A DNA stretch of 64,000 nt from Burkholderiaceae bacterium (GTDB taxonomy: Bacteria; Pseudomonadota; Gammaproteobacteria; Burkholderiales; Burkholderiaceae_D): positions 124,001 through 188,000 of the forward strand of contig SCTK01000014.1 in NCBI GenBank assembly GCA_004298905.1, written 5' to 3'. Made by a program: the position numbers and the translations under genes. Below the pieces are notes generated by a model, which saw only the letters and a list, made by a program, of their open reading frames with translations, did no database searches and was not told where the DNA came from. Positions 1 to 64,000 of this stretch are shown here, piece by piece (position 1 is the stretch's first letter; each line of letters begins with the position of its first letter).

Positions 1-39
1 ACTGGCAACGGCCCAGGAAGCAGGACAAATGATTGAAGC

Positions 40-94
40 ATGACGAAAGGTGAATGACGGAAGCAGTGCACCCCAGCCTTTCGTCATCCGTCTT
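40..94 (+). promoter_or_regulatory. glmS leader with alternative inverted repeats
   Basis: Positions 40-50 (ATGACGAAAGG) pair perfectly with 77-87. A second stem, 54-61 with 87-94, matches in 7 of 8 positions and shares base 87, so the two hairpins compete. The repeats end 26 bases before the glmS start codon. Known Gram-negative glmS control acts through small RNAs on the leader, but no such site is recognised here. It could equally be a dispersed intergenic repeat. Confidence 0.35.
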
Positions 95-120
95 TAGTCA
101 TGTTTTCCGTAGGAAAAACT

Positions 121-1935
121 ATGTGTGGAATCGTCGGCGCGGTCGCGCAAAACAATATCGTCCCCATCCTGCTCCAGGGTCTGAAGCGGCTGGAATATCG
201 CGGCTATGATTCCTGTGGCGTCGCGGTTCTCAATGACGGCTTGCAGCGTGCGCGCAGCGTGTCGCGCGTGGCTGAGCTGGAGCATCAGATCGAAGGCAGT
301 GGCTTGAGCGGCACGGTCGGCATTTCGCACACGCGCTGGGCCACGCACGGCGCACCAGCGACCAACAACGCGCATCCGCATTTCTCGCGCGACACCATCG
401 CGCTGGTGCACAACGGCATCATCGAAAACTATGAAGAGCTGCGCCGCGAACTGAAAGCGCAAGGCTATGTGTTCGAGAGCCAGACCGATACCGAAGTCGT
501 GGCGCATCTGATTCATCAAATGTACGACGGCGATCTGTTCCGCACCGTGCAACACGCCGCCAAACGCTTGCACGGCGCCTATGCGATTGCCGTGTTTTGC
601 AAGGATGAACCCGGCCGCGTCGTCGGCGCGCGTTTCGGCAGCCCCTTGATTCTCGGCGTCGGCGCCGATGGCAACTACCTCGCCTCGGATGCGATGGCGC
701 TGGCGGGTGTCACCGATCAGATCGTCTATCTCGAAGAAGGCGATGTCGTCGATCTGCGTCTGGATCGCTACACCATCACCGATCAGGACAACCAGCCGGT
801 CGCGCGCGAAGTGCGCACCGTGCACGCGCACAGCGGCGCGGCCGAACTCGGCCCCTATCGCCACTACATGCAGAAAGAAATTTTCGAGCAGCCGCGCGCC
901 GTGGCCGATACGCTCGAAGGCGTCGAGCAGATCACACCGGAAATTTTCGGTACCGATGCGCAAGCCACGTTCGCGCAAATCGATTCGCTGCTCATCCTCG
1001 CCTGCGGCACCAGCTACTACTCCGGCCTCACCGCCAAATACTGGCTCGAATCCATCGCCAAGATTCCCACGCAAGTCGAAATCGCCAGCGAATATCGCTA
1101 CCGCGACAGCGTGCCAAATCCCAAAACACTGGTCGTCGTGATCTCGCAATCCGGCGAAACCGCCGACACCCTGGCCGCACTCAAACACGCGCAAGCACTG
1201 GGCATGCAGCACACGCTCGCCATCTGCAACGTCGGCACCAGCGCGATGGTGCGGCAAACCAAACTGCACTACCTCACGCGCGCGGGCGTGGAAATCGGCG
1301 TCGCCTCCACCAAGGCCTTCACCACCCAGCTCGCCGCGTTGTTCCTGCTCACGCTCACGCTCGCCAAACTGCGCGGCCACCTGCCCGCTGCGCAAGAACA
1401 GACCTATCTCAAACTGCTGCGCCACGTCCCCGCCGCACTGCAAAGCGTGCTCGCGCTGGAACCGCAAATCATTGCCTGGGCCGAAGAATTCGCGCGCAAG
1501 GAAAACGCGCTCTTCCTCGGCCGCGGCCTGCACTACCCCATCGCCCTCGAAGGCGCGCTCAAGCTCAAGGAAATTTCCTACATCCACGCCGAAGCGTATC
1601 CCGCCGGAGAACTCAAACACGGCCCGCTCGCGCTGGTGACCGAACACATGCCCGTCGTCACCGTCGCCCCCAACGACGCTCTGCTGGAAAAACTCAAATC
1701 CAACATGCAGGAAGTCCGCGCCCGCAGCGGCCAGCTCTACGTCTTCGCCGACGGCGACACGCAAATCCAATCCGAACCCGGCCTGCACGTCATCCGCATG
1801 CCCGAACACTACGGCGCCCTGTCACCGATCCTGCACGTCGTCCCCCTGCAATTGCTCGCGTATCACACAGCGCTGGCGCGCGGGACGGATGTGGATAAAC
1901 CGCGCAATCTTGCGAAATCAGTCACCGTAGAGTGA
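121..1935 (+). CDS. glmS: Glutamine--fructose-6-phosphate aminotransferase (isomerizing)
   Basis: This cytoplasmic enzyme makes glucosamine-6-phosphate from fructose-6-phosphate and glutamine, the first step toward UDP-GlcNAc for peptidoglycan, LPS and the nonulosonic acids made further along the window. The 604-residue product has the family's usual length. It starts MCGIVGAV, so that Met removal exposes the catalytic Cys of the class II glutaminase domain (about 1-220). Two SIS sugar-isomerase domains follow, with [11 protein letters not shown] and [10 protein letters not shown], and the C-terminus [11 protein letters not shown] is typical. An ATG 21 bases upstream (100) is in frame but would bury the catalytic Cys, so 121 is chosen. 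Its leader contains inverted repeats. The next gene is convergent. Confidence 0.97.
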
Positions 1936-1992
1936 CAGATTTCGCCCGCAGCTTGGCGTGATTCCGAACACAATAAAGTCTGTCGGCAAAAT

Positions 1993-4698
1993 CTACTGTA
2001 ACTGCTGCCTTGCGTAAGCTGCTGATGCTCCATTGGGAGCAAGTTCAAGGTATGTGTTGTAAGCTTTCTTGGCTTTGTCTTTATCACCAGCTTTAGCCCA
2101 TGCGTCGCCAAGGTTCAAGTAGGCGACGGCGCGGGATACATCCATTTTCACGGCATTCTCAAACCAGCGTGCTGCTTCTGCGTACTTATCCTGTTTGTAA
2201 TAGATGAAGCCGAGGTTGTTAGCGGCCAGGGCAAAGTCAGGGCGAAGTTTTAATGCTTCAGTGAATTGGGCTTCAGCTTCAGCGTAACGTTTTTCCTTAT
2301 AAAGCTGAAGACCGCGATCATTGGCGCGCTGGGCGAGTTGTCGTGCCGAACTGGGCACCGCGACGGGTGGCGTAATTTTCTGTTCGCCACCTTGTAGATC
2401 CTTAACGACCACAGAAACCGGCGGTAACGCTGCCACAGGCTTGTCACTGGTTGCCGGCAACAAGGTGGGCACCGGACGCGCTGCATCCTGTTTGCTGTTG
2501 AGCGCGATGGCGTCACTTGGCAATTGCGCGGTTTGCTCATTGAGAAACTCTGCTTCCACGGGCAGTTCAAAAACAAAATCGCCACCTTCGGATCCCGGCA
2601 AACTGCCGAAGGCAGGGGTTTGCTGTGACACAGCGGCAACGGCGGGAGCAACGTAGGCAGCAAGTTCGGTCGCGGTGACGATGCCATCACCATTGAGATC
2701 AGCCTTACCATTCAACCCCTGCAACAGCGTCCAGGTGAATACCGAATGGCCGTTGGGTCCACCGTCAGCAACGAGTTGATCGGCTCCACCGGCGGTGAGC
2801 ATTTGTCGCCCCATGCGTTTTGCATTGTCCCGAAGGAAGTTGCCCGCGCCCCCGCCGCGGGTGAGCCCTAGGCCGCTGTAGCAAGCATCCATGACAAAGA
2901 ACACGTGCTTGGATGTAACGCTCTCCGCGATATTCTGCAATTCGGTCATTGGAATGGCATCGGTCGCGATTTCGTTGGGAGCGGCGTCGACAGGAATGAT
3001 ATAGCCCAAGGCACGACCAGAACTGAGTTGGAGCGTAGCGCCATGGCCGGCAAAAAAAACAAACAGCCGGTCGTTCTTCTTCATGCCACTGTGGGCGAGC
3101 TTGTCGTGAAAAGCGGCGAGGATGCCAGTGCGTGTGGCTTCCGCATTCTTCAGAGAAACAACATGATCGGCGGGAAAGTTGAACTTCTGAATCAGCGCTT
3201 CGCGCACCGCCTGAGCGTCATGAACGGCATATTGCAATTTTGGCCACTTGGCGTAATCGTTGATGCCGATGACAATGCCCCATGAGTCGCTGTAGTCCCC
3301 TGCGGCTGAAGCAGGCATCACCTCTGCCTGCGTGCCCTTGGCGACGGTAAAGCCCGTGCCGTCCCATCCTGCGAATTTATAGCCATTGGCCACGAGGCGA
3401 TCAAGGATCGCGGGCAATGCCTTGACCGCACGTTCGTGAATGTCGTGAAAGAGAATGATGCCGTGTCCTTCCTTCTCCACGCTGCGCAGCACGCGGTCCG
3501 TGACCGAGGCTGGCACCGGATCGGCCCAGTCAAGCGAGTCTATATTCCACATGACCGAACGAAGGTGGGCCGAGGCCAGGATATCCATACCTTCAGCGTT
3601 GCGTGCGCCATAGGGGAAGCGAAACAATGGGGAGCGGCCAGCATCGACCGCCTTGAGCAGCTGATCGGCGCCGAGGATTTCCTGCTTGAGAGCGTCCCCA
3701 GTACGCTTCGATAGTTGGGCATGGGTGAGGCTGTGGTTGCCGATCACGAAACCTTCAGCCAGCAATTCACGGCTGATATTAGTGCGCGGCCCGAGCTGCG
3801 GCTTGCCATCTGGACCTAGCGTGCCCAGGTTATTGCCCACCTCAAAAAATATGGCTGGCACGCTGTATTGCTTGAGTATTGCTGCGATGTCCTTGGTGTA
3901 AACGCCGGGCCCATCATCGAAGGTCAGGACCAGTGTTTTGGGTGGCAGGCTGTGGCCGAATATCTCACCACTCTCTTCGCGCTTTTTACTTTGCGTCTCG
4001 GTCTCCGGCTGCGCCGGATAAGGCGTTACTACGCCATAATCTTTGAGTATCTGTTCGCGGTTATAGCGCTTTTTGAGACTGGCGACGTAGTCGTTCCAGC
4101 GCTCCCGTTTCAATTCGATGCTGCGCGTATCGAAGCGGTCGAATATCTTGCGGATTTCCTTTTCGTAATTGCGCTCGACTTCATCAAGCGCATCAAGATC
4201 CTCGCCAATACGCTTGTGGAGTTTAATGGCAGGAAGCGAATTGTCCTTTGCTACAGTCCCCTGCAGGCTCTTTAGCACCTCACGAAAAGCCAGACGGTCG
4301 GCATCGTAGAGATCAGGACTGCTTTCCACGTAATCGAGAATGCCGGAAAGCGCATCGAATCTTGCCGAGCTGCGCGATGTGGCGAGCATGTCGAGACCGG
4401 CTTCAATGTCGCTGACGCGTTGCAGGTTCTCGTGGAACAGGGTTTGACCAACTTGATTGGCCATGGCCCGCTCATTGGCAACCATTTCTTTCTCATCGGC
4501 AAAAAGCACGATGATCTTGCGATAGGTGGCCAACATCTCCTGCAGGCCACCCATCGTTTTGTTGACCGCGTCCTGCTCAACTACGGTAAGTGCGACCGAC
4601 GGCGTGGCGGTCGTTGCTTCATGCCGCTGAACCAAAAGAACACCGGCCAGCAACGCCGCCAGGACAATTGCAGCGATCACCACATATTTTATTTTCAT
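1993..4698 (-). CDS. Membrane-anchored polysaccharide deacetylase-caspase-TPR fusion protein
   Basis: A multidomain protein of 901 residues. An N-terminal membrane helix (about 5-23) is followed by a charged helical region (40-230). A NodB-type deacetylase domain has TFDDG (259-263), HSLTH (322-326), RFPYG (360-364) and FHDIH (417-421), so its metal and catalytic residues look intact. Next is a caspase-like C14 domain (about 473-710) with the His-Cys dyad in FAGHG (His552) and DACYSG (Cys606), plus an EF-hand-type loop running Asp667 to Glu678. About three TPR repeats end the protein. The anchor and deacetylase suggest a periplasmic location. Substrates are unknown. An in-frame start 7 codons upstream (4719) is possible; 4698 puts the hydrophobic segment at the very N-terminus. 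It lies downstream of the SH3/SPFH pair on the same strand. Confidence 0.88.
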   Translation of the reverse strand: MKIKYVVIAAIVLAALLAGVLLVQRHEATTATPSVALTVVEQDAVNKTMGGLQEMLATYRKIIVLFADEKEMVANERAMANQVGQTLFHENLQRVSDIEAGLDMLATSRSSARFDALSGILDYVESSPDLYDADRLAFREVLKSLQGTVAKDNSLPAIKLHKRIGEDLDALDEVERNYEKEIRKIFDRFDTRSIELKRERWNDYVASLKKRYNREQILKDYGVVTPYPAQPETETQSKKREESGEIFGHSLPPKTLVLTFDDGPGVYTKDIAAILKQYSVPAIFFEVGNNLGTLGPDGKPQLGPRTNISRELLAEGFVIGNHSLTHAQLSKRTGDALKQEILGADQLLKAVDAGRSPLFRFPYGARNAEGMDILASAHLRSVMWNIDSLDWADPVPASVTDRVLRSVEKEGHGIILFHDIHERAVKALPAILDRLVANGYKFAGWDGTGFTVAKGTQAEVMPASAAGDYSDSWGIVIGINDYAKWPKLQYAVHDAQAVREALIQKFNFPADHVVSLKNAEATRTGILAAFHDKLAHSGMKKNDRLFVFFAGHGATLQLSSGRALGYIIPVDAAPNEIATDAIPMTELQNIAESVTSKHVFFVMDACYSGLGLTRGGGAGNFLRDNAKRMGRQMLTAGGADQLVADGGPNGHSVFTWTLLQGLNGKADLNGDGIVTATELAAYVAPAVAAVSQQTPAFGSLPGSEGGDFVFELPVEAEFLNEQTAQLPSDAIALNSKQDAARPVPTLLPATSDKPVAALPPVSVVVKDLQGGEQKITPPVAVPSSARQLAQRANDRGLQLYKEKRYAEAEAQFTEALKLRPDFALAANNLGFIYYKQDKYAEAARWFENAVKMDVSRAVAYLNLGDAWAKAGDKDKAKKAYNTYLELAPNGASAAYARQQLQ

Positions 4699-4817
4699 CC
4701 TGCCATCCAGACTGCGCATACCGTAGCGTCAATGTTTTAGGGGTCTGCCAATGATGCCATAGGTGTATTGGCCTTGCTTTCCGGGTCAAATCAGAAAAGG
4801 GCTGCGCGGATTTCGAT

Positions 4818-6266
4818 TCAACGCAGGATCACCGTTTGCGCTTTCCAGGCTGGACTTTGCCAACGGCTGAACAGACTGAGGTTGTCCGCCTTGTCGGCCT
4901 GTTTGTCGACGTTGAGGTTTGACAAACGCAGCACTTCAAAGCTGCGCTTGAAGCGACCGTCGACCAAAGCTTCGCGAGCCACCAACATCTTGTCGTTGCC
5001 GGGCACCCAGCCCGCGAATTCCATGTAACCCAGGTTCGGATTGTCGACAGCCGGAGGCAACACATCGATTTTCCATTCGTCGCCCTGCTTGCGAAAAGCC
5101 CACATTTCAAGCCATGTATCCATCGGTTGCACCGCCAGGGTAAGCGCTGTGCCATCGTTGTTGGACACTGCCGATGCCGGCCACACAATGCTGTAAGTAC
5201 ACCGCGTCAACAGTGGGTGCTTGAGATCGTGCTTCGCATCAACGAGATGGACGCAGGTTTCACCCGATTGCCCAGGCGAAACGGCGATGGCAACCCGCAG
5301 CAACGGTTTGGCTGTCGCGGACGGGGCTGGCTGGGCCGCCCAGCGCGACGCGCCGACGCGTATGGCGGCATCGTTGTAGGCAGCCGAATCGGTTTCCATC
5401 AACTCGTTCTTGTTGACCAATGCAAGTTCGTTGATCGCTCGATCGGCAGCCACCTGCGCGGCCTGTTCGCCCAGGTCGGAACGACGGGCACGTTGATAAG
5501 CGAGGCTTGCCCATACACCTGCCTTGCGCATGTGCAAACGATTTTTCAGTATCGCGGGCAAATCACGCGTCTCTACGCGATCGAGCACGTCGGCACGCCA
5601 GTTGTCAACCGCAAAGCGCTCTACAGGTGTGAGACTGGGCGAGACGCAATCATGCCGAGTGAGTATCAACACAGCCACGGCCCGTTGAATATCGGTGGAT
5701 GGCAGGGCCAATACGCGTCTTTGCGCATCGCCGTTGTAGCAGAGGCGGATTTCGCCATCGCGCTCGAAACTCACCATACTGACGCCGTAGGTGGCGGCCA
5801 CCTCAAGGTGCGCGCCAACGGCGTCACCCTCCTTCCCCGCAGCCGGGCGCTTGAGCGAGGCACGGCGTGCCAATCGATCCGCCATGACGCCCAGGGCATC
5901 GAAAACGTCACCATTGATTGCCTGGGCCGGCGCGGCCTTCAAATAGGCAGCGGCGTAACTGATGCCCAGTGATTCCGATCCCGGTGTATCGCGCAAAAAG
6001 TGCACGATGGCGAGCAGTTCAGGGGCATTTTCGGGGTTGAGTGATTGCACGCGCACCTGGGTCGCCCGAATGTAGCCGGCTCGCTCGTGGCGATGGTCGT
6101 AGACCTGCAGAAAGTCGCCCCGGGTGCCACGAATTTCCAGGCTGTCGCCTTGCCACAGCACGGCCTGCTGGGGCGCCGTATCGCGCGGCGCACCGCGCAA
6201 CGTAGTGTGGTCCTGGGTGACGATGGCGATCATGGTCAGGGCGGTGGCGAGAGTAGCGGTCACCAT
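4818..6266 (-). CDS. Exported protein with SH3-like domain, function unknown
   Basis: A 482-residue protein not assigned to a named family. The N-terminus is hydrophobic (MVTATLATALTMIAIV), consistent with a signal peptide. Residues about 30-75 resemble a bacterial SH3 domain (WQGDSLEIRGTRGDFLQVYD followed by GYIRATQVRV), which in other proteins binds cell-wall peptides or partner proteins. The remainder is helical then beta-rich, without catalytic motifs I recognise. The start lies two bases after the stop of the upstream SPFH gene, so the two are almost certainly co-transcribed. The deacetylase-caspase gene follows after about 120 bases. A periplasmic partner for one of these is plausible but inferred from position only. 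Confidence 0.75.
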   Translation of the reverse strand: MVTATLATALTMIAIVTQDHTTLRGAPRDTAPQQAVLWQGDSLEIRGTRGDFLQVYDHRHERAGYIRATQVRVQSLNPENAPELLAIVHFLRDTPGSESLGISYAAAYLKAAPAQAINGDVFDALGVMADRLARRASLKRPAAGKEGDAVGAHLEVAATYGVSMVSFERDGEIRLCYNGDAQRRVLALPSTDIQRAVAVLILTRHDCVSPSLTPVERFAVDNWRADVLDRVETRDLPAILKNRLHMRKAGVWASLAYQRARRSDLGEQAAQVAADRAINELALVNKNELMETDSAAYNDAAIRVGASRWAAQPAPSATAKPLLRVAIAVSPGQSGETCVHLVDAKHDLKHPLLTRCTYSIVWPASAVSNNDGTALTLAVQPMDTWLEMWAFRKQGDEWKIDVLPPAVDNPNLGYMEFAGWVPGNDKMLVAREALVDGRFKRSFEVLRLSNLNVDKQADKADNLSLFSRWQSPAWKAQTVILR

Positions 6267-6268
6267 GA

Positions 6269-7474
6269 TTATTTCTCCCCGCCAAGCAGGTTGTTGCCGA
6301 TAAAACCGTTTGTGGCTGGCGGTGCGATGATCACCGATATCTTTTCGGACAGCTTGTCGGCCATGATCTTCTGGATCAGCAGGGGGTTCTTCGAGACCAG
6401 TGCGCCATCGCGTTCCAACTGTTCGCTGGCGATCTTGCCCATGCGTTCCTGCCTGTAGACCTCGGCATCAGCCAGCTTGCGGCGCGACTCCGCCTCGCCG
6501 GTCGCCTCGATCTGACGTGCCTGCGATGCGGCTTCGGCGTTCTTGACACGGGTGATCTTCTCCGCATCGGCTTCGAGGCTGCGCTGCTCGATCTGCTTTT
6601 GCTTGAATGGAAGAACATGTTTCATTGCCTCAGCCTGTGCCTTGGCAGCGATGATTTGTTCTTCGCCAGCGGCTTCGGCGGCTTTCTCGCGGCGCACCTT
6701 GTTCGCTTCGGCTTCGAGCGAGGTCTGCTTAACTTCTTTTTCCTTCAGTTCCAGCGTGTAGCGCATGCGTTCCGACGCCAACTCTTCGGCCAGCAACTTT
6801 TCCATCCCCTCCTTGTAGTCAGGCGGTAAATCCACCTTTCCCATCAACACACCTTGAAGCTTGATGCCGTCGGCACTGAGCATTGGTTTCAGCTCGGCTT
6901 CGATACTCCGCTGAATTTCGGCGCGCTTGGTGGAGAAAATCTCGCGCACGGTATAGCTAGCCAGCGTTTTGTATAGAACGCCTTGTACTGCCGGTTCAAT
7001 CACCTCGGAACCGATATTTTCCGGCAACGCCTTGGCCATGGTGGCGATCTTGGTGGGATCAAGCGCGTAGCGGATCGAGATATCCACGCCAATCGACAGT
7101 CCCTCGACGGTTTGGAAAGGCGCGGAACCGCTGGCACTCGCGGCGTCCTCGGGCCGGTAAATCTGATCGCGCAGGGGAAAGCGACGCAATTCATGAATGC
7201 CGGGAATTACGAACGCAGCACCATCGGTGATCTCCGTGTAATTGCCGGTAAGGCGATTCAAGCGCAGGCCGACTTCACCACGCTCGAGGCTCTGCATCGG
7301 TGGATGCATATAGAGTGCGTATCCTCCGATGCCAACGATGCCGAGCGCAATGATGCCTTTGCCCCGACCACTCAAACCGCCTTTGATGCTTCCGCACGCA
7401 CGGCCTGTCACATTACCGAACGCAACCGCAGTATTGCGCAATGCGTCGACGACTTTGCTAATACGATCCGACAT
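6269..7474 (-). CDS. SPFH/band-7 (prohibitin/flotillin-like) membrane protein
   Basis: SPFH proteins form membrane scaffolds that often surround proteases or organise lipid domains. This 401-residue protein has one membrane helix near residues 39-57, a band-7 domain (about 60-240, including SIGVDISIRYALDP and a YTVREIFSTKR segment), and then an Ala/Glu/Lys-rich coiled coil (about 245-370) ending in a hydrophobic tail, the standard order. ATG 7474 is preceded by GGAGGG at good spacing; an upstream in-frame start lacks a comparable site. It is the first gene of a leftward set with the SH3 protein and, after a gap, the deacetylase-caspase fusion. It is divergent from the two-component genes. Confidence 0.9.
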   Translation of the reverse strand: MSDRISKVVDALRNTAVAFGNVTGRACGSIKGGLSGRGKGIIALGIVGIGGYALYMHPPMQSLERGEVGLRLNRLTGNYTEITDGAAFVIPGIHELRRFPLRDQIYRPEDAASASGSAPFQTVEGLSIGVDISIRYALDPTKIATMAKALPENIGSEVIEPAVQGVLYKTLASYTVREIFSTKRAEIQRSIEAELKPMLSADGIKLQGVLMGKVDLPPDYKEGMEKLLAEELASERMRYTLELKEKEVKQTSLEAEANKVRREKAAEAAGEEQIIAAKAQAEAMKHVLPFKQKQIEQRSLEADAEKITRVKNAEAASQARQIEATGEAESRRKLADAEVYRQERMGKIASEQLERDGALVSKNPLLIQKIMADKLSEKISVIIAPPATNGFIGNNLLGGEK

Positions 7475-7650
7475 GATGTTGCCCTCCAAAATGTGATCTT
7501 CCTGAAAGTGATTTTTTGCTACTGCCCGAAGTGCGGGAAGATCGACACACACCCCGTTATTTCCTGGCAGCCATGGTGCAGGTCATATCGTGGAAGGCTC
7601 AATGTCGACGTGGGGCGACTTCGGTAAGGGGCCGGTCGCGCTTGCTCAGC

Positions 7651-7689
7651 CGCGTGAATAAACACTCACGCGAAGGCGCTGCCAGCGCC
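7651..7689. promoter_or_regulatory. Two adjacent palindromes in a divergent intergenic region
   Basis: CGCGTGA (7651-7657) and TCACGCG (7666-7672) form a perfect 7-bp inverted repeat with 8 bases between the arms. Immediately after, GGCGCT-GCC-AGCGCC (7675-7689) is a second perfect 6-bp inverted repeat. They lie 48 bases upstream of the response regulator and about 180 bases upstream of the SPFH gene, in the 262-bp divergent gap. They are candidate binding sites for that regulator. Neither is followed by a T run, so they are poor terminator candidates. Confidence 0.45.
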
Positions 7690-7736
7690 GCGAAAATCGG
7701 ACATACTGTTTCCCATCGGCATTAACAGGAAACGCC

Positions 7737-8453
7737 ATGACCAAGGTCGCCATTATTGAAGACGACAGCCCGACCAGCCGGCAACTCAAGGAATGGATCC
7801 TCTCGGCACGGCCGGAAATTGCGGTCGAGCAGTGGTTCTCACGCGACGATGCAGAAGCGGCGATCGCGCGCGAGGATTACGACTTGATCGTGCTCGATAT
7901 CGAACTCGGGCGCGAGCGCAACGCCGGCGTTGCGATTATCAATGCCATCAACAAGGTCGGACGTGGCACTCCGGTGCTCGTGGTTTCGGCGATGCCTGCC
8001 GCGATTTACCGCAGCATCATGAAGGCGCTGGATGCCTGGGATTACCTGCAGAAAACCACGTTTGAAGAAGCCGATTTCATCGAAACCTTCCTTGCCATAC
8101 TGCGCGCGTCTCGTGATCGGCACGGAAGTAGGCCCGTCGTGGAAGCAAGCGAAGAGCTTGCGCTCGACCCCCTGCGCCAAAGCTCGCCGTTGTGGCGCGG
8201 GAAGCGCGTTAACTTGCCACTGACCGCGCAGCGGATTCTTGCCGCGCTCTACCAGCAGCGCGGGCGGGTAGTTTCTTATGACGAACTGTTCCAGGTCGTC
8301 AAGAGCGGGCGCAACCGCGACAACATCCGCAAGCACATCAGCACAATCCGCGAAGCCTTCCGCGAACTCGACGAAGATTTCGATCGTATAGAAAACATCC
8401 CCATGCGCGGCTTCCGCTGGTCCGATCAGGAACCCGTCGCCCGTCGCAAATGA
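7737..8453 (+). CDS. Two-component response regulator with winged-helix output
   Basis: A 238-residue protein. The receiver domain (1-120) has the acidic pair at IIEDD (Asp9, Asp10) and a phosphoacceptor Asp54 in VLDIELG. The conserved switch Ser is in VVSAM. The C-terminal half (about 140-235) resembles an OmpR-type winged helix (a SYDELFQVV segment, then RKHISTIREAF and a final MRGFRW hairpin), so it probably binds DNA. The ATG is preceded by AGGAA. Its stop overlaps the kinase start by ATGA, giving translational coupling. Candidate operators lie just upstream. Confidence 0.9.
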   Translation: MTKVAIIEDDSPTSRQLKEWILSARPEIAVEQWFSRDDAEAAIAREDYDLIVLDIELGRERNAGVAIINAINKVGRGTPVLVVSAMPAAIYRSIMKALDAWDYLQKTTFEEADFIETFLAILRASRDRHGSRPVVEASEELALDPLRQSSPLWRGKRVNLPLTAQRILAALYQQRGRVVSYDELFQVVKSGRNRDNIRKHISTIREAFRELDEDFDRIENIPMRGFRWSDQEPVARRK

Positions 8454-10510
8454 AGGCCTTCGTGACGTGGCTCGCTTCATTTCGGCTGCGCGTGCTATTT
8501 CGCAGCGCTTTCCTGTTGCTGGCGTTAGCGGTGCTGGCCATGGCTGTCACCTTCCTGCAGGAAGAAAAACAACGCAGCTACGACGACTATCAATCCAATT
8601 TCGCCAAGACCAAGGAGCAAATCGTTGCCCGCCTGCGCCACCCTGCCGGCCAACTTGCTCTCCTCAATCCACCGCGAAGCGGCCCCACGTCACCCACGGT
8701 GCGTCCGGTGCTGTTGCCGTATTCGGCGCTCGACTTTGACGATCAGAACAAGGTGCGCAATGCCATTGAAATGGCGGGCTGTTTGGTGCAATACAAGCAC
8801 TACGGCAGCCTCTGTGTCGCCGTTGGCAACAATCTCTGGGCGGGTGGGTTCATCTATGCCGCCGGTACCTTTGCCAGCAACGAACTGGTTGCGCATCGCA
8901 TCGGTGACGAAGCGCTTGACGGTGCTCACCGGCTGCGAGTCACACTGAGTCTGCGCGGTCAGACCTATCACTGGCTCGCACCTTTCGAGCCACTTGCTGC
9001 TAGCGCCAGTGATCAAGGCGCGCGAGGGCGCTTCACCGGCTATGTAGAACGGGAGAGCGGCAATTACAAGGGCGCGCATCCGGTGAAAGAATTTCGCGCT
9101 TGGGTATGGCAGAGCGGCAACTGCCTGGATACAGCAAAAACCGCCGGCGACCCCTGCGAAAGAAAATCCTTCTTCTCTCTACGCCTGCCAGTGGAAGTTT
9201 TGCAGGAAGCATTGTTCAAAAGACCCAAGCCGCAGTGGCCGCCGCCCGACCTCGACCAGTTCCTCGTGCATATCGAAGTGTTACCTCCCGGCGCTGGTGC
9301 CGCTCTCTTCGATAGTGAAGAGCCCGACGCGGTACCACCGTTTTCGCTGAACGACCTGGCCCCCCTTCTGTTGCCCGGAGAATCCCTGAGCATCCTTAAG
9401 GCCAACAAAGAAAAGGAATTAATCCGGCTCGATGGCAGAGAAGATTCCAAGCAATTCTCATCACCACTGCTTACCCGCCTGATTCGCAGCCTGCCGGTGC
9501 AGAGCTACGACACGCCCGCGGAACTCAGCGACGAAATTGCGACGCCACTCGGAAACTATCAGCTTCGATTCAGGGGTGATGCGCGCAGCGTGAACAAGTC
9601 GCTCGGTGTTGTTGCCTCACGGGTATCGTGGTTTGTCGGCGCCATGTTGCTAGCCATTGGCCTTGCGTGGCTGGTCATCGAAGTTGGCATCATTCACCGT
9701 ATAGCCCTGCTCACAAAACGCACACGTGGCTTATCAAGAACCGTGCATGCCGACGGCGAGCTGCAACATTATCAGCTCGCCGATCTGCGCGGCAGCGACG
9801 AACTGGGCCTGCTCGCCACCGGCCTTGACGATCTGCTGCGCCGAGTTAAGGAGGACGCCGAGCGAGAGCGCATACGCGCCGAACAGGAAAAGGACATGTG
9901 GCATGCCGTGGGGCACGAAATCATGTCGCCCCTGCAATCGCTGCTTGCTCTGCATGGACAGGAATCCGACCCCAGCCGGCGTTACATCCAGCGCATGCTA
10001 CAGGCGGTACGGGTGCTCTACGGCAGCGCCAGCCCCAGCGAGGCGTTCCAGTCTTCGAGCCTGCAAGTGCAGACGATCGATATCGCGCGCTTCCTGCGTA
10101 ATGTTGCCGACAATGCTGGAATTGCCAACGTCCGTTACCTCACGGTCAAGGAACCGATCCTGGTTCGCGCGGACGAGTTTCCGCTTGAAGACGTCTTTGC
10201 CCACATCCTAAAAAACGCTGACCGCAATCGTGAGCAAGGCACAACGATTACCCTGCATCTTGAGCCCGGCGAAACAACCGCAATTGTCACCATCCACAAC
10301 AAGGGATCTTCTATCCCAGAAGACATGCTTGAAAAAATATTCGAATACGGTGTATCCAATCAACAAGATACCGCGGCCAATGGCAATCGAGGACAAGGGT
10401 TATTTGTTGCGAAGACTTATTTGGCCAAGATGGGCGGAACGATCTCAGCTCGCAATGACTTGGATGGCGTTAGCTTCATACTTTTCCTGCAGCGCGTGCG
10501 CCACAGTTGA
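8450..10510 (+). CDS. Membrane sensor histidine kinase
   Basis: The 686-residue partner of the regulator just upstream, with a 4-bp ATGA overlap. A membrane helix (about 16-36) and a second (about 392-412) enclose a periplasmic sensor domain of roughly 350 residues that I cannot assign to a known fold. A HAMP-like segment follows. The phospho-acceptor is His489 in VGHEIMSPL, an atypical H-box because most have HELRTPL. The HATPase domain shows HILKNADRN (N-box) and GNRGQGLFVAKTYL (G-box). The signal is unknown. The unusually large sensor domain contains four Cys residues (111, 122, 225, 236) that could form disulfides. Confidence 0.9.
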   Translation: MKAFVTWLASFRLRVLFRSAFLLLALAVLAMAVTFLQEEKQRSYDDYQSNFAKTKEQIVARLRHPAGQLALLNPPRSGPTSPTVRPVLLPYSALDFDDQNKVRNAIEMAGCLVQYKHYGSLCVAVGNNLWAGGFIYAAGTFASNELVAHRIGDEALDGAHRLRVTLSLRGQTYHWLAPFEPLAASASDQGARGRFTGYVERESGNYKGAHPVKEFRAWVWQSGNCLDTAKTAGDPCERKSFFSLRLPVEVLQEALFKRPKPQWPPPDLDQFLVHIEVLPPGAGAALFDSEEPDAVPPFSLNDLAPLLLPGESLSILKANKEKELIRLDGREDSKQFSSPLLTRLIRSLPVQSYDTPAELSDEIATPLGNYQLRFRGDARSVNKSLGVVASRVSWFVGAMLLAIGLAWLVIEVGIIHRIALLTKRTRGLSRTVHADGELQHYQLADLRGSDELGLLATGLDDLLRRVKEDAERERIRAEQEKDMWHAVGHEIMSPLQSLLALHGQESDPSRRYIQRMLQAVRVLYGSASPSEAFQSSSLQVQTIDIARFLRNVADNAGIANVRYLTVKEPILVRADEFPLEDVFAHILKNADRNREQGTTITLHLEPGETTAIVTIHNKGSSIPEDMLEKIFEYGVSNQQDTAANGNRGQGLFVAKTYLAKMGGTISARNDLDGVSFILFLQRVRHS

Positions 10511-10511
10511 T

Positions 10512-10535
10512 TGCCGAGTCGGCATCGAACATTTT
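10512..10535 (+). terminator. Possible weak terminator after the kinase gene
   Basis: TGCCGA-G-TCGGCA (10512-10524) is a perfect inverted repeat starting one base after the kinase stop, followed within 8 bases by five Ts. The tight loop reduces the usable stem to about four GC pairs, so termination is uncertain. Confidence 0.3.
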
Positions 10536-10605
10536 TGAAACCGTGATTGTCAAATAGTGCCATAGCAGCAAGTCGTCACAGACCCCATTTATCCAGCCAA
10601 ACCCC

Positions 10606-10995
10606 TCAATGCTGATACCGATACTCCTGCGTCTTCCCCCCAAACCCGTATGAAGCGGCGCGCACATCCTGCACGTAGATGTAACTCTCTTCATGCAGAT
10701 TGCCGAGGATGCGGCCGAAGCCTTCGAACGCTTCCTTGATGTACTGCGCCTTTTCATCCTTGGTGTTGGTTTCGTCGGTGATCTTGATGTCGAAATAAAA
10801 ACTGTTCATGCCGACGTCGCTCAGCAACTTGCCGCCGACGAACCAGGCATCGTGATCGACGAACTCGATGGCGATGGCGGTGACCTCACGTTTCTTTTTC
10901 AGAATGCGGCTCGTGATGTCCATCAGGTGATCACCGATTTGTCGGGTCAGTTCTGGAGATTTCTTTCCACTTACTTTCACAGTCAGGATTGGCAT
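10606..10995 (-). CDS. Tautomerase-family protein (4-oxalocrotonate tautomerase/MIF fold)
   Basis: A 129-residue protein beginning MPILTVKVSGKKSPELTRQI. After Met removal Pro becomes the N-terminal residue, the catalytic base of the tautomerase superfamily. The second half (FDIKITDETNTKDEKAQYI) repeats the beta-alpha-beta pattern, consistent with a fused-length rather than 60-residue member. The substrate cannot be told. ATG 10995 is preceded by GGGAAG. It sits in isolation: convergent with the kinase gene and 108 bases downstream of the GGDEF-EAL gene on the same strand, with a fragment matching the FKBP 3' end in between. Confidence 0.8.
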   Translation of the reverse strand: MPILTVKVSGKKSPELTRQIGDHLMDITSRILKKKREVTAIAIEFVDHDAWFVGGKLLSDVGMNSFYFDIKITDETNTKDEKAQYIKEAFEGFGRILGNLHEESYIYVQDVRAASYGFGGKTQEYRYQH

Positions 10996-11046
10996 TTTTT
11001 CTTCCCTCTATTTGATAGCGCGGCTAACCCACGCGAAGACTCACAA

Positions 11047-11074
11047 GCATCCAGCAATTCCACTTCAAACACCA
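11047..11074 (-). repeat. 28-bp near-copy of the FKBP gene 3' end
   Basis: These 28 bases match 14564-14591 at 26 positions. On the minus strand they encode VFEVELLDA, the final residues of the FKBP protein at 14560-14898. The differences I can see are GAA versus GAG, third-position changes. No FKBP sequence extends further on either side, and the reading frame runs on without the FKBP stop. It is in the same orientation as the intact gene and lies on the other side of the FIST/GGDEF-EAL pair. Confidence 0.7.
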
Positions 11075-11103
11075 CAGGCCGGTGACGCCTGCGTCGCAAT
11101 CCT

Positions 11104-13254
11104 TCAGAGCGCCGCTTCGCGCAGCTGAAACTGCCCCAGATATTTTTCGAATGCTTCGATGGTCAGTGGGTGGCTGAACAGGTAGCCCTGATATTCATGG
11201 CAGCCGAGTGTCTGGAGATAGGCACGTTGCGCTTCGGTTTCCACGCCCTCGGCGATAACGTTCAGGTTGAGGCCCAGACCCATGGTGACGATGGCGCGCG
11301 CGATGGTTTCGTCGTGTATTGAACCGGGCAGATTGCGCACGAAGGCGGTGTCGATCTTGATTTCATCCAGCGGCAATTGCGTGAGGTAGGACAGGGATGA
11401 GTAGCCGGTGCCGAAATCGTCGAGGGAGAAGAGTACCTTCAGCTTTTTTATGGCCTGCATCTTGGCGATGGTGTCTTGCACGTCTTCGGACATCATGCTT
11501 TCGGTCAGTTCCAACTTGAGGCGTTCGGGGTTGGCGCCGCTGACTTTCAGCACGCGCTGCACCTGCTCGGCGAAATCGGGCTGATGAAATTGCCGTGCGC
11601 TGACATTCACCGCGATGGTGAGAGGGTTCGTGAGCGGATCGCACTCCCATTGCTTGATCTGCGCGCAGGCCATTTCCAGCACCCAGCGTCCGATGGGTTG
11701 AATCAAGCCGGTATCTTCGGCGAGCGGGATGAACTCATCCGGCGGCACCAGCCCGCGCTGGGGATGGTGCCAGCGCAGCAGGGCTTCGACGCCGGTTAGC
11801 TGCCCCGCGCCGCTGATCTGCGGCTGGTAGTGCAGGCTCAATTCCTGACGTTCGATGACTTTATGCAACGCGTTGCCCAGCGCGCTGCGCCGGTCCAGCG
11901 CATCCTGCATGGCCGGGTTGAAGAAGCGCAATTTTCCGCGCGCGGAATGTTTGGCTTGATACAGCGCAAGATCGGCATGCTTGTACAGCAACTCCACCGA
12001 TTCGCGCCCGTGAAACAGATCGACGCCGATGCTGATCTTGCCGTGGTATTCAAAGCCATTCAGATTAAACGGCCGCGTCAGCGCGGCGATCACCGTGTCG
12101 CCCAGTTGCGTTGCCTGCGCGGCTGCCTCGCTGCCGGTCTTGCCCAGCGCTTCCATCACGATCACGAATTCATCGCCGCCCTGCCGCGCCACGATGTCGT
12201 GCTCGCGCACGGCGTCGCGCAGACGCTGTGCCACAGCCACCAGCAGCCGGTCGCCGATGTCGTGACCGCGGGTGTCGTTGAGCGCTTTGAAGTCGTCCAG
12301 GTCGATGAAGAACAATGCGCCGTAAAGCCCGCTGTGGGCGGCAGCGGCAATGGCGGCGGCCAGCCGCCCTTGCAGCAGGCGGCGGTTGGCCAGATTGGTG
12401 AGCGGGTCGTAAAACGCCAGCCGGTGCACTTCCGCTTCAGATTTTTTGCGCGCGTTAATGTCGGTATGCGTACCGATCATCTGCGCCACGCGGCCTGCGG
12501 CATCGCGTCTGACCACCATGCCGCGCGTATGCAACCATTTCCAGGCGCCGCTTTTGGTGCGCACGCGGTATTCAACCGAGATTTTCTCTGCGCCTTCACG
12601 AAAGAAGGCGCGCAGCGTTTCAAGGAAACTTGATTTGTCTTCGTCGTGCACGATGGAGAGCCATAGCGGCATGTCGGTGCCGTCCTCGTTGGCCCGATAA
12701 CCCAGCATCGCATCGTGGCCTTTGGAAAGCAGCACGCGATCGGTTTCCAGATTCCAGTCCCATACCGTATCGCCACCGCCCTCCAGGGCAAAACTCCAGC
12801 GCTGCTCGCTCTCCGCCAGCTCCTGTTTCAGTTTCGAGATGTGGGCGTACTGACGGCAGGCATGGATGGCGGCGGCCAGCTTGTTGGCGATCAAGCCGAT
12901 CTCATGACGCAGGGTGTCGGGCAACGGGGCGTTGCGCACCAGCACGAGCGCGCCGTAATCCGGCAAACGCCAGAGGTGAACCCAGCGATGACAACACTCT
13001 GCCACGGCGGCCCTGTCCCATTCACACTGATTCAGAAAATCGAGCACCGGGGATGCGTCGGCATTGCGGGGCAGCCCATACACCGGGGCGATGCGTGCGC
13101 CGTCGATTTCGACCACCCACGCCGTGGTGCACAGCAGGCGCTTCAGGATGCCGGGGATGCACGCCTTGAGCATGTCTTCCAGGTCCAGGCTGGCGCCCAC
13201 GGACATGGCGATTTCAAGCAGCATCTCCCGTTGGTAGAGCTTGTGATCTTCCAT
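11104..13254 (-). CDS. PAS-GGDEF-EAL cyclic-di-GMP enzyme
   Basis: A 716-residue cytoplasmic signalling protein. Residues 1-140 look like a GAF-type sensor. A PAS/PAC domain spans about 150-270 (WDWNLETDRVLLS and IGTHTDINARKKSE). The GGDEF domain (280-440) has an intact GGDEF at 359-363 and the I-site RxxD at 350-353, five residues before it, so cyclase activity with product inhibition is possible. The EAL domain (455-705) retains EAL (490-492), LTESMM and DDFGTGYSS, so phosphodiesterase activity is also likely. Which activity dominates cannot be told. The start is three bases after the stop of the FIST gene, and the pair is probably one sensory unit. Confidence 0.93.
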   Translation of the reverse strand: MEDHKLYQREMLLEIAMSVGASLDLEDMLKACIPGILKRLLCTTAWVVEIDGARIAPVYGLPRNADASPVLDFLNQCEWDRAAVAECCHRWVHLWRLPDYGALVLVRNAPLPDTLRHEIGLIANKLAAAIHACRQYAHISKLKQELAESEQRWSFALEGGGDTVWDWNLETDRVLLSKGHDAMLGYRANEDGTDMPLWLSIVHDEDKSSFLETLRAFFREGAEKISVEYRVRTKSGAWKWLHTRGMVVRRDAAGRVAQMIGTHTDINARKKSEAEVHRLAFYDPLTNLANRRLLQGRLAAAIAAAAHSGLYGALFFIDLDDFKALNDTRGHDIGDRLLVAVAQRLRDAVREHDIVARQGGDEFVIVMEALGKTGSEAAAQATQLGDTVIAALTRPFNLNGFEYHGKISIGVDLFHGRESVELLYKHADLALYQAKHSARGKLRFFNPAMQDALDRRSALGNALHKVIERQELSLHYQPQISGAGQLTGVEALLRWHHPQRGLVPPDEFIPLAEDTGLIQPIGRWVLEMACAQIKQWECDPLTNPLTIAVNVSARQFHQPDFAEQVQRVLKVSGANPERLKLELTESMMSEDVQDTIAKMQAIKKLKVLFSLDDFGTGYSSLSYLTQLPLDEIKIDTAFVRNLPGSIHDETIARAIVTMGLGLNLNVIAEGVETEAQRAYLQTLGCHEYQGYLFSHPLTIEAFEKYLGQFQLREAAL

Positions 13255-13257
13255 GCG

Positions 13258-14373
13258 TCAGATCAGGCCGACCACTGCCGTCTTGTTGTAGAACTCAAGG
13301 TAGTCGTTTCCATTGTTGGCAATCTCCCCCAGCGTCAACGCGCCCACCACGGGAAGCTGCGCGTCCTTGGCGGCATTTAACTCCAAGTCGAAATTTTCTT
13401 CAAGGAATAGAAACCGGGAGATGCAATCCACAAAAACCTCGATCTGCGCGGGATGGCTGCCCAGCGCTTCTTTTGCCAGGTCGTGCGCGCGAGCGGCGGC
13501 GGACAGCAGGCTGTCTTGATTGCCGTTCAGAATGCGGACGAAGGTGCCTTGCGGCACTTCCCCGACGCACACCAGGGATTCGTTTTGCGTCATGATCGGA
13601 TCGCGCACCACCATTTCCGCATCCAGCTTGGCAATCCCGAAGGGGTAGCCCTTGGCGATGGAGAAAAAATTGCTGTCGTCAAACCGCAAGCCGGAATGGC
13701 TTTCCACAATCTCCTTGTAGACCGGATAGGCAGGGCGCCAATCCAGCGTATGAATCACGTTGCCGGTGGATTCGGTGACCTTGAACCCCTCCGAGACCGG
13801 TTGCCATCCGTGCGCGACGCCGATGCCGCTGGGCGCGTCGATGACCGCCAGCACGGCGGCATCCTGCACCAGACCCTGGTTGCCCATCACACAGGGCTTG
13901 GGCACAAAGCTGAGTGAACCGCAGCCGCCGCCCAGATAATTGATGCGCAATCCGAAGGTATTGAACAGCGCATCGATCAACGCGCCGATACGCGTGGCAA
14001 GACCATCGACAAAAATGAACATGGTCTTGCCTTCGGCGACGGACAGGCCTTGGGTTGCGGTGTCCAGCACGGCATCGAAATCCCGCTCCGGCTGCGACAC
14101 GCCGTCCAGCAGCAACACTTGCGGCGCCATCGGCAGGCCTACCACTATCGTGCCGCGCGTCAAACATTTCTGCCCATGAATGATCTGCGGAAACACGCCG
14201 CCAAACACAGGCTTCTGCGTTGCCCGCAAAGCGGGATCGACGGCCGCGGGCGTGAAATGGTTATCGTCACAGGCCAGTATCAGGATGCCGCCCACCGCAG
14301 GGTCGCCATCCAGTTGTGCCAGCAGGACGGCGAGGGATTCCGGAGTGCCCGTTTCGTCACATGTGATTTTCAT
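13258..14373 (-). CDS. FIST-domain sensory protein
   Basis: A 371-residue soluble protein with the FIST N and FIST C arrangement, a sensor module proposed to bind small ligands such as amino acids. The N-terminal half has GGILILACDD and GGVFPQIIHG. A central Gly-rich LGGGCGSLSF precedes the C-terminal half. FIST domains are often fused to or encoded with signalling outputs; here the next gene is a GGDEF-EAL enzyme three bases downstream, so ligand sensing is probably relayed to c-di-GMP in trans. The ATG has only a weak upstream CAGGG. The 186 bases upstream, up to the FKBP stop, hold nothing recognised. Confidence 0.85.
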   Translation of the reverse strand: MKITCDETGTPESLAVLLAQLDGDPAVGGILILACDDNHFTPAAVDPALRATQKPVFGGVFPQIIHGQKCLTRGTIVVGLPMAPQVLLLDGVSQPERDFDAVLDTATQGLSVAEGKTMFIFVDGLATRIGALIDALFNTFGLRINYLGGGCGSLSFVPKPCVMGNQGLVQDAAVLAVIDAPSGIGVAHGWQPVSEGFKVTESTGNVIHTLDWRPAYPVYKEIVESHSGLRFDDSNFFSIAKGYPFGIAKLDAEMVVRDPIMTQNESLVCVGEVPQGTFVRILNGNQDSLLSAAARAHDLAKEALGSHPAQIEVFVDCISRFLFLEENFDLELNAAKDAQLPVVGALTLGEIANNGNDYLEFYNKTAVVGLI

Positions 14374-14559
14374 TGAATTCAGCCCTGAAAATTAACTGAA
14401 ATCCTGCCCGGCAAAATAGGCTCACTTCTTCCAGCCTTGCACAAGCAGCAAGCCCCCTGCGGTACAGCCCCACATTTTTACGGCTGCCAGTCCGCAATCT
14501 TGAGATAGCCGGCAGCATTCTCACGCCATGCGCGACGCAATTTTCCGGGTGCATTGCGA

Positions 14560-14898
14560 TCACGCATCCAGCAACTCCACCTCAAACACCAACGTCGCAT
14601 TCGGCGGAATCACGCCACCGGCACCACGCGCTCCATAGCCCAGTTGCGGCGGGATGGTGAGTTTGCGTTTGCCGCCGACTTTCATGCCGGCGACACCTTC
14701 GTCCCAGCCTTTGATCACTTGGCCATAACCGAGGTTGAAGGAGAAGGGTTCGTCGCGGTCTTTGCTGGAATCGAATTTGCTGCCGTCGAGCAGCCAGCCG
14801 GTGTAGTGGACGGTGACACCGTTGCCGCTGGTGGCTTCGGTGCCTTCGCCGAGCGTGAGCTCTTCGATAATGAGGCCGGAGGGTGTGGTTGTGGTCAT
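14560..14898 (-). CDS. FKBP-type peptidyl-prolyl cis-trans isomerase
   Basis: A 112-residue single-domain FKBP that speeds proline isomerisation during protein folding. Family hallmarks are [45 protein letters not shown] and the terminal [10 protein letters not shown]. There is no signal peptide, so it is cytoplasmic. ATG 14898 follows AAGGA at proper spacing; longer in-frame starts would add an Arg-rich leader without family support. It is divergent from the membrane protein/NB-ARC operon. A copy of its last codons occurs at 11047-11074. Confidence 0.93.
14564..14591 (-). repeat. Parent copy of the 28-bp FKBP 3'-end repeat
   Basis: This is the 3' coding end of the FKBP gene, matched at 26 of 28 positions by 11047-11074 in the same orientation. 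Together the copies bracket the FIST and GGDEF-EAL genes and would be compatible with insertion or recombination at this gene end. Confidence 0.65.
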
Positions 14899-15053
14899 GG
14901 CGTGTCCTTGGGTGAGGTTGTCTGGTGAATGTGGGAATAGGCGAAAGGTACCGGGCTGGGCGATTTTTCTCAAGCACCGCCGCAACCTTGATTGCCACGC
15001 TGGATTTATCAAAACCGGTCGCCTATGCTCGTTAGCTCTGGGGAGGGATAGTC

Positions 15054-15410
15054 ATGGAACTCAAAACGTTGGCGGGTTTGGGCAAGGTGGCGGGGATCGG
15101 CGGCATTGCACTGGGGGTGTTGCTGCTGTTGTTGCGCGATGTGCTGGCCAGCAAAGTGTTGGCGGGGCTGCCGCCGGAGCAGGCGCTGCAGTTGCTGTGG
15201 GCGATTGTGATCGGCGCTTTTGTGATTGGCGCGCTGGGCATTGTGGCCTGGATGCTGGCGCAACGCGGCCCGGCACAACCGAATGGCATCAGCGCATCGG
15301 GCGGCAGTGTGGCGATGGGCGACCACGCGCAGGGTAACCGCATCAATATCACGCACACGGGCGGCACTGGCAGCACAGGCGGCAAACCGGCGCCGAAGCG
15401 TAATGTTTGA
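15054..15410 (+). CDS. Small two-helix membrane protein, candidate effector of the adjacent NB-ARC protein
   Basis: A 118-residue protein I cannot assign to a named family. Two hydrophobic segments (about 10-28 and 45-68) are separated by a short loop. The tail is Gly/Asn-rich and polar, with GGSVAMGDHAQGNRINIT at 83-100. That stretch aligns without gaps to residues 11-28 of the next protein (8 of 18 identical: S, A, G, D, A, N, N, I). A GGGAGGG ribosome site precedes the ATG, and the 3' end overlaps the NB-ARC start by 8 bases, so the two are translationally coupled. Inference: a membrane-acting effector whose C-terminal motif is templated by the NB-ARC protein, analogous to bacterial amyloid-signalling (BASS) effector/NLR pairs. 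It may instead be a simple anchor. Confidence 0.7.
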   Translation: MELKTLAGLGKVAGIGGIALGVLLLLLRDVLASKVLAGLPPEQALQLLWAIVIGAFVIGALGIVAWMLAQRGPAQPNGISASGGSVAMGDHAQGNRINITHTGGTGSTGGKPAPKRNV

Positions 15411-17826
15411 GCACAAGGAAGTCCACGCGGAAAACCAGAGCGCTGCCTTTGGCGACAATGCGTCGAACAATGTCGTCAACATCGGTTTTACCTTTGAAGA
15501 ATACGAAGCGGCGCTCAAGGGGCGCGGCCAGGAGGTGGCCGATAGCCTGACGCGTGTCTTTGGCGCGGAGCGGGCGCGGCTGGAGCAGGAGCTGCGCGAA
15601 CTGCAAGCGAAGCTGGCCGATAGCGCGACCGCTTACGCGGCTTACATCAATGAGCAGCGGCGCTATCCGTTTTATGTGCCGGATCTGCCGCGCAGCGCTT
15701 TTGTCGGGCGCGAGAACGATGTCAAGGAATTGGTTGATGCCTTGATTGCGCATCAGGATCGCGCCCTGATCTATCTGCCCGGCGTGGGCAAGACCAATCT
15801 GGCGTTGGCGATTGCGCACCACCCCGATCTGCGCGATCACTTCGACGGCATCCTGTGGGCGGATGTCGGCAAGGAAACCGATCTGGAACCGGTGCTGGAC
15901 AACTGGGCGCGGGCGCTGCGCATCCCCGACGAAGTCACCTCCAAACTACCGACGCTCAAGCATTGGCAGCGCGAAGTGCGCGATGCGATTGGCGAGCGGC
16001 ACATGCTGATCATTCTCGACGATGTGTGGGACGAAGAAGCCGGGCAGGATTTCATGGGCCTGGCGCGCCACTGCACTTATCTGGTGACGACGCGCGATCA
16101 AAATGTCGCCGCCGACCTGGCTCAGGAAGCGCGCATCATCGAACCGCTGACCGAGCCCGAGACCATCGAATTTCTGCGCCAACTGGCGCCGCAAGCGCTG
16201 GAGTTCATTTATACGCGCGATGATCTGACGAAAACGTTTCGGCAAGTGGTGACCAATCTGGGCGGGCTGCCGCTGGCGGTGCGGCTGGTGGGGCACTATC
16301 TCAACCGCGAATTTCGCAAGAACAATCCGGAGCGTTTCATCCGCGCGCTGAACGCCATCGAAGACGAGGGTGCGCTGTTCGGCAAAAACCCGAAGGTGCA
16401 GGACATCACCGAAGGGCTGACCTCGATTCTCGATATCCAGTACGAATCGATTGACGATGAAATCCTGCGCCGCGGGCTGCTGGGGCTGTCGGTGTTTCGT
16501 CCCAACCCGCATACGTTTACCGCCGAGATGGCGGAACAGGTGTGCGGCATCGGCAGAGATCATCTGGATCTGCTCAGCGATATCGGGCTGGTGAGCACCG
16601 CGCCGGAAGATTGTTATTCGCTGCATCGCGTGCTGAGCGATTACGCCTACAAGAAACTTTCCGTGCAGGAACGCGCTGATCTGCACATCCGCGCCATGGC
16701 GTTTTATCAGACCAAGATCGATGCGATCGCGGGCACGGAAACATTGTCCTACGCCAGCTGGTATCGCTATGAAAATCCCGAATGGCAGCAATTGCAGCAG
16801 GCGCGGCTCTATCACCTCGGTCATGCTCAGGGGCACTGGGCCGTAGCGCAGGCCATTCTGCGGATTTATTTTGATGCCTTCTGGTGGTGGGGCTATTACC
16901 AACCCTTTGCCTACTGCGATGCGCTGATCAAGGATTGGCTGCAACGCACCGAGGCGCCGGAGATCACCCTCCTGCTGCAGTCGCTGGCCGACTTCCGCGC
17001 GCATTATCCGGAAGGCTACGAGAAACACGACAAGCCCGGCTGGAGCCGGGTGAAGCAGGCGCTGCTGACGCTGCGCGAGGTGGCGGCGCTGGACGGCGAC
17101 GCGGCTGCGCTGTCGGCGGGGCTGCAGCATGTCCGCGGCTTGATGGATTTCTTTCTGGCCGAATCCTATGCCTATGGCGAAGAGGGGGATGCTGAACAAG
17201 CCTTGAAAACCTATCGTGCGTCGCGCGACACGTTTGCTGCGCTAGGAGACGACTGGAACGATGCGTGGATTTCGTTTTATCTCGCCGATCATCTCTACAG
17301 CAGTTGCGATGACAGCGCGACCGCGCTGGAAGACTGCCAACGCGCGATCCGATTGTCGGAGAACATGCCGCTGGCAGAACGTGACCCGGAAGTGCTGGGC
17401 AATGTCTATCGCCTGCTGGGCGATATGGCTTTTGATCGCGACGAATACGCACAGGCCGCGCAGCACTATGGCCGTGCCGGTTTTTATGCTTATGCGTTCC
17501 AGGGCATCCCGCACCCGCCGGACGAATACACTGCCCATTTTTATCAAGAGATCACAGAAAAGGTGGGTGCGCGCGTGGCGCAATTGATGCACGACGCGCC
17601 GGACAATGGGCAGCGCATGCTGAACACGCTGCGCGCCGATTGGCAACCTTACTGGGATCGCGTGGCCAAGGCAGGCGGTGCGGCCGCTGCGTCTGCGCTA
17701 CCGAACACGGCAGAGGAAATCATCGCCATCCTGTTCCCGCAAGCGCCCAGCGCGGAGGAAGTGAAATCCGGCAGCGCGGCCTATCAGGCGCAAGTGCTGG
17801 AGGTTGTGGCTGCGTTGAAGCTCTGA
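15403..17826 (+). CDS. NB-ARC STAND ATPase (NLR-like) with N-terminal signalling motif and helical C-terminus
   Basis: An 807-residue signal-transduction ATPase. Residues 11-28 carry the motif shared with the upstream membrane protein. A coiled-coil-like stretch (about 32-75) leads to the NB-ARC core, starting at FVGRENDVKEL (100-110). The P-loop is YLPGVGKT (124-131), Walker B is LIILDDVWD (202-210) with Asp206-Asp207, a TTR sensor lies at 229-231 and GLPLA at 288-292. A winged-helix region follows. The C-terminal half is helical with TPR-like pairs (for example 620-730), the likely ligand-sensing part. The first Gly of the usual Walker A is Tyr here. Start 15403 overlaps the upstream gene. 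STAND proteins of this layout act in bacterial conflict and antiphage defence; that role is inferred. Confidence 0.88.
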   Translation: MFEHKEVHAENQSAAFGDNASNNVVNIGFTFEEYEAALKGRGQEVADSLTRVFGAERARLEQELRELQAKLADSATAYAAYINEQRRYPFYVPDLPRSAFVGRENDVKELVDALIAHQDRALIYLPGVGKTNLALAIAHHPDLRDHFDGILWADVGKETDLEPVLDNWARALRIPDEVTSKLPTLKHWQREVRDAIGERHMLIILDDVWDEEAGQDFMGLARHCTYLVTTRDQNVAADLAQEARIIEPLTEPETIEFLRQLAPQALEFIYTRDDLTKTFRQVVTNLGGLPLAVRLVGHYLNREFRKNNPERFIRALNAIEDEGALFGKNPKVQDITEGLTSILDIQYESIDDEILRRGLLGLSVFRPNPHTFTAEMAEQVCGIGRDHLDLLSDIGLVSTAPEDCYSLHRVLSDYAYKKLSVQERADLHIRAMAFYQTKIDAIAGTETLSYASWYRYENPEWQQLQQARLYHLGHAQGHWAVAQAILRIYFDAFWWWGYYQPFAYCDALIKDWLQRTEAPEITLLLQSLADFRAHYPEGYEKHDKPGWSRVKQALLTLREVAALDGDAAALSAGLQHVRGLMDFFLAESYAYGEEGDAEQALKTYRASRDTFAALGDDWNDAWISFYLADHLYSSCDDSATALEDCQRAIRLSENMPLAERDPEVLGNVYRLLGDMAFDRDEYAQAAQHYGRAGFYAYAFQGIPHPPDEYTAHFYQEITEKVGARVAQLMHDAPDNGQRMLNTLRADWQPYWDRVAKAGGAAAASALPNTAEEIIAILFPQAPSAEEVKSGSAAYQAQVLEVVAALKL

Positions 17827-17861
17827 GTCCTTGAATTTTCTCCGCGTCAGGAGTGTTCACC

Positions 17862-18167
17862 ATGGTTGTCATTGTTTTTCGTTCCAGAGTTCGCCCCGGT
17901 GTTGAAGCGCAACTTGAAACCGTCGGCGGCCGCATGTACGAATTGGCTGCGGTCATGCCCGGCTTTGTGTCCTACAAAGATTTCGCCGCCGCCGACGGCG
18001 AGAATCTTTCGATCATCGAATTCGAATCGCTCGAAACCCTGGCCGCCTGGCGCGACCACCCGGAGCACAAGCAAGTACAAGAGCGTGGGCGGCTGGAATT
18101 TTTCAGCGAATACCAGATTCAAGTCTGCTCGGAAGTGCGCATTTCCGAATTCAAGGCCAAGAACTAG
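17862..18167 (+). CDS. Antibiotic biosynthesis monooxygenase (ABM) domain protein
   Basis: A 101-residue protein with the ABM ferredoxin-like fold pattern: VIVFRSRVRPG, MPGFVSYKDF and LAAWRDHPEHKQVQERGR. Family members include small monooxygenases and many of unknown activity. ATG 17862 has AGGAG 8 bases upstream. It follows the NB-ARC gene by 35 bases on the same strand and may be read through from it, but no functional link is evident. Its stop overlaps the stop of the convergent methyltransferase gene by four bases. Confidence 0.85.
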   Translation: MVVIVFRSRVRPGVEAQLETVGGRMYELAAVMPGFVSYKDFAAADGENLSIIEFESLETLAAWRDHPEHKQVQERGRLEFFSEYQIQVCSEVRISEFKAKN

Positions 18168-18787
18168 CTGCGCCAGACGCTCGCCAGCCACGGCTGTTGC
18201 TCGCGCGGCAAACCTTCGGGGCGATAGTAATAGGTGACCTCGTCGAATCCGGCGGCGGTCATGTAACTGCGCCAGGTGTCGAGATCGTGAAACGCGCCAT
18301 AGCGGCCGCGACTCCAGCCTTCTTCGTTGTGACCGTGGGGATTGGAAGTGAACAGAACGCCGCGCGGTTTGAGGCTGGCGTGCAACTGTTGCAGGACTCT
18401 TGGCAGCTCTTGACTGGGGACATGAAACAGCACGGCGTTGGCGAAGATGCCATCGAAAAACTGCGCGGGTAGATCAAGCTTGAGAAAGTCCTGCTGCCAG
18501 ACTTCGGCACCGCTGTGTGCGCGTGCCATTTGCGCCAGCCTTGCTGCCCCTTCCAGGCCGATGGCGCGGTGCCCCAGATCCACGAACGTTTTCAGATCGC
18601 GCCCAGGCCCGCAACCAAAGTCGAGCAGGGTGAAGGGCGGCGCGCCTTCGATGGAGGACAGCAGCGCTGCGATGTTCTGGCTGACGTCGTGATGACGGGT
18701 GCCTTCCCAGAACGCCAAGGCGTTCCGGTCGTAGTCCGTCAGCGTAAAGTCGGTGATTTGCTGCAGTTCTTGCGCGGTGAGTTTCAT
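18164..18787 (-). CDS. Class I SAM-dependent methyltransferase
   Basis: A 207-residue protein with the SAM-binding motif I LLDFGCGPGRDLKTF, an acidic end of strand 2 (AIGLEGAARLAQMA), motif II-like WQQDFLKLDL and the post-motif FDGIFANAVLFHVP. The substrate is unknown; small-molecule methyltransferases of this type are common. ATG 18787 (MKLTAQELQQ) is chosen because the longer in-frame extension overlaps promoter-like sequence of the divergent tetR operon. It lies between the ABM gene (convergent) and tetR (divergent). Confidence 0.85.
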   Translation of the reverse strand: MKLTAQELQQITDFTLTDYDRNALAFWEGTRHHDVSQNIAALLSSIEGAPPFTLLDFGCGPGRDLKTFVDLGHRAIGLEGAARLAQMARAHSGAEVWQQDFLKLDLPAQFFDGIFANAVLFHVPSQELPRVLQQLHASLKPRGVLFTSNPHGHNEEGWSRGRYGAFHDLDTWRSYMTAAGFDEVTYYYRPEGLPREQQPWLASVWRS

Positions 18788-18869
18788 GCGGCGTGCCTGA
18801 GCCAAACAGGACGACACTATACCTGCGCCGGTCCGCACCTCTCCGCAACACATCTGTAGCAAATCCACA

Positions 18870-18899
18870 TTGACAGGCGGAAAGCTCCGGTCTTATATT
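18870..18899 (+). promoter_or_regulatory. Sigma-70-type promoter of the tetR-RND operon
   Basis: TTGACA at 18870-18875 and TATATT at 18894-18899 are separated by 18 bases, close to consensus. Transcription would begin near 18906, just ahead of the palindrome and the tetR coding region. Confidence 0.65.
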
Positions 18900-18924
18900 G
18901 CTGACTCACCGGTCATTAACCAGC

Positions 18925-18955
18925 GACCAAGCATTCGTTTTTTGAATGCCCGGTC
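18925..18955. promoter_or_regulatory. Probable TetR operator
   Basis: Two 12-bp arms, GACCAAGCATTC (18925-18936) and GAATGCCCGGTC (18944-18955), match in 10 of 12 positions around a 7-base spacer. The inner arms GCATTC/GAATGC are perfect. The site lies about 25 bases downstream of the -10 element, where a bound TetR dimer could block the promoter of its own operon. It overlaps the most upstream candidate tetR start codon. Confidence 0.5.
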
Positions 18956-19668
18956 GAATGGCTATGCAACGCAATAGAAAACTCATGGCAGCCCCTCATT
19001 CCACCACCACACACGCGCCCGCTCCGCGCTGGGAACGCCGCAAGGAAGCACGTCCCACCGAACTGTTGTCGGCGGCGCTGGATCTGTTTGTCGAGAAAGG
19101 TTATGCCGCGACGCGGCTGGACGATGTCGCGGCGCAAGCCGGAGTGAGCAAGGGCACGCTGTATCTGTACTACGTCAACAAGGAAGAATTGTTCAAGGCG
19201 GTGGTGCGGCAAAACATTGTGCCGCTGGTGGAGCACAGCGAAAAACTGGCGGACGAATTTGAGGGCGACAGCGCAATGCTGTTGCGGCTGCTGGTGCAAG
19301 GCTGGTGGGAACGTTTCATCAATACCCGGCTGTCGGGAATTTCCAAATTGATGATCAGCGAGTCGGGTAACTTTCCGGAGCTGGCGCGCTTTTATCACGA
19401 CGAAGTGATTCAGCGTGCACACGCGCTGATGGCGAGCGTGCTGGAGCGCGGCATGGCGCGCGGCGAGTTTCGCTACGTGGATGTCCGCTCGACCGTGCAG
19501 GTGTTGCACGCGCCGGTGGTGATGCTGTCGCTGTGGCGCAATTCCTTTGATCTGTGTTGCGCGAAGACGCTGGATGCGCAGGCTTATCTGAATAGTTATG
19601 TCGATCTGGCGCTGAGCGGCTTGAGTAATTTCGATTACGTAGATCGTCCACCAGGGAAAAATTCATGA
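18946..19668 (+). CDS. TetR-family transcriptional regulator of the RND efflux operon
   Basis: Up to 240 residues. The helix-turn-helix region is textbook: LLSAALDLFVEKGYAATRLD, then VAAQAGVSKGTLYLYYVNKEEL. The C-terminal ligand domain is helical. The start is uncertain: ATG codons at 18946, 18958 and 18985 are in frame and none has a clear ribosome site. The first lies inside the probable operator, so 18985 may be the true start. Its end overlaps the membrane-fusion gene by ATGA. It probably represses its own operon until an efflux substrate binds. Confidence 0.88.
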   Translation: MPGRMAMQRNRKLMAAPHSTTTHAPAPRWERRKEARPTELLSAALDLFVEKGYAATRLDDVAAQAGVSKGTLYLYYVNKEELFKAVVRQNIVPLVEHSEKLADEFEGDSAMLLRLLVQGWWERFINTRLSGISKLMISESGNFPELARFYHDEVIQRAHALMASVLERGMARGEFRYVDVRSTVQVLHAPVVMLSLWRNSFDLCCAKTLDAQAYLNSYVDLALSGLSNFDYVDRPPGKNS

Positions 19669-20822
19669 CAAAAAAATGGGGCATTGCGCTACTGATTGTG
19701 CTGATCGCAGGCGGCGCGACGCTGATGAAAGCGCGCCAGCACAAGACCGACAGCGCCAACACGGCAGCGGCCCCGAAAGCGCCAGCGGCAATTGAGTTGC
19801 TGGCGTCCGATGTGTTGACGCTGCAACCCGGCCCGCTGCAAAACACGCTGCCACTGACGGGCACGCTGCACGCGCTGAATCAAACGGTGGTGAAAGCGAA
19901 AGTGGCGGGCGATGTCGTGCGTCTGAATGTGCGCGAAGGCGAATATGTGCAGCAGGGGCAAGCGCTGGCCCAGATCGACCCGGCCGATTCACTCGCGCGC
20001 GTGCAGGCACAGCAAGCCGCGCTGGCCAGTGCGCGCGCACAACTGGATCTGGCCACCAAGAACCGCGAAAACCAGCGCGCCTTGCTGGAGAAAAATTTTA
20101 TTTCCAAGAACGCCTTCGATAACACGCTGAGCGGTTATCAGGTGGCGCAGGCGAATGTTGAAGCGGCACAGGCGCAACTGGACATTGCGAAGAAAGCCTT
20201 GCGCGATACGCAAGTGCGCGCACCGATGGCGGGTTTTGTCGAGCAGCGTCTGGTGCAAGCGGGCGAAAAAGTAGCGATCGATACGCGCCTGCTGACGCTG
20301 GTGGATTTGCGCCAGCTGGAACTGGAAGCCGCCCTGCCTGCCAGTGAAATCGGCCGCGTGAAAATCGGCCAGCGCGTCGTGCTGAATGTCGAAGGTGTGG
20401 CCGAAGCACAGACCGGTCAGGTGGTGCGCATCAACCCCAGCGCCGAGGCTGGCTCGCGCGCGGTGACGATTTATGTGCGCGTGGTGCAGCCGCAGTCCAC
20501 CGCCATCGCCCTGCGCAGCGGCATGTTTGTGCAGGGGCAACTCGTGCTCGATCAGCGCGATCAAGTGCTGACGGTGCCGGTCAGCGCGGTACATGACGAG
20601 AGCAGCAGCAGTTTTGTGTATCGCATTACGCGCGGCCAGATCGAACGTGTCCCCGTGCAACTACAGGCCGCCAGCGGCAATCTGCGCGAGGTGCTGCAAG
20701 GGCTGAGCGCGGGGGACGTGATCGTGCGCAACAATCTGGGCGATCTGCAAGCCGGCCAACCCGTCGTCATCAAGAACACGGCGGAAGCCGCCCCAGCAGC
20801 CAAGTTGGGCGCCACCCCTTAA
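19665..20822 (+). CDS. RND efflux membrane-fusion (periplasmic adaptor) protein
   Basis: A 385-residue adaptor that joins the inner-membrane RND pump to an outer-membrane channel. An N-terminal hydrophobic segment (WGIALLIVLIAGGATL) anchors or exports it. A lipoyl half (VVKAKVAGDVVRLNVREGEY), a Gln/Ala-rich alpha-hairpin (about 105-170) and the second lipoyl half (VRAPMAGFVEQRLVQAGEKV) follow, then beta-barrel and membrane-proximal domains. The ATGA overlap with tetR indicates translational coupling. The pump gene follows after 26 bases. No channel gene is in this operon; the TolC-like protein at 25025 could serve. Confidence 0.93.
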   Translation: MTKKWGIALLIVLIAGGATLMKARQHKTDSANTAAAPKAPAAIELLASDVLTLQPGPLQNTLPLTGTLHALNQTVVKAKVAGDVVRLNVREGEYVQQGQALAQIDPADSLARVQAQQAALASARAQLDLATKNRENQRALLEKNFISKNAFDNTLSGYQVAQANVEAAQAQLDIAKKALRDTQVRAPMAGFVEQRLVQAGEKVAIDTRLLTLVDLRQLELEAALPASEIGRVKIGQRVVLNVEGVAEAQTGQVVRINPSAEAGSRAVTIYVRVVQPQSTAIALRSGMFVQGQLVLDQRDQVLTVPVSAVHDESSSSFVYRITRGQIERVPVQLQAASGNLREVLQGLSAGDVIVRNNLGDLQAGQPVVIKNTAEAAPAAKLGATP

Positions 20823-20848
20823 ACCGAAACCGGCATTGAGGATCGCCC

Positions 20849-23800
20849 ATGTGGCTTACCCGTATCAGCATCCACAACCCCGTTCTCGCCACCATGATGA
20901 TGGTGGCGCTGTTGGTGCTGGGCCTGTTTTCCTATCAGCGCATGGCGGTCGATCAGTTCCCCGATGTGACGTTTCCGGTAGTGGTGGTGAGCACCGCTTA
21001 TCCGGGCGCCTCGCCGGAAAACGTCGAGTCGGATGTGACGCGCAAGGTGGAAGAAGCGGTCAACTCGATCAATGGCATCAAGAATCTTTATTCACGTTCG
21101 TATGAAGGCAAGTCGGTCGTCATCATCGAATTCGAGTTGACCATCGACCCGGTCAGCGCTGCCGCCGATGTGCGCGAGAAAGTGGCGGCGATCCGGCCGC
21201 TGTTCCGCACCGAGGTGAAAGACCCGCAAGTGACGCGCTTCGATCCGGCCGACCAGCCGATCATTTCGCTGTCAGTGTCGTCACCCACGCGCGACCTGCG
21301 CACAGTCACCACCATCACCGATCAACTGATCAAGAAGCGGCTGGAGAATGTGCGCGGGGTCGGCTCGGTGACGATGGTCGGCGGCGTCAAGCGCGAGATC
21401 CAGATTCTGCTCAAGCCGGAAGCGATGGAAGCGCTGGCGGTGGGCGTGAATCAAATCATGGATGCGTTGCGCAGCGAAAACCAGGAATTGCCGGCCGGCA
21501 ATCTGCGTTCGCTGCAAGGCGAACAAGTGGTGCAGATCGAAGGCCGCCTGAAAACGCCGGACGATTTTCGCAACATCATCGTTGCGCGTCGCAACGGCAA
21601 CCCGATCACGCTCAAGCAGGTCGCGGACGTGCGCGATGGCGAAGAAGAAATCGACAGTCTGGCACTGCTCAACAACCAGCGCACGCTCGCGCTCGACATC
21701 CGCAAGGCGCAGGGCGAGAACACCATCGAGGTCGTCGATCACGTCAAGGAAACCATCCAGAACCTGCAAGCGGAATTGACGCGCGCCAATCTGGGCGACA
21801 TCAAGATCGACGTGGTACGCGATGCCTCACTGCCGATCCGCACCAGCGTGAAGGGCGTCAAGCACACGCTGCTGGAAGGCGCGGCGCTCACCGTGTTGAT
21901 CGTGTTTCTGTTTCTCAATTCCTGGCGCAGCACGGTGATTACCGGGTTGACGCTGCCGATCGCCATCATCGGCACATTTCTGGTGATGTACATGTTCGGC
22001 TTCACCATCAACATGCTGACGCTGATGGCGCTGTCACTGTGCGTGGGTTTGCTGATCGACGATGCCATCGTGGTGCGCGAAAACATCGTGCGTCACAACC
22101 TGATGGGCAAGGATCATCACGCCGCTGCGCTGGACGGCACACAGGAAATCGGGCTGGCGGTGCTGGCCACGACCTTTTCCATTGTTGCCGTATTTCTGCC
22201 GGTGGGTTTCATGGGCGGCATCATCGGCCGCTTCTTTCATCAGTTCGGCATCACAGTCACCGCCGCCGTGCTGATCTCGATGTTTGTTTCTTTCACGCTC
22301 GACCCGATGCTGTCATCGGTGTGGCATGACCCAGCGATTCACGGCCAGGCGCCGAAGGGTTTCATCGGCAAACTGCTGGCACGCTTTCAAATGTTTGTGC
22401 ATTGGTTGAGCGACACCTATCAATGGCTACTGGCCTGGGCGCTGAAACATCGCGGCAAGACGCTGCTGTTTGCTGCCCTCACCTTCTTCGGCAGCTTTGC
22501 ACTGGTGCCCTTTCTCGGCAGCGAATTTGTGCCGCAGCCCGATCTGTCGGAAGCCATTGTCTCGTTCTACACGCCGGTCGGCTCGTCGCTGGAATTGACC
22601 GAAGCCAAGGCAAAGCAAGTGGATCAGGTGCTGCATGAATTCCCCGAAGTGCGCTACACCTACACCACGATCAATACCGCCGACACTGGCAAGAACTACG
22701 CTTATGTTTACGTGAAGCTGGTGGACCGCAAGCAGCGCACGCGCAGTCAGGCCGCGTTGACACAACCGTTGCGCGAACGTTTGCAACAGATCGCCGGCAT
22801 CACCGTCACGCACGTAGGTGTGCTCAACGCCTTCTCGCCCAAACCGTTGGTGATCAGTTTGCAGGGGCCGGATCAGGCGCATCTGGATCAATATGCCGCC
22901 GAGGCCAAAGAACGGTTCGCGAAAATTCCGGGCGTGGTCGATCTGGACACCAGTTCGAAAGCGGCCAAGCCGATTGTGGCGCTCAAACTCAAACGCGAGC
23001 TGGCCAGCGAATTGGGACTGGGCATCGGGCAAGTCGGGCAGGCGTTGCGCCCGCTGCTGGCGGGCGATGCCGTGACCACCTGGCGCGGGCCGGATGATGA
23101 AAACTACGATGTGCGTGTGCGGCTGGCGCCGAGCGATCGCAACAATCTGGACGATCTCGCGCGCCTCACCCTGGCCAGCAATCAACCCGGCGCAGATGGC
23201 AATCCCAAAATGATTCCGTTGCGTCAGATCGCCGACCTCACGCCCAGCCTGGGCGCGAACCAGATCAACCGCCGCGATCTGGCGCGCGAGATCCAGATCG
23301 ACGCCAACACCTATGGCCGCGCGTCCGGCGAAATCGGCCGCGACATGCGCGCCGCGCTGCTGGAGATGGATTGGAAACCGGGCTACCGTTTTGTCATGGG
23401 CGGCTCGACCAAGGACATGCAGGAATCGGCCGGCTTTGCGCTGTCGGCCTTGCTGCTGGCGATCATTTTCATTTACATGATTCTGGCGTCGCAGTTCTAC
23501 AGCTTCATCCAGCCGCTGGCGATCATGTCGTCGCTGCCGCTCACCCTGATCGGCGTGTTTCTCGCGCTGCTGATTTTCGGTTCGACGCTGAATCTGTTTT
23601 CCATCATCGGCTTCGTCATGCTGATGGGGTTGGTGACGAAGAACGCGATTTTGCTGATCGACTTCACCAATCAGGCCCGTGCGCGCGGCGTCGAACGTTC
23701 CGCGGCCCTGCTGGAAGCCGCCCACGTCCGCCTGCGTCCGATCCTGATGACCACGCTGGCGATGGTGTTCGGCATGATGCCGCTGGCGCTGGGCGTGGCT

Positions 23801-23944
23801 GAAGGTTCCGAACAACGTGCGCCGATGGGCCAGGCGGTGATTGGCGGGGTGATTACTTCGTCACTGTTGACCTTGGTCGTCGTGCCGGTGGTGTATACCT
23901 TTCTGGACGATCTGGCGGCGCGGCTCAGGAGGAAGCGCGAGTAA
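20849..23944 (+). CDS. RND-family multidrug/solute efflux pump
   Basis: A 1031-residue inner-membrane proton/substrate antiporter, the usual length for the HAE1 group. The start MWLTRISIHNPVLATMMM and the repeated 12-helix, two-loop plan fit the family. The proton relay aspartates are visible in CVGLLIDDAIVVREN. The later helices include LMGLVTKNAILLIDF, where the Lys of the relay network lies. The porter loops contain YPGASPENVESDV. It is the third gene of the tetR-adaptor-pump operon. Substrate is unknown; drug, solvent or metabolite export is possible. Confidence 0.94.
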   Translation: MWLTRISIHNPVLATMMMVALLVLGLFSYQRMAVDQFPDVTFPVVVVSTAYPGASPENVESDVTRKVEEAVNSINGIKNLYSRSYEGKSVVIIEFELTIDPVSAAADVREKVAAIRPLFRTEVKDPQVTRFDPADQPIISLSVSSPTRDLRTVTTITDQLIKKRLENVRGVGSVTMVGGVKREIQILLKPEAMEALAVGVNQIMDALRSENQELPAGNLRSLQGEQVVQIEGRLKTPDDFRNIIVARRNGNPITLKQVADVRDGEEEIDSLALLNNQRTLALDIRKAQGENTIEVVDHVKETIQNLQAELTRANLGDIKIDVVRDASLPIRTSVKGVKHTLLEGAALTVLIVFLFLNSWRSTVITGLTLPIAIIGTFLVMYMFGFTINMLTLMALSLCVGLLIDDAIVVRENIVRHNLMGKDHHAAALDGTQEIGLAVLATTFSIVAVFLPVGFMGGIIGRFFHQFGITVTAAVLISMFVSFTLDPMLSSVWHDPAIHGQAPKGFIGKLLARFQMFVHWLSDTYQWLLAWALKHRGKTLLFAALTFFGSFALVPFLGSEFVPQPDLSEAIVSFYTPVGSSLELTEAKAKQVDQVLHEFPEVRYTYTTINTADTGKNYAYVYVKLVDRKQRTRSQAALTQPLRERLQQIAGITVTHVGVLNAFSPKPLVISLQGPDQAHLDQYAAEAKERFAKIPGVVDLDTSSKAAKPIVALKLKRELASELGLGIGQVGQALRPLLAGDAVTTWRGPDDENYDVRVRLAPSDRNNLDDLARLTLASNQPGADGNPKMIPLRQIADLTPSLGANQINRRDLAREIQIDANTYGRASGEIGRDMRAALLEMDWKPGYRFVMGGSTKDMQESAGFALSALLLAIIFIYMILASQFYSFIQPLAIMSSLPLTLIGVFLALLIFGSTLNLFSIIGFVMLMGLVTKNAILLIDFTNQARARGVERSAALLEAAHVRLRPILMTTLAMVFGMMPLALGVAEGSEQRAPMGQAVIGGVITSSLLTLVVVPVVYTFLDDLAARLRRKRE

Positions 23945-24004
23945 GAATTCTCACCCCCGAATGGTAAAATTCGTCTTTAATTGCCTGTCTTGCCGAGGAT
24001 TCAA

Positions 24005-24655
24005 ATGAACATCGAACAAAGCCGTTTCAATATGGTGGAACAGCAGATTCGTCCCTGGGATGTATTGAACCCGGAGGTGCTGAGTTTGTTGTTTGTGGTC
24101 AAGCGTGAAGAATTCGTTCCGGCCGCCTATCGTGCGCTGGCGTTTTCCGATCTGGAAATTCCGCTGCCCGAAGGCGAGACCATGTTTGCGCCCAAGCTGG
24201 AAGCGCGCATTCTGCAAGAGCTGGCCTTGCAGCCGCATGAATCTGTGCTGGAAGTCGGCGCCGGTTCCGGTTATTTGGCGGCGCTGCTGGCGTATCAAGC
24301 TGATCACGTGACCACCTATGAAATCAAGCCGGCCTTGCAGACATTGGCGCAACAAAATCTGGCGCGCGCAGAAATCAAGAACGTGACCGTGGTTGCGGGT
24401 GACGGCCTGCAAACACACGATGAAACGCAATACGACGCTATCGTGCTGTCTGGTTCGCTACCCGAACTGCCGCAGCAGATGTTGCAACGTCTGCGCGTGG
24501 GCGGCCGCCTGCTGTCCTTCATCGGCACTGCGCCGGTGTTGAGCGCGCAACTGACCACGCGCACCAGCGCCGAAAAATTCGCGACGCGCAAATTGTTTGA
24601 AACCTATGTGAAACCACTGGTGGGTGCCGAACAGTTTTCCCATTTCAAATTCTGA
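24005..24655 (+). CDS. pcm: Protein-L-isoaspartate O-methyltransferase family protein
   Basis: A 216-residue cytoplasmic enzyme that methylates damaged isoaspartyl residues to start their repair. It opens MNIEQSRFNMVEQQIRPWDV, typical of the betaproteobacterial form that precedes tolC. The SAM site is VLEVGAGSGYLAALLA, followed by VTTYEIKPAL. The substrate-loop region (PEGETMFAPKLEARIL) departs from the classical Gln-Thr-Ile-Ser sequence, so activity on isoaspartate is not certain. ATG 24005 has GAGG upstream. The rhodanese and tolC genes follow within 19 and 16 bases. Confidence 0.87.
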   Translation: MNIEQSRFNMVEQQIRPWDVLNPEVLSLLFVVKREEFVPAAYRALAFSDLEIPLPEGETMFAPKLEARILQELALQPHESVLEVGAGSGYLAALLAYQADHVTTYEIKPALQTLAQQNLARAEIKNVTVVAGDGLQTHDETQYDAIVLSGSLPELPQQMLQRLRVGGRLLSFIGTAPVLSAQLTTRTSAEKFATRKLFETYVKPLVGAEQFSHFKF

Positions 24656-24673
24656 GCGTAGTTGCATTCACTT

Positions 24674-25009
24674 ATGCAAACCCTGCGTGCCCGTGATTTG
24701 TCTGACTGGTTGCAACCGATAGAACGCTATGTCGATCTGCCTGCGCCGCAATTGCTCGACGTACGCGAAGCATGGGAGTTGCAAAAGTGCAGTCTGGATA
24801 ATGTGATTGCAATTCCGCTGGGGCAGGTCCCGGCGCAAGTTGAACGGCTGGACCCGCAGCGCCCGGTGGTATGCATCTGCCACCACGGCTGGCGCAGCTT
24901 GCAAGCCGCGGCCTGGCTGGAACGCAACGGTTTTGATGAAGTCTACAATTTGTCCGGTGGCGTCGCTGCCTGGGCCAATGAAGTGGATCCGCAGTTTCCG
25001 ACCTATTAA
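24674..25009 (+). CDS. Rhodanese-domain protein
   Basis: A 111-residue single rhodanese domain, a sulfur carrier or thiosulfate sulfurtransferase. It shows LLDVREAWE, then the active-site loop VCICHHGWRSLQAA with the catalytic Cys, and the terminal NLSGGVAAWANEVDP. ATG 24674 is used; a TTG 12 bases earlier is possible. It sits between pcm and the tolC-like gene in a tightly spaced operon, an arrangement I recall from other betaproteobacteria. Confidence 0.92.
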   Translation: MQTLRARDLSDWLQPIERYVDLPAPQLLDVREAWELQKCSLDNVIAIPLGQVPAQVERLDPQRPVVCICHHGWRSLQAAAWLERNGFDEVYNLSGGVAAWANEVDPQFPTY

Positions 25010-25024
25010 CGATTTGGGACAACC

Positions 25025-26437
25025 ATGGCCAAGCGCCTGCATCTTTCAGGACTGATCTTCGGCCTTTTCAGCCTGGCCAGTATGCCGGTCAGCGCGCTCG
25101 ATCTGCTGCAGATCTATCGTGATGCGCAGAATAACGACAGCACCTATGCCGCTGCCCGCGCCCAGGCTGCCGCCAGCCGCGAGAAATATCCGCAAGGCCG
25201 CGCCGGTTTGCTGCCTGTCGTCAATTACACCGCCAGCAAAACCCGCGTCAACACAACGACCGACTATGACACGCACACACAAGCGTTGACGCTGACGCAA
25301 CCCTTGTTCCGCTGGGCGAATTGGGAAAGCTTCGAGCAAGGCAAATTGCAGGCAGCGCAGGCCGAGACCGTGTTCGCCCAGGCCGGTGCCGATCTGATCG
25401 TGCGCGTTGCGCAAGCCTATTTCGATGTACTCGCCGCGCAAGACACGATCGCATTCATCGAAGCGCAACAGAGCGCCATCACCCAGCAGCTCGAACAAGC
25501 CAAGCGCAACTTTGAAGTCGGCACCGCCACCGTCACCGATCAACAGGAAGCGCAAGCGCGCTACGACCTCGCCGTCGCGCAGGAAATTGCCGCGCGCGCC
25601 GATCTGGAAAACAAACGCAATGCTCTGCGCCTGATCGTTGGCAAGCCCGTGAACGATCTCCGTCCCCTGCCGACCAAAGTCGTGCTGTCTGGGCCGCAAC
25701 CGGCCAATGCCGAACCTTGGGTCAAGAGTGCGGAAGAAAACAACTATGCCGTGATGATTCAGCAGTTCAACCAGAAAATTGCCGAACACGAAATCGGCAA
25801 GGCGCGCGGCGGTCATCTGCCCACGCTCGATCTCACCGCCAGCCGCAACAAGAATTATCAATCCTTCAACTCGCTCACCGGCACCGATTCCAATACCACC
25901 AGCACGCAGATCGGTGTGCAGTTGACCGTGCCGCTGTTCGCTGGCGGCGGTACACAAAGCCATGTGCGCGAAACCATTGCACTGGAAGACAAGGCTCAGC
26001 AGGATCTGGAAAGTGCGCGCCGCAACGCCGCCCAAACTGCGCTGCAATCCTTCGCCGGCGTGCAGAGCGGTCTGGCGCAGGTGCGTGCCCTCGAAGCCGC
26101 CGAAAAATCCAGCCAGCTCGCGCTCGAATCCAACAAGCTCGGCTATGAAGTTGGCGTGCGCATCAACATCGACGTCCTCAACGCCCAGCAGCAACTCTTC
26201 CAAACCCAGCGCGACCTCGCCAAGGCGCGTTACGATACCCTCATCAACGGCCTCAAGCTGAAAGCATCCAACGCCACCCTGTCCGACGAAGATGTCGAAG
26301 CCATCAATCGCTTGCTGGAAAGTGGCACCTCAAGCGCCCTGCCGCTGCCCCCACGCAGAAAAGAAGCCCTCAAACTCAAAGCAGATTTTTCAATTGCGCC
26401 AACGTCCGTTGCGTTGCGCCACGATGCTGCCGACTGA
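25025..26437 (+). CDS. tolC: TolC-family outer-membrane channel protein
   Basis: A 470-residue outer-membrane efflux/secretion channel. A signal peptide (LIFGLFSLASMPVSA) is cleaved before LDLLQIYRDAQNND. Two homologous halves are visible, each with helical Ala/Gln-rich segments (ARAQAAASREKYPQGRAGLLP; KIAEHEIGKARGGHLPTLDL). The trimer would dock with adaptors such as the RND protein upstream or type I secretion systems. The last 62 bases overlap the 3' end of the convergent waaA gene, so its extreme C-terminus (after LPLPPRRKEALKLKADF) may be unconserved extension. Confidence 0.93.
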   Translation: MAKRLHLSGLIFGLFSLASMPVSALDLLQIYRDAQNNDSTYAAARAQAAASREKYPQGRAGLLPVVNYTASKTRVNTTTDYDTHTQALTLTQPLFRWANWESFEQGKLQAAQAETVFAQAGADLIVRVAQAYFDVLAAQDTIAFIEAQQSAITQQLEQAKRNFEVGTATVTDQQEAQARYDLAVAQEIAARADLENKRNALRLIVGKPVNDLRPLPTKVVLSGPQPANAEPWVKSAEENNYAVMIQQFNQKIAEHEIGKARGGHLPTLDLTASRNKNYQSFNSLTGTDSNTTSTQIGVQLTVPLFAGGGTQSHVRETIALEDKAQQDLESARRNAAQTALQSFAGVQSGLAQVRALEAAEKSSQLALESNKLGYEVGVRINIDVLNAQQQLFQTQRDLAKARYDTLINGLKLKASNATLSDEDVEAINRLLESGTSSALPLPPRRKEALKLKADFSIAPTSVALRHDAAD

Positions 26438-27650
26438 ACACTAACGCGGCGCTGGCCATGGATTCCTGCTTGGCAGGGTGTTGCAGGATGCGGTTGGCAA
26501 ACGTCATCATCATGGTGGCATCGTCGACACGGCGCGCAGCGCCGGCGGTGATGGCTTGTTCACTGGCTTGCGCAAAGTTGAACGTGTGCGGGCCGAGCAA
26601 AATCGGTTTGCCGACGGCGCAGGCTTCGATCAAGTTTTGCCCACCCAAGGGCAACAAGCTGCCGCCGATGAAGGCCGCATCACACACGCTGCAATAAGCC
26701 GTCATTTCACCCATGCTGTCGCCCAGCCAGACGCGCACGCTGGCGGGAATCGCTTGCCCCGGCTGCCATTGGCTGCGGCGTGCAAAAGGGATGCCTTGTT
26801 GTTGCAGTAATTGCGCGACTTCCTCGAAGCGTTGCGGGTGGCGCGGCACCAGCACCAGTAGCGCGTCGGCCGCGAGCGCAGGGAGTTTTTCCAGAATCAG
26901 CGCTTCTTCCCCTTCGCGCGTGCTGGCCGCGAGCACCACCGGGCGCGTTTGCTGCGCATCGATGGCCGCGCGCCATTGCTGACCGAGCGCGCGCAGCGCT
27001 TCATCGGGCGCGACATCGAATTTCAGATTACCGGTCACGACCACATCCTGCGCGCCGAGAGCGTACAAACGCTGCGCATCGGCCGGTGTTTGCGCAGCAA
27101 TCAAACGCAGGCTGCGCAAGGCCTCCTGCATCAAACCACCCCAGCGCGCGGCTTTGCGTGCCGATTTTTCCGACAGGCGCGCATTGACCAGCGCCATTGG
27201 CACCCGGTGTTTCTGGGCTTGGCGCAACAGGTTGGGCCAGATTTCCGTTTCCAGCACAATGCCGAGCACGGGCTGGAAGTGCTTGAAGAAACGCGCCGTG
27301 GCGCAGGGGTAATCGTAGGCGAGATAGGCGCGCTGCACGCGATCGCCAAACAAACGTTCGCCGGTGGCGCGCCCGGTCGGCGTCATGTGCGTGAGCAGAA
27401 TGCGATGTTCGGGGTAGGCCTGCAGCAGCGCTTCGATCAGCGGTTGCGCGGCCTGCGTCTCGCCCACCGAAACTGCATGCACCCAGATCAGGGGCCGTTC
27501 AACGACGATGGAATAAAAGCCCCAGCGTTCGCGCCAGTGCTGCAGATATTCTTTTTGCTTGCGGCCGCGCCACAGCAGGTAGGCGGCGATGAAGGGGGTC
27601 GCCACATACCAGAGCAGGTCGTACCACCACGCGCGCACCCAATACTTCAT
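26376..27650 (-). CDS. waaA: 3-deoxy-D-manno-octulosonic acid (Kdo) transferase
   Basis: Transfers Kdo from CMP-Kdo to lipid A precursor at the inner membrane, the first step of LPS inner-core assembly. The 424 residues match the family length. The N-terminal membrane anchor (LLWYVATPFIAAYLLW) is followed by WVHAVSVGETQAAQPLI with the catalytic Glu region, LLTHMTPTGR, WPNLLRQAQ and the C-terminal FIGGSLLPLGGQNLIEACA. The start overlaps the waaC stop by ATGA; the two form an LPS-core operon transcribed leftward. The 3' end overlaps tolC by 62 bases. Confidence 0.95.
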   Translation of the reverse strand: MKYWVRAWWYDLLWYVATPFIAAYLLWRGRKQKEYLQHWRERWGFYSIVVERPLIWVHAVSVGETQAAQPLIEALLQAYPEHRILLTHMTPTGRATGERLFGDRVQRAYLAYDYPCATARFFKHFQPVLGIVLETEIWPNLLRQAQKHRVPMALVNARLSEKSARKAARWGGLMQEALRSLRLIAAQTPADAQRLYALGAQDVVVTGNLKFDVAPDEALRALGQQWRAAIDAQQTRPVVLAASTREGEEALILEKLPALAADALLVLVPRHPQRFEEVAQLLQQQGIPFARRSQWQPGQAIPASVRVWLGDSMGEMTAYCSVCDAAFIGGSLLPLGGQNLIEACAVGKPILLGPHTFNFAQASEQAITAGAARRVDDATMMMTFANRILQHPAKQESMASAALVFSRQHRGATQRTLAQLKNLL

Positions 27651-28609
27651 GCAGTCGCTCCCAATGCTTTCAGTGCCGCCATCACGTCAGCCACCGCAGG
27701 CCAGTGTCCCGGCTCGCCCAGCGTGGCGTGACGCAGACTCCAGTATGGCGCGATGCGCCAGCGCGGCGTTGCGCCAAACAAAAACACGGTGCGCGCACCG
27801 GTGGCGGCAGCCAGATGCGACAGGCCGGTATCCAACCCCACGACCGCCTGCGCGCCCTGCATGATCTGGCCCCACTCGAGCAGACCCAGACGCGGCGCCA
27901 CCACACCACCCCCGACGGCCTGCACCACGCGCGCGGCGCGTTCCTGTTCAACGGGCGAACCCCAGGGCAGCACCGGCGTCACGCCCTTGCGCAAGAGTGC
28001 GCGCGCCAGTTCGATCCAGTTCGCTTCCGGCCACAGCTTGTAGGCGGCGGCAGTCATGTGCAAGAGCACGGCATAGGGTTGCGCGGGGGGTGTCCATGCC
28101 GTTTCGATCTGCGACAGGTCGAGTCCAAAATCCGGCAAGCCCTGCACCGTGTAGCCCAGCGCCTGCGCCGGTACCGAACGCAGTTGTTCGATCATGTGGG
28201 TATCGCGTTTGATCGGCAGTGCTGCATCCAGCAGACACGCGGACAGCGGCTCTTTGGCCGCCGCGCGATTGAAGCCGAAACTTTTTCCCCGCGCGATGCG
28301 GCACAGCAGTGCGGTCTTGAACAAGCCCTGCAATTCAAACACGGCGTCATACGGTTGCGCCTGCAGGCTGTCGCGAAATGTGCGCCACTGTTGCCAATGT
28401 TCGCGGGCGAAGGGTTTCTTTTTCCAGCGCCGCAGACCATAAGGCAACACCCGCGTCACATCGGGATGGGCGCGCACGATTTCGGCAAAGGCTTCTTCCA
28501 CCACCCAGTCGATCTCGATGTCGGGCCGGAAGCGCTTGAGGTCGCGCACGACCGGCAGCGCGTGAATCACATCGCCCATGGAGCTGACTTTGACGATCAG
28601 TACGCGCAC
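27647..28609 (-). CDS. waaC: Lipopolysaccharide heptosyltransferase I
   Basis: Adds the first L-glycero-D-manno-heptose to Kdo in the LPS inner core. The 320-residue product is a GT9 enzyme: VLIVKVSSMGDVIHALPV at the N-terminus, LLHMTAAAYKLWPEANW in the middle and GLDTGLSHLAAATGARTVFLFG at the C-terminus. The start is GTG 28609, preceded by AGGAAA; an open frame continues upstream but overlaps the divergent glycosyltransferase gene. Its stop overlaps the waaA start. Confidence 0.94.
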   Translation of the reverse strand: MRVLIVKVSSMGDVIHALPVVRDLKRFRPDIEIDWVVEEAFAEIVRAHPDVTRVLPYGLRRWKKKPFAREHWQQWRTFRDSLQAQPYDAVFELQGLFKTALLCRIARGKSFGFNRAAAKEPLSACLLDAALPIKRDTHMIEQLRSVPAQALGYTVQGLPDFGLDLSQIETAWTPPAQPYAVLLHMTAAAYKLWPEANWIELARALLRKGVTPVLPWGSPVEQERAARVVQAVGGGVVAPRLGLLEWGQIMQGAQAVVGLDTGLSHLAAATGARTVFLFGATPRWRIAPYWSLRHATLGEPGHWPAVADVMAALKALGATA

Positions 28610-28711
28610 TCGATTTCCTGTGGATATTTTGTCGGCCGGTGATTGTACCAAGCTGACCCAAAGCCGGGACGAGCAGGTAAAATCCGTGGGCCCGGTTTTT
28701 CTACACGCCCC

Positions 28712-29482
28712 GTGAACACGACGCCCCCACCGCTCTCCGCTGTCATCATCACCCGCAACGCCGCCGCCGAACTGGCCGACTGCCTGCGTTCGCTGGCGTT
28801 TGCGCAAGAGGTCGTGGTGGTCGATTCGGGCAGCACCGATGGCACGGTAGCGCTGGCGCAGCAGCTGGGCGCGCGCGTGATTGAAAAGGAATGGCTGGGG
28901 TTCGGGCCGCAAAAACAATTTGCCGTTGAGCAGGCCCGCAACGATTGGGTGCTGTGTGTGGATGCCGATGAGCGCATCAGCCCGGCCTTGCAGGCGAGCA
29001 TTGTGCACACGCTCGCCGCGCCGGCGCAGCGCGTGTATCGCATGCGCCGCTGCAACCGTTTTCTCGGCCGCTATCTGCGTCACGGCGAAGGCTATCCCGA
29101 CTGGAACACGCGGCTGTTCGACCGCCGCGCCGCGCGCTGGGCCGATGTGCCCGTGCATGAGCATGTGGTCAGCGACGTGCTGGTCGGCGATCTGGAGGGC
29201 GATCTCTTGCACCATTCGCAAGACACGCTGGCCAGCTATATCGACAAGCAGAATCGCTACACGACTTTGCAAGCCAATGAATTATTTGCGCGCGGGAAAA
29301 AAGTGGGCGCACTGAAAATCGTGGCCTCGCCGCTGGTGCGTTTTCTGCGCTTTTATGTTTTCCGTCTTGGCTTCCTCGATGGCCTGCCGGGCTTTGCACA
29401 CATTGCGATGGGCAGTTTCTTTGGCATGGTCAAATACGCCAAATGCTACGCGCTGCAACTTTCAGGGAATAAAAATCAATGA
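28712..29482 (+). CDS. Family 2 glycosyltransferase, WaaE/KdtX-like (LPS core)
   Basis: A 256-residue GT2 enzyme. SAVIITRNAAAELADCLRSL begins the nucleotide-binding fold, with VVVDSGSTDGT and the metal-binding CVDADERI. The EGYPDWNTRLFDRRA and VPVHEHV segments are characteristic of WaaE-type enzymes that add glucose to heptose I, and a hydrophobic C-terminal hairpin allows membrane association. Start GTG 28712 matches the family N-terminus, though no good ribosome site is seen. A CTGACC/TAAAAT promoter-like pair with 19-base spacing lies at 28653-28683. It overlaps the epimerase gene downstream by ATGA. Confidence 0.85.
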   Translation: MNTTPPPLSAVIITRNAAAELADCLRSLAFAQEVVVVDSGSTDGTVALAQQLGARVIEKEWLGFGPQKQFAVEQARNDWVLCVDADERISPALQASIVHTLAAPAQRVYRMRRCNRFLGRYLRHGEGYPDWNTRLFDRRAARWADVPVHEHVVSDVLVGDLEGDLLHHSQDTLASYIDKQNRYTTLQANELFARGKKVGALKIVASPLVRFLRFYVFRLGFLDGLPGFAHIAMGSFFGMVKYAKCYALQLSGNKNQ

Positions 29483-30483
29483 GCACTCTCGTCACCGGCT
29501 GCGCCGGCTTCATCGGCATGTTCACCGTGGAGCGCCTGTTGGCGCGTGGCGAGCATGTGATCGGCGTCGACAATCTGAACGATTACTACGACGTTGCGCT
29601 CAAGCAGGCACGGCTGGCGCGCTTGCAAGCACACCAGAATTTTCAATTCGTGCAGATGGACCTGGCCGACCATGCCGCTTGCGAAGCCTTGTTCCAACAA
29701 GACATCACGCACGTGATCCATCTGGCCGCACAGGCCGGTGTGCGTTACTCGCTGAAGAATCCGCACGCTTACGCGCAGAGCAATCTGGTGGCCTTCACGA
29801 ATCTGCTCGAAAGCTGCCGCGCACGCCAAACCACGCACCTGGTCTATGCCAGCAGTTCCAGCGTCTATGGCGCCAACACCAAGGTGCCGTTTTGCGAAAC
29901 AGATGCCGTCGATCACCCGGTCAGCTTCTACGCCGCCACCAAGAAAGCCAACGAGCTGATGGCGCACACCTACAGCCATTTATACGGCCTGCCAACCACC
30001 GGCCTGCGCTTCTTCACCGTCTACGGCCCCTGGGGCCGGCCCGACATGTCGCCGATGCTGTTCGCCAGCGCCATCATGCAGGGCAAACCCATCGACGTGT
30101 TCAACCATGGTCAGATGGAACGCGACTTCACTTATGTGGACGATATTGTCGAAGGCGTCCTGCGCGTGCTCGACCAACCCGCGCAACCGGACCCGGCGTT
30201 CAACAGCGATCAACCCGACGCCGCCACCAGTTTCGCGCCCTATCGCATCTACAATATCGGCAACCATCAGCCGGTGGCGCTGCTGCAATATATCGAGACG
30301 CTGGAACAGGCGCTCGGCAAAACCGCGCAGAAAAATTTTCTGCCGATGCAGGCGGGCGATGTGGTGCGCACCTATGCCGATACCACGCGCTTGCAGCAAG
30401 CCGTCGGCTTTGCGCCGAACACGCCACTGGATCAGGGTTTGCGGCGTTTTGCCGCGTGGTTCAAAACGTATTACGGCTATTGA
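29479..30483 (+). CDS. NAD-dependent epimerase, UDP-glucuronate 4-epimerase-like
   Basis: A 334-residue extended SDR. LVTGCAGFIGMFTVERLLARG is the NAD site. GVDNLNDYYDVALKQARL is diagnostic of the UDP-glucuronate 4-epimerase group, which makes UDP-galacturonate. SSSSVYG and YAATKKANE supply the catalytic Ser and Tyr-Lys, and RFFTVYGPWGRPDM follows. The product could be galacturonate for LPS or capsule. The start overlaps the upstream glycosyltransferase gene by ATGA. Alternatives within the same SDR group, such as GalE, are less likely. Confidence 0.88.
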   Translation: MSTLVTGCAGFIGMFTVERLLARGEHVIGVDNLNDYYDVALKQARLARLQAHQNFQFVQMDLADHAACEALFQQDITHVIHLAAQAGVRYSLKNPHAYAQSNLVAFTNLLESCRARQTTHLVYASSSSVYGANTKVPFCETDAVDHPVSFYAATKKANELMAHTYSHLYGLPTTGLRFFTVYGPWGRPDMSPMLFASAIMQGKPIDVFNHGQMERDFTYVDDIVEGVLRVLDQPAQPDPAFNSDQPDAATSFAPYRIYNIGNHQPVALLQYIETLEQALGKTAQKNFLPMQAGDVVRTYADTTRLQQAVGFAPNTPLDQGLRRFAAWFKTYYGY

Positions 30484-30494
30484 TGGGAGGTGAT

Positions 30495-30887
30495 ATGGCA
30501 CACAGAAATCCACACCACAGGCAAGATGGCAGCGCAAAGATCATTGCCATTGCACTGCCCGCAGTACTGATTGCGCTGGTCATCCTCTATACCTGGATTG
30601 TCCTGTCCTGGAGTTACTCCGACGGCGAGCGCGCCGGTTATGTGCAAAAACTTTCGCGCAAGGGCTGGGTCTGCAAAACCTGGGAAGGTGAGTTAGCCAT
30701 GGTGTCACTGCCCGGTGCCATGCCGGAAATTTTCCATTTCTCGGTGCGCGACGACGCTGTCGCGCAGCGCCTGAACACCGTGGTCGGCAAACGCGTGGCG
30801 CTGGTCTATGAACAACACGTCGGACTACCGACCAATTGCTTTGGTGAGACGTCTTACTTCGTGACCGATGTAAAAGTGGTGGAATAG
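30495..30887 (+). CDS. Small membrane protein of unknown function
   Basis: A 130-residue protein with one membrane helix (about 16-37, IIAIALPAVLIALVILYTWIVL) and a soluble domain containing YSDGERAGYVQKLSRKGWVC and TWEGELAM. I recognise no catalytic motif; two Cys residues could pair. ATG 30495 follows GGGAGG. It begins 11 bases after the epimerase stop, so it is likely co-transcribed. It is convergent with the phosphomannomutase gene, separated by eight bases with no terminator visible. Confidence 0.75.
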   Translation: MAHRNPHHRQDGSAKIIAIALPAVLIALVILYTWIVLSWSYSDGERAGYVQKLSRKGWVCKTWEGELAMVSLPGAMPEIFHFSVRDDAVAQRLNTVVGKRVALVYEQHVGLPTNCFGETSYFVTDVKVVE

Positions 30888-30895
30888 AGCGCAGT

Positions 30896-32302
30896 TCAGT
30901 AGGGCAACGCGGCGTCTGCTTTCTGTTTCAAAATCTCGCGCTTGAATTCCGCCTGAATCCGCGCCAGCGCTTCTGCGTTGTCGGCTTCAAAACGCATCAC
31001 AATCACCGGGGTGGTGTTCGATGAACGCGCCAGACCGAAGCCGTCGGGGTATTCGACGCGCAGGCCGTCGATGGTGATGATTTCTTCCGCGCCGGGGAAA
31101 CTGGCGTGCTGGTGCAGTTTGTCGATCAGCGCAAAGTTTTCACCTTCCTGCAGTTTGAGTTGCAGCTCGGGGGTGCAGATCGAGTCGGGCAGTGCGTTGA
31201 GCACGGCGCTGGGGTTGGCGCTGCGGCTGAGGATTTCGAGCAGGCGCGCGCCCGTGTAGAGCCCGTCGTCGAAACCGTACCAGCGTTCCTTGAAGAAGAC
31301 GTGGCCGCTCATTTCCCCCGCCAGTGGCGCGCCGGTTTCTTTCAACTTGGCCTTGACCAGTGAGTGCCCGGTGCGCCACATCAGCGCTTCGCCACCGTGG
31401 GCGCGAATATGTTTGGCGAGGTGGCGGCTGCATTTGACGTCAAAAATGATTTGCGCGCCGGGGTTGCGCGACAGCACATCTTGCGCGAACAACATCATCT
31501 GGCGGTCAGGATAGATGATGTTGCCTTCCTTGGTGACGACACCGAGACGGTCGCCATCGCCGTCGAAGGCGAGGCCGAGTTCGGCATCGGTGTCGCGCAA
31601 ACAGCGTTGCAGGTCTTCGAGATTTTCCGGATGCGCGGGATCGGGATGGTGGTTGGGGAAGGTGCCATCGACTTCGCAAAACAGTTCGGTTACTTCACAG
31701 CCGAGGGCGCGGAACAGCTCCGGCGCGTAAGCGCCAGCGGCGCCGTTACCGGCATCGATGGCGATCTTCATCGGCCGCGCGAGTTTGACATCGCTGGTGA
31801 TGCGGTCGATGTAGGCGTGCCGCACATCCTGCGTGCGCAAGCTGCCGCGACGGGGCGATTGTGCGGCGGAAAAATCGGGGGAGGCAATGCGTGTGTAAAT
31901 CGAGGTGATGGTGTCGCCATGAATCGCTTCGCCGGCAATCACCATTTTCAAGCCGTTGTATTCGGGCGGGTTGTGGCTGCCGGTGACCATCACGCCGGTG
32001 CCTGTCTCCAGCAAGAAGTTGGCGTAGTAGACCATCGGCGTGACCACGCTGCCGATGTCGATGACATCGACGCCCGCATCCATGATGCCTTCGGCCAGCG
32101 CCCCGGCCAGCTCGGGACCGGACAGGCGACCATCGCGCCCCACTACCATGGTGTGCACACCCTTGGCCTGCGCCATCTCCGCCAGTGCATAGCCGATGGC
32201 GCGCACCACTTCGACGGTCAGCGTTTTATCGACGATGCCGCGAATGTCGTAGGCTTTGAAAATCGAGGGGGTGGGCGTGGTGGTTTTGAAATAGTGCGGC
32301 AT
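30896..32302 (-). CDS. algC: Phosphomannomutase/phosphoglucomutase
   Basis: A 468-residue alpha-D-phosphohexomutase interconverting the 6- and 1-phosphates of mannose or glucose, feeding GDP-mannose and UDP-glucose. The N-terminal FKAYDIRGIVD, the phosphoserine loop VTGSHNPPEYNG, the metal-binding AFDGDGDRLG and the sugar-binding GEMSGHVFF identify an AlgC-type bifunctional enzyme. ATG 32302 is chosen over an upstream in-frame start that would run into the shared promoter gap. It is divergent from manC, its pathway successor. Confidence 0.93.
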   Translation of the reverse strand: MPHYFKTTTPTPSIFKAYDIRGIVDKTLTVEVVRAIGYALAEMAQAKGVHTMVVGRDGRLSGPELAGALAEGIMDAGVDVIDIGSVVTPMVYYANFLLETGTGVMVTGSHNPPEYNGLKMVIAGEAIHGDTITSIYTRIASPDFSAAQSPRRGSLRTQDVRHAYIDRITSDVKLARPMKIAIDAGNGAAGAYAPELFRALGCEVTELFCEVDGTFPNHHPDPAHPENLEDLQRCLRDTDAELGLAFDGDGDRLGVVTKEGNIIYPDRQMMLFAQDVLSRNPGAQIIFDVKCSRHLAKHIRAHGGEALMWRTGHSLVKAKLKETGAPLAGEMSGHVFFKERWYGFDDGLYTGARLLEILSRSANPSAVLNALPDSICTPELQLKLQEGENFALIDKLHQHASFPGAEEIITIDGLRVEYPDGFGLARSSNTTPVIVMRFEADNAEALARIQAEFKREILKQKADAALPY

Positions 32303-32347
32303 GACGATTCCCGTATTAGTCCCGTGAATAATTTGGTATAGCGGATT

Positions 32348-32363
32348 GACTCTGGGGAGAGTC
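32348..32363. promoter_or_regulatory. Perfect hairpin/palindrome between algC and manC
   Basis: GACTCT-GGGG-AGAGTC is a perfect 6-bp inverted repeat with a four-base loop inside the 111-bp divergent gap. It overlaps a TTGACT element (32346-32351). A TAGAAT (32374-32379) is the best -10 candidate, but the 22-base spacing is long. The hairpin may be an operator shared by both genes. Confidence 0.35.
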
Positions 32364-32413
32364 GATAATCCATTAGAATCCATCCATCAACACATAGCGT
32401 CTGGGAGAACAAT

Positions 32414-33865
32414 ATGCTGATACCCGTTATTCTATCCGGCGGTTCCGGGACCCGCTTGTGGCCCGTGTCGCGCGAAGCATTTCCCAAGCCCTTCATGAAA
32501 CTGGGCGCGGAGCATAGTCTGCTCCAGCGCACCCTGCTGCGCGCCAGCGCCTGCGCCACCGGCAGCGATGTCTGCGTCGTCACCAACCGCGAATACTATT
32601 TCAAGACCAAGGATGAGGCGGAAGCGGTGCTGCCGTCCGCCAAAAAGGCCAGCTATCTGCTCGAGCCGGTGGGCAAGAATACGGCGCCGGCGATTGCGCT
32701 GGCCGCCTTGTGGGCCAAGGCGCGCACGGGCAACGATAAAGCCTGTCTGCTGATTCTGGCGGCCGATCATTTGATCGCTGACCTCAAGGCATTTGAACGC
32801 GCCGCGCAGCAGGCCGAAGCGCTCGCGGAGACGGGCCAGATCGTGTTGTTCGGCATTCGCCCGAATCACCCGGAAACCGGTTTTGGTTATATCGAGATGG
32901 GAGCGCCCATCACCACCGGCACGGGCGGTGGCGAGGCGTTTCAGGTGGCGCGCTTCGTTGAAAAACCGGATGCGCAGCGCGCGCTGGAATATCTGCAATG
33001 CGGAAAATTTTTGTGGAACAGCGGCATGTTCTGTTTCCGCGTCGATGTGATTCTGGATGCATTCAAACAATACGCGCCCGATGTATTGAAAGCCGCCGAG
33101 GCCGTTTGGACGAACACACCGGAGGGCGAAGGGCGGCGTTACGAATTTTCTGCCGAAGCGTTCGAAGCGTTGCCGAACATTTCCATCGACTATGCCGTGG
33201 CCGAGAAAGCCAGGGCCATCACCGTCATTCCCGCGCCCTTCGACTGGAGCGATATCGGTTCGTGGACGGCCGTGAGCGAGATGTATACCGCCGATGCCGA
33301 CGGCAACACGACCGTCGGCAGCGCGGTCGTGATCGACTCGAAAAATACGCATGTGCACAGCGACACGCGCTTGATTGCAACCGTGGGAGTGGAAAATCTG
33401 CTGGTGGTGGAAACACCGGATGCCGTGCTGGTGACCACCAAGGATCGCAGCCAGGATGTGAAGTCGGTGGTGGCGCACTTGAAAGCCAGCGGCCACGAAG
33501 CCGCCAAGTTGCACACCACGGTGCAGCGCCCCTGGGGCACGTACACGGTCTTGCAGGAAGGTCCGCGCTTCAAGATCAAGCGCATCGAAGTCAAACCGGG
33601 TGCATCGCTGTCACTGCAAATGCACCATCACCGCAGCGAACACTGGATCGTCGTCACTGGCACCGCCAAAGTCACCAACGGCGACCGCGAATTTTTCGTC
33701 GCCACCAACGAATCCACCTACATCCCCATCGGCAACCGCCACCGTCTGGAAAATCCCGGCATGCTGCCGCTGGCGATTATCGAAGTGCAATGCGGGGATT
33801 ATCTGGGCGAGGATGACATCGTGCGGTTTACCGATGTGTATGGGCGGGTGGCCGCAGCCAAATAA
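32414..33865 (+). CDS. manC: Mannose-1-phosphate guanylyltransferase / mannose-6-phosphate isomerase
   Basis: A 483-residue bifunctional type II enzyme. The N-terminal nucleotidyltransferase begins IPVILSGGSGTRLWPVSREA and includes FVEKPDAQRA; it makes GDP-mannose. The C-terminal cupin (from RPWGTYTVLQ, with LQMHHHRSEHWIVV metal-binding His residues and YIPIGNRHRLENPG) is the isomerase that supplies mannose-6-phosphate from fructose-6-phosphate. GGGAG precedes the ATG. With the divergent phosphomannomutase this gives a complete route to GDP-mannose. Confidence 0.95.
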   Translation: MLIPVILSGGSGTRLWPVSREAFPKPFMKLGAEHSLLQRTLLRASACATGSDVCVVTNREYYFKTKDEAEAVLPSAKKASYLLEPVGKNTAPAIALAALWAKARTGNDKACLLILAADHLIADLKAFERAAQQAEALAETGQIVLFGIRPNHPETGFGYIEMGAPITTGTGGGEAFQVARFVEKPDAQRALEYLQCGKFLWNSGMFCFRVDVILDAFKQYAPDVLKAAEAVWTNTPEGEGRRYEFSAEAFEALPNISIDYAVAEKARAITVIPAPFDWSDIGSWTAVSEMYTADADGNTTVGSAVVIDSKNTHVHSDTRLIATVGVENLLVVETPDAVLVTTKDRSQDVKSVVAHLKASGHEAAKLHTTVQRPWGTYTVLQEGPRFKIKRIEVKPGASLSLQMHHHRSEHWIVVTGTAKVTNGDREFFVATNESTYIPIGNRHRLENPGMLPLAIIEVQCGDYLGEDDIVRFTDVYGRVAAAK

Positions 33866-33885
33866 AGCTCGGCCCGGATACTGCG

Positions 33886-35841
33886 TCAGGAAGCCATCTC
33901 GGCTTCCTGCTCCAGATGAACCCAGTCGACAATGTCGCCACTCGGTTGGTAGCCCGGAACCAGTTGTTGCAACATGGCGCGCACTGTGGCGACGTCGTTC
34001 AAATCCAACGCGAGCTGCAGGGAACGCAGCTTTTCCTCCAGCGTCACCCACACCAGAAAATCCTCATTGGCTTTCATGATGCGCGGATGCGAGGTAGCCT
34101 GAGGATTGTCGCCAATCAACAACTCTTCAAACAACTTTTCGCCCGGACGCAAACCGGTCACCGCGATCTCGATATCGCCTTCGGGATTCTCCGCATCACG
34201 CAGGGTCAGCCCGGAGAGTTCTATCATTCGATGTGCCAAATCAATGATCTTGACCGGCTCACCCATATCGAGCACAAACACATCGCCACCGCGCGCCATC
34301 GCGCCCGCCTGAATCACCAGCTCGGCTGCTTCCGGAATCGTCATGAAATAACGCATTACGTCGGGATGGGTCAAGGTGATCGGGCCGCCATCCTTGATCT
34401 GCTGGCGGAATTTCGGCACCACTGAACCGGAGGAACCGAGCACATTGCCAAACCGCACCATCGAGAAACAGGTGCCGCCACGCGTGGCCGATTCCTGTGC
34501 CAATGCCTGCAACACCAATTCAGCCAGCCGTTTGCTTGCGCCCATGATATTGGTCGGGCGTACCGCCTTATCGGTACTGATCAATACAAAATGTGCAACC
34601 GCCGCCTCCTGCGCCGCTCGGGCTGCCGTCAATGTTCCCAACACATTGTTCTTGATCCCTTCGGCGGGGTTGTGTTCCACCATCGGTACGTGTTTATAGG
34701 CTGCCGCGTGATAAACCGTGTAGGGCTTCCAGGTAGCCATAATTTCACGCATGCGCTCGGCATCACGTACCGAAGCCAGCAACGGCATCAACCGCAGCGT
34801 CTGGATGCCCATATCACCCAACTTGGTCAAGAGTTCCTGATGCAAGGCATACAAGGCAAATTCACTTTGCTCTACCAACAGTAGCGTACTTGGCTCAAGC
34901 TTGACGATTTGCCGGCACAACTCGCTACCGATCGAACCCCCCGCCCCCGTCACCAACACCACTTTACCGCGCACATTCTTGCCGAGCAGAATGTGATTGG
35001 GCGACACCGGCTCGCGTCCCAGCAAATCCTCAATGTCCAACTCACGCAGATCGGTGGTACTAACGCGCCCATGCGCCAAATCCATCAAGCTCGGCAATGT
35101 CCGCACCGATACCTTGGCATGCAACATCAGTTGCAGTATTTCATTGCGCCGCTTACGGTTAGCCGATGGGATGGCAAGCAACACTGTGCTCACGCCCAGC
35201 GATTCCGCCAGTCCTTCCAGATCGTCCGGGCTGTACACAGGATAGCCATTGAGCAGATTGCCATGCAAACGCACATCGTCATCGAGAAACCCAATGACAC
35301 GCATTTCATGACTATTGGACATGGCCGTCGCCAGCTGCCAGCCCACCGTACCAGCGCCGTAGATCAACACCTTGGGCAAAGCTGCCAATTTGAGTTGATT
35401 CTGGTACATGCCCCCCAGCCAATAACGCGTTAATGCCCGCGTTGCACCCACCGCAAACAATAGCAACATCGGCTGAATCAGCCCAATCGTACGTGGCACT
35501 CCGGGCACACCTATTGCGGTAAACAAGGCCGAAAACAACAGCCCGTAAATCATGATCGCTCGCGCCACCGCCAACAATGCAGGCCATCCTGAATAGCGAA
35601 AAATTGCCCGGTACAATCCCGACACTATAAAAATCGGCAAAGCCATGCAGAGCGCCGCCAACACCGCCCACGCCGGCGCGCCCGATAACCCAATCCACTC
35701 GCCCAAACGCAAATAGAACGCCAACCACACGGTCAACACACACAAGCCGGCATCGACCAGCAGCGCGAGCAGACGTTTGGCTGCTCGCGGCAAGGCCAGC
35801 ATGGGCAACGCAGTATTTTCGAGAAGCAAGACTCTCTTCAT
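33886..35841 (-). CDS. WbpM/FlaA1/PglF-type UDP-HexNAc 4,6-dehydratase, membrane form
   Basis: A 651-residue enzyme with four membrane helices (about 20-125), a nucleotide-binding region (about 150-280) and the dehydratase domain (about 295-600). LVTGAGGSIGSELCRQIV is the NAD site. The catalytic stretch is STDKAVRPTNIMGASKR, with Met in place of the usual SDR Tyr, as is normal in this subgroup. It makes the 4-keto-6-deoxy sugar for QuiNAc, FucNAc or bacillosamine. Start ATG 35841 is chosen over TTG 35850. It follows the phosphoglycosyltransferase gene directly, and the SDR at 37674 may act next. Confidence 0.93.
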   Translation of the reverse strand: MKRVLLLENTALPMLALPRAAKRLLALLVDAGLCVLTVWLAFYLRLGEWIGLSGAPAWAVLAALCMALPIFIVSGLYRAIFRYSGWPALLAVARAIMIYGLLFSALFTAIGVPGVPRTIGLIQPMLLLFAVGATRALTRYWLGGMYQNQLKLAALPKVLIYGAGTVGWQLATAMSNSHEMRVIGFLDDDVRLHGNLLNGYPVYSPDDLEGLAESLGVSTVLLAIPSANRKRRNEILQLMLHAKVSVRTLPSLMDLAHGRVSTTDLRELDIEDLLGREPVSPNHILLGKNVRGKVVLVTGAGGSIGSELCRQIVKLEPSTLLLVEQSEFALYALHQELLTKLGDMGIQTLRLMPLLASVRDAERMREIMATWKPYTVYHAAAYKHVPMVEHNPAEGIKNNVLGTLTAARAAQEAAVAHFVLISTDKAVRPTNIMGASKRLAELVLQALAQESATRGGTCFSMVRFGNVLGSSGSVVPKFRQQIKDGGPITLTHPDVMRYFMTIPEAAELVIQAGAMARGGDVFVLDMGEPVKIIDLAHRMIELSGLTLRDAENPEGDIEIAVTGLRPGEKLFEELLIGDNPQATSHPRIMKANEDFLVWVTLEEKLRSLQLALDLNDVATVRAMLQQLVPGYQPSGDIVDWVHLEQEAEMAS

Positions 35842-35850
35842 GTCGGACAA

Positions 35851-36414
35851 TCAGTGAGAAACACCATCACTCCGCACCACCTTGATCAGAGTCAACCACA
35901 AAATACGCAGATCAAACCATAGTGACCGGCGCTGTAGATATTCAACATCAAGCTTGACCTTTTCTGGAATCGGCAATTCATCCCGCCCATTTACCTGCGC
36001 CCAGCCGGTCAACCCTGGAACCAACTCATGCACGCCATAGCGCGTACGCAGCTCAATCAAATCCGCCTGGTTAAACAAAGCGGGACGTGGCCCGACAAAA
36101 CTCATGTCACCTTTAAGGATGCTCCATAACTGGGGCAACTCATCAAGGCTTGTTTTCCGCAGGAACGGACCAATCGTCGTGAGGTAGACATCAGGATCCG
36201 TCAGCATGTGTGTGGCCACCGGCGGTGTGTCAATCCGCATGCTTCTAAATTTTGGCATGCGGAAAACCCTGTTGCGGCGGCCCACACGATCAGACCAATA
36301 TAAAGCCGATCCTGTTGAAGTCATACGCACCAGCGCTCCCAATAAAAGAATTGGCAGCAAAAATATCAGGCCCAAACAACACGCCAGGACGAGATCAACG
36401 CAGCGTTTCAACAT
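35851..36414 (-). CDS. Initiating sugar-phosphate transferase (PglC/WreU-like)
   Basis: A 187-residue monotopic phosphoglycosyltransferase that moves a sugar-1-phosphate to undecaprenyl phosphate to start glycan assembly. An N-terminal re-entrant hydrophobic segment (LVLACCLGLIFLLPILLLGA) precedes FRMPKFRSMR, LRKTSLDELPQLW with the catalytic Asp-Glu, MSFVGPRPALF and PGLTGWAQVNGR. This short form lacks the extra helices of WcaJ/WbaP. ATG 36414 is used; a GTG at 36429 is possible. The acceptor sugar is probably the product of the adjacent dehydratase/reductase pair. Confidence 0.92.
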   Translation of the reverse strand: MLKRCVDLVLACCLGLIFLLPILLLGALVRMTSTGSALYWSDRVGRRNRVFRMPKFRSMRIDTPPVATHMLTDPDVYLTTIGPFLRKTSLDELPQLWSILKGDMSFVGPRPALFNQADLIELRTRYGVHELVPGLTGWAQVNGRDELPIPEKVKLDVEYLQRRSLWFDLRILWLTLIKVVRSDGVSH

Positions 36415-36472
36415 GAACTTCAATTGCACCCTGGGCCGTCTGCTAATACGAAACGAGTCGTCGGCACGATGT

Positions 36473-37606
36473 TCATTCCAGTATGCCTTTGTAAAAATTT
36501 AACCAAGCCTCTCTCACGGAGCGCTCCGAGAAATCACGGCCCACTCTCAACAGGGCGCCCTGTCCAAGTTTCCGAACCCAGGCAGGATCACCAGCCATCG
36601 CCCGCATAATATCGCCAAAAGCTACGACATCCCTGGCTGATACCAACACCCCAGTTTCGCCATCGACCACCGCATCAATTACACCATCAATCCGATATGC
36701 AAGTGTGGGCACAGCACACCCCGCCGCCTCGATAATGACCATCCCGAATCCTTCCCGATAACTGGGAAGCACCAAGGCATCAGCCGCCGCCATGAAATGT
36801 TCCGGTTCAAATGTTCGGCCAAGCCAGCGAATCTTTTCCCCTATTTCTGCAGTATGCTGCTGCAATTCGTTTTGCAGTCCCTCTTCATCCGGGCCCACCA
36901 TCCATAGCGCGACATCATCCCGTTCGGACGCCAGCCTGGAGAATGCCTCCATGAGATCGAATACTCCTTTGTCTCGGGCAATACGGCCAACGAATAAAAA
37001 TACGCAACTGCGCTCCGAGCACCCCAGGCTCAGGCGTATTTTCTTGCGAAGCTCTGTGTCTGGCTTAAAGCGATCCTGGTCCACGCCCATAATCGCTCCA
37101 TGCCCAAGCACCGTCACAGCACCATGTTTTGCGATCCCTTCGCGCTCAATAAACCGGCTCTGTGAATCGCTATCGGTGAAAACGCGTGTTGAACACCTGA
37201 CAATGCAGCGATCAATCCACTTAAAGAATGCGCGACTCGTCCCCGTACGGGTCGCCCACACCTGCCCTGTAAAAGTATGGAAACGATATGGTACGCGGCA
37301 AAGACGTGCGGCAAACATCGACAGCAAGCCAGCCTTGGGTGTCATGCTATGCACCACATCGAATCGACCACGCCCGAATACTCTGATCAAATGGATTAGC
37401 GCACGAAAATCCTGTAGTACCGAGATTTTCCTGACCAGTGGAATATTGCACACGCTGACCCGTGGATCAATCTTCTCGGACAATGGATATAGATCGAGAT
37501 TCACACAGAGCGTTACTTGATAGAGATCAGACAGCGCCGCCAAATGTCCAAGCAAAAATGCGTTCACGGTAAACGGGGTCGCGACGACAAAGCAGATGTG
37601 TTTCAC
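36473..37606 (-). CDS. Family 4 glycosyltransferase (PglA/WbpY-like)
   Basis: A 377-residue GT-B enzyme. The N-terminal domain begins KHICFVVATPFTVNAFLLGHL and contains FDVVHSMTPKAGLLSMFAAR. The C-terminal donor domain has VFLFVGRIARDKGVFDLMEAF and the EGFGMVIIEAAGCAVP motif with the two donor-binding Glu residues. It probably adds the second sugar to the lipid-linked primer. Donor unknown. It is downstream of the SDR gene (67-base gap) and upstream of the phosphoglycosyltransferase. Confidence 0.9.
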   Translation of the reverse strand: MKHICFVVATPFTVNAFLLGHLAALSDLYQVTLCVNLDLYPLSEKIDPRVSVCNIPLVRKISVLQDFRALIHLIRVFGRGRFDVVHSMTPKAGLLSMFAARLCRVPYRFHTFTGQVWATRTGTSRAFFKWIDRCIVRCSTRVFTDSDSQSRFIEREGIAKHGAVTVLGHGAIMGVDQDRFKPDTELRKKIRLSLGCSERSCVFLFVGRIARDKGVFDLMEAFSRLASERDDVALWMVGPDEEGLQNELQQHTAEIGEKIRWLGRTFEPEHFMAAADALVLPSYREGFGMVIIEAAGCAVPTLAYRIDGVIDAVVDGETGVLVSARDVVAFGDIMRAMAGDPAWVRKLGQGALLRVGRDFSERSVREAWLNFYKGILE

Positions 37607-37673
37607 ACTTATTTATCAGAGCCCAATGTTGGTCAAATCGGCAAAATCCGGCGAGAGCAGCACAGAAAAACAG

Positions 37674-38705
37674 TCACTTCAATGCCGCCTCTTCTTTGTC
37701 GGGCCGCAAAGCCGCGCCATCCAATGAAGAATCCGTTTGGTTATATGTAATTTCTCGCATGGTGAGCGGGATGTTTCTTCTCGGTGTAAAGCCAAGCTCT
37801 CTTGCAAGTTTATCGCAAGGGTAGTGCGTACGGGACACCAAGGCCCCGATTCGCTTCTGGGTTAATGGTAAATTGAAAATCCCGCCAAAAACATGGGCGG
37901 CCAAGCGCGCCAGGAACTCCGGTAGCCTGAGAGGTGCTTTCGTCTTGCCTTGCGCTAGCGCAATGGCGGCGATCATTTCTTCCAGCAAACAATCGTTGGA
38001 GAGATTGAATACCTTATTTCTGGCGCGTACATCAGTTGCACATTGGCACAATAATTCCACCACATCATCTACGTGCACATAGGTAGCAACCGCGTTCGGT
38101 TTGCCAATGAAAAAGAAGGCGCCACGCTTCACTGCGTTCGCCAAGGCATGCAGCGAATGGCCTGGCGGGAGGTTCGCACCAAACACATTGGACGGCCTGA
38201 CAATAGAACATGTCAGCCCGTCCGTCGTACAAGCTTCCAAAACCAGCGCATCCGAAAGAAGCTTGGTTATTTCGTATTCGCCGACGGGATTCAATGGAGA
38301 GTCTTCCGTTACCACTCTTTCTGCATTTGCCGCACCGGAGGGAGGGCCATAGACGCCCACGCTGCTTAGCTGCACCCAGTGCAACGGCTTGCCATTGCGC
38401 CTCGCCTCGTTGAGCGCAGCAGTCAGAAGGCGTCGCGTGCCTTCCACGTGTAACCCGCGCATGGTCGAAACATTGCGTATTTCCCCGGCACAATGGAATA
38501 CGACGGCGCAATCCTTGACAAGTTGTGTAACCGGGCAATGTGGATCAGAGAGATCACCTTGGAGTACTTCAACGCCGACTGGCCAGGAATGGTCGGTACG
38601 GCGCGAAATGACTCTGACAGAAAACCCCGCAACGCAGAGTCGTTCAACCAAACGCCTGCCAATAAAACCACTGGCGCCCGTCACACACACCTTCAGGCGC
38701 AGCAT
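37674..38705 (-). CDS. NAD-dependent SDR, probable UDP-4-keto-6-deoxy-HexNAc 4-reductase (WbpV/WreQ-like)
   Basis: A 343-residue extended SDR with VCVTGASGFIGRRLVERLC, VFHCAGEIRNVSTM, the Ser-Tyr-Lys set in QLSSVGVYG and YEITKLLSDALV, and RPSNVFG. Adjacent to a WbpM-type dehydratase, phosphoglycosyltransferase and GT4 genes, it best fits the 4-reductase that makes UDP-QuiNAc or UDP-FucNAc; this is inferred from the neighbourhood. An epimerase role is the alternative. The C-terminal 30 residues are not conserved SDR sequence. Confidence 0.83.
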   Translation of the reverse strand: MLRLKVCVTGASGFIGRRLVERLCVAGFSVRVISRRTDHSWPVGVEVLQGDLSDPHCPVTQLVKDCAVVFHCAGEIRNVSTMRGLHVEGTRRLLTAALNEARRNGKPLHWVQLSSVGVYGPPSGAANAERVVTEDSPLNPVGEYEITKLLSDALVLEACTTDGLTCSIVRPSNVFGANLPPGHSLHALANAVKRGAFFFIGKPNAVATYVHVDDVVELLCQCATDVRARNKVFNLSNDCLLEEMIAAIALAQGKTKAPLRLPEFLARLAAHVFGGIFNLPLTQKRIGALVSRTHYPCDKLARELGFTPRRNIPLTMREITYNQTDSSLDGAALRPDKEEAALK

Positions 38706-38717
38706 GAATGCAGCTCC

Positions 38718-39602
38718 TCACCCGACACGACCATCCCTGATCCCCTCCCGGAAATTTCGCAACGGGCTCAATGAATGCGCCATGACTGATTTGAAACCCG
38801 ACTCCAGAAATATCCCCATCAGCAGCCAAGCCATGGCAGGCCAGGCCCAGGGCCAATCTTTCCGCTTTCTATAAAAGAGTATTGTCTCTTTTACCTTGCG
38901 TCTTTGCCGTACAAACATGGCCTCCCGATTAACGGGTGACCAATGATGTTCAAGTCGGGCATTAGGATTGACGTATAGCCGGGCACCAAAATGCCTGGCC
39001 ACGCGAGTCGAGAAATCGATATCTTCCAGCATAAAGAAACCGCCGGATAAATCAAAAGGTATCACTGAGAAAACTTCCCTGCGCCACGCTGACAAGCCGC
39101 CGGAAAGCATTTTGCTAGGAATCAAATCATTCTGTCGCCCTTGAAATTTTCTGTAAATCGCCACTCGTTTATCTGCAAACATCCCACGGTGAAACAACTG
39201 GAAGAACAGTCCATACAGAAAGGACTGCTTTGGTTGATTGGCAATAATTCCACAGCATCCGACCATGGAAGGGTTTCGAACGAACCCAAGCTCGATTTCT
39301 GCCAGATATTCCGGCTCCAATACCACATCATCTTCGAGGAAGCAGACAATCTCTCCGCAGGCCTTCTGGGCTGCAACGTGTTTTGCCTCTACCAGACCCG
39401 AAATGCGCTGATCATGGATATAGGCAAGTCGGATGCGATTCTCGCCCGCCATCAGCGAGTCAATACGGACACGAGATTCGTCACCCGGGCTCTGGTCAAC
39501 AATAATCAACTCTTCCGGCGGACGCGTCTGCGCGCGGATCGAAGCAACAGCCTTGAAAAGATCATCAGGACGATTGCGGGTAGGAATGACAGCGGTCAAC
39601 AT
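38718..39602 (-). CDS. Family 2 glycosyltransferase
   Basis: A 294-residue GT-A enzyme. TAVIPTRNRPDDLFKAVASI and ELIIVDQSPGDES form the nucleotide fold, and FLEDDVVLEPEYL carries the metal-binding acidic motif. GGLSAWRREVF and FMLEDIDFSTRVARHFG are in the acceptor region. A hydrophobic stretch near residues 250-270 (WPWAWPAMAWLLMGIFL) suggests membrane attachment. Donor and acceptor are unknown. It lies between the flippase gene and the SDR gene in the minus-strand glycan operon. Confidence 0.87.
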   Translation of the reverse strand: MLTAVIPTRNRPDDLFKAVASIRAQTRPPEELIIVDQSPGDESRVRIDSLMAGENRIRLAYIHDQRISGLVEAKHVAAQKACGEIVCFLEDDVVLEPEYLAEIELGFVRNPSMVGCCGIIANQPKQSFLYGLFFQLFHRGMFADKRVAIYRKFQGRQNDLIPSKMLSGGLSAWRREVFSVIPFDLSGGFFMLEDIDFSTRVARHFGARLYVNPNARLEHHWSPVNREAMFVRQRRKVKETILFYRKRKDWPWAWPAMAWLLMGIFLESGFKSVMAHSLSPLRNFREGIRDGRVG

Positions 39603-39690
39603 ATTGGCTCGATCAGGAATGATTTCTTCTGCTTATCAGGAATTCAGCCGATTAAAAAAGCTGGGGGTACACCTCTCAGTCTGTGTTAAC

Positions 39691-41496
39691 TTACTGGGCA
39701 GCACCAACCATTGACCGGAAAGTTGGACAGGACTCGTAGAGTGTTTCAAACTTTCCTTCCGCTCGGATGCTTCCGCGCTCCAAAAAAACAATGCGGTCAC
39801 ATCGTGCGGCTGCGGCCAAACGATGCGTCACCACAATAAGGGTCTTGGAGCCGGCAAGACCGCTTATGGTGTCATTGATTTCACGCTCTGTGTGTTGATC
39901 AAGAGATGAAGTGGCTTCATCAAAAACCACAATGGGCGGATCGAAGTAAAGCGCACGAGCAATCGACAGCCGTTGCCGTTCACCGCCGGACAACTTGACG
40001 CCGCGCTCCCCGACTTCGGTATTCAGGCCGTTTTCCATACTACGTACTTTGTCCCCGAATCTCGCCATATCCAATGCTTGCCAGACTCGGGCATCATCAA
40101 TCTGCTCATCCGACACTCCGAATGCAACGTTACGGCGTACGCTCTCGTCAAGCACGTAAGGATGTTGCGGTACGTATCCGATATGGATGCGCGAATTCAA
40201 GCCGATGTCGCCAGTATCAACCCCGGCAACAATGACTTTGCCAAAATCTGGTTCAAGCAATCCAAGCAGGAGATCTGCCAGCGTGCTTTTACCTGCACCG
40301 GAATGACCAACCACTGCCAGACATTCGCCGCGTGCGATATGGAAAGAGACATCTTTGAGAATCCATTGCTCCATGCCGGGGTGGCGATACCATACGCCTT
40401 CGAACCCCACGGCGGAATCAAGGGTTTCGGGTGTCGCGTCCATCTCAACCACAGCTTCTTGAGAATCTCCAGAGGCCCGTTGGGGAAGCAACAAATCGCG
40501 CGTAACGGAATCAAGTGCCGGGCGGCAGAAACGCAGGCTGATGATTGCCGCAATGATGCGAGTGACCGATGGCATGATACGTATCGCCGCCAATGCAAAC
40601 ACGGCAAGAAGCGGGACGATGTTCCTAACATCACCCTCCTGCGACAGGATGGCTACCACTAGTAGCAGCATGCTCGATACTGCTAGGGTTTCGACAACCA
40701 GCCGCGGCGTCTGGCTAAGGAATGTGAACACACGCACCCCTTTCGAATAGCCGTGGATATTTGATTCGTACGCTGAGTTGAAATACGACTCGGCACGAAA
40801 TACCTTGACTTCTTTCAGTGCGCCAAGCGCTTGGCTTGCCCACTTTTGCGCCTGTATCCCGAAACGGCGGCTGTCGTGTCGATACTCGGAAAGGGCCGCC
40901 TTGAAATAACGCATCAGAAACAAACCGATGGTTGACATCATGGCGCCAACCAAGAGCGCGATCAGTGGATTGATATAGATGAGCAAGGCAGCAATCATCG
41001 CCAGGACCAGCAATTCGGTGACCAGTATTAACATGGGTTGCAGGAAACCAGTCGTCACGCGCGACACATCCGTCGTGACTGTACGGATCAAATCGGCAGA
41101 GTTGCGATCCAGATGCAAGGCATAAGGTGCTGCAAGATATCGGGTAAGCAAGTCGCTTGATAGAGAAACCTCTTTCGACACGACAAACCCTGCCTGGGAA
41201 AAATAAAGAATGGCGAGTACACCATTCTTTACGATAAACACCAAAACAAGGGCGCAAGTAGAGAAAATCATAAAGCGCACTTCGCTTTGTATGCCCAAAA
41301 AAGTATATAGCCAGCGCAATACAGGATTCTCATGTATGAGTGCCGGATTGTTCAGAATTCCAAGAAATGGGATCACCAGCCCGATGCCGAGGACCTCAAC
41401 CCATGCGCCCAGCAACATGAGAGTGACTAGGCCGAGCAAACGAAAACGCTCTTGGCGCGAAAATATGCCAAAGACTTGGTGGATCAGTGCTTTCAA
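39691..41496 (-). CDS. ABC exporter, PglK/MsbA-like lipid-linked glycan flippase
   Basis: A 601-residue fused exporter. Six membrane helices (about 15-320) precede the nucleotide-binding domain, with Walker A GHSGAGKS (397-404), signature LSGGE (502-506) and Walker B VVFDEA (523-528). Its half-size fused form and placement beside phosphoglycosyltransferase and dehydratase genes suggest that it flips an undecaprenyl-linked oligosaccharide, as PglK does. A lipid A exporter role is less likely in this context. An IS scar lies just upstream. Confidence 0.9.
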   Translation of the reverse strand: MKALIHQVFGIFSRQERFRLLGLVTLMLLGAWVEVLGIGLVIPFLGILNNPALIHENPVLRWLYTFLGIQSEVRFMIFSTCALVLVFIVKNGVLAILYFSQAGFVVSKEVSLSSDLLTRYLAAPYALHLDRNSADLIRTVTTDVSRVTTGFLQPMLILVTELLVLAMIAALLIYINPLIALLVGAMMSTIGLFLMRYFKAALSEYRHDSRRFGIQAQKWASQALGALKEVKVFRAESYFNSAYESNIHGYSKGVRVFTFLSQTPRLVVETLAVSSMLLLVVAILSQEGDVRNIVPLLAVFALAAIRIMPSVTRIIAAIISLRFCRPALDSVTRDLLLPQRASGDSQEAVVEMDATPETLDSAVGFEGVWYRHPGMEQWILKDVSFHIARGECLAVVGHSGAGKSTLADLLLGLLEPDFGKVIVAGVDTGDIGLNSRIHIGYVPQHPYVLDESVRRNVAFGVSDEQIDDARVWQALDMARFGDKVRSMENGLNTEVGERGVKLSGGERQRLSIARALYFDPPIVVFDEATSSLDQHTEREINDTISGLAGSKTLIVVTHRLAAAARCDRIVFLERGSIRAEGKFETLYESCPTFRSMVGAAQ

Positions 41497-41559
41497 GGGT
41501 TTCGGTTCTTTATAAAAGCTGTATTTAAGGTTTTCTGCATACGATTGCCTATCGAACAG

Positions 41560-41710
41560 GCTGAGTAATCCCCACCTTTTTTAACAGCACTCAGAAGAAG
41601 GGGTTAAGCCGCGAGGGCCAATTTTTGTGCGGGGTGATGCCGCCCAAGGTCATGTTGGGGCGCTCATAATTGTACGTCCATAGCCAACGAGTGGCGAATT
41701 CCTGGCAGCA
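41560..41710 (-). mobile_element. Truncated IS3-family remnant (transposase C-terminus and right end)
   Basis: The minus strand from about 41709 to 41634 encodes QEFATRWLWTYNYERPNMT then LGGITP, the classic C-terminus of an IS3-type OrfB integrase. One base appears lost, after which the adjacent frame gives QKLALAA and a stop at 41604-41606. Beyond it a GGTGGGGATTAC segment resembles the right terminal repeat of such elements. The rest of the element is missing, so it is an inactive scar. It occupies most of the 294-bp gap between the flippase and acyltransferase genes. Confidence 0.72.
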
Positions 41711-41790
41711 TCAACTGTCCGGCTAAGGGATACGGCAAACAGGGGCAAGATACTCTTGGAATTTTCCTTTGCAACCAACAATCCGGATAT

Positions 41791-43857
41791 TCATCGGAAC
41801 TTGCTCCATAGCTGTCGCGTAACATACTCGGCACCGAACGGATTCAGGTGATCTGCGTCTCTGTAAAGTAACTTCCCATCTTTAACACCGTAACAATAGT
41901 TTTCGTCGCAGAGCGCATCTTGCAGATTTACAACTCGCACATTGTCAAAGAGGATCGAAGCCGCCGTGGTGATTTTTATGTAATTGTAATTTCTTCTATC
42001 AACATCGCTCTTTCCAATGCGACAACTTAATCTTTTCTTGGACGTAAACGATAGTGGCCTGACAAGGTCTACACAAGACAAAGGATTGTAGTCAAACTCT
42101 GGCGCGTCGATGATCAAAATAATCTTTTTCCCCGCATTAGAGAATCTTCTAAGCGTTTCGACCAACCCCCCCTCATAGATCTTTCTGGTATCGACTATTT
42201 CTGGACGTGATAAATCCTTGATGAATAGTTTGGTATTGGTGGACAAATCTATCCCTTCAATATGCACTGGACCTCTGTGCATAAATATGATTGTCTTGAT
42301 GGTTTTGGAGGCAAGCAAAAAATCCAGTTGTGGTGCCATCTGTGCCGCGCAATTATTTGAATTACCCGGACTGCCAGTCTCAAGGTTCCAGAATGGCAAG
42401 CATCCCCCCCCACCCAACTGCAGCAAGTTCTCTCCGATTTCTTTGTAGCGCCGCTCTAATGGTGCAAACAGTCGGTTGCTGTGGCTATCCCCAATCAATG
42501 CCACTGATGGTGGGCGACTCGGGTCAGAAATCAAACAATAACGGCTATCTACAGGGATCACCGCCTTGCAAACCGGCGTATTTTCGATGACGAGATTGAT
42601 GTCCTTTACTGCCAATTCGAATTCCTTCAATCGAAAACCCAACCCATTTTTTTTATCTGTGTAATACCCAAGCAGGCCGATTACAAGCATCAACAAACAA
42701 AGTATGACGATTTTTTTATTGCTGTATTTTCCGAAACGGATGGGCTTTTCTATCAGCACATAGGTTAACCATGCAAGTATCAAACTGATGAGGAGAGCAG
42801 CAATGCGAATTTCAGAAGATGGCGTCGCATTTTCAGTAATGCGCGCAAATGAAAGCAGAGGCCAATGCCACAAATAGAGCGGGAAACTGATCAGACCCAC
42901 CCACACTAGTACACGACTTGACAACACTGTACGGTTGAACCAAGCCTGCTGCCCCGCGCAGAGCACAAGGAATGCACCTATGGTTGGAAGAAGTGCCCAC
43001 CACCCAGGGAAGACTTTTTCTTTATCGATCAGAACAATCGCACTACCGATCAACACAATGCCAACGATCGATTGGATTTCCCGCAGCACCTTTCCATCGG
43101 CCGAAGCAGATGAGGCGCAGAGAGGTTTCCCCAGGAATGCACTCACTTTCTGATTCAGAAAAATCATGAAAGACATGTCATGGATCTTGATGTAGGCCAG
43201 GAACCCACCCAACAACAACTCCCAGAATCTCATGGCTGGGGAGTAGAAGGCTGCGACCGCGTCCCAACTCGACCGCTCTATATTTAGCGCAAAAGAAACG
43301 GCGGCAATGACTGTACAAAGCCACAAGAAGCGAAGATGCTTTTCCCACGCAAAAAACAACAGCAACGGCCAAACGATATAAAACTGCTCTTCAATTCCCA
43401 GTGACCACACATGCAACAAGGGCTTGGTATCGGCGGCTGTATCGAAATATCCTGCCTCCTGCCAAAAAATGAAATTAGAGATAAATCCTGCTCCCGCAGC
43501 GATGTGCTTGCCCAATTGCTTATACTCGACAGCCAGCAGCGCAAACCATCCGAACACGTAGGTCGCCAGCATCACCAGTATTAGTGCGGGAAAGATGCGC
43601 TTGATGCGTCGCGCAAAAAACGCTGGAAAGCTAAATGTCCCTTTATCTAGGTTGTCAAGAATAATGCTTGTTATAAGAAAGCCGGAAATAACGAAAAAAA
43701 CATCAACCCCGACAAAGCCTCCTTTCACCCATGATGGGAAAGCATGAAAGCCGAGCACGGCGAGAACAGCGATAGCTCGAAGGCCATCTATGTCTGCACG
43801 ATATTTTGGATGACTCAGCGTACGCTGATCGGCAGTCGCCGTATTTTTGATTGGCAT
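41791..43857 (-). CDS. OafA-type membrane O-acyltransferase with SGNH domain
   Basis: A 688-residue protein that probably acetylates a surface sugar. The N-terminal acyltransferase 3 domain has about ten membrane helices, beginning YRADIDGLRAIAVLAVLGFH and continuing GVDVFFVISGFLI, with WSLGIEEQFYIVWPLLLFF. The periplasmic C-terminal SGNH domain has VALIGDSHSNRLF (nucleophile Ser) and DADHLNPFG (Asp-His), so both halves look functional. Compared with its neighbours the gene appears richer in A and T, which may reflect separate acquisition next to the IS scar. Confidence 0.93.
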   Translation of the reverse strand: MPIKNTATADQRTLSHPKYRADIDGLRAIAVLAVLGFHAFPSWVKGGFVGVDVFFVISGFLITSIILDNLDKGTFSFPAFFARRIKRIFPALILVMLATYVFGWFALLAVEYKQLGKHIAAGAGFISNFIFWQEAGYFDTAADTKPLLHVWSLGIEEQFYIVWPLLLFFAWEKHLRFLWLCTVIAAVSFALNIERSSWDAVAAFYSPAMRFWELLLGGFLAYIKIHDMSFMIFLNQKVSAFLGKPLCASSASADGKVLREIQSIVGIVLIGSAIVLIDKEKVFPGWWALLPTIGAFLVLCAGQQAWFNRTVLSSRVLVWVGLISFPLYLWHWPLLSFARITENATPSSEIRIAALLISLILAWLTYVLIEKPIRFGKYSNKKIVILCLLMLVIGLLGYYTDKKNGLGFRLKEFELAVKDINLVIENTPVCKAVIPVDSRYCLISDPSRPPSVALIGDSHSNRLFAPLERRYKEIGENLLQLGGGGCLPFWNLETGSPGNSNNCAAQMAPQLDFLLASKTIKTIIFMHRGPVHIEGIDLSTNTKLFIKDLSRPEIVDTRKIYEGGLVETLRRFSNAGKKIILIIDAPEFDYNPLSCVDLVRPLSFTSKKRLSCRIGKSDVDRRNYNYIKITTAASILFDNVRVVNLQDALCDENYCYGVKDGKLLYRDADHLNPFGAEYVTRQLWSKFR

Positions 43858-44048
43858 TAATTTCAGGTGAATGTGACGCGTGTCTCATTGATAGTAAGCC
43901 GACTACCCGGTAATGCTACAAGGACTCCCTATAAGTCAAACCTCTACTGCCTCCCCATAGAGCCGGTATCTCCTATGCTAGTTTAGTAAAAATCCTCTTC
44001 TTGCCACGGAAGTGATTTCCGCATTCAGCCGCGCTCTCAAACTGAATG
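43858..44048. other. Intergenic gap upstream of the acyltransferase gene
   Basis: This 191-base AT-rich gap separates the acyltransferase gene from the next gene upstream on the same strand. It is one of the longest breaks in the minus-strand cluster, so a separate promoter is plausible, but I see no convincing -35/-10 pair or terminator. Confidence 0.4.
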
Positions 44049-45635
44049 TTAACAGGCCCTAACCCGCAAGAGGTTTTTGTCGTTCTCGTTTATCGTCATT
44101 GTTTTTTGGGCCACATGTAATAGCTCGTCAGTGCCTGACGCAAAACCTATATGAAGTCCTTTGTCGTAAATCGGAACAAGCTCACTCACCGCATCAAAAA
44201 AAACAGAGGGAACACCTAGGCTATCCGCCACATAAACTGGAGAAGAATATGGAACGACAACCACCAAGTCCGCTTGCAAAATCGTGAAGTAAATGTTGGC
44301 GTCAAATGAAATCAGCTCGATTTGTTCCGTGCTTAACAATTCCTCGACCAGGTTGATGTAGTCAAGGTCATGCCCTGGATTGAATCCGCGCTTGTGCTTG
44401 AGCAGTACCTGAACCTTCTTGCCAGAGCGCTGCTCGAGTTCATCCTTGACCTTTACCACGCCGCGCAGAAAACCGATCATGTTGGAGGCATTGTAATAAT
44501 TTCTGAACAGGCCGATCCGCTCCGCCACCTCGTCGCGTACCGGCGTCACATCAAATATCATCAATGTCAATTGATCCCGGCGACGCCGGACGTCGATGGC
44601 AGGCGGCAATTGCCATAGAATCGGGCCGACCACATGGATCTCACCGGGCACCCCAAGCGACCGCAGATAATCTGCATATTCTGCTGTCCAGACCCACGAT
44701 ACATCGACCCGCATATGTCGGTAATTCGGCACATCCGACTTGGCCGGATCGTCGGCATAAACCAGCGGAATGGTATTTTGTGAATACCACACCATGTGAG
44801 CCTGAAACCGCTTTTTCGGAAGATCCATCCAGAGCGGCTGAGCGGAATAGTTGGAATTGGTAATTACGATACTATCGATTAACTTGGCGCGATCAAGGTA
44901 CACCAACATTGCATGATAGGCAAAATCACGGCCTAATACGCTGATCAGCGGGCAGCGCACAACGGCAAACAGGTAGGCGCCCAGCGCATGAAGATGACAA
45001 ACAGAGAATCCCAAAAACCCGGCCAAGCCGGGTGCGTTCTGGCGCATCAATGCAAACAATGGAAAGCGAACGTATTCAAAACGATCCGGCTGAACCGGCC
45101 GGATGTAGAGCGTACTCTGTACGATCAAGCGCGGGGCGCACGACAGGGGAACAATCGGACCACGCTCACAGTATTCAACGAATCTGGCATCGCTCCCTTC
45201 TGCCTTGAGACTTTCACCGCCGACCCCAAACAACAAGGTTGCGGCACCCTTCCTTCCCTTGCGTTGCAAGCTTGCTACCATCGCCTGCGCGGCCACATGC
45301 AGCCAGTGCGCGAAGAACTCGCCGACAGAATGCAGCAGGAGCAGAAAACCAATTTGCGTTCGTCCCGATTGAAGGTCGACCGACATCCCGGCAAACCGCA
45401 CCAGCTGGTTCCCGGGTGCGAGAATGTCTTGCCCGAGCGCGTGGTGACGGGCACATTCGCGCACAAACGGAAACAGACCGAGATCGGCCACGCGCTGCGC
45501 AATTCGCCGTTCAATCGCGTGAGTGCGGTAGCCCAGCATGGCCGGCACGGTGCCGGCCAGCCGCTTCTCCATGAGGCCGGCGACTCGTTCAAACGCGAGG
45601 TAGCCGCGCGCAGTATGAAATTTGCTGGTGTTCAC
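44049..45635 (-). CDS. Putative surface-carbohydrate glycosyltransferase, family not recognised
   Basis: A 528-residue protein that I cannot name. The C-terminal part resembles a GT-B donor domain: VKVQVLLKHKRGFNPGHDLD, then LISFDANIYFTILQADLVVV and PYSSPVYVADSLGVPSVFFD, a pattern like Kdo- or sialyl-type transferases. The middle has VITNSNYSAQPLWMDLP. The N-terminal 150 residues are helical. No membrane segments are clear. It sits downstream of the GNAT and PseI genes, so a nonulosonic-acid transferase is a reasonable guess. The start (GTG 45635) is uncertain; ATG 45572 is an alternative. Confidence 0.6.
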   Translation of the reverse strand: MNTSKFHTARGYLAFERVAGLMEKRLAGTVPAMLGYRTHAIERRIAQRVADLGLFPFVRECARHHALGQDILAPGNQLVRFAGMSVDLQSGRTQIGFLLLLHSVGEFFAHWLHVAAQAMVASLQRKGRKGAATLLFGVGGESLKAEGSDARFVEYCERGPIVPLSCAPRLIVQSTLYIRPVQPDRFEYVRFPLFALMRQNAPGLAGFLGFSVCHLHALGAYLFAVVRCPLISVLGRDFAYHAMLVYLDRAKLIDSIVITNSNYSAQPLWMDLPKKRFQAHMVWYSQNTIPLVYADDPAKSDVPNYRHMRVDVSWVWTAEYADYLRSLGVPGEIHVVGPILWQLPPAIDVRRRRDQLTLMIFDVTPVRDEVAERIGLFRNYYNASNMIGFLRGVVKVKDELEQRSGKKVQVLLKHKRGFNPGHDLDYINLVEELLSTEQIELISFDANIYFTILQADLVVVVPYSSPVYVADSLGVPSVFFDAVSELVPIYDKGLHIGFASGTDELLHVAQKTMTINENDKNLLRVRAC

Positions 45636-45693
45636 GACGAATTCAATATGGGTAACTGGTGAACTTCAGGGGGCCGATGACAGAAGGTCGGTT

Positions 45694-46254
45694 TCAAGAT
45701 GGCTTCTGCCATAGTCGGTTGCGGGCTGCATAAACTTTTGCGGCAGCGGCGCGGCCTTCGAACAGGTATTTGTCCTGTACGTCATATACCCATTCGTAAC
45801 CTGCTGCCAGAAAGGTTTTTTCTGATGCCAGGTTGTCTGCGTACATGCCTGCTTCTATCCAGCGCAGGTGCATGGTTTCGAGAGCCCATTGCGTCAGGAC
45901 ATTCACCGCACAACTCGCCATCCCTTTGTACCATGCGCGCCGGTCGAACAAGCAAACCCCGATGTGCGCCGAATGGTGGATGCGTTCAATCGCGTGCAGC
46001 CTGATTGTCCCACAGTGCTGGTCTTGGCCCGCCTGCCAGATGCCAAACAGGGCCGCATCCGGCGCCTCAATGTTTTGCCGGACGAATTGCATGACGCTTT
46101 CGGTGCTTTGAACCGATTGCCGAACACCGACAAGATATCGATTGACCTGGGGATCGTTCAGGCCGTCCACATAGCCGGCATGCACATCACCCGGTTTCAA
46201 CGGACGGATGGAGCCGCCTTCAAACTCCAGCGGGTTATCCAATGCGATCATCAT
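45694..46254 (-). CDS. GNAT acetyltransferase, possible PseH
   Basis: A 186-residue GNAT-fold enzyme: IRPLKPGDVHAGYVDGLNDP, IRLHAIERIHHSAHIGVCLF, an acetyl-CoA loop near RAWYKGMASCAVNVL and AGMYADNLASEKTFLAAGY. In a pseudaminic-acid cluster the expected GNAT is PseH, which N-acetylates the 4-amino sugar; here it directly follows PseI, with the start codon overlapping the pseI stop (ATGATGA). The assignment rests on context. Either of two adjacent ATGs (46254, 46251) may be the start. Confidence 0.8.
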   Translation of the reverse strand: MMIALDNPLEFEGGSIRPLKPGDVHAGYVDGLNDPQVNRYLVGVRQSVQSTESVMQFVRQNIEAPDAALFGIWQAGQDQHCGTIRLHAIERIHHSAHIGVCLFDRRAWYKGMASCAVNVLTQWALETMHLRWIEAGMYADNLASEKTFLAAGYEWVYDVQDKYLFEGRAAAAKVYAARNRLWQKPS

Positions 46255-47300
46255 GCGAGCAGATCCCACGAAACCGGAGTACCACGTGCCACAGCCTGCT
46301 TCAGCGTATGCCCCACCACATCGCCGAGCCACTTAGGAGCAAGACCGTCGCCAGGGCGCAGGGCGCGAATATCCTCGCGGGTGATTTGTGCGCCGACAGG
46401 CACGTCTCGCACAAAGAACAGCGAACGACGATAACGCTTGAACGAGGTCTCCACCTCGCCGTGCACGTAGCTTATTTTTCCGAGCGCGGCATGTGCCCTG
46501 CGCGTTTCTTCCACCAACGATTTCAGCTCCACCGGCTCCAGTGAAAAACTGGAATCGACGCCGCCATCGGCGCGGGCTAATGTGAAGTGTTTTTCGATCA
46601 CGGTAGCGCCCATTGCGGTAGCCGCGACCGGCACGCCAATGCCCATCGTGTGATCGGACAATCCGACCATGACGTCAAACGATTGCGCCAAGTGAGGCAG
46701 CGTCCGCAGGTTGATGGTATCGGGAGCGGCCGGATAGGCACTGGTGCATTTCAGCATGATCAAGTCCTTGCAGCCGGCTTCGCGCGCAGTGAAAACGCCT
46801 TCCGAGATTTCAGCCAGCGAGGCCATGCCGGTGGACATGATCAGCGGCTTGCCTGTCGCTACGCAACGGCGAATTAGTTCGAGATCGACTAGTTCATTTG
46901 AAGCGATTTTGTAAGCGGGCGCATTCAGGGATTCCAGCAAATCCACCGCAGTAGCATCAAAAGGCGAGCTGAATACAGTAATTCCGATTTGCCGGCCATG
47001 TTCGAACAGACGCGCATGCCATTCCCAGGGGGTCGCCGCCTTCGCGTATAAATCGAACAGGTGCTCGCCATCCCACGGATTCTTGCCGGTCACCCGAAAG
47101 CGGGGGTGATCGATCTCAAGCGTCATGGTCTCGGCGGTGTATGTCTGCAACTTGACCGCATCCGCTCCTGCGTCCCTGGCGGCATCGATGATGCGCAATG
47201 CCCGCTCCAGCGACCCGTTGTGGTTAGCGGACATCTCCGCAATAATATAAGGAGGATGACTCGATCCGATCAAGCGACCTGAGATGTTGATCTCTTTCAT
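46251..47300 (-). CDS. pseI: Pseudaminic acid synthase (NeuB family)
   Basis: A 349-residue synthase condensing the 6-deoxy-altrose intermediate with phosphoenolpyruvate to give the nine-carbon acid. The pattern fits PseI rather than sialic acid NeuB: YIIAEMSANHNGSLERAL, AVKLQTYTAETMTL, a TPWEWHARLFEHGR segment and STGMASLAEI. LKCTSAYPA, GLSDHTMGIGVPVAA and VIEKHFTL follow. A C-terminal SAF/antifreeze-like domain (DVPVGAQITREDIRALRPGDGL) is present. Its immediate neighbours are the GNAT downstream and the ATP-grasp gene upstream. Confidence 0.92.
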   Translation of the reverse strand: MKEINISGRLIGSSHPPYIIAEMSANHNGSLERALRIIDAARDAGADAVKLQTYTAETMTLEIDHPRFRVTGKNPWDGEHLFDLYAKAATPWEWHARLFEHGRQIGITVFSSPFDATAVDLLESLNAPAYKIASNELVDLELIRRCVATGKPLIMSTGMASLAEISEGVFTAREAGCKDLIMLKCTSAYPAAPDTINLRTLPHLAQSFDVMVGLSDHTMGIGVPVAATAMGATVIEKHFTLARADGGVDSSFSLEPVELKSLVEETRRAHAALGKISYVHGEVETSFKRYRRSLFFVRDVPVGAQITREDIRALRPGDGLAPKWLGDVVGHTLKQAVARGTPVSWDLLA

Positions 47301-47316
47301 GGTTTTCTTTCTCCGC

Positions 47317-48246
47317 TTAACTGATTACCGCCGCACCTTGGACCCGTACCATGATTTTCCCTGTTTCAATGACAGGGAAAGTAACGGACTTTCCCTCCGC
47401 CTCATCCAGCGCCCACAGTACGTCGGAAAAGCCAAGCTGATGCCGCATCAACGTGGTGGAAGAAAAACGCGGATTGATTTCAAATACACGCGGCCCGCTG
47501 TCCGTGATGCGCAACTGAACGTTCATGCTGCCTCGCAGGTCCAACCCATGGGCAATGGTTTCGCACATCACCACGGTCTGCGCGTCATTGATCACCTTGG
47601 CCCAGCCAGTGAAACCACCAACCAACCGACGCAGCATCTGCAGCGTCGCAACGCGTCCATCACACGTACGGTAAACGGCGCAAGTCACTTCCTGGTCGGG
47701 CGGATTCAGCAATTCCTGGAATATCGAATCCGGATGCCGCTTGACCACGTAGGCAGCCTCCTCCTCGTCCCTGACGATAAACACGGCGCGCGAACCGGAA
47801 CCAAGCCGGCTCTTCAGAATGCATGGGTAGGCATCCGGCATGCCGGCGCTAACCGGCATGGTCCACGGGCCGCGTATACCAATGCGCTCCAGCATCTCGG
47901 CTGTAGCCAACTTGTCGACACATTCCGACACGACTTCCTTGCCTGGGAAAATCCATTTGACCCCGGAAAATTTTTCAATGCGCGCACCTATTACACTCAG
48001 CTCCGGCTCCGTCATCGGGATCACGGTGTCGATTGACTCCATCGCAATCAGCCGCTGCAACGCAGCCACATATCCGGGATCGTTTGCCATGGGCAGCGTG
48101 AATTGCGTGTCGACAAACAGGCTACCGCCGTGCTGCTGATGAATATCGGCGCCCACCAGATGACAGGTCGGCCGGTTTTCTCGAACGATGGCCGCCACGC
48201 TTTGCGAGATGTCGCCACCAATGCCAGTAATCAGTATTCGCTTCAT
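47317..48246 (-). CDS. ATP-grasp ligase of a surface-sugar cluster
   Basis: A 309-residue ATP-grasp protein of the carbamoyl-phosphate-synthase-like type. It begins ILITGIGGDISQSVAAIVRE, then has CILKSRLGSGSRAVFIV (the grasp loop), ELLNPPDQEVTCAVY and the metal-binding VFEINPRFSS. Such enzymes join a carboxylate to an amine through an acyl phosphate. Between PseI and PseG genes it might attach an amino acid or other acyl group to a sugar amine; the substrate is not known. The start overlaps the phosphoesterase stop by ATGA. Confidence 0.85.
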   Translation of the reverse strand: MKRILITGIGGDISQSVAAIVRENRPTCHLVGADIHQQHGGSLFVDTQFTLPMANDPGYVAALQRLIAMESIDTVIPMTEPELSVIGARIEKFSGVKWIFPGKEVVSECVDKLATAEMLERIGIRGPWTMPVSAGMPDAYPCILKSRLGSGSRAVFIVRDEEEAAYVVKRHPDSIFQELLNPPDQEVTCAVYRTCDGRVATLQMLRRLVGGFTGWAKVINDAQTVVMCETIAHGLDLRGSMNVQLRITDSGPRVFEINPRFSSTTLMRHQLGFSDVLWALDEAEGKSVTFPVIETGKIMVRVQGAAVIS

Positions 48247-48941
48247 GTACGCTCGAGCACATTGCTTAGGTAAGGATGGTTCGGATGCCGCCGCCGAGCC
48301 TCTTCTGCCACAGCGCAGTGATCATAGGATTCACACCGCAAACTGACTGTGAGCGTCACGCTGTCGTACAACGCCCACTGCGCACCCGGAGTGCGATTCC
48401 GCGGCTGCCCTACCGAACCCGGATTCACGATCATGGTCGCGCCGATCTCGCGCACCATCGGGTAATGCGTGTGACCCAGAATCACCATATCGATACCGGG
48501 CGAAGCGCAACGGACAAGCAACGCCGCGTCGGCATCCGGATATACGTACTCGTTATTATCCCACGGCGTACCGTGGCACAGCAGCAGCCTGCGGCCATCG
48601 ATGGCGACTTGTGCCGGGTGGGGCAAGTTGCACAACATATCCAACTGTTCTTCCGCAAGACAGTCGAGTGCAATTCGCAGCCCGCTACCGTACTTCTTCT
48701 CGATTTCCGGAAGCAGCGCCGGATAACGTCGTGCCGCAGTCAGCATATCCTCGTGATTGCCGCGTACAATGTGACGGTCCCACGGTTCCAGCAGTTCCAG
48801 CACCTTGTCGGGTGCGAAATAGTAACCGACCAGATCCCCGGTCACAAGCAGGTGCTCTACCCCTTCCGTTTCCGCAACGGCCAGCACCGCCTGCAGCGCA
48901 AGCGCGTTGCCGTGTATGTCTCCGAGTAACCCGATCTTCAC
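48243..48941 (-). CDS. Calcineurin-like metallophosphoesterase
   Basis: A 232-residue phosphoesterase of the YfcE-like group: KIGLLGDIHGNALALQAVL, VTGDLVGY, VRGNHEDM, LLCHGTPW and LGHTHYPM supply the two-metal site; NPGSVGQPRNR is typical. It may remove a phosphate from a sugar or a side-product of the adjacent ATP-grasp reaction, an inference from the ATGA-coupled gene pair. A housekeeping nucleotidase role cannot be excluded. Confidence 0.88.
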   Translation of the reverse strand: MKIGLLGDIHGNALALQAVLAVAETEGVEHLLVTGDLVGYYFAPDKVLELLEPWDRHIVRGNHEDMLTAARRYPALLPEIEKKYGSGLRIALDCLAEEQLDMLCNLPHPAQVAIDGRRLLLCHGTPWDNNEYVYPDADAALLVRCASPGIDMVILGHTHYPMVREIGATMIVNPGSVGQPRNRTPGAQWALYDSVTLTVSLRCESYDHCAVAEEARRRHPNHPYLSNVLERT

Positions 48942-48942
48942 T

Positions 48943-49770
48943 TCACGCCCTCCTGATATCGGTTAGCGCTTCGTGCAGCGACCTGGTGCGCGGAAGTATT
49001 GGCGAAGCTTGAATAACCTGATCAGCGGCGTCCATTCCATTCACCCGTTCTGGCGTCTGTCCCGGCAAAAAGACATCGCACAGCGCACGCAGCATTTCGT
49101 CCAGAGTTGATATCTCTGAGCCGGCGGCAAAGTGGGTGCCGCGAATATCATTCTCAAGCGCGTGTGCAATCGACAGCGCGGCGTCCTTGACATAAATATA
49201 GTTGCGTCGCGCACCACCCCCGCCGACCAGTTGCGGACGCCGCCCCTGCTGCGCGGCAGTGATAGCACGATTCAAACCGAGATGGGTGGGGCCGTCGGCA
49301 CCAAACACACCACCGAACCTGAGCGTCACCGCGTCCACTCCCGATGCAGCAACCAGTTGCTCGGCCAACCACTTGCTATTGCCGTAAGCAGAATCGGGAT
49401 TCACTGGACTCGATGGTGTGATGTCAGCTGTCTTCGAACCACAAACAATTGCGGTTGACGCAAACACAAAACGGGCATTCCATCGCTGCGCAGCTAGCAA
49501 GAGGCCGGCGGTTCCGGCCACGTTCGCTGCGAACAAATCGGACACCGACTCACCGCTCAGTCCCACTTTCGCCGCTAGATGAACAATTGCATCCATACGA
49601 GGACCATTGAGAAGCTCTGCGCAGGACATCGGGTCTTCCAGATCCAACCTCACGCCGGCATCACCGATCCTGGTTGCCAGGTGGACCTGCCAACCCTGCG
49701 AAGTCAATGCATCGGCCGCTGCCCTCCCGACAAAGCCGTGGGCACCGGTCAGCAGCAGATTCCCTTTCAA
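48943..49770 (-). CDS. NAD-dependent SDR epimerase/reductase
   Basis: A 275-residue extended SDR. LLLTGAHGFVGRAAADALTS is the cofactor site, FASTAIVCG and YGNSKWLAEQL provide catalytic Ser and Tyr-Lys (Tyr in SAYGNSK), and LRFGGVFGADG follows. GGGGARRNYIYVKDAA is a substrate-domain signature. It is shorter than most extended SDRs. Role in the pathway is unknown: reduction or epimerisation of a nucleotide sugar. The start overlaps the upstream methyltransferase stop (ATGA). Confidence 0.85.
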   Translation of the reverse strand: MKGNLLLTGAHGFVGRAAADALTSQGWQVHLATRIGDAGVRLDLEDPMSCAELLNGPRMDAIVHLAAKVGLSGESVSDLFAANVAGTAGLLLAAQRWNARFVFASTAIVCGSKTADITPSSPVNPDSAYGNSKWLAEQLVAASGVDAVTLRFGGVFGADGPTHLGLNRAITAAQQGRRPQLVGGGGARRNYIYVKDAALSIAHALENDIRGTHFAAGSEISTLDEMLRALCDVFLPGQTPERVNGMDAADQVIQASPILPRTRSLHEALTDIRRA

Positions 49771-50681
49771 GCCTGCCCCTGCGATTTCTTCGCAATCAGC
49801 ATGATGTCGCGTCCGTAACCACCAGCGGCCAAGGTACGGTAAAAATGATCTAATACGTCCGCCATTCCTGCGGTTTTCATGTTGTCTTCAAACATGACGC
49901 GACGCCTATGAGCAATCGGCCCCAGCGACGGATCGGCAATATAGTCCAGATCTTGCAACAAGAACAGCTCCATGGGATATAACGCGGATTGGTCGGCCAC
50001 TTCGAAGCCGGTTTTGCCGAGTGCAGTACCCAGAGAGGAAAAAGTAAAGTAGTTCACATGGTCAGGCAAGCAGACGAACCAAGGGGCATGTCCTTTTGCC
50101 TTCAAAAATGCATTTTGGAGCGGGCTGAAATCGTTGGGAACGGTGATGCAAAGTACACCATCTGCCGGTAACACTCGCTGCAAGCGGGTCAGCAGTTCGA
50201 GCGGCTGAGGAACGTGCTCCAGCACATTGACCATCACGACGGCATTGACGTCTGTCCCGCCCTTTGCTTCAGCTTCGTCCAGGAAATCCCAGACGCTGGC
50301 ATTGTAAAAGCATCCGAAACCCAATTGTTTGGCGCGCTCCAGACCCGGACTTTGATCGAACCCGATCAAGTCCGTGAAACCCAGCGCATGCATTTCCTTG
50401 AGGAACGCGCCATCGCCACATCCCATGTCCAATACCGTGGCACCCTTGGCGATATTTCCTGAGAGAAAGCGTGCCGTCTCTGCCAGATTGGCCTGCGAGG
50501 TCGGCATTTCATATTTTGAATAATACGCGCTCAGGAATTCCGCCGATGGGTAGGGATCTACATGAGAGAAACCGCACGTCTCGCAAAATCCAAGCTTTGT
50601 TCCCGGAATCGGCTCGCTATTGCGCCAGTGGCATGGCGCAATCGGATCAAGGGTAAAACTCGTGAAATGGTGTTTGGTCAT
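49767..50681 (-). CDS. Class I SAM-dependent methyltransferase
   Basis: A 304-residue protein with an N-terminal part containing FCETCGFSHVDPYPS, reminiscent of the zinc-ribbon sugar methyltransferases, and a core with VLDMGCGDGAFLKEMHALG and VVMVNVLEHVPQP. The C-terminal half is long and helical. It likely methylates a sugar hydroxyl or amine in this glycan. It is followed by ATGA-coupled SDR and phosphoesterase genes and preceded by pseG. Confidence 0.87.
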   Translation of the reverse strand: MTKHHFTSFTLDPIAPCHWRNSEPIPGTKLGFCETCGFSHVDPYPSAEFLSAYYSKYEMPTSQANLAETARFLSGNIAKGATVLDMGCGDGAFLKEMHALGFTDLIGFDQSPGLERAKQLGFGCFYNASVWDFLDEAEAKGGTDVNAVVMVNVLEHVPQPLELLTRLQRVLPADGVLCITVPNDFSPLQNAFLKAKGHAPWFVCLPDHVNYFTFSSLGTALGKTGFEVADQSALYPMELFLLQDLDYIADPSLGPIAHRRRVMFEDNMKTAGMADVLDHFYRTLAAGGYGRDIMLIAKKSQGQA

Positions 50682-50738
50682 GCTTACTCGGTTGATCAGA
50701 TTCTGCCGGAGGCATTTTCTTCGATGGCTTGCTAAATC

Positions 50739-51800
50739 TTACCCTAGCAGGGCTGTTGCTACAGATCGTGTTCCAGTAGAAATCGTGCCCCCCATTAACG
50801 ACATTGCATTATCACCAATTGCCTTTAGTTTGTCTGGGCTGGCAATCATCGTCCGCATGGCTTCAACATATTCCTGCGCATTCAACTGGTGGGTCCACCC
50901 GAGGTAATTGATTGCCCCTTGTGACGCCACGCTGATCGTGGTCTTTTCCTGATTCGCCGCAAATAGGACAGTGAGCGTGGGCAATCCGAGTATGCAACGC
51001 TCCCACATCGCTGCGCCGCCGGCGCCAATTGCGAGGTCTGCCTCCGCAATCAGTTCTGCCATGTTGAGAACCTGGCAGTGATAATTCGCATTTGGCACAA
51101 GTCGGCACCGCTGTTCGATTTCGTTGCGGTACGGATTGGAGCCGCCTACCACCACATCCACGGCAATGTCGGATCTTTGCAGACGCTGGATTGCGTCCAG
51201 CGCAGTCATGGTCAGGTTCTCTGGATCACTACCGCCGAAAAAAATCAGGATTCGTCGAACTTGTCCATCGCGCTTTCGCAACCGCTCGCGCTGCTGGTTG
51301 AATTCCGGTCTCAACAGCACATATTCCGGACCCAACAACTTGCGGCATCCAAGCGGAACAAGGCCTTCGTAACGGCTTTCAAGGTTGGGGTAATAATTCT
51401 GGTCCAACAGCAAATCACAATCGTGCGTTCGATCGGCCAGATCGTCGATCACCATGATTCTGCCGGTGCATGCGCGCAGTGCCGACTCCCAGCGTCCATC
51501 CAGTTCGTAGTGATCGACGATGACCCAATCAGCGCGCTGGCCACCAGCCTTGATAAAAGCCGTGGTAGCAGCAGCATCGGCCCGCCAATCGAGGGGCACA
51601 TCATGACCGGCCTGGCCCGGCAGCCTGCCGATCGCGTAGCCCTTTTGTTCCAGCAATGCAAACAGATTACCGGGCAAATCACGGCAAACGAAGGTGATTG
51701 CACAGCCGCTTGACTTCATCTCATCGGCCAGCGTCAGGCAGCGCATCAGATGGCCGGTCCCTGTACTGACTGATGCATCGACCCGGATAAAAATGTTCAT
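50739..51800 (-). CDS. pseG: UDP-sugar hydrolase of pseudaminic acid synthesis
   Basis: A 353-residue GT-B fold hydrolase that releases UDP from the 2,4-diacetamido-altrose intermediate. The N-terminal FIRVDASVSTGTGHLMRCL is characteristic (GxGHxxRC), with DWVIVDHYELDGRWE. The C-terminal domain has ILIFFGGSDPENLTM and AIGAGGAAMWERCILGLPT. ATG 51800 is chosen; the frame stays open upstream but overlaps the aminotransferase gene. It is immediately downstream of the second sugar block (NeuB2, SpsF-like, class III aminotransferase). Confidence 0.92.
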   Translation of the reverse strand: MNIFIRVDASVSTGTGHLMRCLTLADEMKSSGCAITFVCRDLPGNLFALLEQKGYAIGRLPGQAGHDVPLDWRADAAATTAFIKAGGQRADWVIVDHYELDGRWESALRACTGRIMVIDDLADRTHDCDLLLDQNYYPNLESRYEGLVPLGCRKLLGPEYVLLRPEFNQQRERLRKRDGQVRRILIFFGGSDPENLTMTALDAIQRLQRSDIAVDVVVGGSNPYRNEIEQRCRLVPNANYHCQVLNMAELIAEADLAIGAGGAAMWERCILGLPTLTVLFAANQEKTTISVASQGAINYLGWTHQLNAQEYVEAMRTMIASPDKLKAIGDNAMSLMGGTISTGTRSVATALLG

Positions 51801-51855
51801 GATTGTGCTGAAACGCGACGCAACGTTTGTCGGATCCGGGGTTTCACCTGCTGCC

Positions 51856-53184
51856 TCAAATTTTCTTTCGGAATACCGGCTTCGCTGGACGACCAACCAA
51901 CAAGCCCGCACAACTGCCGATATCGATTGCGGCACGATAAACAGCGCAGGCCTGATCGAAGGCCGCCGCCATGTGATCCAATTCGGCTTGCTGATGCGAC
52001 CAGGTGGTATAAAACAAACCTTGGAACAACACACCGCGAGCAATCATTTCCTGCATCATGAGAGTGCGGTAGGCATCGTCCGGGATGCGCGCCGGGTTGC
52101 GGCATACCAGCGCAAGCAAGCAGGCGTAGCCGATCGGCTGCAGAAAATCGTTCAAGTCGTGGCGCTGGATGGCCTGCTCCAGTTTTTGCTTGAAGTCCGC
52201 CCCGCGTTGCCAGTTGCTCTCGATCATGTTGTACTTCTTGAATTCATGGATCGTGGCAATCATCGCCGCCAGCCCGATCGTTTCCGCGCCGTGGGTAGTG
52301 GAGATGAGGAACAGTTTGTCGTCGCCCTCGCGGCGAATCCCGCCCAGCTCCATGATGTCGGCGCGGCCGGTAAGCGCACAAGCCGAAAAGCCGTTGGCGA
52401 TCCCCTTGCCCCAAGTCGCAAGATCAGGCTTGACTCCGAAATAATCCTGCGCCCCCTTCAAGCTCCATTTGAAGCCGCTGATCATTTCGTCCAGAACGAA
52501 CACCACACCTCTGTCCTTGCACAGCGCCGCAACCTTGTGCAGGAAATTGTCGCGCGGTGGATCGAACTTGACCGGCTCCATGATCAGGCAGGCGATGTCA
52601 TGCTTGTCATCCGACAGCAGCGCCTCGACCGAGGCGTAGTCGTTGTAGCTGAAGGTGGCGGTCATGCTGCGCACGTCGTTCGGAATGCCGAAGTCAGTAG
52701 GGGTAGTGACGATAAACCAGTCGTCGTAGCTGAAAAAGTTATGCTCACGCGCGATGGCAACACGGTTCTTGCCAGTATAAGCCCGTGCCAGCTTGACGGC
52801 GGCGGTGGTAACCGTCGAGCCGTTCTTGGCAAACTTCACCATGTCGCCCGATTCCACCGTTTCCAGGAACAATCTTGCCGCGTCCAGCTCAATCAAGGCG
52901 GGACGTTGAAAATTAGTACCCTGAAAAGCAGCCTCGCTCACTGCTTGCGCCACCGGCTCGTAACCATGGCCGATACAGACCGAAGTCAAACCCATGCTGC
53001 AATCGATGAATTCATTTCCATCGAGATCCCACACATGAGCGCCTTTACCGTGTGTAATTGCAGCCGGCGCATTTACCGGAAATTGATCATCACCCTTGGA
53101 ATAGGTATGAGCCCCCCCCGGAATCAAATCGTGGATCTGCTCCGAAAATTCGCGGGAACGCGTGAAATTGATAATCTTGTTCAT
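51856..53184 (-). CDS. Class III PLP aminotransferase (glutamate-1-semialdehyde aminomutase-like)
   Basis: A 442-residue PLP enzyme of the GSA-aminomutase/class III family. IPGGAHTYSKGDDQFP opens it, KNGSTVTTAAVKLARAYTGK binds phosphate, VFVLDEMISGFKW carries the cofactor Asp, and TWGKGIANGF contains the Schiff-base Lys. Family members in glycan loci transaminate sugar or nonulosonate precursors. In a heme-independent position between NeuB2/SpsF-like and PseG genes a sugar role is favoured, but the substrate is unknown. ATG 53184 has a GGAA-type site; a start 3 codons upstream is possible. Confidence 0.88.
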   Translation of the reverse strand: MNKIINFTRSREFSEQIHDLIPGGAHTYSKGDDQFPVNAPAAITHGKGAHVWDLDGNEFIDCSMGLTSVCIGHGYEPVAQAVSEAAFQGTNFQRPALIELDAARLFLETVESGDMVKFAKNGSTVTTAAVKLARAYTGKNRVAIAREHNFFSYDDWFIVTTPTDFGIPNDVRSMTATFSYNDYASVEALLSDDKHDIACLIMEPVKFDPPRDNFLHKVAALCKDRGVVFVLDEMISGFKWSLKGAQDYFGVKPDLATWGKGIANGFSACALTGRADIMELGGIRREGDDKLFLISTTHGAETIGLAAMIATIHEFKKYNMIESNWQRGADFKQKLEQAIQRHDLNDFLQPIGYACLLALVCRNPARIPDDAYRTLMMQEMIARGVLFQGLFYTTWSHQQAELDHMAAAFDQACAVYRAAIDIGSCAGLLVGRPAKPVFRKKI

Positions 53185-53201
53185 GGCAGGCATTCCAGAA
53201 T

Positions 53202-53948
53202 TTAAAAAACATCCCACAGCGGCTCGGCCACCACGAACGGCGCCACGAGATCCTTCAGATCCGGCCGCGAATCGAGAAAGTCGACGATTTGTTTCACCGA
53301 AACCAGCGGCATGGAAGCACCATGGGCCTTGGTGATCTCGCGGGACAAAATCAGGTCTTCCGGGTAGTCGACAGTGACTCTCAAGTCCATCCGTTGCAAT
53401 TCCCGTGCCGGGACCACCACCTGCGTCTTGAATTCATGTGGATGCTTGCGCGGGTAGTTGGAACAAAATTCCGAGCGGTCGGCGGAAGTGCCGAGCGCGT
53501 GGGAACGTTCGAGCGATTCCTGTGAGTAGATCTCGAAACTGAGACCCTCCGGCAAGCGATCGGTAACGGTAATGTCATTGCCGCGCTCCACATGGTCGCG
53601 CCATGCGGTTTCGAGCAGATCATAGGCAAACCAGGGGCATTCGGTCGTCACCCGAAATACGTCGGTGGCCCGTCCCATCCTTCCGCACTGTACCAGTCGC
53701 ATCAATACATCTTGCGGATCTCCAAAGATGTAACTGACGCCATGTTTGTGCGCCACGTCCACGAAAGGCGTATTCGCGCTGCCCTCCGAAATACCCAGCA
53801 CGATCTCGTCGATTATCGAGAACTGCTTGATCGCAGCAATAATCTGGTCGAGGATCGTTACGCTGTCGTTCAGCATCTGCAGCGGCTTGCCGTACAGGCG
53901 CGACCCATTGTTGCGGCAAGCAAGTGCGGCGACCAGTCGGCGACTCAT
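53202..53948 (-). CDS. SpsF-like cytidylyltransferase
   Basis: A 248-residue nucleotidyltransferase: LVAALACRNNGSRLYGKPLQ is the NTP site, followed by GDPQDVLMRL and RVTTECPW, as in SpsF-type relatives of CMP-sugar synthetases. The C-terminal part RVTVDYPEDLILSREI is typical. It could activate a nonulosonic acid with CTP. No canonical PseF is seen, so this or the KdsB-like enzyme at 60871 may fill that role. ATGA overlap with the second NeuB-family gene suggests the two act on the same sugar. Confidence 0.82.
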   Translation of the reverse strand: MSRRLVAALACRNNGSRLYGKPLQMLNDSVTILDQIIAAIKQFSIIDEIVLGISEGSANTPFVDVAHKHGVSYIFGDPQDVLMRLVQCGRMGRATDVFRVTTECPWFAYDLLETAWRDHVERGNDITVTDRLPEGLSFEIYSQESLERSHALGTSADRSEFCSNYPRKHPHEFKTQVVVPARELQRMDLRVTVDYPEDLILSREITKAHGASMPLVSVKQIVDFLDSRPDLKDLVAPFVVAEPLWDVF

Positions 53949-54982
53949 ACAGCATCTCCAGTATCCGATAAATCAGCTTGCAGTAATGGTGTATTGGCAG
54001 CGATATCGCGCTTCAAGGTGGCGCCATAGGCTTTGGTCAAATCGGTCAGCGGGGTATCTGCTGCACTACGCTTGAGTACCAGATCGGCGGGCTCAATCCT
54101 TGTGCCTGTGGCAATTGCGCGCCCGCTTACCACATGGCGGCGAATCATTCCGCGATACCCCTGTTCCGCCGCACCCATGCCGAAGTCTGCTGTATCGCTA
54201 CATTCACCATAAGCTGCAGCGCAATCTCGCAAAATCGCAGAGAACTCGGCGAACCGGTCGGGATTGAGCGCAGCTTCATGATCCTCCATCTTCATGACTT
54301 CGCCCAAAGTGAGATGCTTCTCAAACACACGCGCACCCGCTCCCAACGCCGTTGCCGCCAGCGTCAAGCGCAATGAACTTTCAGGCGATGCGTGATCCGC
54401 AAAACCAATCGAGACATTCGGATTCCGCGTTGAAAGCAGCTCGGTCAATCTGCGCACACGCGCGATCTGATTCCCATCCGTAGGCGTTGGGTAGCCCTGA
54501 TATCCCAGTAAAACGACGACCTCCTTGCCGGCCAGCAGATTGATCGCTTGTTCAATTTCGGGCAAGAACGCGCCGCCTGCACCGAGCAACACTTTTGGCA
54601 CGGAAGTTTGGGCAATCTGGTTGAGAAGACTCACATTGGCTATGTCGGTACCATGAACCTTGAGCGCCTGGGCACCCACTCGCTCTGCCAAGGCTACACT
54701 CCGTGCGCCGAACACATCAAGATGCAACGCAATGCCCAACTGTTTAGCGTATTCAGCAAGACCCTGCCAGACCGCATCGGTCATTTCAAGAGAACGAAAC
54801 AGCTCGTAATACTTATAATCCGGCGTCGCCAACTCATCGGCATACACCAGCTGGAACTTGGCCGCATCGGCGCCGGCGGCAGCCGCCGCACGCACCAGCA
54901 AGCGTGCCTGCTCGGGCCGGCCCTCAAAGCCTTGCGCCAGTTCGGCGATGATTTCGATGTTGGGGCTGGTATCAGGTGTCAT
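53945..54982 (-). CDS. Second, divergent NeuB-family synthase (SpsE-like)
   Basis: A 345-residue PEP-condensing synthase. IIAELAQGFEGRPEQARLLV replaces the usual NHNG motif, AAKFQLVYADELATPDYKYY and GFADHASPESS follow, with VFEKHLTL and a C-terminal SAF domain (VVSGRAIATGTRIEPADLVL). It differs clearly from the PseI at 46251, so it probably makes another 2-keto sugar acid. ATG 54982 overlaps the aldo/keto reductase stop (ATGA); TTG 54994 is possible. Confidence 0.85.
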   Translation of the reverse strand: MTPDTSPNIEIIAELAQGFEGRPEQARLLVRAAAAAGADAAKFQLVYADELATPDYKYYELFRSLEMTDAVWQGLAEYAKQLGIALHLDVFGARSVALAERVGAQALKVHGTDIANVSLLNQIAQTSVPKVLLGAGGAFLPEIEQAINLLAGKEVVVLLGYQGYPTPTDGNQIARVRRLTELLSTRNPNVSIGFADHASPESSLRLTLAATALGAGARVFEKHLTLGEVMKMEDHEAALNPDRFAEFSAILRDCAAAYGECSDTADFGMGAAEQGYRGMIRRHVVSGRAIATGTRIEPADLVLKRSAADTPLTDLTKAYGATLKRDIAANTPLLQADLSDTGDAV

Positions 54983-55845
54983 TGCGTCTGCCAATTTGAT
55001 GGGTTTAATAATTGAACGTCTTCTGTCACCAGCGATTGCGGAACGGGCGCGATTTTCGTTTCGACCGCGCTCATGATTTCCTGCAACTGCTTCAAACTGT
55101 CGATGCCGACTACGACACGGTCAATTTCTGGTTGCGACATGGCGAATCCGAGACAAGCTTGCAATGGCGTCAATGCCTGCTCACTCAGCCAGCGATGCCA
55201 GTGATCCCAGAGCGGTTGCCATCGATTGAACATTGCGGGGCGCTTGGTCGCTTCCATTAATAACAGACCCTGCAAAAATATCGAGCGCACATGCACTTCA
55301 GTACCGGACTGATGCAGCCGCGCCAACCAGCCGGATGAGGCCAGTCGGCGGTCCAGAATGTTGAAGGGCGCCTGCACCAAATCACACCGGAAGCGCGAAC
55401 CGAGCGCATCCAACTCCTGCGGGTCGTAAATCGATACGCCGATCTTCTCTACGGCACCCTGTTCCTTGAGCGCGAGCAACGCACCATAGAGCACCTCCCC
55501 TTGCTTACCGAGCAATTGTTGCGAGCAATGCAGCAACAGTCCATGCAGTTTCGGAATCTTGAGTCGCATCAGTGAATCCATTACCGATTTCTGCGCCCAA
55601 GCGGCGACATCGGTACAAGCTTCCGGGATGGCTGGCAATTTGGAAACAACCTGCCACCGACCTACCCCGATTTCGCCCAGCCTCTGCTCGCTCTCGCCAT
55701 AAGCAATTGCTGTATCAAGGGTATCAAATCCCGCAATGAGCGCATCGCGCAAAATTGCCTCCGCCTCTGTACGACTGACTTGGCCGGTCTGGTTGGCTAC
55801 GCCATAGGGCAAGCCAAACTGAACGGTACCAAGCGCCAGTTTCAA
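54979..55845 (-). CDS. Aldo/keto reductase
   Basis: A 288-residue AKR: LALGTVQFGLPYGVAN, DTLDTAIAYGESEQRLGEIG with the catalytic Asp and Tyr, LHGLLLHCS and IGVSIYDPQELDA. AKRs of this type recur in nonulosonic-acid and O-antigen loci, but their reaction there is unsettled. Its start overlaps pseC by ATGA and its stop overlaps the second NeuB gene, placing it inside a continuous pathway operon. Confidence 0.88.
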   Translation of the reverse strand: MKLALGTVQFGLPYGVANQTGQVSRTEAEAILRDALIAGFDTLDTAIAYGESEQRLGEIGVGRWQVVSKLPAIPEACTDVAAWAQKSVMDSLMRLKIPKLHGLLLHCSQQLLGKQGEVLYGALLALKEQGAVEKIGVSIYDPQELDALGSRFRCDLVQAPFNILDRRLASSGWLARLHQSGTEVHVRSIFLQGLLLMEATKRPAMFNRWQPLWDHWHRWLSEQALTPLQACLGFAMSQPEIDRVVVGIDSLKQLQEIMSAVETKIAPVPQSLVTEDVQLLNPSNWQTQ

Positions 55846-57020
55846 GAGAGGAATTCCTTCAACACCGCGATTACATGATCCTGCTGCTGATCAGTGAGCT
55901 CGTAAAATAACGGAATGCTTAATGTTTGCCGATAGTAGGCCTGGGCATTCGGATAGTCGTCCGGATTGAAACCTCGACTACGATAATAGGGCTGCGCAGG
56001 CACCGGTATATAGTGAACCTGGCAGATAATTCCGCGCTGACGCAGTTCTTTCATCAAGGTGGCGCGGCTAATGCCCGCAGCAGAAAAATCAATGCGCACC
56101 GGATAGAGATGGTGCGCACTCGATTCGCGACCACTCATCTGCGCCGGTTGAATCAGTCTTGAATCTGCAAATGCCTGGTCGTAGCGCAATGCCAGTTGGC
56201 GACGCCGCGCAACAAACCGGTCAAGTTTGGCCAGTTGCGAAAGACCCAGCGCGCACTGAATATCGGTAATCCGATAATGGAAACCGAGCTCGAACATTTC
56301 GTAATACCAGGGGTTGGGAACGCCATCCGTCACTGCGTTCTCGGGATAATGGAAAATATCCTCACCCTTGTTGATCCCATGACTGCGCAAGCGCAGCAGT
56401 TTCCGATAGGTTTCCTCATCGTTGGTAGTAACCATCCCTCCCTCACCGGTGGTCAAGGATTTGACCGGATGAAAGGAAAAGATCGTCATCAACGAGTCGG
56501 CGCAACAGCCCACCCTTTGGCCGTTAGCATAGCGCGCGCCCAATGCGTGGGCAGCATCTTCGATCACTACAGCACCCGCCCGATCGGCGACCGATTTTAT
56601 GGCGGGCATGTCACAGCTCAGCCCCGCGTAATGCACTGGAATCACGGCTTTTACGTCGGGGTTTCGCGCCAGTGTTTCTGCCAACGCTGCGGGAGAAATG
56701 TTTGCGGTGGCAGGGTCCACATCGGCGAACACCGGCCGAGCGCCGACGTACAACGCTGCATTGGCGCTCGCCACAAAGGTAATCGGCGAAGTCACCAACG
56801 CCGACTTAGGGCCAACGCCAGCCGCCAAGGCTGCAATATGCAGGGCAGCGGTTCCGCTTGAAACCGCAACCGCATAACGAGCACCGACGTAGGCTGCCAC
56901 CGCTTGCTCGAATGCGGCAATCCTGGGACCTTGGGTCAGGGCACCGCTCCGCAAGCAGTCTACAACTGCCTGAATATCGGCTTCGTCGATGTGATGACGG
57001 CCATACGAAATCATTTCCAT
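55842..57020 (-). CDS. pseC: UDP-4-keto-6-deoxy-altrosamine aminotransferase
   Basis: A 392-residue DegT/DnrJ/EryC1 PLP aminotransferase that installs the 4-amino group in pseudaminic acid synthesis. It starts ISYGRHHIDEADIQAVVDCL, typical of PseC. SSGTAALHIAALAAG binds phosphate, VIEDAAHALGARY precedes the Schiff-base Lys in SFHPVKSLTTGEGG, and RSHGINKG follows. It lies two bases after pseB, the preceding enzyme. Confidence 0.94.
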   Translation of the reverse strand: MEMISYGRHHIDEADIQAVVDCLRSGALTQGPRIAAFEQAVAAYVGARYAVAVSSGTAALHIAALAAGVGPKSALVTSPITFVASANAALYVGARPVFADVDPATANISPAALAETLARNPDVKAVIPVHYAGLSCDMPAIKSVADRAGAVVIEDAAHALGARYANGQRVGCCADSLMTIFSFHPVKSLTTGEGGMVTTNDEETYRKLLRLRSHGINKGEDIFHYPENAVTDGVPNPWYYEMFELGFHYRITDIQCALGLSQLAKLDRFVARRRQLALRYDQAFADSRLIQPAQMSGRESSAHHLYPVRIDFSAAGISRATLMKELRQRGIICQVHYIPVPAQPYYRSRGFNPDDYPNAQAYYRQTLSIPLFYELTDQQQDHVIAVLKEFLS

Positions 57021-57022
57021 GG

Positions 57023-58027
57023 TCAGATTTTTCCTAACTTCTGACGATTATTTCCAATCCACTCCTGCAGGGCAGCAACAGTCATCCATTCCGGATTGTT
57101 GTCAGAGCTGTAAACAAACCCCTCGGGCACCTTCACACCATCCTTGATTCGCGCCGGATCCTCACACCAGCTGTTAATGGCAGGCAGTATCTTGTAATGG
57201 TCCGGATATTCATAGGTAGAGAATGAGTCTTCAGGGCTGATCATCTGTTCATGCAATTTCTCTCCCGGACGAATACCGATGATGTCATGTTCCGCAGTCG
57301 GCGCAACCGCCTTGGCAATATCGGTAATTCCCATGGAAGGAATCTTTTTGACGTAGATTTCACCACCTTCCATATCATCAAACGCATGCCAGACTAATTC
57401 AACCGCCTGCTCCAGTGAAATCATGAAGCGCGTCATCCTCACATCGGTAATAGGCAATCTGCCGCTATCTGCCAGCGAGGCGAAAAAAGGAATCACGGAT
57501 CCACGCGAGCCCATCACATTGCCATATCGCACAACCGAAAAACGGGTATCGTGAACACCGGAATAGGCATTGCTGGCCACGAACAATTTATCGGATGCCA
57601 GTTTGGATGCGCCGTACAGATTTGCCGGACTGCTGGCCTTGTCGGTGGATAGGGCGACGACACCTTTCACTTCTTGGTCAATACAGACATCGATCAGATT
57701 CATCGCACCATCGACATTCGTCTTGATGCATTCAAAGGGGTTGTACTCTGCGGTCGGCACAATTTTTGTGGCAGCCGCGTGGACTACATAATCAACCCGA
57801 TCCAGCGCGCGATGCAGCCGATCTTTGTCGCGTACATCACCGATAAAAAACCGTACGCGCTTGTCGTTCTGGAACAGCTTGGCCATTTCCCACTGCTTCA
57901 TTTCGTCGCGCGACAGAATGACCAGGCGGGAAGGGTTGTATCGAGCCAGCGTCATTGGCACGAATGCATGCCCAAAGGATCCCGTGCCTCCCGTGATGAG
58001 GATGGATTTTCCGGCCAATGTCGACAT
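57023..58027 (-). CDS. pseB: UDP-N-acetylglucosamine 4,6-dehydratase (inverting)
   Basis: A 334-residue soluble SDR doing the first step of pseudaminic acid synthesis. ILITGGTGSFGHAFVPMTL is the NADP site, SRDEMKQWEMAKLF is diagnostic of PseB/FlaA1 short forms, AAATKIVPTAEYNPFECIKT follows, and STDKASSPANLYGASKLASD holds the catalytic residues. It heads the pseB-pseC-AKR-NeuB2 run and differs from the membrane-bound WbpM type at 33886. Confidence 0.95.
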   Translation of the reverse strand: MSTLAGKSILITGGTGSFGHAFVPMTLARYNPSRLVILSRDEMKQWEMAKLFQNDKRVRFFIGDVRDKDRLHRALDRVDYVVHAAATKIVPTAEYNPFECIKTNVDGAMNLIDVCIDQEVKGVVALSTDKASSPANLYGASKLASDKLFVASNAYSGVHDTRFSVVRYGNVMGSRGSVIPFFASLADSGRLPITDVRMTRFMISLEQAVELVWHAFDDMEGGEIYVKKIPSMGITDIAKAVAPTAEHDIIGIRPGEKLHEQMISPEDSFSTYEYPDHYKILPAINSWCEDPARIKDGVKVPEGFVYSSDNNPEWMTVAALQEWIGNNRQKLGKI

Positions 58028-58044
58028 ATCTAAGTCCTATTAAA

Positions 58045-58962
58045 TTAGCAAATTGATTCCAGGAGCTGCGTACGCCGCCCCGCAGCTTCCTGAACGTGCA
58101 GACCACTTAAAAACTGAGGCACTGTCCCCAGCCCACGGCCAAGAATTTCCCGCGCCCGGCTATTATCCAATGACATGTCCAGCGGACGCTTGGCGAGCAA
58201 ATGCGCGTGTGCCAATTGATTCGGGCGAATCAACTCTGCCGGCAGGCTGAATTCTTTTGCCAACTGCAGGGCAAATTCATACTTGGACAGGCGCTCATCA
58301 CCAGTCAGATTAACCACCCCTGACACATCCTTATCAATCAATTCATGCGCCGCCAAAGCTAACGCATCGGCCAGAATTGGCGTGAAGTAAACATCATCGA
58401 ACAAACTCAGTGTCTTGCCTTCGCGCAAGTTGACAATCAGCCAATCGCTGAAAGACTGGCGCTGTCGATGGCCCCAGCCAAAGAAATTGGTGCGAACGGT
58501 CAGCGCATCGGCGTGAGCCGCCTGTACCCAGGACTCGGCCAGCGCTTTGGTACGACCGTATTCGTTCAATGGTTGCGGCGCTTCATCTTCGCGATAGAAA
58601 CCATGATCGCCCGCAAACAAATGGTCGGTGGAAATATGAATCAACCGAATATTTCTGCGTGCAGTGGCCATGGCCACATTGCGCGCGATCACCGCATTGA
58701 CCTGATGCGCACGTTCAGGATCTTTTTCACATTCGTCAACGCTGGTGAGTCCAGCGGTATGTACCACCAGATCGGGCAATAGCTGATCCAGGTGCTCGCC
58801 AAAACGTTGCGGGTCTTCCAGATCCAATCGATGTGAAGTGGTGCCAGGCAGACGCGCTGAGAGTTGATGCGTCCCGAGCACCACGTCCCAGTGATCCCGT
58901 ACTGCACAAGCCCAGTTGAGGGCCAGCAAACCACTACCCCCGGTAATCAGAATTCGTTTCAT
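58045..58962 (-). CDS. dTDP-4-dehydrorhamnose reductase-like SDR
   Basis: A 305-residue RmlD-type SDR: ILITGGSGLLALNWACAVRD, HTAGLTSVDECEKDPERAHQ, ISTDHLFAGDHGFY and YGRTKALAESW. No rmlA/B/C genes are in the window, so a dTDP-rhamnose role is doubtful; it may reduce a keto sugar or act in nonulosonate modification. It precedes pseB by 17 bases. Confidence 0.85.
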   Translation of the reverse strand: MKRILITGGSGLLALNWACAVRDHWDVVLGTHQLSARLPGTTSHRLDLEDPQRFGEHLDQLLPDLVVHTAGLTSVDECEKDPERAHQVNAVIARNVAMATARRNIRLIHISTDHLFAGDHGFYREDEAPQPLNEYGRTKALAESWVQAAHADALTVRTNFFGWGHRQRQSFSDWLIVNLREGKTLSLFDDVYFTPILADALALAAHELIDKDVSGVVNLTGDERLSKYEFALQLAKEFSLPAELIRPNQLAHAHLLAKRPLDMSLDNSRAREILGRGLGTVPQFLSGLHVQEAAGRRTQLLESIC

Positions 58963-58969
58963 GGCACAG

Positions 58970-60874
58970 TCAACAGGGCACGCCCGCCTCAGTCAGCAGC
59001 CGTCGCCACCTCGGCATGCCGGGATCGAGCCAGAAAAAATCCTCAATGACAGGACTATCGCTGCTGTGGGCAGTCATGGTGAGCGCTCTCGCGAATTCAT
59101 GCGCAGTGCTGACAAACTGCACGCTGCTATTACCCCGTAGCGGGCTGAAATTAAGGTCATTACCATCCAGGAAAATGATCACCGGCAATCCAGAGAGATA
59201 AGCGTCAAGACCGGCAGAAGTAGTGTTGCTTGCAAATGCAACATCAAATTCCTCAACCAGCTCAGCCAAAGGTTGATCGGTCAACTCAAGCCGCAATGCC
59301 GGGAAATCTGCTGCCGTGACTTTACATACCGGATGCGGCTTCAATGTGTACGCCATTGACGACCCCATGAACGACACCGCAGCCTCAATACATGCAAGCA
59401 TTTTAAACGTTTGTGCGACGGTGAAATCGCCCAGTATCAGCACCCTTCTTGACTGGCCCTGTATTGATCGGTTTGCCCCCGGCAGTCTGGACCTCAACTG
59501 CCTTGAGCGGCGGGTATCATCATTCAGATACTGAAAACGCAATGCTTCAACCTGGACCAGTTGATCGATGGGATAACCCGAATCAGCATAGGCGTCCCAT
59601 GCCATTTTGCCATTGACAGCCACCTTGTCAGGCAACGGGATCGCACCTGCCTGCCGCGACGTCAACGTGCGCGGATCGTTGCAATAACTAAGATGCCAGA
59701 AGCGAACCGTAGCGTGTGGCACAGCAATCAATGTACCGTGTCCGTGCGTACGCCAGGCATTGATGAACGCACGCTCCCAGCCCTGGTTCTCACAAAGATA
59801 AAGACCTAACTTCTGGTGTGGGAGACTTTTCATCGCAGCATTAAATAACTCAACCCACAACAGATTCATCATCGCAGTAGCGCCATAGAATGATGCGTGC
59901 CAATCCTCACGCAACAATGGCCACAGCGATGCCCTCGACCCCTTGGGGATGAAATGGCTACGCACCTGGCGCGCGTCCGGTGTTCCCCAGATCAACCGGA
60001 GCCAATGACTGAAGGCGCGATAAACCACGCCACCCGTCAAAAACATATCCAGCAAAGCGTGCGCGCCTTGCTGCTCCGGGTGCTTGTTGAACTGTTCCAC
60101 CCAGCTGCGCGCGCTCTGTAGATTGGGGATATCCGGACTATAGACAAAATGGTGCACAAAATTTGTCTGCACCCCATAGCTGTGAAGAAACTTTGGCAAT
60201 CCCTCCCATTGGCGGGAATGGAATGCCCCTACCCTTGCCTGCTCAGGTTTCAAATGAAAAAAGTACGAGAAAAAGAAAACGACGTTATTGCCCTGGAACC
60301 AATCAGGCATGGCACTCTTGCGGAGTGGCCAGCGTGTCAGCAAATATCGCGCCAAATAAATCAGCGCCTGCAAAGTACTTGGACAGCGCGCATAAAGAGC
60401 ACGCAAGACGGAGGTCTGTCGGACTTTTTTTTCGACTTGCCATTTGAACCTTATCCCCAGGCTTTTGCATAAGAACCGAATCGCTTCGGCCAGCCGCTTA
60501 TCCGCGCTTGCCAGAATAACGTCCGCAGGTCGCCGCTCAAGCAGCATTTCTTCGAGGGCCAGCAAGCGCAAGCAATCCAGAATTCTCGGTGACTTGAACG
60601 CACTCATTTCCGCCAGCAAGGACATCCACCAAAGACTCAAGCCATTGCCGATACCCAGATGCTCTACCAATCGCCGATTTTTGATCTGGGCTTCACCCAA
60701 TTCATGGATGAAACCAATATATTTCTGCCGCAGGCGATCACCATGGGCTTCGACATAGCGGAGCACCGAGTACATTGAATGCGCTTCGTCGTAACCATTC
60801 CAGCGATACACCGCACCCGCATGTGCGGGCGGCTCCGAAGCAGCATCCCAGATAATCGCTGGCGACAAGGTCAA
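58970..60874 (-). CDS. Large putative surface-carbohydrate transferase
   Basis: A protein of about 634 residues. I do not recognise a named family with certainty. The C-terminal third has the look of a GT-B donor domain: YTLKPHPVCKVTAADFPALR and VAFASNTTSAGLDAYLSGLP with VIIFLDGNDLN, like sialyl/Kdo-type transferases. The N-terminal half is helical, including LRYLVEAHGD-like and WWMSLLAEM segments. Start is inferred: TTG 60874 overlaps the KdsB-like stop, with GGGAG before it; TTG 60868 is also possible. It may transfer the nonulosonic acid made by its neighbours. Confidence 0.6.
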   Translation of the reverse strand: MTLSPAIIWDAASEPPAHAGAVYRWNGYDEAHSMYSVLRYVEAHGDRLRQKYIGFIHELGEAQIKNRRLVEHLGIGNGLSLWWMSLLAEMSAFKSPRILDCLRLLALEEMLLERRPADVILASADKRLAEAIRFLCKSLGIRFKWQVEKKVRQTSVLRALYARCPSTLQALIYLARYLLTRWPLRKSAMPDWFQGNNVVFFFSYFFHLKPEQARVGAFHSRQWEGLPKFLHSYGVQTNFVHHFVYSPDIPNLQSARSWVEQFNKHPEQQGAHALLDMFLTGGVVYRAFSHWLRLIWGTPDARQVRSHFIPKGSRASLWPLLREDWHASFYGATAMMNLLWVELFNAAMKSLPHQKLGLYLCENQGWERAFINAWRTHGHGTLIAVPHATVRFWHLSYCNDPRTLTSRQAGAIPLPDKVAVNGKMAWDAYADSGYPIDQLVQVEALRFQYLNDDTRRSRQLRSRLPGANRSIQGQSRRVLILGDFTVAQTFKMLACIEAAVSFMGSSMAYTLKPHPVCKVTAADFPALRLELTDQPLAELVEEFDVAFASNTTSAGLDAYLSGLPVIIFLDGNDLNFSPLRGNSSVQFVSTAHEFARALTMTAHSSDSPVIEDFFWLDPGMPRWRRLLTEAGVPC

Positions 60875-61617
60875 GCAGCTCCCGCCATGAGCTGTTCGAC
60901 TTTCGCCAAATCTGCAGGCGTATCTACAGCATTCGAGCTGTGTCGGGTCGGTACCATACGCACCTTCAATCCATGCTCCAGCACGCGCATCATGTCCACC
61001 GACTCGGCAATCTCCAGCGGCGTCGGCGCCATGCGGGTATATTCGAGCAGAAAATTGCGTCGGAATGGAATAATGCAAACCTGCTTGCCCATCGGCACCA
61101 CCGGCTCCTTGGCGCGAGTCGGTATTGGTTCGCGTGAGAAATAGAGCGCATTGCTCTGCAGATCGCAAACCACTTTAATGCAATTGCGATCCTCGAACTC
61201 TGCAGTAGATTCGATTTTCCCCAAGAGGTTGACGATCTGCAGCGAGGGATCAGCCAGCATGGGGTTGACCGCTTCGGAGATCATGTCAGGATGGGTCATC
61301 GGCTCATCACCCTGCACCATGACAACGATGTCATAGGTCACCCCATCTTCCTGCTCCAGAATTGCCAGTGCCTCGGCACAACGATCCGAGGCTCGTTCGT
61401 GGTGCCCCCCTGTCATGACGGCTCGGCCGCCAATACTTTCAATGTAATCAGCGATTTCTCGGTCACACGTCGCCACCGCTGTGACTGTCAACAAGGGGTT
61501 GCGGGCGACTCGGTCGTAGACATGTCCGATCATTGGCTTTCCCAGCAGTGGCGCCATCGGCTTTCCCGGGAAACGGCTGCTGCCCATGCGAGCCGGGATC
61601 AATGCAAGTATTTTCAT
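60871..61617 (-). CDS. KdsB-like CMP-sugar cytidylyltransferase
   Basis: A 248-residue cytidylyltransferase: LALIPARMGSSRFPGKPMA, VYDRVARNP, VVMVQGDEPMTHPDMI and YFSREPIPT place it near KdsB, which activates Kdo with CTP. Its location inside the nonulosonic-acid cluster rather than near waaA suggests that it activates another 2-keto acid; being the housekeeping KdsB is possible. It is coupled by ATGA to the epimerase gene upstream. Confidence 0.87.
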   Translation of the reverse strand: MKILALIPARMGSSRFPGKPMAPLLGKPMIGHVYDRVARNPLLTVTAVATCDREIADYIESIGGRAVMTGGHHERASDRCAEALAILEQEDGVTYDIVVMVQGDEPMTHPDMISEAVNPMLADPSLQIVNLLGKIESTAEFEDRNCIKVVCDLQSNALYFSREPIPTRAKEPVVPMGKQVCIIPFRRNFLLEYTRMAPTPLEIAESVDMMRVLEHGLKVRMVPTRHSSNAVDTPADLAKVEQLMAGAA

Positions 61618-62564
61618 GAGGTGCGAGAGGGGTTAGGGTGAATATCAGCGCTCCATTGACGCGCCCAATTAGCGAACTTCTCCAGGCCCTTTTCAAGCGG
61701 GGTGAAACTGGACAGCCCAAGGTATTTAATCAATTTTTCCGTATCGGCATAGATACCGCTTTGATCGCCGGGGGTTGCACCTTGGACGTAGTAGCTACTG
61801 CCCGGTATTAGCCCGCAGATGCGTTCAAGCAGTTCGCCCACCGTGGTTTTGATGCCAGTTCCGGCATTCAAGATCTGCCCTAGTACCGCAGGCCGGGTGG
61901 CCGCCCGGAACCAGATTTCGACGATGTCATCGATATAGATCAGGTCGCGAAACCGTTCGGTACTGCCCTTGACTTCGATCTTTCCAGTCGCGAGTGCCTG
62001 GGCCAGGTAAATACTCACCATTCCCTGACGCAGATTACTCAGGTCCTGACCGGGCCCGTAAACATTGAACATGCGCAAAGCAACGGAAGGTAGTCTGTTC
62101 TGATAAACCCGTAAATATCCTTCGGCAGCATGTTTGCCAACGCCATAGCATGAAAGCGGCACACAAGGATGGTTTTCCGCGATAGGCGCGTCTGCCACTG
62201 CGCCATACACCGACATCGAGCTTGCATAAACCATGCGCTCGATATGATTTTCTATGCCATAGCGAATCAGATTTAGCGTAGAGACTACATTTTTTTCGAG
62301 ATCGGCAACCGGATCGTCAAAGCTGATCTCGCCGGAGGACTGGCCAGCCAAATGAAGGATTCTGCTGCAATCGGCCGGGATCAGCTTTAGCACATTTGGA
62401 CGAGCCAGGTCAGACTGAATGAACTGCACACCTTGCGGCACATTCTCACGCTTCCCACTGGACAGATCATCGATGCCAATGACCTCATAGCCTTCTTGCA
62501 GGAAACGGCGGGCCACATGAGAACCGATAAATCCAGCCACGCCGGTGATCAATATCTTTTCCAT
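61614..62564 (-). CDS. NAD-dependent epimerase, UDP-glucose 4-epimerase-like
   Basis: A 316-residue extended SDR: ILITGVAGFIGSHVARRFL, ASSMSVYG and CYGVGKHAAEGYL hold the catalytic residues, and RMFNVYGPGQDLSN and RFRDLIYIDDIVE are typical of the GalE/WbpP group. It probably interconverts a UDP-sugar for the glycan. The stop overlaps the start of the cytidylyltransferase gene. Exact substrate is unknown. Confidence 0.88.
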   Translation of the reverse strand: MEKILITGVAGFIGSHVARRFLQEGYEVIGIDDLSSGKRENVPQGVQFIQSDLARPNVLKLIPADCSRILHLAGQSSGEISFDDPVADLEKNVVSTLNLIRYGIENHIERMVYASSMSVYGAVADAPIAENHPCVPLSCYGVGKHAAEGYLRVYQNRLPSVALRMFNVYGPGQDLSNLRQGMVSIYLAQALATGKIEVKGSTERFRDLIYIDDIVEIWFRAATRPAVLGQILNAGTGIKTTVGELLERICGLIPGSSYYVQGATPGDQSGIYADTEKLIKYLGLSSFTPLEKGLEKFANWARQWSADIHPNPSRTS

Positions 62565-62571
62565 ATTCAGC

Positions 62572-63489
62572 TCACTCGTTGCTGATTATTCCAATCAGGG
62601 TGTCACACTTTCCGATACGGATCAGCGCCTGCTTGTAATCGTCTTCAAGCTCACTACCCAAAGCCTCGGTAAAACGCCCCATACCACCAGGCCGGCCATC
62701 TCGCGCCCAGATCATGTGGTTGGATAAATCGTAACGCTGATCACGCAGAATCTGGAACGGCCGTCCAATCTGTTGCAGTAGATATTGCAGCGAAGCTTCG
62801 CTGAAATACCACGGGTGGGCAACCGACCAGTAGAAACGCTCGAACGCGGGAATGTCGTAGACGGAATACAGTGGATCAGCCGCGTTGGGAATTTCAAAAA
62901 TAATCTTCCCACCCGGTTTGAGCAACGCCAGTTGTGCCTCAAGAAATGCTTGTGGCTGCGCGATATGTTCAAGCACGAAGAAGTGCATGATCAAATCAAA
63001 ATCAGCACTCAGTGGCAGACTGGATAATTGGTCCATCGACTGACATATGGGTAAACCACGCGACTTCAGATGTTCGCTGAAGACACCTGATGGCTCGACG
63101 CCAACACATTTGTGGCCGGCCTCAATCAGAGGAGCGAGCATGAATCCAGAGGAACAGCCCACTTCAAGTAAGTTGGAAGAGTGCCCGAGGTACGGCGCAA
63201 GATACTTCATGCGCCGCAAACGGGTTGGTTCGTTGGCCTGAATATGGTCTTCAACCTTCTGCCATCCGCCGCCCGCGCCGGCACGCCCAGCCATGAACCC
63301 TTCGAATTCGGCTGCATAAAAGCGCGCCTCCTCTGCGGACGTAAGGCCAGGATACATGTAACGCACATCACAACCGAGACAATGGAAAAAAGAATGCCCT
63401 TTACCTGCCCCCCCGTACACATGCGGGGTAACAACCGTTTGCTGCTCTCGCCCCACTTGGCATAACGGGCATTTCTCGGGCAACGACAT
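62572..63489 (-). CDS. Zinc-ribbon class I SAM-dependent methyltransferase
   Basis: A 305-residue protein. An N-terminal Cys set (CPLC, then FHCLGCDVRY) is a probable zinc ribbon, and the core has LLEVGCSSGFMLAPLIEAG and LIMHFFVLEHIAQPQAFL. This layout is common in methyltransferases of glycan loci. Start ATG 63489 has GGAG eight bases upstream. It precedes the epimerase gene by seven bases. Confidence 0.88.
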   Translation of the reverse strand: MSLPEKCPLCQVGREQQTVVTPHVYGGAGKGHSFFHCLGCDVRYMYPGLTSAEEARFYAAEFEGFMAGRAGAGGGWQKVEDHIQANEPTRLRRMKYLAPYLGHSSNLLEVGCSSGFMLAPLIEAGHKCVGVEPSGVFSEHLKSRGLPICQSMDQLSSLPLSADFDLIMHFFVLEHIAQPQAFLEAQLALLKPGGKIIFEIPNAADPLYSVYDIPAFERFYWSVAHPWYFSEASLQYLLQQIGRPFQILRDQRYDLSNHMIWARDGRPGGMGRFTEALGSELEDDYKQALIRIGKCDTLIGIISNE

Positions 63490-63547
63490 TACTGATTCTC
63501 CAGACAAGGATTTTCAGCCACACCAAGGCTGATCATATTTACCAATT

Positions 63548-64000
63548 TCAAGGACACTTGCAGACAACCGACATATGGGAACTGAGGTTTTGACCGACGA
63601 TAAAATCCTGCCACTCTGCACGCTGCTGTTCCGTAGAACGTGCCAGCAAGCTACGCCAGAAACGGTCCTTGATGCGAGCACGATTGTTATACAGAATGTC
63701 CATATCCAGTTTTCCTGGTGTCCTTACATCGACCACTTGCAAGCCCATACCCTCGATCAACGGACAAACCGATTCTGGATTCAAAAAATTCAGGTGTTGC
63801 AATGAAATCGATTTCGATTCCTCCCACAAGAGTTGGATATCGATGCCGGTTCCAGACAAGGTGGTAAACAGGAACATGTCGCCACTCTGCATCAAAGCAC
63901 TCAGATGTTTCAGAAAAACCCGCGGGTCATGCAAATGTTCAAACAGCTCGAAACTGACGAAAGCCCTGGGGCCGATCGGTAACTGCTCCGGCTGCACCTT
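63548..64000 (-). CDS. Partial class I methyltransferase, 5' end beyond the window
   Basis: The last 150 or so codons of a methyltransferase whose start lies past position 64000. ELFEHLHDPRVFLKHLSALM is the post-motif region of SAM enzymes; a TTLSGTGIDIQLLW segment and a C-terminal helical stretch (RFWRSLLARSTEQQRAEWQ) complete it. Stop TGA is at 63548-63550. It is upstream of the zinc-ribbon methyltransferase by 58 bases and likely in the same operon. Confidence 0.8.
   Translation of the reverse strand, partial: KVQPEQLPIGPRAFVSFELFEHLHDPRVFLKHLSALMQSGDMFLFTTLSGTGIDIQLLWEESKSISLQHLNFLNPESVCPLIEGMGLQVVDVRTPGKLDMDILYNNRARIKDRFWRSLLARSTEQQRAEWQDFIVGQNLSSHMSVVCKCP

Follow-up and report, generated by a model that had tools for sequence, protein, structure and literature searches.

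The window analysed here comprises 64,000 nucleotides of a Burkholderiaceae bacterium (GCA_004298905.1, contig SCTK01000014.1, positions 124,001 to 188,000) and carries a pseudaminic acid (Pse) locus. Equivalogs of PseB, PseC, PseG and PseI are encoded in one cluster and all four score above the curated cut-offs, which assigns the locus to the Pse pathway (Table 1). A sequence-only reading of the same DNA had already named these four genes and is borne out, except that PseI was placed within the interval that ends at PseG and in fact lies about 3.4 kb beyond it. Between PseC and PseG four further genes are found, encoding an aldo/keto reductase (AKR), a second NeuB-family protein (NeuB2), an SpsF-like protein and a class III aminotransferase (AT3); profile and fold matches confirm this content, and all of these genes are located on the minus strand.

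Table 1. Genes of the Pse locus, in window coordinates, with the evidence for each assignment.
Feature	Position	Strand	Evidence
KdsB paralog	60871..61617	-	PRK13368, 290 vs cut-off 255
RmlD-like SDR	58045..58962	-	PF04321, 172 bits; upstream of PseB
PseB, UDP-GlcNAc 4,6-dehydratase	57023..58027	-	TIGR03589, 519 bits vs cut-off 407.75
PseC aminotransferase	55842..57020	-	TIGR03588, 513 bits vs cut-off 423.5
AKR, aldo/keto reductase of the cassette	54979..55845	-	PF00248, 95 bits; recurs with SpsF/AT3 in Pse clusters
NeuB2, NeuB-fold protein of a distinct clade	53945..54994	-	PF03102, 124 bits; PF08666; tree, residue table, AF2 model
SpsF-type cytidylyltransferase (predicted)	53202..53948	-	AF2 model (pLDDT 91) and Foldseek
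AT3, class III (PRK06209-type) aminotransferase	51856..53217	-	NF004856/PRK06209, 574 bits vs cut-off 486
PseG, UDP-sugar hydrolase	50739..51800	-	TIGR03590, 306 bits vs cut-off 153.55
Calcineurin-like phosphoesterase	48243..48941	-	PF12850
ATP-grasp ligase-like protein	47317..48246	-	PF02655, PRK12767-like
PseI, canonical pseudaminic acid synthase	46251..47300	-	TIGR03586, 475 bits vs cut-off 340.25
GNAT acetyltransferase adjoining PseI	45694..46332	-	PF13302

PseB and PseC are separated by 2 nt. From PseC onwards the genes are coupled by overlaps, as had been noticed before, of 4 nt (PseC/AKR), 16 nt (AKR/NeuB2), 4 nt (NeuB2/SpsF) and 16 nt (SpsF/AT3), and a gap of 55 nt separates AT3 from PseG if the start of the latter is set at 51800 instead of 52043. 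The order PseC-AKR-NeuB2-SpsF-AT3-PseG is also present in two further genomes (L079 and L179), and because the identical order recurs there the arrangement is not due to chance. In L079 a relative of the RmlD-like SDR (48% identity) is located between PseB and PseC. The order phosphoesterase-ATP-grasp-PseI is common to the window and a Cytophagales locus (L081). An ABC transporter and sugar enzymes surround the module.

The window shares PseB, PseC, PseG and PseI with the CMP-Pse pathway of Helicobacter and Campylobacter (PseB-C-H-G-I-F), but it has neither PseF nor PseH above cut-off and carries the four added genes. That a canonical PseF is lacking, as had been claimed, holds genome-wide: no protein reaches the TIGR03584 cut-off of 205.7 bits, and the two only matches, with 46 and 31 bits, are the housekeeping KdsB and the KdsB paralog of the window (30.8 bits). 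The SpsF-like protein gives no match to this PseF model at E 0.001. For PseH the GNAT protein beside PseI was the sole acetyltransferase scored and obtained 19 bits against a cut-off of 93. A GNAT homologue also follows PseI in L079, and the protein is a candidate substitute for PseH.

By sequence the SpsF-like protein has no Pfam match. However, its predicted fold matches cytidylyltransferases in Foldseek (top hit 6oew, TM 0.84, E 4.8e-17, with CMP-Kdn and CMP-Kdo synthetases next), and this rules out the view that it is no cytidylyltransferase since Pfam is silent. On its structural model we assign it as a nucleotidyltransferase-fold cytidylyltransferase of the CMP-Kdo/CMP-nonulosonic acid synthetase type. 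The TGDCP stretch of most SpsF proteins reads TTECP in the window and TSESP in L079, a deviation that counts against the proposal made below.

CMP activation had been ascribed to either the SpsF-like or the KdsB-like protein. The former is supported by its cytidylyltransferase fold, its place in the gene order and its fusions to AT3 and, in L223, to NeuB2. The KdsB protein of the window is a second copy, as a housekeeping KdsB is encoded on contig C22 (TIGR00466 275 vs cut-off 155). It apparently lies outside the conserved module, because it did not turn up beside the module in the parts read of L079 and L179, the latter searched with the SpsF profile only, which does pick up the paralog of the window. 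The paralog remains an alternative activator and could serve another ulosonic acid here. As the missing PseF it was rejected, being of KdsB type, scoring far below the PseF cut-off and not recurring near the module in these two genomes.

The cassette is a recurrent unit of AT3 and SpsF beside Pse genes. PseB-PseC-AKR-SpsF-AT3 without NeuB2 was found in six of 18 loci around AT3 matches, and L074 has one extra ORF between AKR and SpsF. In a genome-wide AT3 scan the best 80 of 581 matches, which are no random sample, were inspected; here AT3 adjoins or is fused with SpsF beside PseB/C/G in 21 loci, as counted with AKR, SpsF and NeuB profiles that were built from the very loci later scored with them. 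Within these 21 loci from the best 80, AKR is present in 14, and SpsF and AT3 form one frame in seven. The count of 21 misses two AKR-bearing Pse loci, L126 with a PseF-like protein at the place of SpsF and L129 with SpsF 2.8 kb from AT3, as well as L121, where SpsF and AT3 form one frame and PseG is on the opposite strand. The sets of 18 and 80 loci overlap by three (L126 is L060, L139 is L067 and L149 is L069). AKR, SpsF and AT3 recur in Pse clusters with PseI as the sole NeuB seen. Three of the seven loci without AKR (L117, L123 and L147) carry an unrelated Gfo/Idh/MocA enzyme instead, and the legionaminic-type locus L224 has a Gfo/Idh protein between SpsF and AT3; such a replacement is consistent with an oxidation step that supplies AT3 with a ketone. 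Neither SpsF nor NeuB is present at 29 of the best 80 AT3 loci, so relatives of AT3 serve elsewhere too. The cassette does not depend on the lack of PseF, since PseF can occur together with the AKR/AT3 pair, as in Aeromonas, and a PseF-like protein (193 bits vs cut-off 206) lies between AKR and AT3 in the Magnetococcales locus L060.

In AT3 the lysine of the FGKG/WGKG stretch is invariant in all 13 rows of alignment A1. Its class III relatives in the PDB include sugar C-6' aminotransferases. Like AT3, the GenB/Neo-type C-6' aminotransferases of aminoglycosides belong to class III, and by their PDB names they act on sugar carbonyls, but the sequence similarity is distant (E 3e-26 at best). Aminotransferases of the GenB/Neo type show methyl-ketone activity.

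NeuB2 had been described as lacking the NHNG motif, and indeed GFEG is found at the place of NHNG in the PseI of the window. The protein has the NeuB TIM barrel and a SAF domain (PF03102, PF08666), and its AF2 model aligns to NeuB structures with Z 28-31, the closest solved fold being SpsE (1vli, VIA-align Z 31.4). Its equivalog scores are below the cut-offs (TIGR03569 147 vs 400 bits; TIGR03586 106 vs 340 bits). A FastTree phylogeny places NeuB2 in a rare clade, of which 13 members were found, with support 1.0, apart from 96 other NeuB that include PseI-like, LegI-like and short NeuB proteins; trees were midpoint-rooted, and L126, L139 and L149 were left out of this one. Smaller trees gave the clade supports of 0.986 (5 members), 0.999 (57 others, among which L126 and L149 were doubled with L060 and L069) and 0.996 (8 members). 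The tree with 96 others rules out that NeuB2 is merely a diverged PseI or LegI. As far as the open-access literature shows, the clade is undescribed. Eleven of the 13 members adjoin SpsF, including the fused L223, and 12 of the 13 genomes have a second NeuB, the 13th member being on a contig too short to tell.

In NeuB of N. meningitidis, PEP is surrounded by positions 110, 129, 131, 132, 182 and 184, as described in PMC7371886. The NeuB2 of the window keeps K129 alone and has D, H, G, G and Q at positions 110, 131, 132, 182 and 184, respectively. Position 110 is T or S in 92 of 93 other NeuB and in none of the 13 clade members. Position 182 is C, S, A or T in all 96 others and Gly throughout the clade (13/13), and position 184 is S, T, N, L or A in the 96 others, where Gln does not occur, and Gln in 13 of 13 clade members. 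Because the clade has changed these near-constant residues around PEP, NeuB2 is probably no ordinary second synthase. SpsE of Bacillus subtilis, which is required for legionaminic acid, is likewise a NeuB-fold protein with an SpsF partner (PMC7439481), but SpsE keeps N29, H30, T110, S132, S154, C182 and S213, all seven of which are changed in NeuB2.

Other residues are retained. E25, H215, E234, H236 and D247 are conserved in 13 of 13 clade members, and His215, His236 and Glu234 are the NeuB metal-site residues; in the window the metal-site residues are H201, E225 and H227. The window protein also retains Lys46 and Lys112, which correspond to K53 and K129 of N. meningitidis. Between the window and L079, NeuB2 is more conserved (66% identity) than PseI (56%) and SpsF (46%), and the mismatches of its gene are concentrated at third codon positions (30/18/61% by position). 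Both the retained residues and this conservation argue against the reading that NeuB2 is a paralogue which has lost catalysis and is retained as a scaffold for, or regulator of, SpsF or PseI. This reading is improbable, although the loss of PEP-site residues and the fusion or adjacency to SpsF would suit it.

It is also rather unlikely that two sugar acids are made, with PseI producing Pse for activation by either the KdsB paralog or SpsF, and NeuB2 acting as a PEP-dependent synthase for a second acid, which would be formed from a modified hexose delivered by AKR and AT3 and activated by SpsF. The NeuB and SAF domains, the NeuB fold, the two lysines and the metal site are consistent with this, as are a second cytidylyltransferase (the KdsB paralog) within the cluster and the pairing with SpsF, in one case fused, as spsE and spsF can be (PMC7439481); many Campylobacter strains are described to have three dedicated NeuB synthases (PMC7591256). 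However, positions 110, 182 and 184 are changed in the entire clade, and even K53 (4/13) and K129 (5/13) are lost in some members. The second acid, one of two options offered before, is thus disfavoured by the PEP residues and by the second NeuB in the same genomes. NeuB2 rather appears to be an accessory partner of SpsF with the NeuB fold, which has kept its metal site and some of its sugar site but not the PEP site.

The other option, a branch that modifies Pse, is favoured by the clusters in which AKR, SpsF and AT3 accompany PseI as the only NeuB seen, and by a described system. EpaA of Acinetobacter prophages, which has cytidylyltransferase and AKR domains, converts Pse together with EpaB into 8-epi-Pse as determined by NMR (PMC12053666). 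The window likewise combines an SpsF-like cytidylyltransferase with an AKR at a Pse locus, a likeness drawn from the published description, but here the two are separate genes accompanied by an aminotransferase and NeuB2, and no counterpart of EpaB was assigned. Furthermore, EpaAB epimerises Pse whereas the cassette is predicted to aminate. In Vibrio B9-25K2 an SpsF-AKR fusion follows PseC, with no NeuA in the account given in PMC7371886.

We propose, with somewhat less than even confidence, that the window encodes a PseF-less Pse locus with a sugar-remodelling cassette that leads to a CMP-activated triamino sugar. PseB, PseC, an acetyltransferase, PseG and PseI would make Pse, and the cassette would then act on the nine-carbon sugar. 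AKR would oxidise a secondary alcohol, most likely at C8, to a methyl ketone, AT3 would aminate this ketone and SpsF would activate the product with CMP in PseF's stead. The predicted product is CMP-activated 8-amino-8-deoxypseudaminic acid (5,7,8-triamino). Its extra amine may be a substrate for acylation by the GNAT protein or by the ATP-grasp protein, a possible acyl or aminoacyl ligase for an amino group. This series is favoured because the cassette recurs and EpaA remodels Pse at C8. C5 of the hexose, the later C8, is tied up in the ring as long as PseG and PseI have not acted, and therefore a change at C8 must come after PseG. AKR and AT3 could instead act on the six-carbon precursor or on another carbon such as C4 or C7, which we consider possible but doubtful: the position is deduced from gene families, no tested protein of such architecture other than EpaA was found, and class III aminotransferases take varied carbonyl compounds according to PDB names, but the SpsF-AKR fusion points to the stage of CMP activation.

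The most likely role of NeuB2 within the proposed C8 pathway is a step on the (oxidised) sugar that differs from the usual condensation with PEP. A more far-reaching and only tentative suggestion, which we hold to be less probable than the pathway itself, is that the clade represents a new NeuB-fold branch without PEP use, accompanied by an SpsF clade of its own and by an enzyme that forms a ketone (AKR, Gfo/Idh, radical SAM/SPASM or another NAD(P)-binding protein). It may remodel the nine-carbon sugar of the neighbouring canonical synthase, e.g., through a retro-aldol/aldol epimerisation at C4 that the metal assists, or through isomerisation of an oxidised intermediate ahead of amination by AT3, and would yield an undescribed triamino nonulosonic acid in pseudaminic- and legionaminic-type clusters. 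No relevant paper on a triamino ulosonic acid was found in the open-access literature, and the sugar is, as far as this literature shows, undescribed.

A related arrangement is reported for Aeromonas subgroups IA-IE, in which pseF lies between an 'alpha/keto reductase' gene and that of a class III aminotransferase (PMC7874193). As in the window, reductase, cytidylyltransferase and class III aminotransferase are located downstream of pseC, and before pseG in IA-IC, but the cytidylyltransferase is named pseF and the description of the islands in PMC7874193 apparently includes no NeuB2. The group I islands adjoin polar flagella genes; around the module of the window, the transporter and sugar enzymes were seen. 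The flagellin glycan of A. hydrophila AH-1 has a mass of 403 Da, and some fragments are one m/z unit off those of tri-acetylated Pse (PMC4691044). The odd mass implies an odd number of nitrogens, and the exchange of O for NH changes the mass by -0.984 (computed). An odd glycan mass can also stem from an acetamidino group. The formula ranked first by the authors, C19H32O9, contains no nitrogen (PMC4691044). For AH-3 (group II) a flagellin glycan of 376.14 Da is given. Single-sugar strains such as AH-1 are placed in group I or III, while most A. hydrophila are in IA or IIB, and AH-1 presumably carries AKR and AT3.

Hosts and phages recognise nonulosonic acids, which occur as decorations on flagella, capsules and O-antigens. 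If the proposal is true, a cassette for a third nitrogen would account for sugar masses that have lacked an explanation, and a new sugar would be expected in several phyla; the rebuilt PEP site of a NeuB-fold clade would mean that a textbook enzyme family includes a new activity. If annotated by its family name alone, the NeuB2 clade would be labelled sialic acid synthase. Phage records gave no match for SpsF, and viral contigs yielded 11 pattern matches for NeuB2 with no relative among them. The NeuB2 search of plasmids returned 42 records, with 22.9-30.9% identity among the 40 listed, which are annotated NeuB or PseI where named, and AT3 matched 1828 plasmid records.

The pseudaminic acid (Pse) genes of the window lie on the minus strand in the order RmlD-like, PseB, PseC, aldo/keto reductase (AKR), a second NeuB-fold protein (NeuB2), SpsF-type cytidylyltransferase (SpsF), class III (PRK06209-type) aminotransferase (AT3), PseG, methyltransferase, SDR, phosphoesterase, ATP-grasp, the canonical synthase PseI and GNAT. 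As the sequence-only reading had claimed, PseB, PseC, PseG and PseI are clear, all four scoring over the NCBIfam cut-offs. Neighbouring genes from PseB through AT3 have a 2 nt gap or overlaps of 4-16 nt; PseG starts 55 nt past AT3. That a canonical PseF is lacking was borne out by a genome-wide search, in which none scored over the cut-off. The GNAT adjoining PseI was scored and falls below the PseH cut-off. The genome (2.48 Mb, 26 contigs) holds two NeuB-family genes, both at the Pse locus, and two KdsB-type genes, a housekeeping copy on another contig and a paralog in the window. The latter and the aldolase, phosphatase and dehydrogenase genes farther upstream on the contig possibly form another keto-deoxy sugar route. 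For the two long glycan-locus proteins of the window no Pfam match was obtained at E 0.001.

Coordinates of the features discussed (L-numbers are loci fetched from other genomes, except L192, which lies on the contig of the window)
Feature	Locus	Position	Strand	Remark
NeuB2	window	53945-54994	-	
PseI	window	46251-47300	-	
KdsB paralog	window	60871-61617		
Long glycan-locus protein	window	58970-61168		732 aa
Long glycan-locus protein	window	44049-45635		528 aa
HpcH/HpaI-type aldolase, HAD phosphatase, D-2-hydroxyacid dehydrogenase	L192	1519-6381		same contig, farther upstream outside the window
Formyltransferase-like protein	L079	12478-13131		between PseG and PseI
B12-binding radical SAM enzyme	L117	6632-8140		between PseC and Gfo/Idh-SpsF-AT3 genes
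B12-binding radical SAM enzyme	L123	6603-8132		between PseC and Gfo/Idh-SpsF-AT3 genes
NeuB2 and CTP_transf_3 domain in one open frame	L223	6539-8299		beside NAD(P)-binding protein
Radical SAM/SPASM protein	L181	8486-9868		directly beside NeuB2
Radical SAM/SPASM protein	L222	7524-8525		directly beside NeuB2

The phylogeny proposed as a check was run and places NeuB2 in a distinct clade of 13 members (FastTree support 1.0, with 96 other NeuB proteins falling outside). In N. meningitidis NeuB, whose numbering is used here, the residues around PEP are those at 110, 129, 131, 132, 182 and 184 (PMC7371886). The residues of the 13 clade members were compared with those of the 96 others, of which 3 lack the part before position 181. 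Positions 53, 154 and 213, which also have active-site roles, were included. T/S110 occurs in 92/93 others and in none of the 13, K53 in 93/93 versus 9/13, K129 in 93/93 versus 8/13, S132 in 92/93 versus 6/13 and S154 in 90/93 versus 3/13. Position 182 is C/S/A/T and position 184 S/T/N/L/A in all 96 others, whereas all 13 clade members have Gly and Gln, respectively; Ser213 (95/96 others) is Ala in 11/13. E25, H215, E234, H236 and D247 are kept throughout the clade. In the window NeuB2, K46 and K112 (K53 and K129) are kept, and the changed positions read D93, H114, G115, G138, G164, Q166 and A199. Its AF2 model has a pLDDT of 79 and continues to align with SpsE and NeuB structures at Z 28-31. 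Taken together, clade residues and fold match indicate a preserved metal end and a largely rebuilt PEP end. Codon-position mismatches of 30/18/61% to L079, an Oxalobacteraceae MAG locus, indicate that NeuB2 is under constraint. We read NeuB2 as a NeuB-fold enzyme predicted to catalyze another reaction; the main rival reading is an unusual PEP-dependent synthase. Of the two different synthases claimed earlier, the two NeuB-family genes stood, but the second is probably not an ordinary synthase. Two or more NeuB genes per genome are ordinary, since three synthases are described for many Campylobacter strains (PMC7591256, excerpt); the unusual feature is the NeuB2 clade rather than the gene number. 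Gene content, gene order and the NeuB2 clade are tool results.

Tree-placed clade members were found in 4 of 369 (class), 4 of 398 (phylum) and 4 of 300 (order) genomes, which are lower bounds as strict cut-offs may miss weaker members; the own genome is counted in the phylum and order sets, and six class-search matches without locus were left unplaced. The full module PseC-AKR-NeuB2-SpsF-AT3-PseG recurs in L079 (identity 66% for NeuB2, 78% for AT3, 56% for PseI) and in another genome of the same order, L179. The formyltransferase-like protein of L079 suggests that an amino group may be N-formylated in this sister module. SpsF directly adjoins NeuB2 in 11/13 clade loci, once as a fusion (L223), and lies about 1-2 kb away in L180 and L222. 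In the SpsF tree the six NeuB2 loci included all fall in one group (support 0.918), which spans Pse and legionaminic-type clusters and also takes in L117 and L123; this suggests that NeuB2 and SpsF travel as a pair. Ten of the 13 members share their locus with a further NeuB, and for L179 and L226 one was found outside the locus; L153, the remaining member, sits on a contig of 4.4 kb. AT3 lies in the same gene run in 5/13 (window, L079, L179, L153, L224). NeuB2 is also accompanied by AKR, by Gfo/Idh (in L077 as a fusion with SpsF), by the NAD(P)-binding protein of L223, by the radical SAM/SPASM proteins of L181 and L222 and, in L153, by a GDP-mannose dehydratase-like protein; among the part of the ORFs scanned in L078, L180, L225 and L226 no neighbour of these kinds was identified. 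Some radical SAM/SPASM enzymes oxidise sugar alcohols, so that those of L181 and L222 would fit the ketone-forming place.

The cassette also occurs without NeuB2: PseB-PseC-AKR-SpsF-AT3 was found in 6/18 loci fetched around AT3 matches in other Pseudomonadota (L066, L067, L069, L071, L073, L074). In a scan for AT3 relatives with one genome per species, the best 80 of 581 matches were kept as loci and scored by profiles built in this analysis. Among these 80, 21 have AT3 adjoining or fused to SpsF plus PseB, PseC or PseG; 14 of the 21 also have AKR, and in seven SpsF and AT3 share a single open frame (MAGs labelled Flavobacterium, Cytophagales, Bacteroidetes, Manganitrophus, Magnetococcales, Rhodospirillaceae and Nitrospirae). 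SpsF or NeuB outside this arrangement, mostly in another operon type, occurs in 30/80. The other 29/80 lack both, and an AT3 relative by itself is therefore no sufficient sign of the cassette. No PseF over cut-off was present in the 10 cassette-related genomes checked. The top match reached 35-51 bits in G855, G066, G125, G267 and G084, and PseF-like proteins of 137-193 bits occur in G100, G160, G112, G096 and G116, that of G112 between AKR and AT3 within the cluster. Therefore, either SpsF or a PseF-like protein can occupy the cytidylyltransferase place. The three examined of the 7 AKR-less loci (L117, L123, L147) have a Gfo/Idh/MocA oxidoreductase, unrelated to AKR, near SpsF, and in L224, a legionaminic-type locus, Gfo/Idh lies between SpsF and AT3. 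The B12-binding radical SAM enzymes of L117 and L123 might C-methylate the sugar.

The exchange of AKR for Gfo/Idh, with the SpsF-AT3 pair retained, fits an oxidation giving a ketone for transamination. Going by protein names, aminoglycoside pathways employ class III aminotransferases at C-6' carbonyls; these enzymes also use methyl ketones, and a C8 ketone would be one because C8 has a methyl neighbour. EpaA of Acinetobacter prophages, a fused cytidylyltransferase and AKR domain, together with the SDR EpaB is described to convert Pse5Ac7Ac to its C8 epimer in capsule, by NMR (PMC12053666, excerpt), and an SpsF-AKR fusion after PseC in a Vibrio Pse cluster was proposed as NeuA replacement (PMC7371886, excerpt). 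The window and its relatives add a class III aminotransferase. From the fusions, the oxidoreductase replacement and EpaA we infer that the cassette would oxidise, aminate and activate. AKR would make a ketone at C8 of Pse and AT3 would transaminate it, with 8-amino-8-deoxy-Pse as favoured product; we are less sure of C8 as the site than of the cassette role.

Aeromonas flagellin offers an outside check. According to excerpted text, a reductase and a class III aminotransferase lie on either side of pseF in subgroups IA-IE, and subgroups IF and IG lack both (PMC7874193); A. hydrophila AH-1 carries a single flagellin sugar of 403 Da, with fragments m/z 342.4, 355.4 and 373.2 one unit off those of Pse5Ac7Ac9Ac and several others common (PMC4691044); for AH-3 (group II) 376.14 Da is given. 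The odd residue mass of the AH-1 sugar implies an odd nitrogen count, in which it differs from Pse. One arithmetic fit, an illustration and not an assignment, is a triamino core bearing two acetyl groups plus a glyceroyl (403.159). Against a triamino sugar, amidino groups give odd masses too and the authors' top-ranked formula, in the excerpt, has no nitrogen. Moreover, AKR and AT3 are only presumed in AH-1: going by partial text, a single-sugar strain belongs to group I or to group III, and A. hydrophila is mostly IA or IIB.

A second recurrent AT3 operon was found in Bacteroidota/Ignavibacteria-type MAGs. The proteins scanned in its representative L115 are a glycerophosphotransferase-like GT, SpsF, transketolase N and C halves, AT3, SDR, a KdsC/Kdn-9-phosphatase-like HAD and a short NeuB; gene spacing is alike in L111, L112, L120, L125, L127, L128, L131, L133, L140, L142, L146 and L157. 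By its gene content this operon looks like a putative undescribed ulosonic acid pathway fed by transketolase, and it resembles Shewanella sfmABCDE (short NeuB, TPP enzyme, SDR) as described in an excerpt of PMC3765264.
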